Assembly (NCBI RefSeq): GCF_029227915.1
Contig: NC_079884.1
Span: forward strand, 3,844,001-3,908,000
DNA: 64,000 nucleotides
Direction of reading: 5' to 3'
From: Hydractinia symbiolongicarpus
Lineage: Eukaryota > Cnidaria > Hydrozoa > Anthoathecata > Hydractiniidae
The translations under genes were made by a program, and so were the position numbers. Under the pieces are notes generated by a model. It made no database searches, was not told the origin of the DNA, and worked only from the letters and a program-made list of their open reading frames with translations. Of the stretch, positions 1 to 64,000 are shown piece after piece. Position 1 is the stretch's first letter; the number at the start of each line of letters is the position of its first letter.

Positions 1-64
1 GAAGAAGAAGAAGAAGAAGAAGAAGAAGAAGAAGAAGAAGAAGAAGAAAAAGAAGAAGAAGAAT
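1..64. repeat. (GAA)n microsatellite
   Basis: Nearly uninterrupted GAA triplets run from the first base of the window to about position 64, with one AAA interruption near 48-50. The tract probably continues to the left of the window. Confidence 0.95.
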
Positions 65-3000
65 AGGAAAGGGGCTCACCAATTGTAGATTCAACTTCGA
101 TTTATCATGATGTGGTAGTGGAGTGTTGAGTGCTAGTAATACACAGTTTACAGCAATGGTTGCAAGAATAAAGTGATCAAATGGCTGGAAAAACACATGT
201 TAAGGATAACGATAACACTGACACAAAAATGTATGCATAAGTAGCAAGCATAATGTTGTTACAAACATCTACCCCACACTATATTACGTAGCCTACCCCA
301 AGTCTATACAACGAGTACGAAAACATAAAAAAGTAATGTCGGCTTTCTAAATGTCAAAAGAAAATAAAAAATATATTTTTGCTAAATATTTATGCACAGT
401 AGAAGCTCTAAAGTCAGTTTAAAATTTTAAAGACAATTTTGTCTTCTATCTGAACGCTTTATATCTTGATTCTGCATTAGCAGAAACTTAATTTGTGTAG
501 TATGATACGTTTAGGCATTAAACTGGTTTATACTTTGCAGGCTGAGGGCTACAAATATGCTACCTTATTAGATACATGTGCTACTTAACAGTCGCGACAG
601 AGCATGGAAACCAGGGCTTTTTGTCGCCCAGAAGATTGGATTAGGGCGACATGTGAAAGACATCAGAAATTATACTAGTCTGAACATTTTCAACTTGGCA
701 ACTAGAAATAAATAGCTTTTGTAAAACATTGGAAAGTTTAAAAGTGCGTCTATCTAATTTAAAACTATGGTTTAAAAAAGATCATTTCATAGAAATATTT
801 TGTTTAAGATTACAGATATAAAAGAAGAAATATTAGATACCGCGTAAAGTGAACTACAATCCAAAAAAAACTAAAAATAAAATTTTGTGTGTGTGTATTT
901 AACCACGCTACACAAAAATGAAATAATGTGTGTCTTTTCTTTTATGCTACTTGGCCTAACTCTCAAGTTTATTGAATCCCTGTTACCGACATAAAATGTT
1001 TATTTTCTGACACAAAGCTACTTAAATTAGAAAACTTTCTTTTTCTTCTTTCACCCTCAAAGTAAGTAACCATCTTTTCATGAAAAGGATACCTTAGACT
1101 CGCTTACTGCTCGACATAATCTTCTAACAGGATTTGATTCACCGAATATAAACAAACTAGTGTAACTTTTTCGTTCTGGTCCTGTTATTTTCTGTAATGA
1201 AGAAGCTTTTGACTGACTTCCCGTCATTGACACTGCTGTTGACTGTCGTCTGATATCTCTTTGCGACATAATTATTATATTCGTCTAATTATATATAATG
1301 TATCTTGTTATATTATTGACTTCAAGTAGTCCAAGGACTCTTCTTTTTCACTTTTTTCTTATATTCTTCCAAGGTTTTCATTTGCGTGGAATGTTTTGGA
1401 TATTCTTCATACGGAAAATGTGATTATAACCCCAACGAATAAAAAAGAAGCTTCCACTTCGCACTTCTATTCCCTTTATTAGAATTTTTTTACAAAATTT
1501 TTTACTCTATTATATATTTTTAAGTTTTTGTTGAAATAAAGAAAGAAAAGAAAATTAATTGAAGAACACTAAGGAATAATCTGATCAGGTCTGGGAACTA
1601 ACGTTTTAACATCTGTCCAATAACATGAGAGAAATTTTATATTTTGAACACGTGATCTTATTGTTTTACGCGAACAGCTTATAACGTCTGGTAAAAACAT
1701 CATTTCTCTCGCTCTCCTTTTCACCTGCTCCTTTTATATATTTGGTTTTTAATTAATATATAAGAAGGAAAATGCAAGGTAATCGAGGCAAAATCTTTAA
1801 ACATAATAGAAACTCTCCTTAGTATTTTGTTCTTTCTTTCTTATGGTTTTGTGTGGAAACAAAGATTATTCAACAAGCTGCTAATTTTAACACTAGACTA
1901 TAACCCCAATAATTTAAAATGCAATATCATGCTGATTCATCAAATTATGATGTCATCATCACTTTTGTTTCGCATATTGCTAGGTGGAAAACTCTGTTGC
2001 GAGAAACATTCTTTTATGGTTATACTTTCCAATCAAATCATTCGAAGCCCTTTCTCCTCAGAACTATTTTTTTGTTTTAATTCGAGAAAAAGTTCAAAAG
2101 CCCTTGTAACGAAATTGAATCGGACAATATTAACTTTGAAACCAAAAAAAAACTTTAGCAATTTTATTAAATTTTTCTTCTAAAAAAAATTACAAAAAGG
2201 GTACAATAAAATTTTTAGATCTTTTTATAAATGTTTCAAAAGTAAAGAGTTTAAAGCCAAGAATATTGCAGCAGTCTTTTTCTTTTCTGATCATTATTTC
2301 GCTAATCGTAACGGCACGTGGTCGTCTGTGACGAAACATAAAAATTATTAGTAATAATTTTATGACGAAACCAAATATATTAGTAATATTTTTTGTGTGT
2401 TTCATATTTAAATTATTTATTACAATATGTAATATGTAGATTGACCTGAAAATTTAAAACCTTTTAGTTTTTTCTCTTAAATACTTCAGTATTTTATTTT
2501 TGATGTTGTCTCTGGAACTTGCAAAGATCCTAAAAGGTTGTTGGAGATAGAAATTCGAGAGGGCGAAAGATAAGGAAGATAGATTGTATAAAGATAATCG
2601 GACTTCACTACAACCAATTCGTAGTCCCTTCTATATTATACTTCGTGCAACTCAACTTTTAGCTATTTTTCAGTAATTCGTAAATAACTCACTACTGATT
2701 GAGAATGCGTCAATTGCGCCATAGAGTTATTTTCTTTTATTATATCTCTATGATTGCACCAAATGCATCAATCGCGCCACATGCATCAATCGCACCACTT
2801 AACAAGACTTTTAGAAATCACTAACCTACACGAATTTTCCTTGATTTTCATCCTTGGTTTATTTGCCGATATTAAATTCTTCTGTCCGTTTTTTTGTACA
2901 TGCTGAGCACCTCCTTAAGAAACTGCTATTTATTAACCATGTTCATCACCAACAAAGTTTTCAGATCTACTAAAGGATTGGTTGTATCGCCATCGCCATC

Positions 3001-3095
3001 GTCTTCATCCATCATTATCATCATTAGCACAAGAAGCAGCAGCAGTAATCGGTGTTACTATCATCAAAAGTGGGGCATTAACATTGCTAAAACTA
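65..3095. other. Intergenic, no gene recognised
   Basis: AT-rich sequence. I see only short open frames with no recognisable protein motif, no consistent splice structure and low-complexity runs. No tRNA or rRNA was recognised. A short near-repeat of a 'gcatcaatcgc' motif occurs around 2764-2793. Confidence 0.5.
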
Positions 3096-3196
3096 CAACT
3101 CGATCCGAGGACCTGCTGTCTCTTTTTGCTTTTCGGACGGCGAGAATCAATAAACGCAGCGACAATGAGAGACAAAAAGACCTGGGAACGAGGTTG
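3096..3196. mobile_element. Small inverted-repeat element (CAACCTCGTTCCCAGG family)
   Basis: The left edge reads caactcgatccgaggacc and the right edge is the inverse of caacctcgttcccaggtc, giving a roughly 100-bp element with imperfect terminal inverted repeats. The same edge sequence recurs at 32856-32950, 35956-36075, 38078-38191, 45998-46120, 51967-52037 and 52529-52611. It is therefore a dispersed non-autonomous family. No coding capacity is visible. Confidence 0.7.
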
Positions 3197-4056
3197 CTGA
3201 ATCTGATCGTTGACATATTATCATCATTTTCGATCCTGCAAATCTTTGCATTATGTATTATTGGTAACAAATCACTTAATAAATATTAGAAATATCTATT
3301 TGCGTCATTTTTGAAAAAGTATTTCAGGCAATTTTTTTATGAAGTAAGGAAGGAACTAATAAACAACACATTTGTGTATCATTCAACAACTAACTCTCTT
3401 CAAATCATGACCCTACTATATATATACAACTCTTCATCATAGATGTTTCTCTTCATCCTTATTGTTGCATTACAACATTATTGCTCACTAAATTACATCT
3501 TTGTTATACCTAGGTTTGCTAAGTTTCGCACATTGCTTCTTCTCTGATAGATAAAAGCAAAGTTAAAGGCGATTATGGCCAAATGATTTTCTAACATGTT
3601 GTTAAATAGTCTATAAAACAGAGGAAATATTTAGTAATAATGAAGAAATTGGGAAAGATTGACTTCCATTGCGAACTTTTCTAGTATACCTTTAATTTTT
3701 CTAAATTATTTTGGAAAGGAAAATTTAGTTACAGCTCAGATATTTCCTGATTACACGTTTTTTATAATTTTATAATATTGATGTTTTAACTTTAAGATTA
3801 TATTCAGCATTATTAAATGAATTAATTAATTACGGTCAAAGTCTTCTTAATTTTTGACTTTTACTAACAAGCCTCGGTTTCAAGCAGAGGTCAATTAGCA
3901 CAGAATTAAAAAAAAACTGTATTAACAAGTTTTTTTGTTTGCTCATAGTGATAAGAAACAGAGATAATATAATGAATCGACCCGAAATAGCCGATTTTTT
4001 TATGAACTTGTCCGACTGCAGGTGGCCGAAGCATGAGAGCATCATATTAAAATAAA
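3197..4056. other. Intergenic, nothing recognised
   Basis: AT-rich sequence with no supported gene. Open frames here are short and lack motifs. Confidence 0.5.
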
Positions 4057-4335
4057 ATGGCTGACAGATAGGAAGATTACCTATCAGGAGACGGCTTTGA
4101 TTTGATTTTGCGGTTGATTGACGAAGATATTACAGAAACTGAGCCAGAAATTAGCGATGAAGTGACTAACGACATCGACACTATGCATACAGCAGCTCAC
4201 ACCGGTTTTTCATGTCAACACTGACAAAAAATTTGCCTCACAAAAAGAGGGCCTTCACGACATACCAACACTCAGAGCAAGTACTGGCACCTGGGAGCAA
4301 AGAGAAAAAAGAAGAAACGGCAGAAGAAAGGCTCC
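4057..4335 (+). pseudogene. Broken transposon-like N-terminal ORF with zinc-finger-like segment
   Basis: An ATG at 4057 opens Met-Ala-Asp-Arg and then meets an in-frame stop. The frame continues with an acidic segment (DGFDLILRLIDEDITETE) and a Cys-x2-His...Cys-Leu-x-Lys-Arg-Gly-Leu stretch, again broken by a stop. The layout of an acidic start followed by a single C2H2-like 'RGL' motif resembles the N-terminus of hydrozoan transposon ORFs, as far as I recall. It could pair with the C-terminal-like remnant at 8470-8917, but that link is inference. No intact product is possible. Confidence 0.35.
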
Positions 4336-4339
4336 ATCC

Positions 4340-5010
4340 CCTTTTAATCTTTAATCTTTGATCTTGTTCTCGTCCTCTTTGTTGTTGCCAATTATTCCAA
4401 TTTATTCCAAGCAATTTGGTGCCTTGTTTGACTTGTTTGACTTGTTTCCTTTTTTCTTTTTGTCCTTTTTGTTTTTTCCTTTTTTCCTATCCAATTTTTT
4501 TCCTCGTTCGTTTACTTCATTCGTTTAACTGTTGGTATCTTTTTTCACCAAGTATCCATTTTTACGCTCTCTCCAGGTGTTCTATTGTATCACTTTCTAC
4601 TTGCTTCATTCTTATCTTGTTCTTTATCTTTTCTACCACACTTTCTCACACGTCTCTATATGTTCCATAACCTCTTCATCTACACATTCACACTTCCTTC
4701 CCTTCCCTTGGTTGTTTTCTATGTCATTCATCTCTAAACCAAATTTTTGTATCTGCACTTATCTTTTTTTATTTCAAATATTTTTGCCTTTCAAATTTCT
4801 GATTTTTTTGGTGTCTTAGTTTTTTCATCGTGATTTCTTTTTCTTCACCTTTTTTTTTTTATTTTCTCACATATTTTTCTTTCAACTAGTTTTTTTCATT
4901 CCTGTTTTATCATACCATCCATATCGTTCAACTCTATTTCCAAGTTTTTCCCATTATTTTGTTCCTCTCATTTTTTTATCTAGCACTATTTTTTACCAAG
5001 TCTACTTTCA
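4340..5010. repeat. Pyrimidine-rich low-complexity tract
   Basis: About 670 bp of strongly T/C-biased plus strand with long T runs. It yields spurious Phe/Ser/Leu-rich open frames (for example 4416-4670 and 4532-4819). It is not protein coding as far as I can see. Confidence 0.7.
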
Positions 5011-5014
5011 TCTA

Positions 5015-5400
5015 AGTACTTAGATTTTCATAAAGTATTAGATGTTGGTACTAAATTTGGCCATATTCCAGTCTCCTTTAAAATCCCCCAATATGGTGTT
5101 CCATTTGGCATTCTTAAAATTTTCTTTAATGCAGCAGCCTGTATTCCTTCTAGGTTAACCAAGTCCTTTTCTCTTAGTCTTATCCACACTTCTCAGTTAA
5201 AAACTATAGATGGTACTACAGTTTTTTCATACATTGTTAACTGTACCTCAGTGCTAAATTTGGCGAAATTTTCTTCTCTTCCAATTGATGATATCTCTTT
5301 TATTATGACATTTAGTTTTCCTTTTTATTTTCTGTATCTGCATGTCTAACGTTCTTTCTGATGTTATCCAGTTTCCCAAATACTTGTATTCTTTTGTTCT
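5015..5400 (-). pseudogene. LINE reverse-transcriptase C-terminal fragment, decayed
   Basis: Read on the minus strand from 5400 downward, the sequence gives EYKYLGNWIT, then REENFAKFSTEVQLTMYEK, then a segment with VWIRLREKDL, LEGIQAAALKKILRMPNGTP and YWGILKETGIWP. The order 'YLG - EV.L..YE - E.W..L - LE.IQ...LK.I - TPYWG.L.E.G.WP' is typical of the region after the catalytic YxDD in several non-LTR retrotransposons. At least one frameshift (near 5310) and one stop (near 5195) break it. No catalytic part is present. The fragment lies tail-to-head with the separate plus-strand LINE that starts near 5466. Confidence 0.75.
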
Positions 5401-5417
5401 TCCTACTATACCATTTG

Positions 5418-5453
5418 TTCGGGGGGAGTGGGGGATTCCTCCCCCCCTCTCAA
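5418..5453. repeat. G-rich/C-rich foldback block
   Basis: A short block of G runs followed by attcc and C runs makes an imperfect foldback. A related G-rich block ending in 'ggattcctt' lies at 13961-13984, which suggests a dispersed repeat remnant. Confidence 0.45.
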
Positions 5454-5465
5454 TAACTTTTTATA

Positions 5466-7835
<2,370 letters not shown>

Positions 7836-8055
7836 AAGAACAAAAGGGCGGCAATAAATTTTTCCTTGCGTCAGCACATTTTCTTCTTCAAAATGCCACT
7901 GACTGCTTAAAATTCAATTTCTCTAGTTCTAAAGCGAATTTTTGCATTCTGTTTAAGGTATCTGAAAGTCAAATAAAAGTTACTTAACATATTATCCTGT
8001 TTTCACATAGATAGCATGAAATGTTGCCAAAAATTGTTCGTAATCGGGTTTTTTC

Positions 8056-8088
8056 CCCGATTTTCGGGTAAAATCCGAAAAAATCGGG
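8056..8088. repeat. Short imperfect foldback
   Basis: CCCGATTTTCGG is followed after a short loop by CCGAAAAAATCGGG, an imperfect inverted repeat with a two-base offset. It may be a remnant of a larger inverted-repeat element. No function is evident. Confidence 0.4.
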
Positions 8089-8469
8089 AATCTGATTAAT
8101 CATATGTTCAAAACATGGAAAATGATTTTTCATGATGAAACAAAGTTGTGTCGTAAGTTTCAAGTTCTAAGGATAATCCGAACAGGGGTTATTTATTATA
8201 TTTTCCCAGTTATGAAGGTTTCATAGAGATTTTTAGGGGTAGTTTCGAGTAATAGCCAACATCAAAGCCTCTGAGAGGCATGGGACCAAAAATTTGGCAT
8301 GCAGGTGTCTAATAAATAAATACTGAAACTCATTAAGTATCATAGTCATACAACGTAGCGTTAAGGAGTTATTATGGACCGAATAGGGTTAAGCTCTTCT
8401 TCCTTTTCTTTTTCTTTCCCTTTACATTAAGAAGTATATAGAAAGGCTGAATGTTACCCACAATCAATT

Positions 8470-8917
8470 ATGAGTGAATTTCAGTCTTTCACAATTGGTA
8501 CCTTAAATAATGATTTGCCAACTTATGCAATTATTCGAGATGTTATCCAGTGTTTTCGTGGTGAGGCTGAAAAGTTTTATTCCTTATTTTACAAGGTGAT
8601 ATCAGAATCAAGTAATCTTTTTGGTGAAAATCTTAATAAAAATTGTAGCTTGCTGCTTGGCTTTGAACTAGCCAACCATGTTCCTGCCCATTTGTCAGGT
8701 GCTAAAATGAAGAAATGATGTTGTAAAACTAAAAGATCATAGTGTAGAGTTTTCTGACAAAGAAATGAGCATCATTGGTTACCTGAGTGGGTATGTAGTT
8801 AGTACGTTTTATCGCTGTATGCGTTCTTCAAAGTCAAACAGTCAATCCAGCCTTTACCATCAACAAGGCCTGGAAATATTGTTGGCTGGCAAGTTACCAG
8901 AAGAACAGCAAGTTTGA
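8470..8917 (+). pseudogene. Transposon-like ORF remnant, frameshifted
   Basis: An ATG at 8470 opens 82 codons ending in HLSGAKMKK before a stop at 8716-8718. In a shifted frame the sequence continues with FSDKEMSIIGYLSGYVVSTF, then RCMRSSK and EILLAGKLPEEQQ, and stops at 8917. The 'IIGYLSGYVVSTFYR' segment looks like the C-terminal part of a DNA-transposon-type protein seen in hydrozoans. That is recollection, not proof. The frameshift makes the copy broken. It could be the far end of the same element as the remnant at 4057-4335. Confidence 0.35.
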
Positions 8918-10699
8918 AAAAACATAAACTTAATCGTGGTGGGTTGTGAAGAGTTTCAAAGAACTTTACATGTATCTCCAGACTATCTCTGTTTCTTGTG
9001 ACTATGGTTTCTTGTAAGAATCTCAAGATTTCACATTTTATCAAGTTTCAAGTAAGGATTTCAAAATCACATTTATTTTTTTCAAAAAAGTTGAGAAATA
9101 GCAGCGGCACATCAACAAATTCGGGACTGGTGTTTGACAAAAACACAAAACTTCTGCACTGCTGATAATATTCGCTGGTATTTGCAATAACCTTTCAACG
9201 TAGCATCGAATGACATTTAAAAGAAATTTCACGTTTGATCGTCTCTTCTTATTGCATAAATGGTAGACTTTGTGAGCCCCGAGGAATGATGTCGATGTTA
9301 TTAGTATTAAATTATTTTTATGACTTTATATAATCAAGAATTTAATTTAAGAGTATACAAGATGAAAGACATTCCAAGTAAATGCATCTTTATATGCTTC
9401 AAGCAATCAAAAAGTTAAGAATTTGGCGAGCGGAAATCAAGTCGGGTCTGAAGTTTACTTAAACTGGCTTTTATCACAAGAGATTTCATCACTCTTGGCA
9501 AAGTAAAACTAACTCCAATATTTTATTAAATTGACCGAAGTGAAATTACAAGATTTCCATTCAAAGACTTTATCCCGGAGTAAAATGTGTTTCTTCGATC
9601 AGTACCCATGCTTTAAAGTTATAGCCCTGCTTTTTAGAGTTCTAAAAAAAACGTCTTAAACAGTATAAAACATAATTTGACGGAAGCCTTAGCTCTAAAA
9701 CAAAAAACATAATACGAGCTTTTTTATCGGTTTTACGCATCTTGTAATGCTCGATAATTCGTCACTCACGCGTTCACAGAAAATGTTAATAATTCTTCAA
9801 CTATAAATCTTAAACATTAGTTACTAAACTTTCACGCACAATAAAAAAAACAATGAGCGTATACACAGCTGGTATGAAGAGGGCGTGTCCGAACATCAGC
9901 AATATCCCAAGCCTTTAATTTAACGCCCAGGGTCTTTATTAGCATATTCACAAGCATAGACATCCATGACTTTAGTAAAACGACGGTGAAGTCAACTTGG
10001 CATATTATCAAAATAGTAGATGGTTGTTTTTTGTTGCAATATGTTAAGTCAAATGAAATACTTGTTAGAGAAACACGCTAATTAAAGACTTGATGGTGTC
10101 GTTTCCAGTTTAAAGAGAATTATTAATTTCACTATGCTACAATCTTGAACAAAGTATTTGCAGACAGGGCGTGGGTCTGTCCCTACATGTAATGTGGGTT
10201 GTTCAGTAATTCGCACCATGGGAGGGCTTCTTATACCCAGTTTGTCTGATTTAAATTATTTATCAAACAAGTAGCGAACTTTAGCTATTATAATGTAGTC
10301 CATTTCGAAGAATATCCAAAAAATCAATTGTGCATATATATTAAATGGTACTTTTTCACTTTGAGTTAAATACTCGACCTATTAGACGGAAGCAAAGTGG
10401 ACTATTTCAAAACACCAAGCCACTTCTACTCCTTATGTGTTGTTTAAACAGCCGTTCAGCTTTCGAGACGTTCAAGATCTCAACCAACTGTATCAACAAA
10501 CCAAGCCTACGTGGTGTTTTATCTTTGCATTTAAAATATCGCTGATGGCATATTGGATTTCATTTCTTGTGAGATCTTTGACAGTATACACACTTACTTC
10601 ATCAACAAAGTACAATGTAGGTAGCAATTGTCACCTTTCCTTCTGAAAATCATTGTAAAAATACTGCTAATACTAATGAGACGTTTAATTATATTTTAG
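8918..10699. other. Intergenic and presumed 5' region of the next gene
   Basis: No coding sequence is supported. The stretch must contain the promoter and probably a 5' untranslated exon of the gene starting at 10700, because that ATG directly follows a splice acceptor. I could not place the upstream exon with confidence. Confidence 0.5.
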
Positions 10700-13600
10700 A
10701 TGAAGTCTCTTGTATGTATACTCCTTCTTGGTGTAATTTCGCAAGGATATGCATTTCAATGCGATGCTATGTTTTCTGGACGGGTAAGTGATGTTCAGTT
10801 AAGCATGATACAGAAATATAATTCTGTAATCTTTTAGAGTCAAGCCGATTCAAATGCAAGCAATTCATTTACGAGGAATCCATAGGATCACTACCTAGTA
10901 GAGCAAGATCTTTCAGTAAAACGCTAAATTGATTAAGTTTGTTGTTTTTCTTGTTTAAAGGTATGCGGTAAATACCAGAAAGCTAGCAAATCACTTACTG
11001 ATGCAGTTCAAATAACCAACATGGCCATGGCAGATGCTGTTAGCGAGATTGCTCACGATACTGAAATTTTATTTCAAGCCTTTTTGCCATCGTTGAAAAA
11101 TACCAACATGAAAGATCAAGTGATCCGCTTAGGAAAGCACTCTGTAATTCGTATTTCTTCCAACATGACAACAGAAGAAGTGAAAGCTGTGATGGACGGT
11201 AAAATTTGATATCTTTTCTAGCTATTTTGACACCTATAAATTCGGCTTTGTAAGAACAAGTTTAAATTGGATATCTTAAGGGGGACTTCAAAACGAGTTA
11301 TTGATTTTTGAATTTAGTGACTTACACGAAAAGTAACGTTTAAAATCATCTTAAATATCACATTGACATCCAAATATAAGTAAAAATGACAGAAACGTTC
11401 CATACATATATTGGACATCCATAATTTATTCGATAAGCACTTATCTTGCTATTAAATCAAGCTTTCTAATAAAATAAACTTGAAACTTTTTTTGAACTAG
11501 CTAGTTAGCTATATTCTTCTAAATTTTGCATATAACAAGCTTCTTGCACATAAAGCCAGTCAAAGCAACAACATCACTTTTAAATCTTTTAGCTAGTCGA
11601 ATAGCATTTTTTAACAAATATTGCCCCCCATGTTGTCTTCTTGTGTTTTCCTTGTCAAAACAAACTTTCGAAATACTGATATTTAATATATTTAGCTCAT
11701 TTTAGCGCCAAAAAAATACTAAAAAAAATATTTCTTTTAATTAGAAAATAACAATAAAAATATCAAACTTATCATAAAAAAAAGAAATTATTCATTACCA
11801 ATTTGTATGTACAATACTTGATCTTTCCAGTGGTCTATTTATTTGACACTATTATTCAGAATTTACGAGGATGGAGAGTTTTCCATGTCGGGGAGCTTAT
11901 TTGAACCGCTTTGTAGCCCCTGTAAGGCAATTAATTTTTGCGTAAACTATTTTTTTCTAAAAAATGGTGTACAAGAAGATTAATTTTTGCGAGTCAGCCA
12001 TGTTGAAATATTTCACGATGATTTTTTTTTCCCACTTAATAAACTATTTTAAGACACTTTAATTTTTTTTATATCTTTACTGATAATATTTCGATTTGAT
12101 TTCATTTAAAGCCTACTTATTAACATAATGCTTATATCACAGCGGTTGACTTTTATTTTTATCACTTTCGAAAAATCCAGGAATTTTCAGGGATTATTGG
12201 GCAGAAAATGTTTTGGATAAATTCGCAAACTCGACGAAAATTACCTAAATCAGCGGAGATTATATGAAACACAATGACATTATTATCTGATGTAGGTATG
12301 TTGAAATGGTTAAAGACGTTGTCCACGGTCGGAATGATTGGTGATAAGGAATTTGAAATATTCAGCAAGGTTATTGATGAAGCCATGAAGAAAATTCTTT
12401 CAACCAGCAGTAACGCTTATCTCATCGTCGGTGAGTGTTCTCATCTCAACATTACTATTTCTTACATTAAGCGTCAGACTTTTTATGCTTTGCACTGAAA
12501 TACCAATCATGCGCCAATTATGCCTTTGTAAGAATACATTTTCATTAATTTGGCTTTGGTTAATATTTTCGAAACAAAATTATAATTTAAATTTGCTCTC
12601 AACATGTGATATGGATTTTTGTTTATCCTTTAAAAAGAGATCAGGGGATTTTATAACCCTTTAATTTTTGCGTATTTTTCATTCTGCACTAATCAAAACA
12701 AATCAAAACAACATCAACTTTAAAAGTTTTCAGAAGCATCCCTTCCCTTCTTGCAAATATTTCAATGTTATGACTTTTTTGTTCATTTCGCGCGCATTCT
12801 CCGATGCTGTGACAAATTAAAGATGGTGTTTGATTTTATGTTTTAAGATAAGATTGCGAAAGTCAAAGAAGCTTTAAAAAATGCTTTAAGTGGAGTCAGC
12901 TTTATCACAAGAACTTTAATCTTAAAAGCTGTGGACAGATTCAATGGACGCTTGGATCAGCTCTCAACAAAACTCTGCAGCATCTTGACAGCGTTTGGTC
13001 TTGGAGATAGTAAGTATTTCTAATATATTATCAAAAATCAGAATTTTAAAAATGAACAAATACAGTAACAGGACTTTCGAAAATCTTAAGTTTTTTACAT
13101 GGAATATAAGAATATGTAATTTTGCTTTCACTTTAGGATGTCTGGCTATCAAGGCAAAGATCGATGCAGTCATTGCCAAAGTAACTGGGAAAGTTGCTTC
13201 TGATGCAATCACTAAAGCACAGTCAGCTATTGCTGTGTCTGAAGTGCATCTGTTTGAGATGTTCGAAGAGATTGACAAAGACACACCAATTGTGAAACGT
13301 GGGATTTCAGATAGTAAGTGTATTGCACTATCTAGCGACAATCTTTAAAAGAATCTACAGTTTAGCTACCTATTTTTTTTCTCTTGAAAGGAACATTAAC
13401 AATTCTATAATAATACTCTTCAATATCTATTTTGACTCTTTAACATATTTAAGGAAAGAGCTGCCTCTGTATTCTGTTAACTTTGAGGATACGTATATGC
13501 ACCTGTATCGGAAATCTAAAATTGATTTTCCTGATGCTGATATATGTAATTTATTTTTAGCCTGGAGCAAGGTTCAAAAAGCAATGAAAGATCTGGGAGA

Positions 13601-13772
13601 TAAGATCACGGATGCAACGAAGAAAGCAATTGAGGAGTATAAACCAAAAATTAAGGATGCTTTGACTAAGGTGAAGACAGTTGTTATTGATGGAGCAAGG
13701 AAAATCATTATTGAAGTTCATGGTGGCATTGTAAAAATCCTTACTGACGGAGTGACAGGCACATCAGACTAA
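10700..13772 (+). CDS. Secreted protein with one C-terminal YKPKI domain (six exons, 335 aa)
   Basis: Exons 10700-10783, 10961-11198, 12296-12430, 12848-13009, 13137-13313 and 13561-13772 join to 1,008 bp. The first junction is phase 0 and all later ones are phase 1. The product starts with a clear signal peptide (MKSLVCILLLGVISQGYA), followed by two early Cys residues and about 230 residues that look mostly helical. Then comes a Lys-Arg site (IVKRGISD) and a final about 70-residue domain beginning TWSKVQ, containing EEYKPKI and ending at a stop. That last domain is clearly homologous to both domains of the 727-bp array at 26-32.7 kb, including the KRGISD boundary and the phase-1 exon start. 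I do not recognise the family. A secreted proprotein whose C-terminal domain is released at Lys-Arg is inference. The ATG follows AG at 10698-10699, so a 5' UTR intron or trans-splicing is likely. Confidence 0.85.
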
Positions 13773-15759
13773 AAAACTTTGTAACTCTCATGTTAACGTA
13801 ATAACATGCATATATAGCAATACAATACGGTTACGTTCTTTTTTCTACTCCTTTCTCGTAAGAAAGTAACGGATACTTAATGAGCCTAGGATTCGATGTT
13901 TTGACTCCCTATCCTTTCCACTTCCGCATTACTCCCCGATATCTTAACCCTATTCGGTCCAGGGGGAGGGAGGAGGGGATTCCTTCTCTTCAACATGTCG
14001 ATCCAAATTCAGATAAACGATTCGCATAAACGTTTTTAGTTTTGAGAAAAAACAAGCAACAAAATCATCCCATAAATCTTTTACAATTGCATTCTACAAT
14101 TGCATTGCAAATTTCCGTGATGAAAGTAGTAACTGTAGAAACTACCAGACCGCACATTTCTGAAATGGTATACAGATAATAACATCCTAATTCCTGTATA
14201 TACAGATTGTCTATCTTTTATCTGGCTGTATGTGTAAAACTATCTCCATCAGTCGCTACTTGGAGGTGATTTTTCGACGGTGGTGACTAGCATGTATTGC
14301 CAAAAGTAACACAGTGGGTCGTGTCCAAGCACGTAGGTTGTTATTTCCTCATTCTATTTAAACAAAGGAAAAGTTCACTGGCGGCTGCACCGGTGTGTCC
14401 CCGCACTAGTTTAGCAATCAGAAACTTTTTAAACAGAATGTTAAAGTTAGCTCTAGAATTAAAGTAATTGACTTTTGAGCAGATAAAGGTATTGTGGACA
14501 TATTTCAGCTTTCGATAAGGTCTCAGAGAAAGTGCTGACATAAGTATAACTTTTCTTTCTTGTTGTGTTATAAATGCGTCAAGTTTATTTCAATTTGGAA
14601 AAGCCTCTCAACGTTATAGACACTCCTCCCCCGGTCATAATATGTTCGAATAACCCCGAACGGAACAGGGTTAAGCAGCCCACACATGGACCCGAAATAC
14701 GTTTTCAAACCGCAATGAAATTTCGTTGTGTTTACATGCAGTTTTTCAAATCAAGATTGTGTGAACTGCATATGCGTAATAACTTTGTGCAAATGCACAA
14801 GGACTTAAATATACGCAATAGCTTTATACGCATGCGCAATAGTTTCATTTTGAAGAAGAAATAAAATTTCATTTAGGCTGTTTCAATAAAAAAGAAGATT
14901 TTGGGACTTTTGTTTCACGTTTTTTGTTTGCTTGCTTGTTTTTTTATCTTTCTATTCAGCATAGTTTTTTTATCTTTCTATTCAGCATAGCTAAATTAGT
15001 TAGAATTTTTAGCTCAGTTCGGCTTCAAAGAATCATGTTTAGGCTAATCTCGGCATCTTGTATCCTTTTGAAGTTCAGGACGGCGATACGAATATGCAGG
15101 CCCGTACACGTGATTATTAACATTTCTCCTAATAACTCAGATTTTTCTTAAAGATATGTCGTGTTAAGATAGCAAAGGCCACGTGATGTCAAAATTAAAC
15201 TAGTATTTTTAGCAGGTGAACAATTGGTGAAGAAACCAAAACAAGTGAAAGGAACAATATGTTTTTCTTCAGACAAATAGAGTTGGTCATCATAGTGATT
15301 CTGTGATTTTGTTAACGTTAAGGCGATAAAAAAATATAAAAAAATTTTGCGGCAAACATTAGTTGAGCTAGCTAGCTAGCCGACACTCTGAGCTAGCTAG
15401 CTTTTAATGTTTTTAGTTTTGTGGATTTCAATAACTATATTCAGGTCTTTTTTCCAAAATTTTAGCTGGTTAGACAGTTTAGAAGTTCTTGTCTTGATAA
15501 AAGTTGTGCATTCATTTGGTTTGGTTGAATTTTACTTAAGAAGTGTGTTCTATAGTAAACAAGAAGCTCGACGGCTTGAAGATTTCCGCCTTCAGCATAG
15601 ATAATAAGTATATAGTGCGAGACTATCCTCAGAGAAAAAAAATCCGCTGCATATTATCTGCAACAAAAGTTTGACAAGTTTAAAAACAAAAAGAAAACAA
15701 AAAGGTAAAGCCAGCGTAAATATCTTTCGCTCTGGGGACGAAATTGATTTAAAGATTGA
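13773..15759. other. Intergenic with repeat remnants
   Basis: No gene is supported. An 18-bp block at 13943-13960 (cttaaccctattcggtcc) is the exact inverse of 8376-8393, a dispersed repeat remnant. A 26-bp direct duplication lies at about 14940-14990. GCTAGCTA repeats lie near 15367-15400. Confidence 0.5.
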
Positions 15760-16438
15760 TCATGTTAGAGAAAGTTTAAGCCTGACTGCATCATGATCAC
15801 TAAAATAGACATTTTTGACGAGCGCATCGACTTCAAAGGTGTTGAGGATATTCTCATGGACATTATTGATGTGGTCAATAAGTGAACCGGATATAAAAGT
15901 TGGGGAGGTGACAGCTTGTTTATATTCAGTGAGAAAATCAAGGAAATAGCTTTCGTCACTAAATGTATTTACATTAAAATCTCCGAGTATAACATTTCGT
16001 TTCCCAAAAAATGTTGAATAAGGTATAATGACTCCTCTCGATTAAGAGAATTTTTACAATATAGAAGTAGAAAACTAACAGGATTCTTTTGAAAGGTTTT
16101 ATTCGTCATTTTAAAGAATTATTACATCTGCAATTTTTACAATATTAAATAATTCTATTTTCATTATGACCAACTAAAAGACTAGAAAACCTATCCACAT
16201 TGTTGTTTGGAATTAAAGTAAAGTAATTTAGTTTTGTGTCGCAGTATGAATTAAATGACATCTGAGTTTCTGTTAGGCATAATAAATCACTTTCCATGAG
16301 AACGCTGTCGGACTTAATATCATTTTTATGTTTGTTGTAGGACCTTGTATTAAGCAAAGTTACTATGATAAAATTTTCACTAATTACGCCTGTATCTTTT
16401 GATGTGCTTGCATATAATTGTATTGCTCGGTTGCTCAT
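15760..16438 (-). pseudogene. Helitron endonuclease (EEP-fold) domain
   Basis: The N-terminal part (16438-16145) has LLNTRSYNKHKNDI, ESDLLCLTETQ and a following stop. The C-terminal part (about 16090-15760) has SFLLLYCKN, the catalytic-type ILGDFNVN, SLIDHI and FSDHDAV. These match the GDFN, S.IDH and SDH signature of endonuclease/exonuclease/phosphatase folds carried by Helentrons. The two halves are out of frame with each other. The final stop is TGA at 15762-15760. Confidence 0.8.
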
Positions 16439-16499
16439 GTGTCTGATTTAAAAACTGATCTGGAAAATGTCCCCGTTAGGTATAAACCTTCTAAACTTG

Positions 16500-17345
16500 T
16501 GACTCGACTTAATGCGACATAGATTTGTCCTGAGTGAAAGGCTCGTTGCTTTATTAAATCAAAAGAAACATCAATTTTATCAAATGTTTTTCCTTAAACC
16601 TTGTGAACAGTACAAGCCCATGACAGCATTAGTGGGAAATGCATTCATTTCATAGTAGGTGAAGTTAGATTCTGTTTGTTAAGTTTGATTTCCTTTTCTA
16701 TCCTGCTTATTGGAATAACTTTTTCTTGCATAGCATATGGACTGTTCTCATAGCTTTAACTCCTGTGTTTTCGTCTGCCATTTTTAACCCTAATCCATCG
16801 GTTTTTATGCGATGAACAGTCCCAATCTGTCCGTTAATAAGTTTATCAGATATATCGATATTTGATGTCAACATGACTTTCGCGTTAAGTTTTAAAAGAA
16901 GGTTTTGAGCTAGTCCACCTGTCTCCATTTGAGTGCGGCTATAGAGTTTTTGCACCATTGACACAGGAATATTTTCTGGAATTTTGTCAATGGCCTCTAT
17001 ATTTATTTCATCCGATACTATACTGTTTAGCATATTTTTGTTGTGTTTAGAGGCAGGTTGGTTTTCAGCACAGATATGAATCTCATCTTTGGGGTTGTTC
17101 GGGTCATTTTGCAAAATAAATTTAGATTTCAGTAAATCTTCGTGTCGCGTTTCTAATTTACCTACTCTGATATTGTTTAATAATTCAATCAAACATTGCA
17201 TCTCAGAAATTTTTTAGAAAGATGTGAATTGGCTTAATCTTATGGTGTGCGTTACATGCCAAGCTTTTTGCGTAAGTTCTAACCCAACCATTTACGACTT
17301 CAAAAACTTGATTGAATTTCATTTAATTTTCGTTTTATGGATTTC
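16500..17345 (-). pseudogene. Helitron PIF1-like helicase, Walker region deleted
   Basis: Minus-strand reading gives VVNGWVRTYAKSLACNAHHK then KPIHIFLKNF at about 17300-17207. In intact relatives the Walker A loop would follow at this point. Instead the sequence goes straight to IELLNNIRVGKL, the region normally found well after Walker B. It continues with KLNAKVMLTSNIDISDKLIN, NGQIGTVHRI and, at 16640-16500, LSWACTVHKV, stop, GKTFDKIDV and IYVALSR. The stop stands where Gln is usual in the HKVQG motif. The ATP-binding core is therefore absent. The size of the deletion (roughly 150 residues) is inferred from family knowledge. Confidence 0.75.
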
Positions 17346-17409
17346 ATAGAAAATTCGAGGTTTACAAACCGATGAAAAAGTGTTCCTAATAACTGGGATG
17401 TTTTCGGTC

Positions 17410-19376
17410 TCATTTTTTGTCATTGCTATCGTAATTTTCGTCATTTTCTTGTTCAGCGAAGGAATCAAGATGATTTACATTCGTGTGAAAATTTATCATC
17501 GCTTCTTCAACAAGTTCACCGAATGGTTCGCATATTCTTTTATTTACATTTATAATTTCTAATACACTGTTTTCTAATAATTTCTCTAAGTAAGTACCTG
17601 AGTTTTTGCTTAGCAATTCTGCTTCCTGGCGAAAAGGATAAAACATAAAAAGCAAATGATGTGCATATCCTTCTGGATTTTTTTCTCGACTAGGCACATG
17701 GTACCTTAGAACACCTTTTTCTTTTCGTGAAGACAACGTTTCTTTTATGGACATAAGAGGTAGAGTTTTTGGATAAGGAGGTTCCATGTGAATATCAGCT
17801 TTTATTTCTTCAAGTACTTTTGGTTGGCTGTCATCTTTATCTTTTGGTTTCGGTTTTATTTTCATAGCGTAGCTTGACAAGAACTCAGCATAACACATTT
17901 GTTCCAACGTATCTCCTTTTTTTAAATTCTGGATTTGGTCTATCCATGTATCTATCCAACATACTTCGTTTAACAATATCAGTACTGTCTGGTGGCAAAC
18001 TTAAAATCTCTTCCTCGTTACGACATACCCTATATCTCTTCTCTAGAATGTTACTGCTTGCAAAAACTACAACATGAAATGTCTTTCGTAACCATATTTC
18101 TGGCATTATAATTGCAACTGCTTCTTGGACTGACATTTCACGATGATTTTGATAAGCATTTGCAATTGATTTCATTTGCACAAATAACGAATCACCAGTT
18201 TCTAATGTTTGCGATGCCGCTTTTTTCATCGTTTCTGAAGATTTGTCTTCAGCTTTAGATAGATAAGCGCACATGTAAGAAACCGCTTTATAATAATCAA
18301 GAACAGGCTGAATGTCTATGTTGGCTTCCCATGCCATCAAACCCTCTGTGAAATAGTTATTAATAAAACAAGAATCTGGAAGCCTTTGAAAGTAAATTTG
18401 AAATCCACTATCAGGAGATATGCTCAGTGCGTTTTCATACTCTTTTTTTGTAATGGCTAAACTTTAAAGAATTTCTTCAATTGTACCTGGTTGGATATAA
18501 TTAGTTTCATCTGGATTCAAATTTGAATCTATGTAAGTTTTTACTTTTCTAGTATAGTCTTCCTTTCCTTTAGTTGTGTTTCCCTTTCTTCCTTAGAGAT
18601 GTTGTCAGGTAAAGGCTCAGCGACAATTGTATGGTCTGCAAAAAATTTCCGAGTATCGGCAATTCTTTTTTTATATTTACGACAAGATTTGAAATGAGAA
18701 TGTGTTTGATATGTCGAAACTAGTTTGTAAAGAACTGGGTTGCTTTTTTTATCAGGAAGCTGGCACTTAACTATGTTATCCACAAGGCAATATTTTCTTT
18801 CTTATTATCGTTACGGAAAATTGGTGCATTAGCAACCCATAATAAAGAGTGGATACTACCTCTTACCTGAAATTCAACTCTAATGGTGTAGTAGTTTACT
18901 TTACCTAACGGTCCGTTGACGACTATGGCTTTCAAAAAGGTCTCAACTCGCTATTGGAAATATCTTGATAAAAGAACTGGATTGCTGTTAAGAATCTCAG
19001 TTTGTTGATAATAATTTAGATTGTCGATTTCTTCTTCAGATATATCATTTCCTAGTTGCTTAGTGATGATTTTAACCAGTTCATTCTATCTCAAATTTGC
19101 GCAAGACAAAGTAATAAAAATCGTTGGGAGTCCTAGCTGTTTTACCAGAGCCAAAACTTCAAAGAGAAATCGTTTCGAATATGCAGGAGTTCCTTTCAAC
19201 GTGTTCATAAACGTGAAAGCGTCGTCACTGGCTATAAACGACTTAACTCTTTCTTTTGAATTTAAAGACATCATTTCTGGTGTAAGACCGTCCGCTTTAA
19301 TTTTTTGCATAGCGATATTTATGCGACTTTTTAAATTAAGATTCTCTCCTTGAAACTTCTGTCTATAATTTAACAA
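17410..19376 (-). pseudogene. Helitron replicase region, frameshifted
   Basis: Open pieces at 19376-19086, 18783-18541, 18340-17885 and 17976-17410 read as one chain. It includes FLLNYRQKFQ, FTFMNTLKGTPAYSKRFLFE, LPTIFITLSCANLRWNEL, ILNSNPVLLSRYFQ, MMAWEANIDIQPVLDYYKAV with CAYLSKAED, and PYPKTLPLMSIKE with VPSREKNPEGYAHHLLFMFY. 'KGTP.YWK', 'TLSCAD..W.EL' and 'W.ANID.Q' are standard Helitron replicase landmarks. Stops and frame changes separate the pieces, so no full protein is made. Confidence 0.8.
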
Positions 19377-19385
19377 GAAAACCGT

Positions 19386-19975
19386 CCGGTTTGATCACAC
19401 ATTCGTATTGTACACATACTTTATACTTGAATATTGTATTGGTTATGTTTATATATCTTGTATCTATGGCAACGTTCTTGTTGATATAGACCTGTTGTAT
19501 AATTTTTATTTTACTTGAAAATGGGTGTATGATACCCGAAACGTCGTAAAATGTTGTTTTAATTTGTACACATACACATGGATGTCCAAGTTTTAACATA
19601 AGAAATTTGTCAATCGAATTTCTAATGTCTCATGTAAAAACAACAAGAACTGAAGCAGTTTGAACACTCACACAACACTATGATGATAAATAATTAAAAT
19701 GTATTTATTAAAATATAAAATATACAATGATAAAATTTATAAAATATTAAGGCACAAACAAACTAGTTGTGACTATTTTTCGATAACTGAGGTATGGCTG
19801 CGGAGCACACAACTGGAGTCAATTTTGAACATTATAACATTGTCAACATACAGTAAATCAAAGCAATCATTTCAAGACAATGAGCACCTTCATTTGATGC
19901 AAGATTTCTCGAAATTCGAACAGAATATATATCTACTGATTTCATTATTTTGGGTATACTATATAAATAAACAAA
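19386..19975. mobile_element. Foreign insertion inside the Helitron ORF
   Basis: Helitron coding sequence stops after ARYINPKFC (near 19985, minus strand) and resumes at FLLNYRQKFQ (near 19385). About 590 bp of unrelated AT-rich sequence lies between them, in a place where relatives have continuous coding. The insertion holds a hammerhead-like core on the plus strand at 19512-19550. Exact ends and a target duplication could not be fixed. Confidence 0.55.
19512..19550 (+). other. Degenerate hammerhead-ribozyme-like core
   Basis: The sequence cttgaaaatgggtg, tatga, tacccgaaacgtc has a 4-bp GGGT/ACCC stem followed directly by GAAAC and GUC. This is the stem II - GAAA layout of hammerhead ribozymes carried by Penelope-like elements and retrozymes. 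The CUGAUGA box is degraded to CUUGAAAA, so it is unlikely to be active. Confidence 0.25.
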
Positions 19976-19984
19976 ACTTTGGGT

Positions 19985-20831
19985 TAATATAGCGCGCTAT
20001 TTGTGGTGGCTTTGATTTTGATACTATTCGCGCCCCTTGCAACTTTTCGTTACCACCATGACAGACCGCAGCCCATACCAAATCACACATTTCTACGAAT
20101 GTGTGAAATAATCTTTGGTTGAAATACTTGGTCGGGGAAAATGGTATATTTCTTTTCGTGTGATATCCAAATTTACCGGCTGGAAATAAATCAGGGTGGG
20201 AAAGTTCTTCACAATGCTCATCAGAAATTATTGGTATGGGAATTTTATTCTCGCCTGGAGCAATAACAATATTTCCGTCGTCAATTTGTTGAGGTGGAAT
20301 AGTTGGAACAAAAGATGTTTCTTGGCAAAGCAAGCGATGTTCGCTTAACTGATTTTCATTTTCTTCTTCGCTATCGTCTGAGTTATCCTCAGTCTTGGTT
20401 TTTACGAAACTGATATTTTTACTTGGTGGCGATTTTATTGTAAAGTCAATGTTCATTTCATTTTCACTTTCCCTAGTTTCTTGTTTAGATGTTAAATTAA
20501 TCCATGAATGTGGTATGTTTGTGACATTAATTTCAATGTTTGCATAAAGAGGGTTAACTAGTTTTAGATAATAAAGGACTTCTCGAATAACATCTGGCCT
20601 TACAGACTCTAAGTAAACGTTAGATTTGAAATTGAGTTTCTTCATAACCGCAACTTGCACTACACCATTATTATCCATTTCTCTTGGTAAGACATTGCTT
20701 ATTTCATCAGCTTTTATTGAAACATTACAGATTGACCCTTTTATTTTGGGACACTGACCCTTAGGCATTATTGCAATTCGTTTAAATAAAATTCTTTTGG
20801 GTATAACGATTGGGTATAACTGGGAAATCAA
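19985..20831 (-). pseudogene. Helitron N-terminal coding region
   Basis: An open frame runs from 20831 to 19959. It has NVLPREMDNNGVVQVAVMKK, VRPDVIREVLYYLK, an acidic linker (DNSDDSEEENENQLSEH), EELSHPDLFPAGKFGYH and FHTFVEMCDLVWAAVCHGGN, then ARYINPKFC before the foreign insertion. 'HP.LFP.G.FG' followed by a 'YF..RL' segment is typical of Helitron N-terminal domains. Confidence 0.8.
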
Positions 20832-21762
20832 ACATTTGAAGATTATTAGATACGGCTTGGGAAGAAATTTTTCCTTTGTAAGTTTTAAATGGCATGTCGT
20901 ACATATGTATTCTTTGCCATCAAAACTTTGTATTCTAAAACGAATGTTCTTCTGAAATAATCGACATTGCGAAATAATTTAATTGACCGCTTATATACAA
21001 AGAACGATTACATATGACACAAATATAAAATCGTCCATTCTCAATGCATTTTTTAAATTGGTTTATTTTTGCGCTAGGATCGGGCAAAATGTTAACACGC
21101 GTACGTTTAGTTGCTTTACCTTCTTGGGCTGCATTTTCTTGCGTTTGTTGGCCCTGTTCCACTTTTTTAAAATTGCCTATTGATTCTTTTAATTTAGCTT
21201 GGCCTTGTTCTATTTTTTTGATATTTGCTTATCGACTCTCTTAGCTCAGCTTGACCCTGTACCATTTTTTGATATATGCCTATTAATTCTTTTACCTTAG
21301 CTTGGCCATGTACTGTTTTTCTATAAGTGTTTGTTGACTCTTAATGCTTTACTCGGCCTTTTTTGGATTTACGGTACTTTCTGTTCTGCTCTGGTTTTTC
21401 CAGGAATGGAAAGCATAATGTTATCGGTTATCTGTTCAGTTGTCAGTATGTTTAAAATATTGAGTTTCAAGACACCTTCTTTGACCAGGGGACACATATA
21501 TTTTGCGTATGTAGTTTTTAACTTGTTGCAATGGATCAAATTTTAAAAGGACTGATGTACCACATTCTGTTATTTGTCCTAAACTATTTCGGCTATGAGG
21601 ATCAAATAAATAAATTTGTGGGTGACCCCAAACTATAGCAAAACTATCGCCGCTTACAATGCCCAATATTCCTTTTCCTTTATCGGAATCTGATGAATTA
21701 TGAAATGTACGTAAAGTAGTGCTATCATATTGTAGAAGAACTACTTTGTTCATCACTAACAT
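20832..21762 (-). pseudogene. Helitron N-terminus: protease-like, coiled repeats, Cys motifs
   Basis: From 21762 to 21436 the minus strand gives GDSFAIVWGHPQIYLFDPHS, RNSLGQ and GTSVLLKFDPL. This resembles the Asp-His-containing C-terminal part of a papain-like (tegument/OTU-type) protease domain found in some Helitrons. It is followed by about three 21-residue repeats (motif GQAKLKESI..) with one frameshift, then a Cys-x2-Cys motif (CVICNRSLY) and a CTTCH motif near 20900. The protease assignment is tentative. Confidence 0.5.
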
Positions 21763-24700
21763 ACTCCCTGCCAGTGAGCGGGATTCGATCTTCTTCTATA
21801 ATATGACTTACACGCATTATAATCGCCCGTCATAATTAGAGGTTTGATCGGGGTGAAGCATTCTCTGTTGAGAATGAAATACAAATGTGCTATTATAAAT
21901 ATTCACCTATGTAGTGCTATTATCTGTAACAACATGAGAAATACTTTCTAAACTTTGTATTTGTATGACCTCGGTTCAACAATCAAACTATTGCTTGTAC
22001 TCTACTGGTTTGTGTAACCTAGGCTCGTGTACAACTTTGCAGTGGACATCACCTGGGTTCTAAAAAAAACCTTTTTCGACAAACAAAAAATTTTACTGAC
22101 TTCTGCAAAGTCGCCTCTCCCCCCCCCCCCCCCCCCCCCCAAAGTACCAAAAATTTGTATACTCATTGCCTTTATCGTAAAAATCTGAAAATACTGACAA
22201 GAAAATGTATATGATTTTTGATAACATCATCAACGTGTTGATTTCGAAACGGATTCAGGAACCAGGGTGCAGGGTGCAGGAACGTGACCCAATTTGTCCC
22301 AGGTTGTCCCTATTTTCCCACACAGTGAAAAATGACCGAAAGATATGATTGTAATAGCTTTATTAATTTAAATATATGTTATTGTTGTTCAATTTATACA
22401 TGTTATTCATTTTGTGACAGTTAATTTGACGATTAACATTTGCGACATTTTTTGATGAGAAAGATAATATTCACTTTGCCTGGCACAAACGGACACAAAT
22501 TTTGTCCTTAAAAACTTATTTGTTTGCCGTTTTCTGAACAACCTACACAATTTTTTGCAGAATACAAATTGCTTATATTTTCCAAAATTCTTTTATTTTC
22601 CCAGTATTTCGCTGATTTACGACCCAAAGAGTGAAACTGGTACTGGCTCAAACTATTATTCTAAAAAGTATAAATATAGCTAAAAAAATATTTTTCAGCA
22701 TATAAAAAATGAAAACAACAGAGCACACTGCAATAATGCACTTCAAGCAGTACAAATAATGCGCGATAAGCAGGTGTGCCCATTGGAGTTGATTTTCTAA
22801 CACCTAATAAAAACATTTAAATATCAATTTATTTTGATATTTTAACATCAACAGGCCTCAAAAAATTACGTTCACCATTGGCATCAGGCACCGTGTACGC
22901 GACATCAAAGATGGGGCCTGAAAAGCCGTGTACGTGAAATTTGAAAATAATTTTTTAATTTTATTTTTTAATTTTTAAATCCTCGAGATGTTGATAATTC
23001 ACAGTAAAACAATGCTCTACGACAATAGAAAAAATGTTTTGTGCATATATTATATAAAAATAGGTCTTCGTGAACAAGTTTACACGATCATGGCGCTCGA
23101 TCCCGCGTATTTTCTTGTTGGCGTACACGATTCCGATCGTACACGATCACGTACCATTACTTGAATACTGAGCCCAATTTATTGTGCAAGAAAACAAGTC
23201 TTTTGAGGCCTGATCAACCAGTGCAACACTTACATTGCACATGCCTTAAGCTACAAAAATTAGATGCAGCAAAATACAGTATAAAATTAGGACCACGGGA
23301 AGACAAGAGTTATATTACAATTATGTTTTTCTCTGACGAAATGGTAAAAAAAAGCTGCAACAAAACTATGAGTCGTAAAACAACAAACAAATTAAAGACA
23401 GCCGAGGTATTGAACAAAAAAAATTGGTATATTGTAAAAATATGTATATATATATATATAAAAATATATAATGTAAACTTAAAAATTATATTTTCCTTCA
23501 CTTGTGTCACATTTCCTCTGCCATATTTAAATGGTTAATCACTTGGAAATATTTTAAATTTAACCTATTTTCGGTGTCATGGCATTATGGGTGCATATTT
23601 GTACCAAAGTGCGGAGCTACAATGTCACAGCCGTTGCCGTGTTTCCAGCAACATTCACATTTCACCCACATTGATAAAACAAGATAGCGTTTATTTCTTA
23701 CAAGTGAACTCAGACAAAAAATACTAATCTTGTACGAGTGATATTTAGTTGTTTTGAAGTGGGAGGTAAGCTTTAAAAAGAGAAGTTAATAATAGTTATG
23801 ACAAACAATTCCTTTCCATCTAAAATCAGTAAAGTTAGAAGCTAATTTACCTAGATATGTTGTACGCGATTCATGCCTGTCCTTAGTATGCCACAGAAAT
23901 TACAAACTTTGTAAACATTGAAAACTCAGCTATATGTAGCTAGCCTATAGTTAGCTATCCCTAAAATACTGCGTCCTGCTAAGTGCGAAAAATACTGTAG
24001 CTAGCTATAGGAAACTTTTAAATATTTATTACCTAGTTCAATGACACTCCAATCAAATTTTCTTTTAAGATGTATTCTTGTATGTTTGCCCTGAGCCAGT
24101 ACAAAATACCCAGCTAGGGCTTCAACACGTCTTACTTTAACAAACAAATATATGTTCTGGAACAATGCAATATTGATATCAGCATTCACCAGCAGGAAAA
24201 TACGGTTTCAAAACTTTCAAAAATAATATCTGAAAACACGAGGTTGACCGTTAACCTGCAAGCCACGCCATGCGATAAACTGAGAGTACACGGTATCTGT
24301 ACCACCAATAACTGCGCAGCGTCCAAGCTCTGTGCTGTCTCTATCTATGTATATATATCTTCCATCCGACGATTTTAAAGATTTCGCCCCGAGTGGCGCT
24401 GTCGAAAATCAATGAACACTTTGTTATTATTTCTGTTTGTACAACAACAACAACAACTGTAATGCAAATTTTATTTGATGACAAGAAAGTGTAAACAGAA
24501 AGTTTTAGGTTATCTAACAACAATGAAAGGGGAAGGGGAGGGGAAGGATGCATTTCACGAATATCAAAAATGCAATAACTTGAGTACAAACAGGCTTATT
24601 AATTCATTAAAACCTCGAAAGTAGTACTTTTGACTTTATCTTAAAGAGCTCTGGGGTCGAGAATGAGGCTTATTGACGTGAAAGTTGTCATAACAGGGGT

Positions 24701-25268
24701 GACGCCACAATTTCCAACGTGGGAGGGGGGTGCTTAGGCATATTGGAAGTTTTTTAGATTTTATTGGTAATCAACGAGGGAAGCGAGTTGCCGAAACAGT
24801 TAAGGTCCGGGGCGAAGCCCCTGGAAGTTAACAGTTTTTAGAGTCCTAAAACATGTAAAACGCATTTACTTTGGACTTCAGAAAAGCTTTGATTATTGGC
24901 AAGGGCCTTCCAGCCCCCTAGTGGTGCCGCCCCTGCATAAGGTATTTTGCAACAATGTAAAGGAATTAGCTTGAGAAATAGTTTTGTATTAACTATATTT
25001 CCTAAGTTTCAGAATTTAGGTAATTTAAGGAAGGGCAATAAAAAAATAATGGATTGTGATCAAATAGCATGGATATAGGTACAAACGATTAATTTAACAA
25101 AATAATTCGTTTAAAGCCAGTGCATAATTACTAAAACATTTCAGATCAACTGTGCTTGCCAGCATCTTTTTAGCCACATTTTTATATTTCTTGCCATGGT
25201 ACAAATATGACAAATGTCCGACATTATATAGACTACAATCCAGTTTATTGTGACTATTACCTTTCAGA
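21763..25268. other. Intergenic, nothing recognised
   Basis: No supported gene. It contains a 22-base C run (22119-22140), short TA-rich runs near 23450 and an isolated half of a small inverted-repeat element near 24637-24662 (agctctggggtcgagaatg). That half is shared with 53317-53386. Confidence 0.5.
22119..22140. repeat. Poly-C tract, 22 bases
   Basis: A continuous run of 22 C residues. The length is uncertain in any assembly. Confidence 0.9.
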
Positions 25269-25344
25269 TATAACTATGCAGGACGGGTTATAACTATGCA
25301 GGACGGGTTATAACTATGCAGGACGGGTTATAACTATGCAGGAC
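25269..25344. repeat. Tandem 20-bp repeat, almost four copies
   Basis: The unit tataactatgcaggacgggt repeats nearly four times without mismatch. It lies about 650 bp upstream of the array-gene start codon and may fall within its upstream region. No known factor site is recognised. Confidence 0.9.
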
Positions 25345-25834
25345 AAGTTTTTTTTTCATATAACGGCAGGACAAAATTCATTCCGATAAACGTTCCGTCC
25401 CAACCGATTTTTCATGTAAATAGCCTTTTAGTGTTGAAGTATAAATCGTGGAAAGTGAGAAGATAACACCTACGTTAAGCCACTTCACAATCTGCACTTG
25501 AGTAAATATTGAACACAGATGATTACATAAGTTATGATTGTCTCAGTCACCCATACAATATTGGCTCGCTTTCTCTGCTAGAACTAAATGAAAAATTAGA
25601 ATTGTTTTCTATAAATTGGAAGTATATAATTATTGAATGCGTAGTAGTTCACTGAAGAAATTCACAGTAGAGTTGAGAATGTCATTTCAGTGAATTTGAA
25701 AAAATTGAGATTATTATGAATTTTGATGACATTGCGATTCACTGCGATCAATTTTTTGTGTATTTGAGGTGTGGCTTAACCTTTCAAAGATACTTATGCG
25801 TCAGTCAACTGTGTAAACACTACAGCTGTGAAAA

Positions 25835-25995
25835 TGCATAAATGTTCAAGATATCGCCAGAAAAATCACTTGGACACTCGTCGAGCACTGACAATCTCTC
25901 AAGGTAAGAACATCTTTACAAAATGACTTGTGACTTGTGAATGTTCTTTTTTTCTTAATATTCGAAATGAATAAAAAATGACTTTTCTTGTTTAG
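25835..25995 (+). promoter_or_regulatory. Presumed 5' UTR exon end and 5' UTR intron of the array gene
   Basis: A good donor (ctcaag|gtaagaac) lies at 25903/25904, and an acceptor (cttgtttag) ends at 25995, immediately before the ATG at 25996. This gives a 92-bp intron in the 5' UTR. A TATA-like gcataaatg lies at 25834-25842. An alternative reading is that the acceptor at 25995 receives a trans-spliced leader, which is known in hydrozoans. Confidence 0.45.
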
Positions 25996-28900
25996 ATGAA
26001 GTTTGCATTAGCATTCGTTGTCTTGTTGGCAATCACAAGCACCATCTCATCGTACTCAATCAATCGCCAAGATGAAGAAGGATTTATCGAAAATTTTGAA
26101 GAAAAACGCGCCCTTACAGATTGTATGATTTTTTTCTTGAATTTCCACTTTTATCATACTTCTATAATAATGTCTTAACTTCTTCCAAATCTAAATTTTT
26201 CACTTCTAACAAATTTTTCCCATTTCAGTTTGGAACAAAGTAAAGACCGCTGCATCAAAACTGAAGGACGACATCAAAGGCAAGGTATTAAAAGTCTTGG
26301 AAGAGTACAAACCAAAGATTGTTGGTGCCTTAAACAACTTCAAAAAAGTGGTTGTTGATGGTACCAAGAAAGTCATCATTGAGGTGTGTGGACAAATTGT
26401 TCGAGTTATTGCTGATGGTGAAAGTGCTACATCTGGTGGCATCTGTCCATCTTCAGTTAAGGCTTCAGAAATTTACGCTGAGATTAGTGATGCTCAACCA
26501 AGCGCTCTCTCCTTTGGTGACAGTAAGTAGTGAAATAAAGGCAAATTTTTACCTACTTATTGCCTATCCTTCATCCCATTTTCGTTTCTATAGTTAGAAC
26601 CCCATTGTACAAGTTATGTTTGTTTTTAGTTTGGGCCAAAGTAAAAACAGCCGTTACTGATCTTGGAGACAAAATCGACGCCAAAACAAAAGAATTGATC
26701 AATAAATACAAACCACAAATTGTCGAAGGATTAAAAAAAGTACACAAAGTCGTCGTTATTGAAGGAAAGAAAATCGTCATCCAGATTATTAACGATGTTG
26801 TAAAGGTTGTTGTTGGTGGAGATGATGGGGCGTCGACTACTGTTGTCAAGAGGGGTATTTCTGACAGTAAGCATGCTTATATTTATCTATCACAATTGTG
26901 CATTATTCACTGCTTTGTAAATTGGACTCTGAACGAACTGGATATTATACTTCAGCTTGGAACAAAGTAAAGACCGCTGCATCAAAACTGAAGGACGACA
27001 TCAAAGGCAAGGTATTAAAAGTCTTGGAAGAGTACAAACCAAAGATTGTTGGTGCCTTAAACAACTTCAAAAAAGTGGTTGTTGATGGTACCAAGAAAGT
27101 CATCATTGAGGTGTGTGGACAAATTGTTCGAGTTATTGCTGATGGTGAAAGTGCTACATCTGGTGGCATCTGTCCATCTTCAGTTAAGACTTCAGAAATT
27201 TACGTTGAGATTAGTGATGCTCAACCAAGCGCTTTCTCCTTTGGTGACAGTAAGTAGTGAAATAAAGGCAAATTTTTACCTACTTATTGCCTATCCTTCA
27301 TCCCATTTTCGTTTCTATAGTTAGAACCCCATTGTACAAGTTATGTTTCTTTTTAGTTTGGGCCAAAGTAAAAACAGCCGTTACTGATCTTGGAGACAAA
27401 ATCGACGCCAAAACAAAAGAATTGATCAATAAATACAAACCACAAATTGTCGAAGGATTAAAAAAAGTACACAAAGTCGTCGTTATTGAAGGAAAGAAAA
27501 TCGTCATCCAGATTATTAACGATGTTGTAAAGGTTGTTGTTGGTGGAGATGATGGGGCGTCGACTACTGTTGTCAAGAGGGGTATTTCTGACAGTAAGCA
27601 TGCTTATATTTATCTATCACAATTGTGCATTATTCATTGCTTTGTAAATTGGACTCTGAACGAACTGGATATTATACTTCAGCTTGGAACAAAGTAAAGA
27701 CCGCTGCATCAAAACTGAAGGACGACATCAAAGGCAAGGTATTAAAAGTCTTGGAAGAGTACAAACCAAAGATTGTTGGTGCCTTAAACAACTTCAAAAA
27801 AGTGGTTGTTGATGGTACCAAGAAAGTCATCATTGAGGTGTGTGGACAAATTGTTCGAGTTATTGCTGATGGTGAAAGTGCTACATCTGGTGGCATCTGT
27901 CCATCTTCAGTTAAGACTTCAGAAATTTACGTTGAGATTAGTGATGCTCAACCAAGCGCTCTCTCCTTTGGTGACAGTAAGTAGTGAAATAAAGGCAAAT
28001 TTTTACCTACTTATTGCCTATCCTTCATCCCATTTTCGTTTCTATAGTTAGAACCCCATTGTACAAGTTATGTTTCTTTTTAGTTTGGGCCAAAGTAAAA
28101 ACAGCCGTTACTGATCTTGGAGACAAAATCGACGCCAAAACAAAAGAATTGATCAATAAATACAAACCACAAATTGTCGAAGGATTAAAAAAAGTACACA
28201 AAGTCGTCGTTATTGAAGGAAAGAAAATCGTCATCCAGATTATTAACGATGTTGTAAAGGTTGTTGTTGGTGGAGATGATGGGGCGTCGACTACTGTTGT
28301 CAAGAGGGGTATTTCTGACAGTAAGCATGCTTATATTTATCTATCACAATTGTGCATTATTCATTGCTTTGTAAATTGGACTCTGAACGAACTGGATATT
28401 ATACTTCAGCTTGGAACAAAGTAAAGACCGCTGCATCAAAACTGAAGGACGACATCAAAGGCAAGGTATTAAAAGTCTTGGAAGAGTACAAACCAAAGAT
28501 TGTTGGTGCCTTAAACAACTTCAAAAAAGTGGTTGTTGATGGTACCAAGAAAGTCATCATTGAGGTGTGTGGACAAATTGTTCGAGTTATTGCTGATGGT
28601 GAAAGTGCTACATCTGGTGGCATCTGTCCATCTTCAGTTAAGACTTCAGAAATTTACGTTGAGATTAGTGATGCTCAACCAAGCGCTCTCTCCTTTGGTG
28701 ACAGTAAGTAGTGAAATAAAGGCAAATTTTTACCTACTTATTGCCTATCCTTCATCCCATTTTCGTTTCTATAGTTAGAACCCCATTGTACAAGTTATGT
28801 TTCTTTTTAGTTTGGGCCAAAGTAAAAACAGCCGTTACTGATCTTGGAGACAAAATCGACGCCAAAACAAAAGAATTGATCAATAAATACAAACCACAAA

Positions 28901-31900
28901 TTGTCGAAGGATTAAAAAAAGTACACAAAGTCGTCGTTATTGAAGGAAAGAAAATCGTCATCCAGATTATTAACGATGTTGTAAAGGTTGTTGTTGGTGG
29001 AGATGATGGGGCGTCGACTACTGTTGTCAAGAGGGGTATTTCTGACAGTAAGCATGCTTATATTTATCTATCACAATTGTGCATTATTCACTGCTTTGTA
29101 AATTGGACTCTGAACGAACTGGATATTATACTTCAGCTTGGAACAAAGTAAAGACCGCTGCATCAAAACTGAAGGACGACATCAAAGGCAAGGTATTAAA
29201 AGTCTTGGAAGAGTACAAACCAAAGATTGTTGGTGCCTTAAACAACTTCAAAAAAGTGGTTGTTGATGGTACCAAGAAAGTCATCATTGAGGTGTGTGGA
29301 CAAATTGTTCGAGTTATTGCTGATGGTGAAAGTGCTACATCTGGTGGCATCTGTCCATCTTCAGTTAAGACTTCAGAAATTTACGTTGAGATTAGTGATG
29401 CTCAACCAAGCGCTCTCTCCTTTGGTGACAGTAAGTAGTGAAATAAAGGCAAATTTTTACCTACTTATTGCCTATCCTTCATCCCATTTTCGTTTCTATA
29501 GTTAGAACCCCATTGTACAAGTTATGTTTGTTTTTAGTTTGGGCCAAAGTAAAAACAGCCGTTACTGATCTTGGAGACAAAATCGACGCCAAAACAAAAG
29601 AATTGATCAATAAATACAAACCACAAATTGTCGAAGGATTAAAAAAAGTACACAAAGTCGTCGTTATTGAAGGAAAGAAAATCGTCATCCAGATTATTAA
29701 CGATGTTGTAAAGGTTGTTGTTGGTGGAGATGATGGGGCGTCGACTACTGTTGTCAAGAGGGGTATTTCTGACAGTAAGCATGCTTATATTTATCTATCA
29801 CAATTGTGCATTATTCACTGCTTTGTAAATTGGACTCTGAACGAACTGGATATTATACTTCAGCTTGGAACAAAGTAAAGACCGCTGCATCAAAACTGAA
29901 GGACGACATCAAAGGCAAGGTATTAAAAGTCTTGGAAGAGTACAAACCAAAGATTGTTGGTGCCTTAAACAACTTCAAAAAAGTGGTTGTTGATGGTACC
30001 AAGAAAGTCATCATTGAGGTGTGTGGACAAATTGTTCGAGTTATTGCTGATGGTGAAAGTGCTACATCTGGTGGCATCTGTCCATCTTCAGTTAAGACTT
30101 CAGAAATTTACGTTGAGATTAGTGATGCTCAACCAAGCGCTTTCTCCTTTGGTGACAGTAAGTAGTGAAATAAAGGCAAATTTTTACCTACTTATTGCCT
30201 ATCCTTCATCCCATTTTCGTTTCTATAGTTAGAACCCCATTGTACAAGTTATGTTTCTTTTTAGTTTGGGCCAAAGTAAAAACAGCCGTTACTGATCTTG
30301 GAGACAAAATCGACGCCAAAACAAAAGAATTGATCAATAAATACAAACCACAAATTGTCGAAGGATTAAAAAAAGTACACAAAGTCGTCGTTATTGAAGG
30401 AAAGAAAATCGTCATCCAGATTATTAACGATGTTGTAAAGGTTGTTGTTGGTGGAGATGATGGGGCGTCGACTACTGTTGTCAAGAGGGGTATTTCTGAC
30501 AGTAAGCATGCTTATATTTATCTATCACAATTGTGCATTATTCATTGCTTTGTAAATTGGACTCTGAACGAACTGGATATTATACTTCAGCTTGGAACAA
30601 AGTAAAGACCGCTGCATCAAAACTGAAGGACGACATCAAAGGCAAGGTATTAAAAGTCTTGGAAGAGTACAAACCAAAGATTGTTGGTGCCTTAAACAAC
30701 TTCAAAAAAGTGGTTGTTGATGGTACCAAGAAAGTCATCATTGAGGTGTGTGGACAAATTGTTCGAGTTATTGCTGATGGTGAAAGTGCTACATCTGGTG
30801 GCATCTGTCCATCTTCAGTTAAGACTTCAGAAATTTACGTTGAGATTAGTGATGCTCAACCAAGCGCTCTCTCCTTTGGTGACAGTAAGTAGTGAAATAA
30901 AGGCAAATTTTTACCTACTTATTGCCTATCCTTCATCCCATTTTCGTTTCTATAGTTAGAACCCCATTGTACAAGTTATGTTTCTTTTTAGTTTGGGCCA
31001 AAGTAAAAACAGCCGTTACTGATCTTGGAGACAAAATCGACGCCAAAACAAAAGAATTGATCAATAAATACAAACCACAAATTGTCGAAGGATTAAAAAA
31101 AGTACACAAAGTCGTCGTTATTGAAGGAAAGAAAATCGTCATCCAGATTATTAACGATGTTGTAAAGGTTGTTGTTGGTGGAGATGATGGGGCGTCGACT
31201 ACTGTTGTCAAGAGGGGTATTTCTGACAGTAAGCATGCTTATATTTATCTATCACAATTGTGCATTATTCATTGCTTTGTAAATTGGACTCTGAACGAAC
31301 TGGATATTATACTTCAGCTTGGAACAAAGTAAAGACCGCTGCATCAAAACTGAAGGACGACATCAAAGGCAAGGTATTAAAAGTCTTGGAAGAGTACAAA
31401 CCAAAGATTGTTGGTGCCTTAAACAACTTCAAAAAAGTGGTTGTTGATGGTACCAAGAAAGTCATCATTGAGGTGTGTGGACAAATTGTTCGAGTTATTG
31501 CTGATGGTGAAAGTGCTACATCTGGTGGCATCTGTCCATCTTCAGTTAAGACTTCAGAAATTTACGTTGAGATTAGTGATGCTCAACCAAGCGCTCTCTC
31601 CTTTGGTGACAGTAAGTAGTGAAATAAAGGCAAATTTTTACCTACTTATTGCCTATCCTTCATCCCATTTTCGTTTCTATAGTTAGAACCCCATTGTACA
31701 AGTTATGTTTCTTTTTAGTTTGGGCCAAAGTAAAAACAGCCGTTACTGATCTTGGAGACAAAATCGACGCCAAAACAAAAGAATTGATCAATAAATACAA
31801 ACCACAAATTGTCGAAGGATTAAAAAAAGTACACAAAGTCGTCGTTATTGAAGGAAAGAAAATCGTCATCCAGATTATTAACGATGTTGTAAAGGTTGTT

Positions 31901-32666
31901 GTTGGTGGAGATGATGGGGCGTCGACTACTGTTGTCAAGAGGGGTATTTCTGACAGTAAGCATGCTTATATTTATCTATCACAATTGTGCATTATTCACT
32001 GCTTTGTAAATTGGACTCTGAACGAACTGGATATTATACTTCAGCTTGGAACAAAGTAAAGACCGCTGCATCAAAACTGAAGGACGACATCAAAGGCAAG
32101 GTATTAAAAGTCTTGGAAGAGTACAAACCAAAGATTGTTGGTGCCTTAAACAACTTCAAAAAAGTGGTTGTTGATGGTACCAAGAAAGTCATCATCGAGG
32201 TGTGTGGACAAATTGTTCGAGTTATTGCTGATGGTGAAAGTGCTACATCTGGTGGAATCTGTCCATCTTCAATTAAGACTTCCGAAATTTACGTTGAGAT
32301 TAGTGATGCTCAACCAAGTGCTCTCTCATTTGGTGACAGTAAGTAGTGAAATATTGGCATTTTTTTACCTATTTATCGTCTGTCCTTCTTCCCATTTTCG
32401 TTTCTATAGTTAGAACCCCATTGTACAAGTTATGTTTCTTTTTAGTTTGGGCCAAAGTAAAAACAGCCGTTACTGATCTTGGAGACAAAATCGACGCCAA
32501 AACAAAAGAATTGATCAATAAATACAAACCAAAAATTGTCGAAGGATTAAAAAAAGTACACAAAGTCGTTGTTATTGAAGGAAAGAAAATTGTTATCCAG
32601 ATTATTAACGATGTTGTAAAGGTTGTTGTTGGTGGAGATGATGGAGTATCGACCACGAATTATTGA
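25996..32666 (+). CDS. Secreted polyprotein-like precursor, nine tandem two-domain YKPKI units (1,629 aa)
   Basis: Exon 1 (25996-26122) encodes a signal peptide (MKFALAFVVLLAITSTISS), an acidic prosegment and EEKRALTD. Nine repeats follow, offset by 727 bp. A exons are 26229-26522 plus n x 727 (294 bp) and B exons 26630-26866 plus n x 727 (237 bp), n = 0 to 8. The last B exon (32446-32666) ends at a stop after VSTTNY. All junctions are phase 1, so each exon is symmetric. The A domain begins WNKVK, has EEYKPKI and two Cys (CGQI, GGICPSS). The B domain begins WAKVK, has NKYKPQI and ends VVKRGISD. Lys-Arg therefore precedes each unit, and the last B lacks it. Total coding length is 4,890 bp. This is predicted to be a secreted precursor cut by convertases into about 177-residue units. 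The function is unknown and no family is recognised. A poly(A) signal lies at 32782. Confidence 0.88.
26229..32666 (+). repeat. Nine-unit tandem array, 727-bp period, with four-unit higher-order period
   Basis: Each unit holds exon A, a 107-bp intron, exon B and an 89-bp intron. Units are nearly identical including introns, with only scattered single-base differences in the interior. Three marker bases repeat every four units. The base at 26622 + 727n is G in units 1 and 5 and C elsewhere. The base at 26910 + 727n reads C,T,T,C,C,T,T,C. The base at 27234 + 727n is T only in A2 and A6. The first A exon and the last A/B pair carry more private changes than interior copies. Confidence 0.95.
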
Positions 32667-32781
32667 AATGGCATAGATTTTCACGTGGAGAAGATTATAA
32701 CTTGTGTAACTTTTAAGTGAATACGGAAAAAATTCAAAAGGAACGCTTTGTGTTTTTGTTTTGAGTGGCTGTTAAAATATA

Positions 32782-32787
32782 AATAAA
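32782..32787 (+). terminator. Poly(A) signal of the array gene
   Basis: AATAAA lies 116 bases after the stop codon of the tandem-unit gene. Confidence 0.7.
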
Positions 32788-32855
32788 CTTTTAAAATTAA
32801 AAACCATAGCGTAACGTTTACGACAATTTTTTTGAGGATCGAAGCCTAGCCTGTA

Positions 32856-32950
32856 TCAAACCATGTCCCCAGGGTCCTTTTCCGATTTTGTGATTTCGGG
32901 ACATCTTTGTTATAAACAATATGCGAAAACGGACCTTGGGAACTAGGTTG
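32856..32950. mobile_element. Small inverted-repeat element (CAACCTCGTTCCCAGG family)
   Basis: The left edge caaaccatgtccccagggtc and the right edge (inverse of caacctagttcccaaggtcc) match the family described at 3096-3196. It lies just downstream of the array gene. Confidence 0.7.
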
Positions 32951-33246
32951 GTCTGTATTAATTAGACAGTGGCATGCTTAGGTCGTGACCACAGATACAA
33001 TATAAACCAAATATAATCTGCAAAAGTTGATGTTCACAACATCAACTCGTCACCAACCTTCACGCCGGCAATATGGTTGTTAGTACCTTTTCATTTTCCT
33101 GGACACCAAAGATCCGAGAGCACACGCCTTGCGAAGTAAAATCAAGATACCTTATATAATATAACGCATAAAATACATTTACTCAGCAGAAGAAATTATT
33201 TCCAAATAATTAAAAAAGATAGGCGTTTTAACTACATATATAAAAA

Positions 33247-36200
33247 TTATATTTTTAACCTTTCCACAGCTTTCGTTATATCCTTCTGTCGAAACAAATT
33301 TTCTGCGTTGCTAACTTGTTTCGAAAAACCTTCGCTTTTGCTTGATAATAAACCAAATACGTTATCCAGTTTTGTCAAATCGGGACAATTTATGTTGAAC
33401 CGGAATTGCATTGGTGATATATCTGGTGCATGTTCTTTTAACATGGTGATCATTTCTCCCGATTCGGATTGTTCCAGGAATGAAACAAATACCAAGCGTG
33501 CTGGATAAACTTCTTCATAATATTTTTTGAATAAGTGTGCGAACCTAAGGAAGATTAACAACTGTTATACTGCATTTAAAAAAACATGGTATGAGTGAAA
33601 GAGAATGGTGACCAACTGCTATAGCAGATGACAAATGATAAAAATATGTCGTCTGATAATAAAAATCTACAAATTGTGATCTTTTAAAAACAACTACGGT
33701 TACTTTCCTAGAAATTGTTGGTTAGCAAGGCGTAACTCCTGCAAAACGAATTTATCTATTTTTCAAAAATCTGGACCGGTTCTCAAGATTTATTGGCTAA
33801 GAAGTTTTGATAATTATGCTAATTAATTGCATGACAGATTTAAAAATAATGCGGTGCTTTTCCGAGTTTATCAAGGTATGTTGTGATGTAAACATGTTTT
33901 CACCTATCCATTTTGATAGTTTGAACATATTTACATGAGTATTAATACTTAGTTACCCTGATTATCATTAATACCAGTACTCGTTTCTGAGTCTCCAATT
34001 AATGACATTATAATTCCTTATAATTAGTTAATTTATATCTCCCACTTAACTTAACTTATATCTCCCAGACCAAGAAAGAGTTTTCAAAAAAATAAAAATT
34101 CATAGACAACTTTTCAAGCTCTTTTATATGAAGCCATTTCTTTGCAGGAAGTAAGTTTTCAAGAACCGCAGTAACATCTCGAAAAGTGATAAAAAACTCC
34201 CTCTTTACGTAGATATTCGTTTGTTTCTTGTTTTACTTGAATGAGAAATCTTCTTCCCTAAACTTTCTTAATTTTAACTTTCATTTTGACAGTACCCACT
34301 TAGGCATCACCTTTGTCTTCAAATAATTCAACACCACCTCAAGCTTAACAGATACACCAAGTAAACCGACAAGTAAGAAAATCTCCAACCGATTACTTTG
34401 GAAAAGTATAAACAGAAAAAATTTGTACCTATCGCCATGACAGACTCCTGTTTCTTCTTCATCAGTGACGACAACAAACGTCTTTACGACTTTTTTCTCT
34501 TCATAGTACGGATAGAGACTTGCAGCAGGGATGGTTACTCCCTCAGCTTTGATCTCGTCACATAAACGCAGAACCTAAAAAACAACTCAAACTACGGATT
34601 ACTACAATTTTCAAGGAGTTTATACAAGGTACAAGCTACACTCATTATTTTTATAAGCATACGGGTAAATTGGACTCAAGCTCAATATGCTTAAGATTTT
34701 CCCAATTTGAGCCTAAAATTATGCTTAACGTATGCTTACCTGTCTTGCTAGTTGCTGGACTGAGTTAAACATTTTGTTCCAATTATTTGTACATAGTTTA
34801 GTTCAAAAGATTATTTCATGCAAAAATGCTGTTTCCTATCACTTAACCTCGTCCTTTGTGTGATACTATTTTTTACACTTGATTTGGGAAGAAATGGAAA
34901 AAATTCCGAGGGAGGGAAATATGCTTAGTATATGCTTATTTTTTAAGCATGTGAGCTTAAGTATGCTTATAAGCTTTATGCTTATAAAAAATAATGAGTG
35001 TAGGGAAACACGATATCATAAAAGGCACGGCTAGTCGAATCAAGGGATATTTTATAATAACAATTTATTCATTAAATTTTTTTTCAGATGTTAGATATAA
35101 CGTCACATAATTATGTGACTTTAGTGTCACCGTCTAGCAGCACTAATGGTGGAACCCTTCCTCAACATAAAAAAGTGAGACTCTTCTTAAGCATTTTTTT
35201 CTTGACCAAAATATAAAAGTTTAATATTTTTTTAAATTTATACAATTTTACAAGTGTTACTTACGTCTGCTACATTTTTCGGTATAAATGAAGGAATCAC
35301 GTTCTTGTTATCAAAAAATACTAGATCAGCGTTTGTAGCTGCAGCCACTAAGCTAGCAATGATTGTACTAGTGCGAATAGCGACCTCCATCGAACCTGAT
35401 TTGTCCCCTATCACTACCACAGGGGAGTCCATTTCGAATCTGAAACAACCAATACAAAAATTAAAGTTATTAAATATATATACGGTAAACCGTCTAATAA
35501 ACGCCCTTGTTCTTTTAAACGCCCTCTTAAATTAAGGCCCCTCCATTTAACACCCTATTTAATTAACGCCCCTTTACATATCGCAACCTCTAATAGACGA
35601 TTCTCTCCGGAATGTTAAAAATGATAATAGTAAAGGTAGAAAGATTCATTGATTTAAAAAAGAAAATGCAGAGCAGAAGGAGATCTTTAAGACCAAACAA
35701 TCTTGGTTCACGAAAACAATATTTGAAAACAAATCCTTTCATTAGAGAGTGAACAGAATGAGATGTTGAAGAGGCAAACAGATGCAAAACATAATCTTAT
35801 TGATAAGATACAAAGACTCTCTCTAAACTAAAAAATATTTCATAAATACAAAACTTTTTAATTTTTAATTAAATGCCTCCCTCCAATAAACGCCCCTATT
35901 TAAAGTTGAAAAAATATTTTTTTTAAGCTTAAATTGTTCTTTAAAAATTTTCTTTCAGCCTCGATCACAGGACTTGTTGTCTCTTTTTGCATATCGGACG
36001 ATGAGACTACTTTTTCGTTAGACCTATCAATAAGCGCAGCTCCGATGAGAGCAAAAAGCCCTGGGAACGAGGTTGATATATTGTGTCTGAAGTCGAAAGT
36101 AATAAAAAAGAAAAGAAAAAATCGTAACTCACTCCATACTCTGTAACCTTTTATCAGCCTGCACTGTCAGTAGTTTTACAATATTATAGTCAGAATTATC

Positions 36201-38466
36201 CCAGATGTAATCTAATGTGGAATAATAGAGGTCAGAAAATAAGAGAGGTGAAAAGTTCTAAGAATTACCCAAAGTAGTTCTTCCTTTGAAGTGAATGATT
36301 CTCTCGACTAACTTTCCATACGACAATTTGATTTCTTCGTTACTTAGTAAGCGCTCGTACAACACCTTCTCCACCAAGTCACATTGTAGCTCTTCAAAGT
36401 ACCTGTACATAATACAAACAGTTTTACGCATGCGCAGAACACAAAGCCGCTGTGCAAATTAACACTTCTGTTTCTAGATAAAGTTAAGCTCAGCTTCAGC
36501 GTTTTAGTTTAAAATTTTACTCATTCTAGCTTATGGTTTTATGTTAGTAAAATTCACATAAAAACACAAAAATATAGCAGATACTGGAATTTTGGGAAAT
36601 TCTGATAAATTTAAGCATTATTTTATACGTAAACCCAAAACAAAATTCTCAAATCTGGAAATGATAAATTTTCAAAAGTTGAGGCCTTTCGGTCTTGTTG
36701 ATAATTGATGATAATAGAAATATTATAATTTCATTAAAAACTGAGTTTACTTTAGGCTACGTTTCGACATCAACAGTTGCCGCGCATGACAATTGTAGAT
36801 GTTGAAACGTAGCTAGAATAGACTTGCATGTTCATGACATGATAATATTTATATTCTTCAATCGACTGAACAGATATGGGTCTAAAGACAACTACTGTCA
36901 TTACCATAGTACTGTATCGATTTTACTGTAACTTGCAATTCTTTTTTTCGCTTCATTTGTTAAATAACCCACCCATTTTCTTGCAATCGTGTAGTCAATA
37001 TCTGTCCTCATTATAACCTCATTAATATTTTCGCTGTTCAAATTAGCTATTCCCGAAAGCAAGATTGTTTCTGGCAATGTAGTCTTTTCAAAACAAAATG
37101 GCAGAAACCACGTGCACTGTGGAAAATCTTTTTTGGGATTTAAGTGGCATACATTTGCTAGTTTCTTCCATGGTTCCGAGGGAAAATGCATGGCGTAGAA
37201 TTCTAATCGTTCGACAGGAATCGTGCGTACCCATAATTTGATATGTTTGATTAATGCTCCACTTAATGAGCCAGCCTAAAAAACATATTTTTTATCAGCA
37301 AGTGAAAATTCGAGAGCAGGCTGGATTTGCTTATGCGAGAAACACAATCAGGCTTAGTGGCTGTTTAGATATGAGACTCGGGACAGGACGATTGTAGGAA
37401 CGAGAAGTTTGTCAGGATTTCGCTGTTATCAAGCATTATACCAAAAATTACTTTGTTTTTATATAGATTTTCTACACAAGACAATTTCGTCCCGTCTCGG
37501 CTAAGCTGTTTTTCTTTTTTTTTTTTTGAAAAATTCGTAAAAAATTGATGTTTTTATTAAACATACCATTGGAATGTCAGCTTTGATTGATCCAATAAGA
37601 GACTTCAACATCATCAATTTTCCCCTCTTTTTGCAATTTTGTGATCCTAAACGTTTTAGTAATCTTTCCTGTGCTCTTTTGTTTCGCGCAGAATCCAATA
37701 TGGTCACCGCTCTCAATACTTCCTTAATACCAAATTTTTCATCAGGAACTTTCAGCAAGTACTCTGCCATTGTATAATCTTTCCGAGCCCATGCTGCAGC
37801 CAATGACAATGACTTTGAATTTTCTAATATCTCGACACGATTTTTTAAGAGGACGTGCAGACAAGCAAAATATCGGTGAGGAAGTTCGTTTTGAGCATTA
37901 TAGTGTGAAGAAAAGTATGATTGTTTGGTGAACAAATCTCGTATTTGATTGTCAGCTATAGAGGTGTCTAAAAACAGCAGAATTATTCTCAATTTCTATA
38001 ATCAAAGATGGCGTACTGTCATGGTGACGTGTGTACTTGAAACCTTACTAGAAAATCTACTGAGATGATATTTTCCCCAACCTCGTGCCCAGGGTCTTGT
38101 GGTCCCTGAGCCGTTATTACGGAGTGGCCAACGATGCTTTTCGTCGTTATCAACTTCGTCAACTAAGCAAAATGCCCTGGAAACGAGGTTGTATTGTTTA
38201 ATATCAAATGGGATGAATGAACCGCAGCATGGTTTATCTTTTCTTAATATTTAAGCAAGCTTAAATTTTATGATGCTTTATACATTTGTGATTAAGTTTT
38301 CTTTGAGAAAAATATATTTGCACTTACCAACGTTCCAGTTATGATTGTCGATTTTATTTTTCTCATTTTCTGCATTTTGTTGCATGGATTTGTTGTGCAT
38401 GTAGTTTCTTCGTCTGAAGCCACCATTTCGAGGTCTGTGTGTTCTTCTGTTTCGGCTTTGCACCAT
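33247..38466 (-). CDS. von Willebrand factor A domain protein, TROVE-like layout (eight exons, 580 aa)
   Basis: Exons in transcript order are 38466-38328, 37967-37567, 37275-36905, 36402-36269, 36211-36133, 35439-35265, 34574-34429 and 33544-33247. They total 1,743 bp and all phases agree. The N-terminus is Arg/Asn/Gln-rich and basic, which may suit RNA binding (inference). Residues about 47-370 look helical (LAAAWARKDYTMAEYLLKVP; AGSLSGALIKHIKLWVR). The vWA domain follows, with a full MIDAS: D387-x-S389-G-S391 (GDKSGSM), T447 (GVTIPAAS) and D471 (VVTDEEE). A helical region followed by a vWA domain recalls Ro60/TEP1 (TROVE) proteins, but I cannot confirm that family. The product has no signal peptide, so it is probably intracellular. 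Introns hold several small mobile elements (34639-35000, 35956-36075, 38078-38191). Exon 5 is only 79 bp. Confidence 0.85.
34639..35000. mobile_element. 362-bp inverted-repeat MITE in a vWA-gene intron
   Basis: Terminal inverted repeats cactcattatttttataag and its inverse near the right end are flanked by TA on both sides (34637-34638 and 35001-35002). This is the target duplication of Tc1/mariner-type elements. It lies in the intron between exons 6 and 7. No coding capacity. Confidence 0.85.
35481..35905. repeat. Repeat remnant with 'taaacgcccc' motifs
   Basis: The left end (acggtaaaccgtctaataaa) and several 'taaacgccc' copies near 35500, 35520 and 35890 look like a degenerate DNA-transposon family. 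It sits in the intron between exons 5 and 6 of the vWA gene. Ends are not defined. Confidence 0.4.
35956..36075. mobile_element. Small inverted-repeat element (CAACCTCGTTCCCAGG family)
   Basis: Left edge cagcctcgatcacaggac; right edge gccctgggaacgaggttg. It lies in the intron between exons 5 and 6 of the vWA gene and shares its internal sequence (tgtctctttttgc, tcggacg) with the copy at 3096-3196. Confidence 0.75.
38078..38191. mobile_element. Small inverted-repeat element (CAACCTCGTTCCCAGG family)
   Basis: Left edge caacctcgtgcccagggtc and right edge gccctggaaacgaggttg. It lies in intron 1 of the vWA gene. Confidence 0.8.
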
Positions 38467-38469
38467 AGT

Positions 38470-38710
38470 GTAAGATCTTCTATACTCTCTTCAATATACG
38501 TTACTTTTTCCTTAAATTAAAAAGTTTATACTTTATATCATCTTTCCCTTTGGCAAACTAATTTTGTTTGTCTTCTAAAACTCTGTATTGACTCAAATTT
38601 TTGCCATAGAAAGCGTTTGATCTTTTTAAGGTTAGTGAAGTAAGATCTTCTATGCTCTCTTCAATATACGTTACTTGCTTAAATAGAAAGTTTATACCTT
38701 ATGTCATCCA
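38470..38710. repeat. Direct duplication at the vWA-gene start
   Basis: About 70 bp at 38470-38545 (taagatcttctatactctct...) recur at 38641-38710 with a few changes, 171 bp further on. The first copy abuts the start codon of the minus-strand vWA gene, so the 5' UTR or promoter-proximal segment is duplicated. Confidence 0.8.
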
Positions 38711-38975
38711 CTTCAATCATATGCAATGACCTTTTAACATTAAGCAAAAGGAATTTTCCTTTGAATGCATTAGTCGTTGTATTTTTATTCATTCTTTTGG
38801 ACATTCTTTAAAAGCACGGTAAACTTTAAAATAACCTTTGACTATCCAATTTTTCCGTCACTTAGCGCATTTGACCCGGTTTTTTTTCTCTGCACGTTCT
38901 TTCACATTGTATAATCATCGTTAGAATTACAATAACATCAAATTAGAGAAAAAAACATATAACAAATTCGTTTTA

Positions 38976-39094
38976 TCTATATTATAATGCCCGTATACGT
39001 GTGTCTGTCCGTCCGTCCGTCCGTCTGTCTGTCACGCAAAATTGTAGCTTAGCGACGGGCGAACCCGTGGATTTTTCCACGGGCTAACGACTAG
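38976..39094 (+). mobile_element. Non-autonomous mini-Helitron, 119 bp
   Basis: The element starts with TC (tctatattataatgcccg) after an A and ends with CTAG before a T, the A^T insertion preference of Helitrons. An 8-bp hairpin CCCGTGGA-TTT-TCCACGGG at 39064-39082 lies 12 bases before the CTAG end, as in canonical Helitron 3' ends. The middle holds a short (GTCC/GTCT)n run. It is unrelated in its ends to anything I could find at the large Helitron in 15.8-21.8 kb. Confidence 0.8.
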
Positions 39095-41327
39095 TTTATT
39101 TAATTTTGCTTATTGAAACCTTCAGTAAAAAAATGTGTCATAAACGAAACAGCTAGCTTAACACCATATCTCCTAAATAGTATGTTTTTTCTTTTTCGTA
39201 AGAAAGCGGCTTGACTGCAAGTAGTACTCAGTCTTAATACTGTATTTTTGCGAAACCTGAGGAAAGCATGCTTTTATTAGTCTGTGATTATTATTTCTAT
39301 GAAGCACAGAAAAGAGACACTGCAAATTCTCATTCACACAATTCCGCTGTGGAAATAAGTGTTCAAAACTTAGCCTACAAAGAAATGCAAGAAAACAAAG
39401 ATCATTATTCGAAAAAAAAAATCCCATCTCATATTATATTTTCAACTATATTTTTTTTATACTTACTACTATGCAAAAGTCACCTTTGAATATAAAACAA
39501 ACTTATCGCGCCCTGTTACTTATTGAATTTTTTTTGATGAAAAAGCATTTTTTTTACGACATTATTTCATCAAGTTTCATCACAGTGGAAAAACAATGTT
39601 TATTTATTGAAAAGATGACGTCATTATGTGTTATAAAAAGGTCAATAATTATAATACAATGTATGGTTTAATTCTTTTTCTTGTTAAATTTTTGTTAATT
39701 AGTACTCAACTGTGATGGGTTCCCATTTTGTCGCCTCTCTGCTTTAACAATCGTTTAGCCTTCTAAAATCTTAATAAGGTCGAAAGATGTCTCTGTCTAT
39801 GAAAGATGGTACGTGACTTTTCTTACAACTATTAGATGTGACATTGTATTACCGCCATGTAACAAAAGTATAGTTCTACAAATCAATGCCCTCTTAAATT
39901 GCTTTGGACAAATAAAAATACTATTTGGGGTTATTTCTCGTAAGGGAAGACACTTCTTTTTTTAAATGTCAAGTTGCACTTACTCAATTATTTTTTCTTT
40001 ATTTTTTTCTTTTGTTAATCTTTTAAACAACAAAAATATGATCAACATAACATTAAATTCTTAACTCAAGTTGTCGTGGTCAAGTCAACAAACCACTTAT
40101 TGTACGATCAGCATATATTAATTGTGGTTGACGCTTATAATAGTGATAAATATTAATTAATAGATAAGTCATTTTTATCGCCTACACCCATCATTTCGAT
40201 TGCCTGGTAACAATCTTTCTAATGTTTAAAGATACAGTACTATTACCACTGACCCAACTATTAAATAGGGCACCGTCACACAAATTAGTAAAAAGAATGT
40301 CACACACATTCTTTTTACTAATTTTTGTTTAATGCGAATGAAGTAGGTTTTTCCTCAAATTAGGGTGTGAACCAGATAATTTAGGGGACATGTTTTCTTT
40401 ATTTTTTGACGTCGAATTAAATTTACTTAATAAAATGGCAAGCAGCTTTACCAGAAGTAAATAAGTACAACGAAAAACGAAGATAGATGAAAGAAAAAAG
40501 TATTAAGAACAAAGGAAATTAAAAACTTAAACCCCTCTATTTCAGTGCAACTTAAGGTCAATTTTTCATCTTATTTTTTGGGCGAAATTTAATTTTCAAA
40601 ACCAGATAATTTATTTTCTCTAATTATAATTAGAGGAATGACGGTAGACGGAGCCTAGAGTAGCTAATATGACTGTTTACAAAACAAACATGATATGATA
40701 AACCTACCTCCATTGCTATTGCCTATCAATAACTTTTCTTACAAAATAAATTTGTTTAAAATAACATGATAGTTCAAAAAGTTCATGGGCTTATTAATGG
40801 AACCCTTTTTTTTTTAAAAAAAAAGCATGTGCTCTCAGACTCAAGTCAGATTTTTTTCCTGTTTTATCCCAAAAACTTAAAATACTACAATAATAGTTAC
40901 AAGGTTTTCGAAATGCCACGATCAGGACGGGGCACAAGAAGATGTGGGTTTGGAATTTCAAAGAATCTTTATGTTAAATGTCCACATGATTCATAAGACT
41001 AGGTAAGCCTCGTTTTCAGGGTTTCAAATTTACGACATATTGATGGGGCAAGTACGCCAGATGACTTACTACCTTGCTTGCAAGCTAAATACACCTAAAC
41101 ACCAAAGGTTTTAGCGCCACTGTGAAACAATAAAACCCTGACAACATATTTAGAAATGATTGATAAAATTGTATTTTTTTATTTTTAATCTTTCTTACAT
41201 ATATACAAAAGATTTTCATCTGCAAGGCATGATGGTTAGACGTTTATAAGCCAGAGCACCAATAAACTTCTTTTACTGAGAATATATCTATCTAAGTTTG
41301 AGCATTCACTGCTGAATGACTTGTTAT
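39095..41327. other. Intergenic, no gene recognised
   Basis: AT-rich. Only short open frames without motifs. It contains the perfect 19-bp hairpin at 40282-40324. Confidence 0.5.
40282..40324. repeat. Perfect 19-bp stem hairpin with 5-base loop
   Basis: aaattagtaaaaagaatgt, loop cacac, then its exact inverse complement. It could be a foldback element end, a hairpin RNA or a terminator-like fold. No gene lies close enough to decide. Confidence 0.85.
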
Positions 41328-44300
41328 TTAATACATATGTATTTTATGTGTGCCTCTGTCGGCAACAAGAACGTTACCATGACTCGTTATGAATACACCT
41401 GTTGGTTTTGACAGCTGCTTGACTGTTGCACCCAGTTTCTTAATAAATTGACCATCAGAACTAAATAATTGTGCATCGATATTTTTAAAGTCTGAAACAA
41501 CAATATTATTTTCACTGTCTGTACCCAATCCGGACGGACACAAAAACTGGCCATCTTGTGCTCCTTTGGTACCGAATTTTGACAAAAACTTTCCGTTCTG
41601 GTCAAACTTTTGAACCCTATAATTGTTTGTATCTGACACCAAGATGTGATTTTCAGTTGTGATGGCAACATGACGTGGCGAATTAAACTTGCCATCCGCA
41701 GACCCCGACCCTCCAAATATAAACAGGAAATTTCCTTTTAAATCGAACACTTGAATTCGGTGGTTGTCACGGTCGGCCACAATTAACCGGTTTTCCTGAT
41801 CGATTGCAATTCCACATGGACCTTTCAGTAGTCCTTCGGTTGTTCCTCGTGTTCCGAATTTTCTTATAAACTGTCCATCTTTTGTGTATGTCTATGGAAG
41901 CAGAAAGATTTGTTATTGCTTGGACAGATTTAAGTCTTGCTATTAACTTAATTAAAAGAGAAAACATGAAATAATGTAACATTCAAAATTGATATGCACA
42001 TCAAACGCACACAGTACAACATCCCTAAAAGCACGAAACGAGATTGGAATTACTTTCACCATGGAGGAACTTCCACAAATAATTAATTCACTCAAAGAAC
42101 TGTTTCCGTTTCTACATTTATTGCTACTTAAGAATGTCCTATGGAATTGACTCTGGGCGGAATAAATACTCTCATCAGATGAAGGGGATCTCTGAAGTAA
42201 GACAACAACTTAGCAAGCCATGTTACTCCTAGATTAACTAAACATCTTATTTCTGCTGTGAATAGTTACATAAAGTCAAACAATGCTTACAGCTTATCTC
42301 CCGCTAAAAAAACTAATTAATTAACTACAGTCGACGCTCATTATCTCGAACCTCCGTTATCTCGAACTTTCTCTATCTCGAACTTTTTCTTCGGTCCCTT
42401 GAGTTCGAACTTTTCATGAAATACGCTCGTTATCTCGAACTTTCGCTATTTCGAACTTTTCTTTCGGTCCCTTGGGAGTTCGAGATAACGAGCGTCGACT
42501 GTATAAAAGAGCTTGAAAATTCATCTAGGAATATGTTTATCCTAATTGATTGTTAAGAATTTAGACTTGAAGCTCACTAATTATGCATGACATCATGAAC
42601 CAGCTCTGAGTGAGGCATTCTATTTAACAAGGTTGAAAATGTTTTTGGCCATTCAGCTTAGCAATTTGACAATCTTACATAAATTTCAACAATTAGTTAA
42701 TGTAATTATGCTCAAAAACAGCAATTACATGTTGAAGAGCAACGATTAAAAAAGAAAAAGATTATGAGCTCAACTTGTTTTGTTTTGTTTTTTACAGTAG
42801 GTAAATTTTAAATTTTGTCTGCACTGGGATCGAGCAATCAGCTACGAATTAGGAGAGATTTTTCTTACAGTGGAGGTTGGAAACGGACTTAAAACGCGAC
42901 CTTTCTGTTCTTTCTACAATCTATTACCATTTTGAAGGGTCAATATGAAGATTACCTGTATACGATGGTTTCCATGATCTGCAACGTATATATTGAGCTG
43001 TTTATCAACAGCAACTCCAGTAGGATACCACATTTCTCCATCGTTCTTACCTCGTACACCGAATTGCGAAAGTAACTTGCCATTAACATCAAACGTCTGT
43101 GGGAAGAACAAAAATTTTAATAAGAAGACACTTTTAGAAGGAGAAAGGAAACTTTAAACGTTTGATTAATTTTGTTTCAGATGGTTCATCAAAGGATAAA
43201 ACTTCATGAAACAGTATTCCCTATCTCTGACAGTATTGCCTATCTCTTTGCTCCTGAAACGTTATCACCGAACGACAAAGAAAATGCCCTGGGAATAAGC
43301 AATGTTATCAAGCTGTAGAAAAATGAAAAGAGACAGCATTGCAACTTCCAAAAAACGTGACTTACCAGGACTTTATGATTATTATGATCAGTAACCAAAA
43401 TATTTCCATCTTTGTCACATACCACACCCCACGGTTCATAATTGTCATTATTCTTCACACTTGAAATTACACCTCCTGATCCAAACTGCGTTAACATGGG
43501 ACCGATTTTTTCGCAGTCGATACCAGCGATAACATTTACTTCGAAAGGACTGTCATGTATCGGCTTTTCTCTCACGTATACAGAGAGGGCGTGCTTTTCC
43601 TTGCTTTGTACTGTGTAGCCAATTGTGTAGGAGCCATTTTGACAGTCCTTCACGTCAACATTAGTTGTCAAACCTTTTCCATCTGTCAGCTTAGCGATCA
43701 CATAATCACCACCTAAAAACAACAAGTCGCACATAACTTAGAGGAAAGTTTTTTTTTAATACTTTAACTTCTTATGAATTGAATCAAATCGCCAGCCACT
43801 TTTGCTAACAATGTTTAACTAAATAGACATTTCTTTTCTTACTTTTCGTCCGTGTTTAACACAGATTTTACATAATTCTTTTTGTTTTCCTGCAGAAAAA
43901 GTGGAATTATAAAAAAAAACTGAACATACGTATGCGATGTTATTTTTCTATTTGTGAATGTTAAAGTGGCTCAAACAGTTTTAACAAACTTTAAGCTAGA
44001 TAATCACTGTGGCTATTCTAGGGTTTAGATCCATGTTATAATTTTATATTATAACTAAAATGGGGACGGACACAAAAACTCACTTAAACGAACCCCCAAG
44101 GGAAACGTAAACCACAATATCACCATAACATTGGATTTTAGACTTCAAAGGGAACCAGCAACATAAACAGGTTTTAGAGAGATTGTAAATTTTACGTCTT
44201 AATAAATCACAGTGAGTACCAGGCTTTAAAGATCATATTTTTAGATATTTTTGATACTAGCAGCCGCAAGGAGGAAAAAACGCAATTTCCAGCGAAGGTG

Positions 44301-47300
44301 TTAGCTACGCAAATTACAAAATGATTTCCAATTTAAGCTCTCACCTCGACCTATTGGATTATCAAATCTATCTTTTGCCATCAACGTAAATTCAGTGTAA
44401 TGATTCAATTTGGCTGCCGTCACTCCTGTTCCAACTGCGACACATAATGGCGGGAATGTATCACTGGTACTTAGGATTCCAAACTTCTGAATAACGCTCT
44501 GCAATTGAATTAAAAATTGAAAAAATTATTTTTATAATAAATAAATCACAGATCCGTTAAGGAAGCGCGTCTAGTCTGTGATACTTTGTGCGCCCAGGCT
44601 TATATTCTTTTCAGGATTTTCCAGTAATGGAAAGACCAATATTTTTCGGTTAATTTACGTGTTCTTACCCTTCTAATAGACATGACAGCATTTTGTATGT
44701 TATTTGTAGCATTAGTGCGAAAGTCTAACTGTTTCTTTCTTAATTAAAGCTTAAACATCATGTGCAAGCTGGGTAAGACACATAACTTTTTTTTACAGAA
44801 CACCATCTAATAAAACTCCATCCCCAGAACTTGTTGTCTGTTCCAATACAAACAAACCTAACCGGGGCGAGGTTGCAGCTGATAAAAAAAAATAAGTAAA
44901 TAATTATAATTTTACCTTTAAAGCCTCATCTTGTGAGAAGAACTCGACGATATCATTTTCTTCTGGTTCTAACTGTGGTTGACTATTATTTAGTTCAGTC
45001 AGCCTCGATACCATGAGTTTTTTTACCATCATAATCTCAGCCTCGTTTCCATACCGCATCATGAATTCAACAAATTCACTACCAGTCAGCAGGTTGTTTA
45101 AATCCATTTCAAGACTTAGATGTTGTTCTTTCAATACCTGAAAAGTCAGAAACTCTAGTTAATAATTTCAGAACTGAAAAGCACCAACCTCGTTTCCGGG
45201 ACTTAATGTCTTAAGCTGTAAAGCTGTAGCTATAAAAGTAACCAGCTAAAAAGAAGATGGGAAATGCGACTTGATATAATTCATTATTATTGCTATATAT
45301 AATTTATTTTCATATCTTTATATCGACTTACAGCTTCTTTTTCAATGAAAGTATGTTGCAAACGGTCCAACAATTCAACTCGCTTCTCCTCTAGTTTTTT
45401 CACATGGCAGTCAACAGTCTCATTGATGACGTTAGCAACCGAATTTTTTCTACAAAATATAATCATTTAATGATATTATGTAAGAGTAGTCAATAACCAG
45501 TGAAAAATCCACGGGTTTGCTGGTCAGCAAATTTTTTAATTTGTGGGCACCTGGAATGAAGTTGTTTGCAAGCATTATGAACACACTGAAATACGGCTAT
45601 TATTATAGAAACATCGCGAAATTGTTTGTGATGGAGCTACCACAATGTTGCAGCCATTACTATATGTACACAATAACTACACTGCATGTTTACGATTGTA
45701 GCAAATAAACGCTGTTACCTTTCTCTTAAACTTTCTGCAACTTCTGTAATTTCCTTCAGAGCAAGTTTTATGACAGGAATTTTCCGTTTGCTGTTGTCCA
45801 ACAAGTTAGTGACACCTTCTCTGTGTGACTTGACTGCTTCCTTTAAATCTAGATAGTGATGCTCGCGATGTTCGTATATCGCGCAGTCTCGACAAATGGC
45901 GTCGTCGCAAGATTCGCAGAAATACTTGAGCATCTAGAGAAGAATAATCAATTTATGTTTTAACACTTTTTTGAATTATAAAGAGGCAGACAATGATCAA
46001 CCTCGTTCCCAGGGCTCTTTTCACTTTTTTATGGCTTACGGCGCTCAAGAAAGAAGTTCTTCTTTCTTGAGTGCCGTCAGCCAAAAGAAAAGTGAAAAAA
46101 GAGCCCTGGGAACAAGGTTGAGGTAATGATATCAAAGTAGCTTTAAGTAAAGAATTAATTAGCTAATCACAGATTTGCATCAATGACTTACCTCTCTATC
46201 ATGTACTTTACAGAATGATGGACATTTTATGGCATCGTGCACGGCGTTGTTTTGTAGTTCTTCAAAAGAAATGATGTTATGTCCCTTAGTTTGCCGGATC
46301 CTTTCATGAGCTGTGACGCAATTTTGGCACAAGTTTTCAACGCAGTCTAAACATCTTGATGTAGCTAGCTCTCTGTCTTCACAATTCGTGCAATTTGTTG
46401 GATTTTGTACAGCAAGGATGTTGAGCATATTGTTGATGAAAGAGTTGGTTGGGAATGCGTCCATACCTTTTGTGGGGATAGGAATGTCAATGCTGCATGT
46501 TGGACATATCAGAACCCGTTCTTGTCCCCTATTAAAACAACAGATTATAAAAAACTTAGACTTTTAAAGTATAATATACTAAACACTTTCTTTTAATATC
46601 TTTCCCATGGCTTATTTTTGCTTTCTAAAAAACGTGCTAGCACAAAGCACTTCTTTTCCGCTAGCGACAAATCTGAGAGCGAAATAAAGACCCAGGAAAG
46701 ATGTACGGGACTTTGCCCATCAAAATCTGCAGCTGCCATCTTAGGGTTAGTAATGGAAAGCCGAATACTGTAACACAGACTAGTCGCTAGCCTGGAAAAA
46801 ACCCCCCAGAAGTTCAATCATTAAACTTATTTTCCGTATTAATATTTCGTGCATTCTTAACACCACTCAGTTTTGATGCACAAACAGACGGAATATTGCT
46901 ATCGTTATAGGTGCAAAGTCTTCTAAAACATTATCCACGTCACTATAAAAAAACGATGCGTTACAACCTAGGGCTCTAACCGTTTATCAAATATCATAGG
47001 CGTAAAAGAGTCCTAAGGACGTAATTGTATCCGTTACATACTTCCGTGACCATAAAGCAACGCTACAAGTATTACTTTTCTTTTTTAGAATTTCAGATGG
47101 TCCTGATAGCGTTACTAAAAGTTAATATCTATGAAAAGCAAAAAGCATCTAACCCTAGAAAACAATCTTCGCGTTGCTTGAAACAGAGGAGATTATTTTA
47201 TTGATTTAGTTACCGAAACTGAAGTATTGTTTTTACCTTACTGTTGCGTCCAGGCATGATTGACAGAAAGAATGCAAACATGGTAGTACTTTTGGATTTT

Positions 47301-47367
47301 TAAAGTTCTCTTCACACAAGCTACAATTTAAATCACAAATATCTCGAGCGTTTCTCACTATAGCCAT
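41328..47367 (-). CDS. TRIM-NHL protein: RING, two B-boxes, coiled coil, filamin, NHL repeats (nine exons, 742 aa)
   Basis: Exons in transcript order are 47367-47237, 46528-46192, 45933-45719, 45449-45332, 45137-44916, 44498-44345, 43712-43366, 43096-42956 and 41891-41328. They total 2,229 bp and all phases agree. The RING has C15, C18, C30, H32, C35, C38, C52 and C55 (C3HC4). B-box 1 has CTNCEDRELATSRCLDCVEN and B-box 2 has CESCDDAICRDCAIYEHREH. A coiled coil follows, then an immunoglobulin-filamin domain, then NHL repeats (for example PTGVAVDKQLNIYVADHGNH and GIAIDQENRLIVADRDNHRI). Known TRIM-NHL proteins act as E3 ubiquitin ligases and RNA-binding repressors (TRIM71/LIN-41, TRIM2/3 groups). 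Which of these it matches is not decided here. It is divergently arranged with a paralogue at 48344. Confidence 0.93.
42328..42501. mobile_element. 174-bp pogo/Tigger-like MITE with TA flanks
   Basis: The left end cagtcgacgctcattatctc and the right end (inverse of cagtcgacgctcgttatctc) are flanked by TA at 42326-42327 and 42502-42503. 'Ttatctcgaac' recurs inside. The end sequence matches the style of Tigger/pogo Tc1-mariner elements. It sits in the last intron of the minus-strand TRIM-NHL gene. Confidence 0.85.
45998..46120. mobile_element. Long-palindrome copy of the CAACCTCGTTCCCAGG element
   Basis: Two arms of about 57 bp are near-perfect inverse copies, from caacctcgttcccagggctc to gagccctgggaacaaggttg. 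The element is almost entirely palindromic and is the best-preserved copy in the window. It lies in intron 2 of the minus-strand TRIM-NHL gene. Confidence 0.9.
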
Positions 47368-48343
47368 TATTTCGTCCTTCAAATCTTCGTTGTTTTATTC
47401 AATTTGATAGTTCTTTTATTAGAATGCGTTGTTTTGAACCGAAGAAGTTTTCGAGAGCTCGTAACGATTGCTTGAACGACGCATGCTCAGTAGAAAGCTC
47501 TTTTGAAATCAGTCGTGCATGCATGAGAAAGTTGAAGTAAACAGTGTTAATAATTTTTTCATTATGAGAATTCTAAAAATATTTTTACTATAAATAAGAG
47601 GTTCAATTTCCAATTTAAATTTTTTGGGAAGAATAAGAATGCCACATTATTAAGAAATTTTACTACCCTTTATAAAGCTAGAAAAGTTTCGCTTTTATTG
47701 AAAAAATTCTCCAATAAATCAGTTAAAAACCCAACTCGCTCCCCGCGTTTTTTCTCTGGCACTTCTTTCTTTATAAAAAGGCCTGGGATCGATATTGGTT
47801 TAAAATTTCTAAATATTTCGCTTTGCGCATGATTTTATTCGTTGAGTTGAAATGTTCTGATAAACCTTTTCTCAGCATGTTCGGTGAAAATCACTGAGCG
47901 TGATTTGATTAATTAGATGCAATCAAGCGAAACAAAAAAATATAAAATAAAATTTTTTCAAAATGTTAAGCCGCGTCTTGTGTTAAAAAAATTGATTTTG
48001 AAGTTGGAAATATCATCTAAGGTAGGACAGAAATTTATAGTAAGTCTATAGTAACAGACACTGTGTTAACAAACAAACCTGTACATAACAGACATTTATT
48101 ACAGCATATTATATTTATTATTTTGTTTAACGTTCTTAAGAACATCACTACTTACAGAGTGAAAGGTTGTACGTAGAAATTATTGTTGATTTTCTTTCAT
48201 TATATAAAGTGTGACTTCAATTAGAATTCCCTGTGTATCAACTCAAAACAGTGAAAGGTTTTATTTCTCTTCATAACGCTTTTCATAACGTCAAACTTTC
48301 TTTCATTTAGAAATGGCCATTTAACTTTGACAATGTGTCCAGC
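47368..48343. promoter_or_regulatory. Divergent intergenic region between two TRIM-NHL genes
   Basis: 976 bp separate the two start codons, so this must hold both 5' UTRs and both promoters. Short upstream ATGs exist before the plus-strand start (48313, followed two codons later by a stop, and 48333, out of frame and closed after nine codons). A shared bidirectional promoter is plausible but not shown. Confidence 0.6.
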
Positions 48344-51300
48344 ATGGCAGCGCACATCGATATAAACACACACACCAATGTCGAGCATGACCACACAAAA
48401 CTAAAAGACATCGACCTAACCTGTCGTATATGTAAGCGGACGTTCTTTCACCCACGTGTACTGGATTGTTTACACACATTCTGTGAGGAGTGTATTATTA
48501 ACAACGTTGCAAAGATTGAGCATGAAAATACAGAAAAGACGTATATAAAGTGTTTTCATTGTACCGAAATAACTCAAGTTCCGGAAAACGACGTTTCGAT
48601 GTTACCGTACAACTTTTTCGCAAATAACGCTATGGACTACCTGCTTATACAATGCACCAAAGAGAACGCCATTATTTGCACCAGCTGTAGCGATGATGCT
48701 GACGCAATATCGCGTTGCATGGACTGCTCTGAATTTCTCTGTATGAAATGTGTTACTGCCCATCGCAGGATCCGCGTGACAAAGGATCACAAAATAATCG
48801 CGTTAGACACATTGCGATATGATAAGAGTAGTGTTCATCGCAATGTGTATTGTCCAGACCATGAACCTGAGGTTTTTACATATTACTGCGAAGTTTGTCA
48901 GGATTTAATATGCAAAGAGTGTACTATCCTGGAACACAGAGGACATAAATTTGAACGTAAGTTTTTGAATTTTATACAGACAGCGTAACCAAACAAGTTT
49001 AATTTTTCTTTTTTTCACCCTTTTTCAAGACTAGTTGTTTTGAACTTGCACAACTTCTGATGCTATGCAAAATCTCTCAATTGGACAGAATCAAAGTTTT
49101 TTTATGTAAAAAGTTTTTCTAAAAAAAAAATTGCAGCAAAATTACCTTTCTGTTTCTAATTACGTTGACAGGATTGACCGAAGCTTTGGAGTCTCAGAAA
49201 CCTACCATTCTGAAGTTACTTGAAGAAAATGAAAAACAAAAGGTTCCGCCAGTCGAACGGGCCGTCGATGAAGTTCAAGACATGGCAGCTAGATTGCACG
49301 CGCGGACTGTTGCTACGAAACAAGCCATAAAAAACTGTGGAGAACAGTGCATTCGAGCTATAGAATTTAGATGCCAAGAGCTTTTAGGAACTATTGACAG
49401 CATTTACAAGCGAAAAAGCCGAATTCTCCACGATCAACAGAAAGACTTACAACTACGATTAATGAAAAACAAGTCGGCTACGGAATTTGTTAATTATGCA
49501 TTCAAACATGGTAGCGAGGCTGAAATATTTGAATTGCTTGATGTCATGAAAATGAGACTGACAAAATTAAATTTAGAAAATCTGGATTACAAAGAGCCAG
49601 ATGATAATGACGTCATTGATCATGTTTATGATACAGACAACGTTAAAAACATCGCTGAGAATTTGGGGAAAATATCCACATCCACGGTATTTCTGTCAAA
49701 AACGCGCCTCTATGGACCTGGTCTTAACACCGGAAAAGTTGGGATTGAAACTTTTTTTGTAATGGAAGTGTTTGACCATAACGGAGATCCTTGCATTGAG
49801 CATGCGCACGACGAATCGATACGCATTAAGGTCCAGGCTCCTGAAGGCTTTTACGTTAACAATAAATTACATAATAACAACGACGGCACGTTTGTCGTGC
49901 GTTATACACCCGTCACTAAAGGTAAACACGATGTGACGGTAAAGATAAGAGGAAGAAATTTTCCAAACAATCATTTTGTGGTGAGAGTTTACGATGGCAT
50001 TGATTACCTGAAAGTAAGTTTATGACCCGCTTTGTAACTACTTTTTTCTTTGCAGGATCATATTAAAGTTAAGTTTTAATTGGTTTTAATTATCACTAAC
50101 AAACCTTGTTCCTAGCAACAACAAAATAAGAAAAAAACGTTGGAGTAAGATTAATTACAAGACTTCTTTTCTGCTTCAAGTACGAAGACGACAGTTCTAT
50201 AACAGCTACTCTAGTTTTAGTTCGCTCGTCATTAAACAACTTGAATTAACTTGAGGCTTATGTCACGTTAATACTCTTCTTCATTTTATTTTTTACATTC
50301 CGCCATTTATATTCTTCCATTTCTCTTTATATGGTAAATCACCTGACAGATCCTTAGAGTCTAACAGATCATTAGAGACTAACAGAGATTTAAAGTCTGA
50401 TATATAATACATTGCAAAAATGTTTTATTCGGTTAAGATCTTTTCTCCAACTTTATCAAAACAAAATTAGTTAAAACCGCATGAGAAATCTTTTACAAAA
50501 CTATTAAAGTTTGGCTCGACTAGACTTGTATATTAAAAATCGTGAAGTTCAAATTAAAAAATATTATCCCATATAATAAGTATTCCTCATCAATGAATCA
50601 ACAAATAGAACCACAAAATTGTTTAAAATCGTTCTTACATATCTGTTATAGATTGAGAGTCCCTTCCTAACGTTTGGATCGTACGGTAGCAAACCTTCAG
50701 AACTGAAACAACCATGGGGTGTGGCTGTCAATAAAGATGGCCATCTATACGTCACTGATCATGGAAATCATAGAGTGCAAGCATATGATAAGTTTGGTGC
50801 ATTCATAACTGAATTCGGATCAAAGGGAACAAAAGATGGACAGTTTACAGGACCAACTGGGATTGCTGTTGATCAAAGTGGTATCGTTTTCGTCGCTGAT
50901 TGGGAGAATCATCGAATTCAAGTGTTTAGTGCCGACGGAACGTTCTTGGCAAAGTTTGGCACAAAAGGTAGAGTAAAAGTCATCATAAATTATTGTATGT
51001 AATAGTCAACTTCAAGCCCAGGCCCGTAGCGTTTTATATATAAGTAGCAAAGCGCTATAGACCTTGGAATTAAGGTTTAAAATGTCAGTTTCACGCTTCA
51101 AATTTTCATCAAACGTCGTGTAGTTTCAATTTTTGGAACTGGTTGAATTATGGTGAAACTTTTACAATAACCAGTATATAGCGGACACTTTACATTAATT
51201 CTTACTGAGTACCTGCTCATACAGGTTTATGTTAGTTTTATAGTACATGTTTGGAATATTCCATTATTTTATTTATTTTTATTTCTAGGCAGTGGCGTTG

Positions 51301-51815
51301 GTCAATTATACCATCCAGCCGGAGTAGCTATCGATAGAAACGGTTACGTTGTTGTCGCTGAGCGTGATAATCACCGGTTACAAGTTTTTACCGTGGATGG
51401 GAAACCAATTCTTGCTATTGGCTCTCGAGGTAGCGATCCTGGCCAATTAGATTCGCCCACGCATTTGGCAGTTACAGAGGATAATTCATATGTGGTTGCA
51501 GATGCTGGAAACAACCGGTTAATTTGTGTTGACAATGGTGGAATATTTGTAAAAGAAGTGGGAGTGAAAGGTACCGGATCAGGTGAGTTTAATAGACCAT
51601 CCGGTATTGCTGTAGATCGTGAAGGTTACGTTATCGTCGGTGATTTTCATAATCATAGAATTCAAATTTTAACACCAGATTTAAAATATTTTGGACAATT
51701 TGGAACAGAAGGTAATAAAGACACTCAGTTTAAGCATCCCTCAGGTGTTTGTTTAACAGATGAGGGACATGTTGCGGTTGTAGACAGATATAACCACAGA
51801 GTGCAGATATTTTAA
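48344..51815 (+). CDS. TRIM-NHL protein, paralogue (four exons, 765 aa)
   Basis: Exons 48344-48956, 49172-50013, 50652-50967 and 51289-51815 join to 2,298 bp with agreeing phases. The start is the ATG at 48344; an in-frame GTG lies three codons upstream. The RING has C27, C30, C42, H44, C47, C50, C70 and C73. B-box 1 is near residues 112-150 (CTSCSDDADAISRCMDCSEF) and B-box 2 near 165-200 (ICKECTILEHRGHKF). Exon 2 carries the coiled coil and the filamin domain (DGTFVVRYTPVTKGKHDV). Exons 3-4 carry NHL repeats (PWGVAVNKDGHLYVTDHGNH, GIAVDQSGIVFVADWENHRI, GVAIDRNGYVVVAERDNHRL). It has the same architecture as the minus-strand gene but only three coding introns, and positions are largely not shared. 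Likely an E3 ligase/RNA-binding regulator by family. Confidence 0.93.
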
Positions 51816-51966
51816 TGTACATATTCATAAAGTATTCCATATTATGGAACCACTCAACCTATTTACTCTTGTAACATAGTTATTCTTTAATTAAGAAACG
51901 ATTTAAAACGTTACAAAAGAAACTGAACCATTCCTCCCCGGATTTGATCCATGAATTAAGAATATC

Positions 51967-52037
51967 CTTGCCCCCAGGGTTTGTTGCCTAATGACTGCTA
52001 GCACTTAAAAAGGTAAAAAAACCTGGGAACTAGGTTG
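51967..52037. mobile_element. Small inverted-repeat element (CAACCTCGTTCCCAGG family)
   Basis: A short degenerate copy: left cttgcccccagggtttgttg, right aacctgggaactaggttg. It lies 150 bp downstream of the plus-strand TRIM-NHL gene. Confidence 0.6.
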
Positions 52038-52528
52038 GATTTAAGAAGCGGGCTTTCAAGTTTGCCGTTTTGGACATCGCAAAAAGTGTTCGGATTGTAG
52101 CAATCCAAAAAACAGTTAGCATTATGGTAAATTTGATGGTTTAGATAAAACAATTTCGATATGTCACGATCGATTAACATAAAAGATAAATAGATTTAAA
52201 ATTGCAAATCCAGAAAATAGGGCATGGAGATATATAAGTAAGTTTCATGGGTAAACCTTCTACTTATTTTCTAATTAATTCGTCTGCGAATTGCACCATT
52301 ACTTGGCAGTCACGATATGGGTATTGCTGACGCTATGTCAACTTACTCTACCTCTGACTTAGGGTCCAAAAACTAAAAGCCTCTAGACAGCCTTGTCATT
52401 TTCAATCCTGTTGTCAATAAACTCATGGCGTAGTTGGCTCTTACCAGTATTTAGAAATAATATGCTTCGTCTCAATGGTGAGAAATGCTTTTTAAAAGAA
52501 AAATAAAACCCTATTTTTGAACCCGCTG

Positions 52529-52611
52529 CAATCTTGTCCCAGCGCCCTTCATCTCTTTTTGTATCGCCGTATCAATGTCAAAAAAAACAAGGCGCCCTGG
52601 TGACGAGATTG
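52529..52611. mobile_element. Small inverted-repeat element (CAACCTCGTTCCCAGG family)
   Basis: Left caatcttgtcccagcgccc; right ggcgccctggtgacgagattg minus its first base. Coordinated changes on both arms keep the inverted repeat. Confidence 0.65.
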
Positions 52612-53316
52612 AAACGGTTTGTTCAAGTATATTATGCTTACAACAATGTTTTTTTAATTTCATCATCTAGTGTATTTCGAAACAGTTGTATTTGTAAGAA
52701 AATGTTTAAATTTATTTAAATTGACTTGGGATTGAGAATGGTAACCAAAAGACAAAAAAAGACTCACTTATCGTGAAAAAGAATAAATCACAAATAATAT
52801 ATGGCATATCTATCATGATTGCTTTAATTTCAACATGGTTAACAATTCTGAAACAATATTTGCGGTGTTGTAGACGCGATCGTTTCGAGGGTGTAAGCAC
52901 TTACAGCGGGCTATCCTTGTATCCCAGATAAAAACCCAATAATTTCCTATCATTGTGCAAATAAATTCTGACCCACTTTTTAATCATTCTACTCGTTTTT
53001 TATTCAATTTTACACATACAAGCTGTCATCAGAATAAAATGTCAAGTTGGGATGTTTTTAAAGCATTTTACGGATTATAACACTCCAATGCAAGACGTAA
53101 AATTGGCACACGTTACCTTTTGTTTTAAATTCTTTGTTGGCGCTCTACTCAGCTATACTCTCCAAGAAAAAGATCCCTGGGGACAAGGTCGAGGGGTAAC
53201 CCGGTTTCCATTTGCATAGATTATAAATTATGTACTCTAGTTTAGTTGCCAGTAATGAAAGATCAAGGGAGATGTTTATCGGCTTAACTAGCAAAATAAA
53301 AGGTAAACATTTGTCC

Positions 53317-53386
53317 CATTCTCGACCCCAGAGCTCTTTCAGATAAACCTTTGGAGGTTTACCTCAAAGGGCTCGGGTAGAGAATG
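53317..53386. mobile_element. Small palindromic element (CATTCTCGACCCCAGAGCTC type)
   Basis: Left cattctcgaccccagagctc and right gggctcgggtagagaatg bracket a central aaacctttggaggttt palindrome. A single related arm occurs at 24637-24662. Confidence 0.65.
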
Positions 53387-53720
53387 CCGGTAAGACACTC
53401 ACTGCTTGACCATAGGAAACCCTGCTTCAGAATATATTTTGAAGCTAGTCGCCCTAATATAACCAGATTGGATGGATAAAAAAATTAAAAAAAGCACAAA
53501 AAGTATCACCTATTGGCAATAGCTAATTATTTCTTTGTTTTTTAATCATACTACGAGCAGTTTAAGAATATATCAAGCAATATTGATCATTGCTTTCCAT
53601 GTTACCATAGCAACTGGAGTATATTAATGTTAGTCCCCAAGGTGTTGTTGCAAGAAAATGTAATCGCGAAAGTAATTGACAAAAATTATTATTTGTGCTT
53701 TGTTATTCTTTGGTAGCACA

Positions 53721-53726
53721 TATAAA
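53721..53726 (+). promoter_or_regulatory. TATA box of the ankyrin gene
   Basis: TATAAA lies 48 bases before the ATG at 53774, which would put transcription start near 53750 and leave a short leader. Position and sequence fit a TATA box; no other support. Confidence 0.45.
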
Positions 53727-53773
53727 CTTTGTGTTTTCTTTCTTGCTTGTGTTGACAATTTTTACGTTGTACG

Positions 53774-55165
53774 ATGGAGAACATGACGGAGTATCAAAAT
53801 TATTGGTCTGGAACAAATAACCCACTCTTAAGAAGGCTTTATGAAAGTATCCACTATGTTAGCGTATTTAATACACGATATTTACTCGATAACAGCAGTG
53901 TCGATTTAACTGGTAAAAATGGAAGAATTGCTTTATCGATTGCTTGTAATATTCCAGATGAGAGTTATAAAGCGCGATTAAACATATTGAGCTGGTTGTT
54001 ACGAGAAGGTTGTGATTTTAACTTGTGTGACAAACATGGCTTAACCTTAATCTCCTGGGTTTGCAAACACCATAAGGTTAAAATGTTTAACTTTCTGATA
54101 AAAAATTATAAAATGGAGATTGAATATGGCATTTTAGATCATAACCAAGACTGTACCTTGATGCATGCTGTGCGCACAAAAGATCTGGATGTTGTCAAAT
54201 TACTAGTTAATACCTTAATTCAGTTTGGGATAAACGTGGACATGCGTAATAAGTTTGGCCTAACACCCTATGCCGAAGCTGTTCGATTAAATCTAGTGAG
54301 CATCTCAGAATTTTTGAGACAAACTGGAAATGCTTCCGCAGGTGTGGCCATAGAACCTATTATAGGACCACTATCGGTGGACCCTGGTCACACCTTTCGC
54401 AATATAATCAACATGTCAGTTCAACACAAAAAAATTCACCACAAGAAAAAATCTAAGCGTAAAAAAGATCGACAGGGAATGCTGGGGGAAAGTTCTAGTT
54501 TGTCACGTAGAGAAAACTCAGACAAAAATACACAGAAGGATATCGAAACAAAAGAGTCAGATCAGAAAGAGAGGGAAAAAGATGCTACTGAATTGCAGCA
54601 AATAGAAGAAACATGTCCGAAGTTTGAAGACCAACCGAGGATACCTCTGCAAAAACGTCGTTCGTCGCTTGGAAGAATAAACAATAAAATCCCTTACAGA
54701 AAACGCGTGGGTAGTAGTCACTCAATTGTAGTTAATCAATCCGAGTTGGCTAATAGTACCGAACGAATTACAATACTTCAAAATAAACTTGAGTCATTAA
54801 TGCTATATAAACCAATCATTAGAGAAGGCAGCAAGCAAGTCACATATGAGGATTTAAGAGAAATTTTTGTTAATAACAGAGAGATTGGTTCAAACTCGAC
54901 ATCTTTTTACGATTTGAGTTGGTTATTAGTACTAAAAGAGGATCAAGAAAAAGACACATTTTTAAAAGGAACTCCATTGGCTAGACCGGATAGTGTGGAT
55001 AGAATACAGAGCACAAGTCAAAATGGCCGAGTTAGTAAGAATCGCAAAAGTAGTGTCAGTGAAAGTGGTTATATTCAATATGGCGACGATGGAAGGCCAA
55101 AAACTTTAATTAAAAGAAAAACAAGTTTGGGCATGAATCGACTACCTCTATCTACTACAACTTGA
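53774..55165 (+). CDS. Intronless ankyrin-repeat protein (463 aa)
   Basis: A single open frame from ATG to TGA. Residues about 45-185 form roughly four ankyrin-type repeats, including GRIALSIACNIPDESYKARL, DKHGLTLISWVCKHHKVKMF and NKFGLTPYAEAVRLNLVSIS. The insert between helices with 'DESYKAR' resembles the 'D..NKARM' insert of ANKRD34-type proteins, which is a weak hint only. The C-terminal 270 residues are charged and low in complexity, with a Lys-rich stretch (KKIHHKKKSKRKKDR) that could be a nuclear signal, several RRSS and KRKTS-type basic-Ser sites, and no recognised domain. There is no signal peptide or membrane segment. The lack of introns contrasts with its neighbours and might reflect retroposition. 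Confidence 0.85.
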   Translation: MENMTEYQNYWSGTNNPLLRRLYESIHYVSVFNTRYLLDNSSVDLTGKNGRIALSIACNIPDESYKARLNILSWLLREGCDFNLCDKHGLTLISWVCKHHKVKMFNFLIKNYKMEIEYGILDHNQDCTLMHAVRTKDLDVVKLLVNTLIQFGINVDMRNKFGLTPYAEAVRLNLVSISEFLRQTGNASAGVAIEPIIGPLSVDPGHTFRNIINMSVQHKKIHHKKKSKRKKDRQGMLGESSSLSRRENSDKNTQKDIETKESDQKEREKDATELQQIEETCPKFEDQPRIPLQKRRSSLGRINNKIPYRKRVGSSHSIVVNQSELANSTERITILQNKLESLMLYKPIIREGSKQVTYEDLREIFVNNREIGSNSTSFYDLSWLLVLKEDQEKDTFLKGTPLARPDSVDRIQSTSQNGRVSKNRKSSVSESGYIQYGDDGRPKTLIKRKTSLGMNRLPLSTTT

Positions 55166-55411
55166 AAAAATAACTTATTCCAGGAAATTTACGCGAGTGC
55201 CTGTAAAAAAAATAGCGATTTAACTCATCTGACTTACAAAGAGTATTTAAAAAAACGTGAATCAGGAAATATGTTTATCTTTATTTTGATAATGATGGGT
55301 TTATTGACAATCATTTCTCTTCTTTTCTTATAAACATTCACAGTATTAACAGCTCTGCAGCCTGCCTAGCATAAGGTGAACCGTATCAGGAAGATACAAT
55401 TTTTTCGCGTT

Positions 55412-55417
55412 AATAAA
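55412..55417 (+). terminator. Poly(A) signal of the ankyrin gene
   Basis: AATAAA lies about 250 bases after the stop of the ankyrin ORF. Confidence 0.5.
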
Positions 55418-55523
55418 ACAAGGAAAACGAAGTATGCGTGTGTGTTTATGTATTACAGGTTTTAAATTAACTAGTTAATTTTTTTATCGACCTGGATATT
55501 TGTGTTACACTTTTAATAAGGGG

Positions 55524-55827
55524 AATTTTTTCGTTAATTTTTTGAAAATTTACAGATTTATACTACACATTATTGTAGCTACATTGTTTTTAGTGTTTAT
55601 ATGTGTTTGATGCGTTGATAAGTTCGTCAGCTAGACATTCAGCGATTGATTTAATATTTCGGAAGGAAGCTTCTCTTGCTCCAGTACACAACAACCAGAT
55701 GGCTTGGTTGACACGTCTTAATGGTGCCACGTCAACAGCTTGTCGACGAAATTTTTTCGTTAATTTTTTGAAAATTTACAGATTTATACTACACATTATT
55801 GTAGCTACATTGTTTTTAGTGTTTATA
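55524..55827. repeat. 78-bp direct duplication flanking a 148-bp insert
   Basis: 55524-55601 and 55750-55827 are identical over 78 bp (226-bp offset). Between them lies sequence that is almost wholly a copy of RPS5 exon 3. The arrangement is that of an insertion with a long target duplication, or of a tandem duplication with templated filler. Confidence 0.95.
55609..55750 (-). pseudogene. 142-bp exact copy of RPS5 exon 3
   Basis: Positions 55609-55750 equal 57605-57746 with no mismatch that I can find (constant offset 1996), in the same orientation as the RPS5 gene. The copy lies wholly inside exon 3, with no splice site, start or stop, so it is a non-functional fragment. Exact identity means it is recent, or is being homogenised, or is an assembly artefact. 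Confidence 0.95.
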
Positions 55828-57101
55828 CCATAGGTTTCAGATCACATTTTGTTGAGGTCATTTTAACCTCTTCGGAAGCAAAAACAGAAAATATTTAGAA
55901 ACCAAAAGGGACTTTTAAAAAATGCGATATTGTAATTAGCTGCAAAGAATCACTATCCACGTTTAATCGATTCGTAACTTTAATCATGTTTTATGACTGA
56001 TTGGCAATCAATCTCGACTGCAGGACTTAATTTTTAAGCGCTACGCTGGAGATCTTCTTAAAAGTACGAAGTGCAGTTGACTCTTGTTATCTCGAGCATG
56101 CGTTATCTCGAATAACATTGGTCCTGTCAGTATTTACAGCCTCACTAGCAAGGTTTGTCCCACTATCTCGAATTATTCATTATCTCAAACATTTTTGGTC
56201 CCTTTCGATGAACTTGTCATTATCTCAAAAATTTCAGAAAATGTCGCTCCCTGGGAAACCAACTCAGCATGTTCGTATGTTCAAACGCTATTTCAATTTT
56301 CAAATGTTTTTCGAGTGTTTTTAATCTTTCGTATGTTTAGGGTTGCATGCTTTTGACATTCTCATTTTTCTGAGTTATACTTTAACTCGTCAAAAAAGTT
56401 AAAACCCTGCCTTAAAACATCTCGAACGTTTTGTCCGGTTCATGGTGTGTTCGAGATAGCTGGGGGGTATAACCAACTAAAGAGATTTTTAACTCATCCT
56501 GAGGACGTGGGGTGAAGTTGAGTATCACGCTTAATTTGGCTGTTAATTTTTCGCACGTATTGTTGCTGGTAGTAGTTAAGCCCGCAGAGAATATATGAGA
56601 TTGAAACAAAACGCGTACTATTGTTCTTTCGTGGTTAATTTCCGCAGATTTTAAAAAAAACTTCTGCAAATATACGTGCGAACTATTCTCGTTTTTTTCC
56701 CTCGGCTAATGACTAGTCTCTCCGAAATTTATGAAATATGCAGCACGAACGCACTCCGCATTAGCATTTAACTGATGGTATAATTAAAATTAGAGAAATC
56801 GAGCGCATATTAGTGATACACGCATCAAATTTGGTGGTATGCACCGTGCATCAGTATTACAACTGATGGGAAAGGCATCAGAATTACGACATGGAACGCA
56901 TCAAAATCAGATTACAATTAGCGGTGTGTACGCTTCAATGTGGTAGCTAAACTAGAAAATGTCGGCAAACTACAATGCCATGTATATAGATATGAAATAT
57001 ACATATGCGTACATGAAGCTCAACATCAAGCAGGGAAATCATAATAATAATGTATGTAATTCACCACAGTAGTTCTCTTTGCTTAGACGAGTAAATACAT
57101 T
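55828..57101. other. Intergenic with transposon remnants
   Basis: No gene is supported. 56072-56460 has a degraded Tigger-like element. An inverted 'cgcacgtat/atacgtgcg' pair near 56548 and 56674 marks another remnant, and ggctaatgactag at 56704-56716 resembles a Helitron 3' end without a clear hairpin. Confidence 0.5.
56072..56460. mobile_element. Degenerate Tigger/pogo-like element
   Basis: The left end gcagttgactcttgttatct matches the style of the 42328 MITE end. Several 'ttatctcgaa/ttatctcaaa' copies lie inside, and the right side has gtgtgttcgagatagc in inverse orientation. No intact transposase. Confidence 0.55.
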
Positions 57102-60100
57102 TTAACGGTTGGATTTGGCAACACGTTCCAATTCATCCTTCTTCTTAATGGCGTAAGAGTTGGAAGATCCCTAAATACAAAACATTTAAGACAGGTTACA
57201 AGGTTGTCTAGGTTCTACATGACCTTTTCACCGCATCCATGCAAGTCAAACAAAACGGCGAAAACTTAATTAAACATTTTTAAACACATGCACATAATTC
57301 AGTCATTTTTAAGACTTTACTAATGTTGCCACATCCAAGGAAGTCTACTAAGTCATGTTTTGTATCATAATTTCAACTAAAGATGTACACTAAATATCTC
57401 TTAACACATTTTGTGTCTTAATGTAAAGTAGGAATCTGCCAAAAAAATTAATTGGTCAAGGAAGTCTACCAAGATGTACACTAATATATCCTCTTCATTT
57501 TGTGTCTTAATGTACAAAAACAATTAATTGGTCAAGTAAAGACAGCGAGATTAGTTGGTCGGTAATAAATTTGGTCACTACAGTAGGGTAGATATCATAC
57601 CTTCGATGCGTTGATAAGTTCGTCAGCTAGACATTCAGCGATTGATTTAATATTTCGGAAGGAAGCTTCTCTTGCTCCAGTACACAACAACCAGATGGCT
57701 TGGTTGACACGTCTTAATGGTGCCACGTCAACAGCTTGTCGACGAACTGTACCGGCACGACCAATACGGGTAGAGTCCTCACGTGGTCCACTGTTTAAGA
57801 TAGCGTTGCAAAGAGTTAAGACTGGATTCTAAAAAAGGATGAAATATAAAATCAGTAAACAATGGAAAAATTATATTTGATGTTCGATTCACTATTGAAT
57901 CATACATTCGAACCCAAATATTGTACAACTTGGCTAATGTAAATATCACAAACTTGAAAATGTGAAACGTTTTTAAAAAGCTTTAGTCATTTTTTCAGCC
58001 AGTTTTGACACTCGAAATCCATAGAGAGTATACAAGCAACGCCCTGGCTACTTTTATATCATATACTAAACAACACTGTAATGTACAACTTGGCTAATGA
58101 AAGTAACACAAACTTCAAAATGTGAAACGTTTTTAAAAAGCCTGAGTCACTTTTTTTCAGCCAGTTTTGACACTCGAAATCCATAGAGAGAATACAAGCA
58201 ACGCCCTGGCTACCTTTATATCATATACTAAACAACACTGTAATGTACAACTTGGCTAATGAAAGTAACACAAACTTCAAAATGTGAAACGTTTTTAAAA
58301 AGCCTGAGTCACTTTTTTTCAGCCAGTTTTGACACTCGAAATCCATAGAGAGAATACAAGCAACGCCCTGGCTACCTTTATATCATATACTAAACAACAC
58401 TGTAATGTACAACTTAGCTAATGAAAGTAACACAAACTTTAAAATGTGAAACGTTTTTAAAAAGCCTGAGTCACTTTTTTTCAGCCAGTTTTGACACTCG
58501 AAATCCATAGAGAGAATACAAGCAACGCCCTGGCTACCTTTATATCATATACTAAACAACACTGTAATGTACAACTTGGCTAATGAAAGTAACACAAACT
58601 TCAAAATGTGAAACGTTTTTAAAAAGCCTGAGTCACTTTTTTTCAGCCAGTTTTGACACTCGAAATCCATAGATAGAATACAAGCAACGCCTTGGCTTAA
58701 AACATATCTCTTGTATTCTTAAAGGGAAACTAAGGTAAAAAAAATGTTGTAAAAAAAAACTTAAGGACGTTGTATAACATCTAAATAAACTATTAAAAAA
58801 AATTAACACTTAATTTTCAATATTTAGGCTGTTTTAGCGAATTAAAGTTTTAAGGTTTTCTGAAATTAACCGCGAGTCCATTCACGGTTCCTTGTGAACC
58901 ATACAGAATTACGAGGTATGAGACACGAGACTAAAAATCACTTAGTCATGGATAGCAGCAAAGGAAGTAGTTGTGCTAGTGAACATAGCGAAGTATATAG
59001 TTCTGAAACAGATGAAAGTATTTGCAAAGGCTGTTATGATAACGAACCTGAAAATACTGAAAGTCTGTTAAAAAACATTTGTTCATCAAAAACTGCGAAT
59101 GATATTTCAGACGACGAGGATGAGGATTTAGACTCAAGCAGGTTAGAAAACTTACATTGGTGTAAGTGCAAAAAATGTGATATAGACGAGTTAATTACTG
59201 TTGAAGAATGCAAGTGTTGTTTGGAGTTTACAACTTTACTGGGAGAAAAGCTGGAAGAGAATACATGTATTACCTTGCATAAAGATTTTAAAATTCTTTG
59301 TTTAAATCGCACCGTATTAGAGACAGCAAGCATTAGACATCACAGGTATCAAAATAATTTTAAGGATAAAATTCTTTTAAGAAGTAAGTTTATTATACTA
59401 CCTTTCAAAACAAATATAAAAAATTACTTCATATCTACATAAAAGTTCGTTTACTGAATGTCAGTCAAAGAATACTTAAAAATAAAAACATTTTGTAAGT
59501 CCTAGATTCCACAACAACAAAACATATACTCTTTTTAGAATATACGACTTGGGTGCATTACTATGAAATTCTGGGAAAAGGATGTAGAGTTGTTTTACCG
59601 CCATGCATTGTGGAAAAAATTCTTGAAAGTTTCCCAGAAAAAGATGGAAAATATACAGGATTCAAAGCTTTTATAGAATTGTAAAATCTGTAATTTTAGT
59701 TTACGTATACACTTTTTTTATAAAAAAATGAGGCTGCACGAGTGAAAAAATAGGAACACTTCAGGCTGAAGCCAAATTTCCTTGTTCTTTTAAAAAAAGT
59801 GTATAACAAACAAATCAAATCTACTTAGAAAATCGTTTTATTTTTTTCAAGTATACTCAATTTTTCTGGACGATCTGTTATACGCAATATTTCTTAGAGT
59901 GTCAAATCTGCCTTCTATATTTTCTACTTTCTTGTAGGAGTTTTGTCCATCTAGTTTTCGTTGCACTACCTCCATAAGCAACTTTTCAATATCTTTCATT
60001 GCTTTAACAGGGTTCCCACTCATTCTTCAAAACAAAATTTGAGAAGAATTGAGGGACTTTTGAGAAGCTTTTGTTAACAAACCTGAGGAGATTTGGGGAG

Positions 60101-62008
60101 AAAAACTTGCACTTGTAGAAATTAAAAAACACACAGACTTGCGTCTCATTATTTTCTTACAAAAAATAATTAAGAAACTTTGCTTTAAATACAAACACAA
60201 CAAAAAAAAGACGTTTTGAATGTGAGGAGATTCGAGGAGTTACGAGAAGGCGAGGAAGGAAGCCAATGTGCAAAAATATCCCTGAGTGTTTCCTTGAGGT
60301 AATGACTAATTTATTTTGAATCTGATTCCCATTTTCTTCATCTTCTTAACAAAAACATCAGAAACATTTATTTTCAGAAACCTAATCAACGTTTTGAATC
60401 TCTTACTTTGAAATAAGCTTTTTCTTCAGTGGAACCTATGCATAATTAATTAGATATTGTGAGATATTGAGATTGGTTGGAAACCACAAGCTAAAGGGAT
60501 TAAGCCTACTGAACTCTTTAGGGTACAAAGAGGATTTACCTAAGGGAAAAATTGTTTGCAAAAGAAAGAATTTAGCTTCAATAATATTCAACAAGTTCTT
60601 AAACATAACTCCACATTCATTTAATCACTTGAAATAACATAAATCTGCAAATGAGTAATAGATTGATTGGTGAAAATTTCAATCATTTATGGGTTTGAGT
60701 ATGAATTCTGTTGCCATAACAGTTCCTTCTAAATCACTATTATAACATTATGGGATGACACTGAAGTGTGAAACCATAACAACAAAGACTCAAGTTCAAA
60801 GTTAAGTCACATTGAAGTAGTTTCTTAGGAATTATAATTAAAACAATTTAATGGTGAAACCCTCCCCTTAAATTCTTAGTCTTGCATCAGTCCTATCGAT
60901 CTGATTATCACATACTTATAAGTATCACAAATTTTGTGTGTACATCATATGCAAAACAAGAGGAAATGCTGAATTAAAAAACCTTCGTTTTATCAAATTC
61001 CTCAAGGACTGCTTCAATATGACTTAAGCTTTGTGATTATATTTTTTTATTGCATTTTTAACTTTACATAAATGGCATAACTTATCCCTTTGGAAAAAGT
61101 GCAGTCAGAAATTTAACAAAGCAGTCAAGACCTTGGTAGGCAAACACAGAGTTGTAAAAATCTTAGCATAATTACATGTTTTGCATCAGTCCTATCGATC
61201 TGATTATCATGCACCTATACATAAAGGTATCACAGGTTTGTGTGTACATCATATGCAAAACATATAGTATATACCTATCAATAAAGAATTTTCTCAAATA
61301 TTGTTAAAATATTGGTAGGACAACTAAGATTTGATATCCTGTTAAAAAAACCTATATTATGTTTAAAATACTGCATCAGTCCTATCGATCGGATTATCAA
61401 ATACCTTTTTGGTATCACTAAGAATATAAATACATCACTTGCAGCTTTAGGTGCATTAAAACATTTTAAATGCTAACATTTCATTAAAATTATTACATTA
61501 AAAAAAAACACACATACCTCACCAGTTAGGAGATGCATAATTTCAAAGGCATGTCTAACGATTCTAACAGCCAACAATTTTTTGCCGTTGTTGCGACCGT
61601 GCATCATCAAAGAGTTGGTTAGTCTCTCAACGATAGGACATTGAGCCTTCCTGAAACGCTTCACAGCATATCTAGCAGCAGTGTGGGGAAGATAGACAGC
61701 ATGGTTGTCTTTAACAGCAATGTAATCCTAAGAGAAAATATTGAATTGTTAGCAGGCACGCCAAACATTTATAATCTTTCCCAAAATATCTTCTTTATTT
61801 CATTCAAGCAGATTTTTAGGTGGTTGTTTTTCCAATGTAACCAGAATAAGAGTGGGCCCTTTTAATAAGACATCATACTTACGGTCAAACTAATATCAGC
61901 AATATCAATTGCACTTAGATCCCATTTGCCAAATAATTTAATATCTTGAAGTTCAATGCTTGTTGGCTCCTCAATCTCATCACCTGCTTCTCCCCAAGTT
62001 TCTTCCAT
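57102..62008 (-). CDS. rps5: 40S ribosomal protein S5 (uS7), four coding exons, 210 aa
   Basis: Exons in transcript order are 62008-61883 (126 bp), 61727-61518 (210), 57828-57601 (228) and 57170-57102 (69). All junctions are phase 0. The product starts [15 protein letters not shown], continues with [77 protein letters not shown] and ends ERVAKSNR. This is the conserved uS7/RPS5 family, which binds 18S rRNA in the small-subunit head near the exit site. At 210 aa it matches the family size (about 200-210). A splice acceptor ends at 62017, nine bases before the ATG, so a 5' UTR intron or trans-spliced leader is likely. Intron 2 (57829-61517) is 3.7 kb and holds a nested gene, tandem repeats and three snoRNAs. 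Confidence 0.98.
57332..57535. repeat. Imperfect direct duplication in RPS5 intron 3
   Basis: The segment with caaggaagtctac, agatgtacactaa, attttgtgtcttaatgta and attaattggtcaag occurs twice, the second time with an internal deletion. Both copies lie between exons 3 and 4 of RPS5. Confidence 0.7.
57921..58696 (-). repeat. Five tandem 162-bp units in RPS5 intron 2, possible H/ACA-type RNA
   Basis: Copies start at 57921, 58081, 58243, 58405 and 58567; the first step is 160 bp and the others 162. Read on the RPS5 sense (minus) strand, each unit can form a hairpin closed by AGCCAG/CTGGCT. An A-rich hinge that could serve as an H box follows, then a second hairpin closed by GGCT/AGCC, with ACA a few bases later. 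That is the outline of an H/ACA snoRNA, but inner stems are weak, so the RNA call is tentative. The tandem repeat itself is certain. Confidence 0.9.
58918..59684 (+). CDS. P2X7 'ballast'-type zinc domain protein, nested in RPS5 intron 2 (two exons, 203 aa)
   Basis: Exons 58918-59383 and 59539-59684 join in phase 1 to 612 bp. The first 75 residues are acidic and Ser-rich ([13 protein letters not shown]). A Cys-rich domain follows, with [20 protein letters not shown], then [46 protein letters not shown] and KYTGFKAF. Trp-Cys-x-Cys-x2-Cys, the later Cys-x-Cys-Cys, 'CL...VL' and 'R.VLP.C....I...FP' are the pattern of the cytoplasmic C-terminal domain of P2X7 receptors. No channel part is present; such stand-alone domains occur in other animals. 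The start could instead be the ATG at 58948. The gene lies on the opposite strand to its host RPS5. Confidence 0.8.
59685..60881. other. RPS5 intron 2, remaining part
   Basis: Between the nested gene and the first snoRNA I see no further gene. An aggcgaggaaggaagcc-type purine-rich stretch lies near 60240. Otherwise it is plain AT-rich intron. Confidence 0.5.
60882..60956 (-). ncRNA. Box C/D snoRNA, copy 1, RPS5 intron 2
   Basis: On the RPS5 sense strand: C box ATGATGT (60948-60942), internal GTGATAC-like C' box, a conserved guide-like segment ATAATCAGATCGATAGGA and D box CTGA (60890-60887). It is closed by a TTGCA/TGCAA terminal stem just outside the boxes. The spacing (about 62 bases from C to D) fits a box C/D RNA that guides 2'-O-methylation. 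The rRNA target is not identified. Confidence 0.7.
61174..61265 (-). ncRNA. Box C/D snoRNA, copy 2, RPS5 intron 2
   Basis: The same layout: C box ATGATGT (61252-61246), D box CTGA (61189-61186), the same guide-like segment upstream of D, and an 11-bp perfect terminal stem ATGTTTTGCAT/ATGCAAAACAT. Confidence 0.75.
61371..61444 (-). ncRNA. Box C/D snoRNA, copy 3, RPS5 intron 2
   Basis: C box GTGATGT (61438-61432), D box CTGA (61379-61376), terminal stem CTGCA/TGCAG. The stem bases differ from copies 1 and 2 in a paired way, and the guide-like segment differs by one base (ATAATCCGATCGATAGGA). It lies 74 bases from exon 2, a usual distance for an intronic snoRNA. Confidence 0.7.
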
Positions 62009-62019
62009 GTTTTAACCTA

Positions 62020-64000
62020 AACAACAGATTAATAATTTATAATTAGATTTAAAAATTTGGTTATGACAACTGATCTGTTGTAGATGGAAACCTTGTCACA
62101 TTTAACAAGGAGAGAATGGAAATCTGGACATTTGTGATTTTAGTTGTTCAAGCAATATATGATAGTTAAGCATCATTTCCTAAAAAAATTTGGATGATTG
62201 CCTTTCACTAAGTAATTATATTTATCCATTTTTATATTTTAAGCAATCCTTACCCTCCTTTTCCTCCTAGAACCTTGTACAAGAACAGATTGAAAAGCTG
62301 GGCATGCATAGAAGATTTTATACTGAAAACAAGGCTTCTTGCCAACATAAGATGGTAAATGGGATGTCTAGCAACTACCCTGGGAAAATGAAACTGGTGA
62401 ATTTTATTTTTTTTATTGTGAGATTTTATTGCTTAAAGAAATTTATTGCACCAATTCAAAAAAAAATAATAATTGGCAAGTATGTGACTTATACAGTAGA
62501 TTTATGTTACACAGTGGTAAGTACAGTTTTAGTCTGAGTTGTGACACTATCAAAAATGTATGTTTGCATCCTCTGATCAACCCATTTACAGTATAAAAAC
62601 CCAGCTTTTTATACTGTAAAAGTGCCCTAAGGCTTTTTCTGCCAATAGACAGTCCATCATTTCATCTAAGCATAAAAAAGCCCTGGGAACAGAATTTAGT
62701 GACCCTGATTTGTTTTTATTCTTGTTTTCTACGAAAGTTTCCCACCAAAAACAAGAGAGTTAGCATTTCTGACCACAATAGCAAAGCTGAACTGTAGTCA
62801 GACATGCTGACTTGTTCCAAAACGGCCAAAAAGCCATTCAGGCAATTTTGGTGTTTTTTAAACTATCAACCTGGGCCTGCATGCTTTGCTACAACCAACA
62901 TTTTTTTGGTTAGAGTAAAGCATTAATGCTTTATCTTAGAACCTACAGGAAATTACTGTTGTTAGAAAAACACAGACTTTATATCAACATTACTTTGTTT
63001 ATCAAAACATGAATTTCATGGGCCAAACATGCTTTTCCTAATGACAGGAGTGTTTGTTAACAGCAGGACATTGAGCCTTTTAAACCAAGAGTCCATTACA
63101 TAATTTTTGCGGAAAAAAATAAATGCAGATATACTGTGATTGTATGACAAAGAAACTTTTTTTAATTTTTTTTTTGATGTAGAGTTTTCAAAAAAGTCAT
63201 CATACTGTCAGTTCCAAGTTAACACTATCAAATTTTAAAAGAGGAAACATAAAACGTTTAAGGAAAAATAAGTGGCATATTTGGATTTATCAACAAAAAA
63301 TCTATAGGATATGTAATTTTAAATACCATAGGATTAATAGAACAGGACTATTGTAATTTAAAGTTTTTAATTTTTAAACCCTTATATTTAACTGCAGTTA
63401 AACATTTCACTGCAGTTGATTTGTAGGGTAATTTCTTCATAAAACATTACAGTTACTACTAATAGAGGCCCTGTATGTGTAGTGAAACTTCTGGCGAGTT
63501 CACGAGTTTTCAGATAAAAGGATTGGCCTTACATATACAGGCGTTTTCAGGAGTCCAGAACTGTTTCATAAATTCCAGCGTGACGTTATTTATTTGAATT
63601 TATTTAAAGTCCTATCAAATGCCTTTGTGTAATGAAATAGACTAAAAATAACTTTGCTTCACATACAAAGCTTACTGCTGGAAATGTAAACAACAGTATT
63701 CATCTATAGCTAGCTGCTATTTCAAACAATCTTGCTTTTCATTCACTGAAAAATACAGACATAATTCTGTACTGTCGATAGTAAATTTTGAATTAACTAG
63801 CTACTCAGCCTGTAAAATCCTTTCCACTTAAAATCAGACGTTTTATTATACTTACTAACTAGCTAAGAATAAAAATACTGTTTTAGCTACACATCGATTT
63901 CAAGACGTTATTGCATACAAATACAAAGTTTGCGTGACTTAAAAGCTACGTTTTGCTGCTACTGATCTATTTAATTAGAACTCTAAATAAGATAACATTA
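62020..64000. other. Upstream region of RPS5
   Basis: It must contain the RPS5 leader and promoter, and perhaps the first untranslated exon, which I could not place. A fragment of the small inverted-repeat family (aaaagccctgggaacag) lies near 62677-62693. No other gene is supported up to the window end. Confidence 0.5.

Follow-up and report, generated by a model that had tools for sequence, protein, structure and literature searches.

A nine-unit gene of Hydractinia symbiolongicarpus with the architecture of a tandemly repetitive secreted polyprotein

Analysis of a 64,000-nt stretch of Hydractinia symbiolongicarpus DNA, referred to here as the window, identified a gene that encodes nine near-identical pairs of domains, A and B, behind a putative signal peptide. 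We consider it likely that its product is a tandemly repetitive secreted polyprotein that is cut into about nine basic proteins of 18.7 kDa, where both cleavage and secretion are steps that we infer. New here are a three-unit sister gene, the domain family, the rule by which the dipeptide Lys-Arg (KR) marks A+B pairs and a recent four-unit duplication. A wider reading, which we put forward only tentatively, is that the gene represents an undescribed family of secreted A+B polyproteins whose dose is determined by how many units they hold, with nine on one haplotype of a single individual and three on the other, and which evolves in concert, is independent of the nematode allergens and possibly adopts a new fold. 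If true, this would be a cnidarian case of a rare polyprotein class, with an undescribed, unrelated domain as its building block and a laboratory-model hydroid as its host, and comparison of the nine- and three-unit copies would allow direct tests of dose and of unit homogenisation. Literature searches on DUF4745, tandemly repetitive polyproteins, hydrozoan polyproteins and LOC130662798 returned no paper on the nine-unit gene.

Gene structure and neighbouring gene

The nine-unit gene occupies 25996-32666 on the forward strand, and splicing of the window DNA yields 19 coding exons and a frame of 1629 aa with a single stop, corresponding to a precursor of 175 kDa. All 18 introns are GT-AG and in phase 1, with sizes of 106, 107 or 89 nt. 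Coding exon 1 (25996-26122; KR codons 26104-26109) encodes the signal peptide and prosegment, YSINRQDEEGFIENFEEKR, followed by ALTD. The N-terminus, MKFALAFVVLLAITSTISS, is signal-peptide-like, the signal peptide and its end having been judged by eye, and the prosegment closes in FEEKR, the junction before unit 1 reading ...FEEKR|ALTD. The acidic prosegment ending in KR that had been predicted is thus present, but it is short (19 aa, of which 6 are acidic, with a net charge of -3).

The remaining exons, all on the forward strand, alternate between A and B. Those encoding A lie at 26229-26522, 26956-27249, 27683-27976, 28410-28703, 29137-29430, 29864-30157, 30591-30884 and 31318-31611 for units 1 to 8, and at 32045-32338 for unit 9, the diverged terminal unit. 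The B exons of units 1 to 8 are found at 26630-26866 (KR codons 26848-26853), 27357-27593 (27575-27580), 28084-28320 (28302-28307), 28811-29047 (29029-29034), 29538-29774 (29756-29761), 30265-30501 (30483-30488), 30992-31228 (31210-31215) and 31719-31955 (31937-31942), while that of unit 9 (32446-32666) ends in VSTTNY and a stop, without KR. Each symmetric, phase-1 exon holds one domain, and a small intron (89 and 107 nt) separates every two domains. With 98 aa in A and 79 aa in B, a unit measures 177 aa (171 aa in the last), KR recurs every 177 aa, and the predicted mature unit has 175 aa, a mass of 18.7 kDa, a pI of 9.17 and 15% lysine. A and B are 36-43% identical over 76 and 54 aligned residues and are, judged by this resemblance in sequence, divergent copies of one ~70-residue domain.

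When a 300-nt reference stretch was followed along the DNA, nine copies were located between 26224 and 32339 at an exact spacing of 727 nt; over the 300 nt compared, seven of them are 99% identical to unit 1 and the ninth is 97% identical. This exact spacing and the single 1629-aa frame confirm the original prediction of nine near-identical A+B pairs in one gene, and the spliced protein likewise bears out that each of the first eight units closes in VVKRGISD. The exon model is supported by the finding that a second copy of the locus, described below, yields the RefSeq protein LOC130662798 letter for letter when it is spliced in the same way; this exact match, together with the near-perfect repetition, argues that the array of units is not due to chance.

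A related gene lies upstream at 10700-13772 on the same strand (exons 10700-10783, 10961-11198, 12296-12430, 12848-13009, 13137-13313 and 13561-13772). Its modelled 335 aa match the C-terminal 335 aa of RefSeq LOC130612807 without a difference, and its only domain, at the C-terminal end, is preceded by the junction PIVKRGISD|TW (KR codons 13295-13300). The occurrence of the same KRGISD|TW junction in both genes suggests that they have a putative cut module in common.

A second copy of the locus and evolution of the array

The 480.9-Mb assembly was queried with 75 aa of exon A at E 0.001 and with the family consensus at E 10. Both searches recovered at least 26 exons each, all on the same contig and in two clusters, one in the window and the other near 25.38-25.39 Mb, where the same neighbour gene is accompanied by a three-unit array. 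Spliced by the window rules, the DNA of this second copy gives exactly the uncharacterized 567-aa protein of RefSeq LOC130662798, which is hence the same gene as that in the window with three units rather than nine, although its units carry residues of their own. The window region and the second copy are collinear, with 91-99.6% identity and transposon-sized gaps, across the window and no less than 40 kb of flank on either side, and this collinearity with gaps spans the whole 144 kb compared. A probe taken 500 kb upstream of the window matched repeats and had no partner listed near 24.87 Mb, which either speaks against very long collinearity or merely reflects a missing repeat. Heterozygosity is given as 1.33% (PMC11067881), and 6.5% of BUSCO genes are stated to be duplicated in the H. 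symbiolongicarpus HiFi contigs (PMC10411563); in view of these two values the second copy is likely an uncollapsed haplotype, segmental duplication being the alternative. The earlier proposal that repetition amplifies dose within one transcript appears reasonable in the light of the difference in unit number, nine versus three, between the two copies.

We designated the units of the window array W1-W9 and those of the second copy D1-D3. The block of units 1-4 (26229-29136, forward strand) recurs as units 5-8 (29137-32044) with three differences, all in unit 1; pairwise over 727 nt, W1 and W5 differ at three positions, while W2-W6, W3-W7 and W4-W8 do not differ at all, and this pairwise matching points to a recent duplication of a four-unit block. 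Over 606 nt, 0-6 sites separate the internal window units and 6 the two internal second-copy units, compared with 10-15 between units of different arrays. The terminal units W9 and D3 are each other's closest (8 differing sites), and each is at least 20 sites away from all internal units. Such a pattern is consistent with unequal exchange that homogenises the units within an array, the terminal unit being fixed. Between units 8 and 9, dN is 0.0078 and dS 0.0955, and W4 and D1 are separated by three synonymous and four non-synonymous changes; coding changes are too few to demonstrate strong selection.

KR placement, putative processing and alternatives

Relatives were collected by three protein searches that returned 4, 39 and 34 matches, the latter two scoring only about 8000 candidates sharing most words. 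Among the candidates scored were 65 distinct proteins (P0001-P0065), mostly unnamed environmental sequences and including two from Hydractinia, P0041 (LOC130662798) and P0064 (LOC130612807). P0065 (E 1.6e-4; domain scores of 6-12 bits) is probably a chance match and was left in all counts.

KR is found in all 17 short B-to-A linkers of the nine-unit gene, its three-unit sister and six further proteins (P0008, P0049, P0051, P0055, P0057 and P0058), as against none of their 26 long A-to-B linkers. It should be noted that these six relatives were first chosen from a list of KR-bearing proteins; when matches with at least two linkers were ranked by similarity to unit 1, blind to KR, the same six came out on top, with KR in 7/7 short and 0/14 long linkers. 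These six closest multi-domain matches are 39-47% identical to the query. Across all 63 non-Hydractinia matches, 28 of the 103 short linkers contain KR, as do two of the 39 long ones (P0012 and P0014) and none of 27 linkerless places. No KR directly precedes a domain in 44 of the 63, many of which are fragments, suggesting that domain arrays devoid of KR can exist. The 63 proteins hold 56 KR dipeptides, 34 of them just before a domain; the distance from Arg to Trp is exactly 6 in 30 cases (0.51 expected by chance), 5 in two and 7 in two, with the remaining 22 elsewhere. Domain-preceding KRs were found in 19 of the 63 proteins and represent 16 distinct junction sequences, so that the KR-bearing rows are partly redundant rather than independent. 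The G-(F/I)-x-(D/E)-x-W motif that follows KR is often kept at junctions that lack KR, and this recurrence makes KR look like an added cut site. KR marks A+B pairs in the nine-unit gene and its closest relatives, with a weaker rule further out, and in more distant relatives multi-domain forms that stay uncut may prevail.

We propose that one message, its phase-1 exons spliced together, would give rise to the 175-kDa precursor, which the signal peptide would route into the secretory pathway. There, a dibasic-cleaving convertase could cut after EEKR and after each of the eight VVKR motifs and so free about nine two-domain A+B proteins (~175 aa, 18.7 kDa, pI 9.2) and allowing bulk supply of the unit from one transcript. 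That the A+B pair rather than the single domain would be the product is suggested by the lack of KR in the A-B linker of the gene and its closest relatives. The classical furin motif has Arg at P4, a residue that the VVKR candidate sites lack; the convertase would resemble PC1/3, PC2 or kexin more than classical furin. Most likely, the product would be an abundant protein stored in secretory granules of a gland cell or nematocyte; by analogy with the nematode polyprotein allergens, a carrier or coat role would be our guess. The precursor architecture of the original prediction is therefore well supported, in that the exon model gives the RefSeq protein at the second copy and KR placement is kept in the six closest multi-domain matches, while the putative cleavage of the precursor is tempered by the KR-less arrays elsewhere and by VVKR without a P4 Arg.

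The KR-less arrays raise the alternative of a giant repetitive secreted protein that stays uncut, or is cut at the prosegment only, its 18 domains being arranged as beads, e.g. in mucus or an extracellular layer. Many relatives are indeed arrays without KR between domains, among them P0040 with eight near-complete domains and no KR junction, and 75 of the 103 short linkers in the 63 non-Hydractinia matches have none. We nonetheless regard an uncut chain as unlikely, since it leaves unexplained why, in the six closest matches, all of the short linkers and none of the long ones carry KR. Less likely still, and in our view improbable, is that the gene is ordinary and that its apparent nine units reflect misassembly of an array with about three to five: units 1-4 and 5-8 form near-identical blocks and the second copy has three units, yet the array measures 6.7 kb and should be spanned by the PacBio HiFi reads on which the published H. 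symbiolongicarpus assembly, probably the one analysed here, is reported to be based (PMC10411563).

A further alternative concerns destination alone and is compatible with a cut polyprotein, namely that the product is a nematocyst protein (venom or capsule), the units being capsule contents and the prosegment KR the usual mark. Cnidoin is described as having a signal peptide and a KR-ending propeptide, an arrangement said to be conserved among nematocyst proteins of diverse kinds (PMC4321713), the same mark is reported in Nematostella minicollagens (PMC3145756), and the unit pI of 9.17 would also suit a nematocyst protein. KR also marks ordinary secreted precursors, however, and Pfam scans yielded no collagen or toxin domain, so that we view a nematocyst product as somewhat doubtful. 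A signal peptide and a KR-ending propeptide are thus common to the Hydractinia gene and to cnidoin and the minicollagens as described in these two reports; in these nematocyst proteins KR closes the propeptide, whereas in the Hydractinia gene each unit except the ninth also carries it, and no common domain was found.

Cleavage into near-identical units would place the gene beside the tandemly repetitive polyproteins, a class that the authors of the ABA-1 unit structure term rare in nature (PMC3079579). According to that report, the nematode polyprotein allergens such as ABA-1 consist of tandem near-identical units with regular basic cut sites and supply a small exported protein in bulk; the units are lipid binders with seven helices that take up fatty acids and retinol, an example of the cut motif is K/R-x-K/R-R, the allergens reportedly occur in nematodes only, and a trait of the class is a repeat region whose introns are very small or absent (PMC3079579). 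The Hydractinia gene and its sister resemble this class in that near-identical units stand in one precursor ORF and in their regularly spaced basic sites, with KR at all 17 unit boundaries when the six closest relatives are counted in. They differ from the nematode allergens in their sites (VVKR and EEKR instead of K/R-x-K/R-R), in a unit predicted to comprise two alpha+beta domains rather than the seven-helix fold, and in their hydrozoan host; no sequence relation to the nematode proteins was found. Filaggrin-type polyproteins as presented in the same paper (PMC3079579) also have tandem units with cut sites between them, but Pfam scans disclosed no such family here, and terminal differentiation, a trait of the filaggrin type, is not established for the Hydractinia gene. 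Hydra ks1 was considered as a possible lead and gave no result.

The domain family

A 70-position profile, applied with loose thresholds, detects the domain in the matches, and 42 of the 65, P0041 included, carry two or more near-complete copies of it within a single ORF. When exon A, exon B and relatives were scanned against Pfam, no family common to the members emerged. In a set of 42 members scanned at E 0.01, the most frequent matches were Apolipoprotein (five) and DUF4745 (four). DUF4745 (PF15923; cut-off 34.8 bits) is passed by the whole proteins P0041 (47.6 bits), P0001 (44.6) and P0040 (37.2), whereas exon A alone scores 14.5; the passing scores hence stem from whole multi-domain proteins, and the match is partial, mostly starting near profile position 58 and reaching at most position 122 of 133. 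Apolipoprotein (PF01442) was rejected, its best scores of 38.6 bits (P0048) and 35.2 (P0012) lying below the cut-off of 90 bits; a precomputed database column assigns PF01442 to 11 of the 65 matches despite such sub-cut-off scores. In these scans no Pfam model covered the ~70-residue domain. The family, originally described as unrecognised, is present in many environmental sequences and invites study of its structure and function.

AlphaFold2 was run on exon A with 15 other rows (three from the window and 12 matches). The exon A model (pLDDT 77, pTM 0.69) has three helices followed by a meander of four strands, with one more strand in the linker, and a weaker model of P0008 shows the same pattern in each domain. 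A is thus predicted to form a compact alpha+beta domain to which the linker adds a strand-like element, and B a second such domain. Comparison of the domain model with solved structures and viral structures gave no convincing match. HIV protease, which appeared in a PDB search with the single sequence (E 0.002), was lost with the family profile (best E 0.2) and is attributed to chance. As to a prokaryotic or viral origin, scans able to detect close relatives only yielded none in genome contigs (exon A) or viral contigs (P0035 and exon A).

A tree of 76 domains, drawn from the window genes and the matches of the first two protein searches only and weakly supported at its deep branches, places window A near P0028, the neighbour-gene domain and the P0008 domain that follows KR, with window B elsewhere. 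P0055 and P0057 share both Cys of A, and a strand-like motif of the YVxIDD kind is common to several A linkers. The environmental merc sequences with the domain are presumably marine. Multi-domain ORFs are seen among the database matches, although every Hydractinia domain has its own exon. In nine of the 17 JGI matches the ORF covers at least 85% of the contig, and contigs mostly filled by an ORF are as would be expected of cDNA; by eye, several ENA matches resemble single exons running into a splice site.

A second copy of the region on the same contig

The entire window (1-64000) is collinear with a second region of C10 (NC_079884.1), which lies at approximately 25.31-25.47 Mb, a distance of 21.5 Mb along this contig. 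Identity between the two regions is 91-99.6%, and the gaps that separate the aligned blocks are transposon-sized. As judged from this sequence comparison, the second copy would represent either an uncollapsed haplotype or a large segmental duplication. Comparison of the two regions also showed that a reverse-transcriptase element at 4771-7938, identified by an RVT_1 match, is missing from the second copy.

Other features of the window include a minus-strand segment at 16700-21000, which we take to resemble a Helitron helicase, and a tandem array at 57922-58697 with 4.8 copies of a 162-nt unit (97% matches). A TRIM-like gene at 48311-51812 was found to contain a RING and a B-box, and presumably carries NHL-like repeats as well.

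The neighbouring gene LOC130612807

LOC130612807, at 10700-13772 in our present model, encodes a signal-peptide-like start, a 261-aa part with KR at its end and, after this, a single domain of the main-gene family. The RefSeq protein begins 109 residues further upstream than the start used in this model, and 77 of these added N-terminal residues are encoded at 10386-10616.

Relatives sharing the domain

Among the database matches with the source label merc, 25 of 35 proteins have an N-terminal MG, and many such starts fall mid-domain. We infer that these starts may derive from the primers used in template-switch cDNA synthesis, which would indicate an RNA origin of the sequences.

P0022, P0023 and P0061 contain a cysteine-rich repeated segment (ATCVGGETAKCAQKCGPP), placed before or between domains; Pfam scans of these three proteins reported no family. 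Some domains (in P0002, P0003, P0038 and others) carry, ahead of the YK motif, an 11-residue helical insert that recalls the amphipathic 11-mers.
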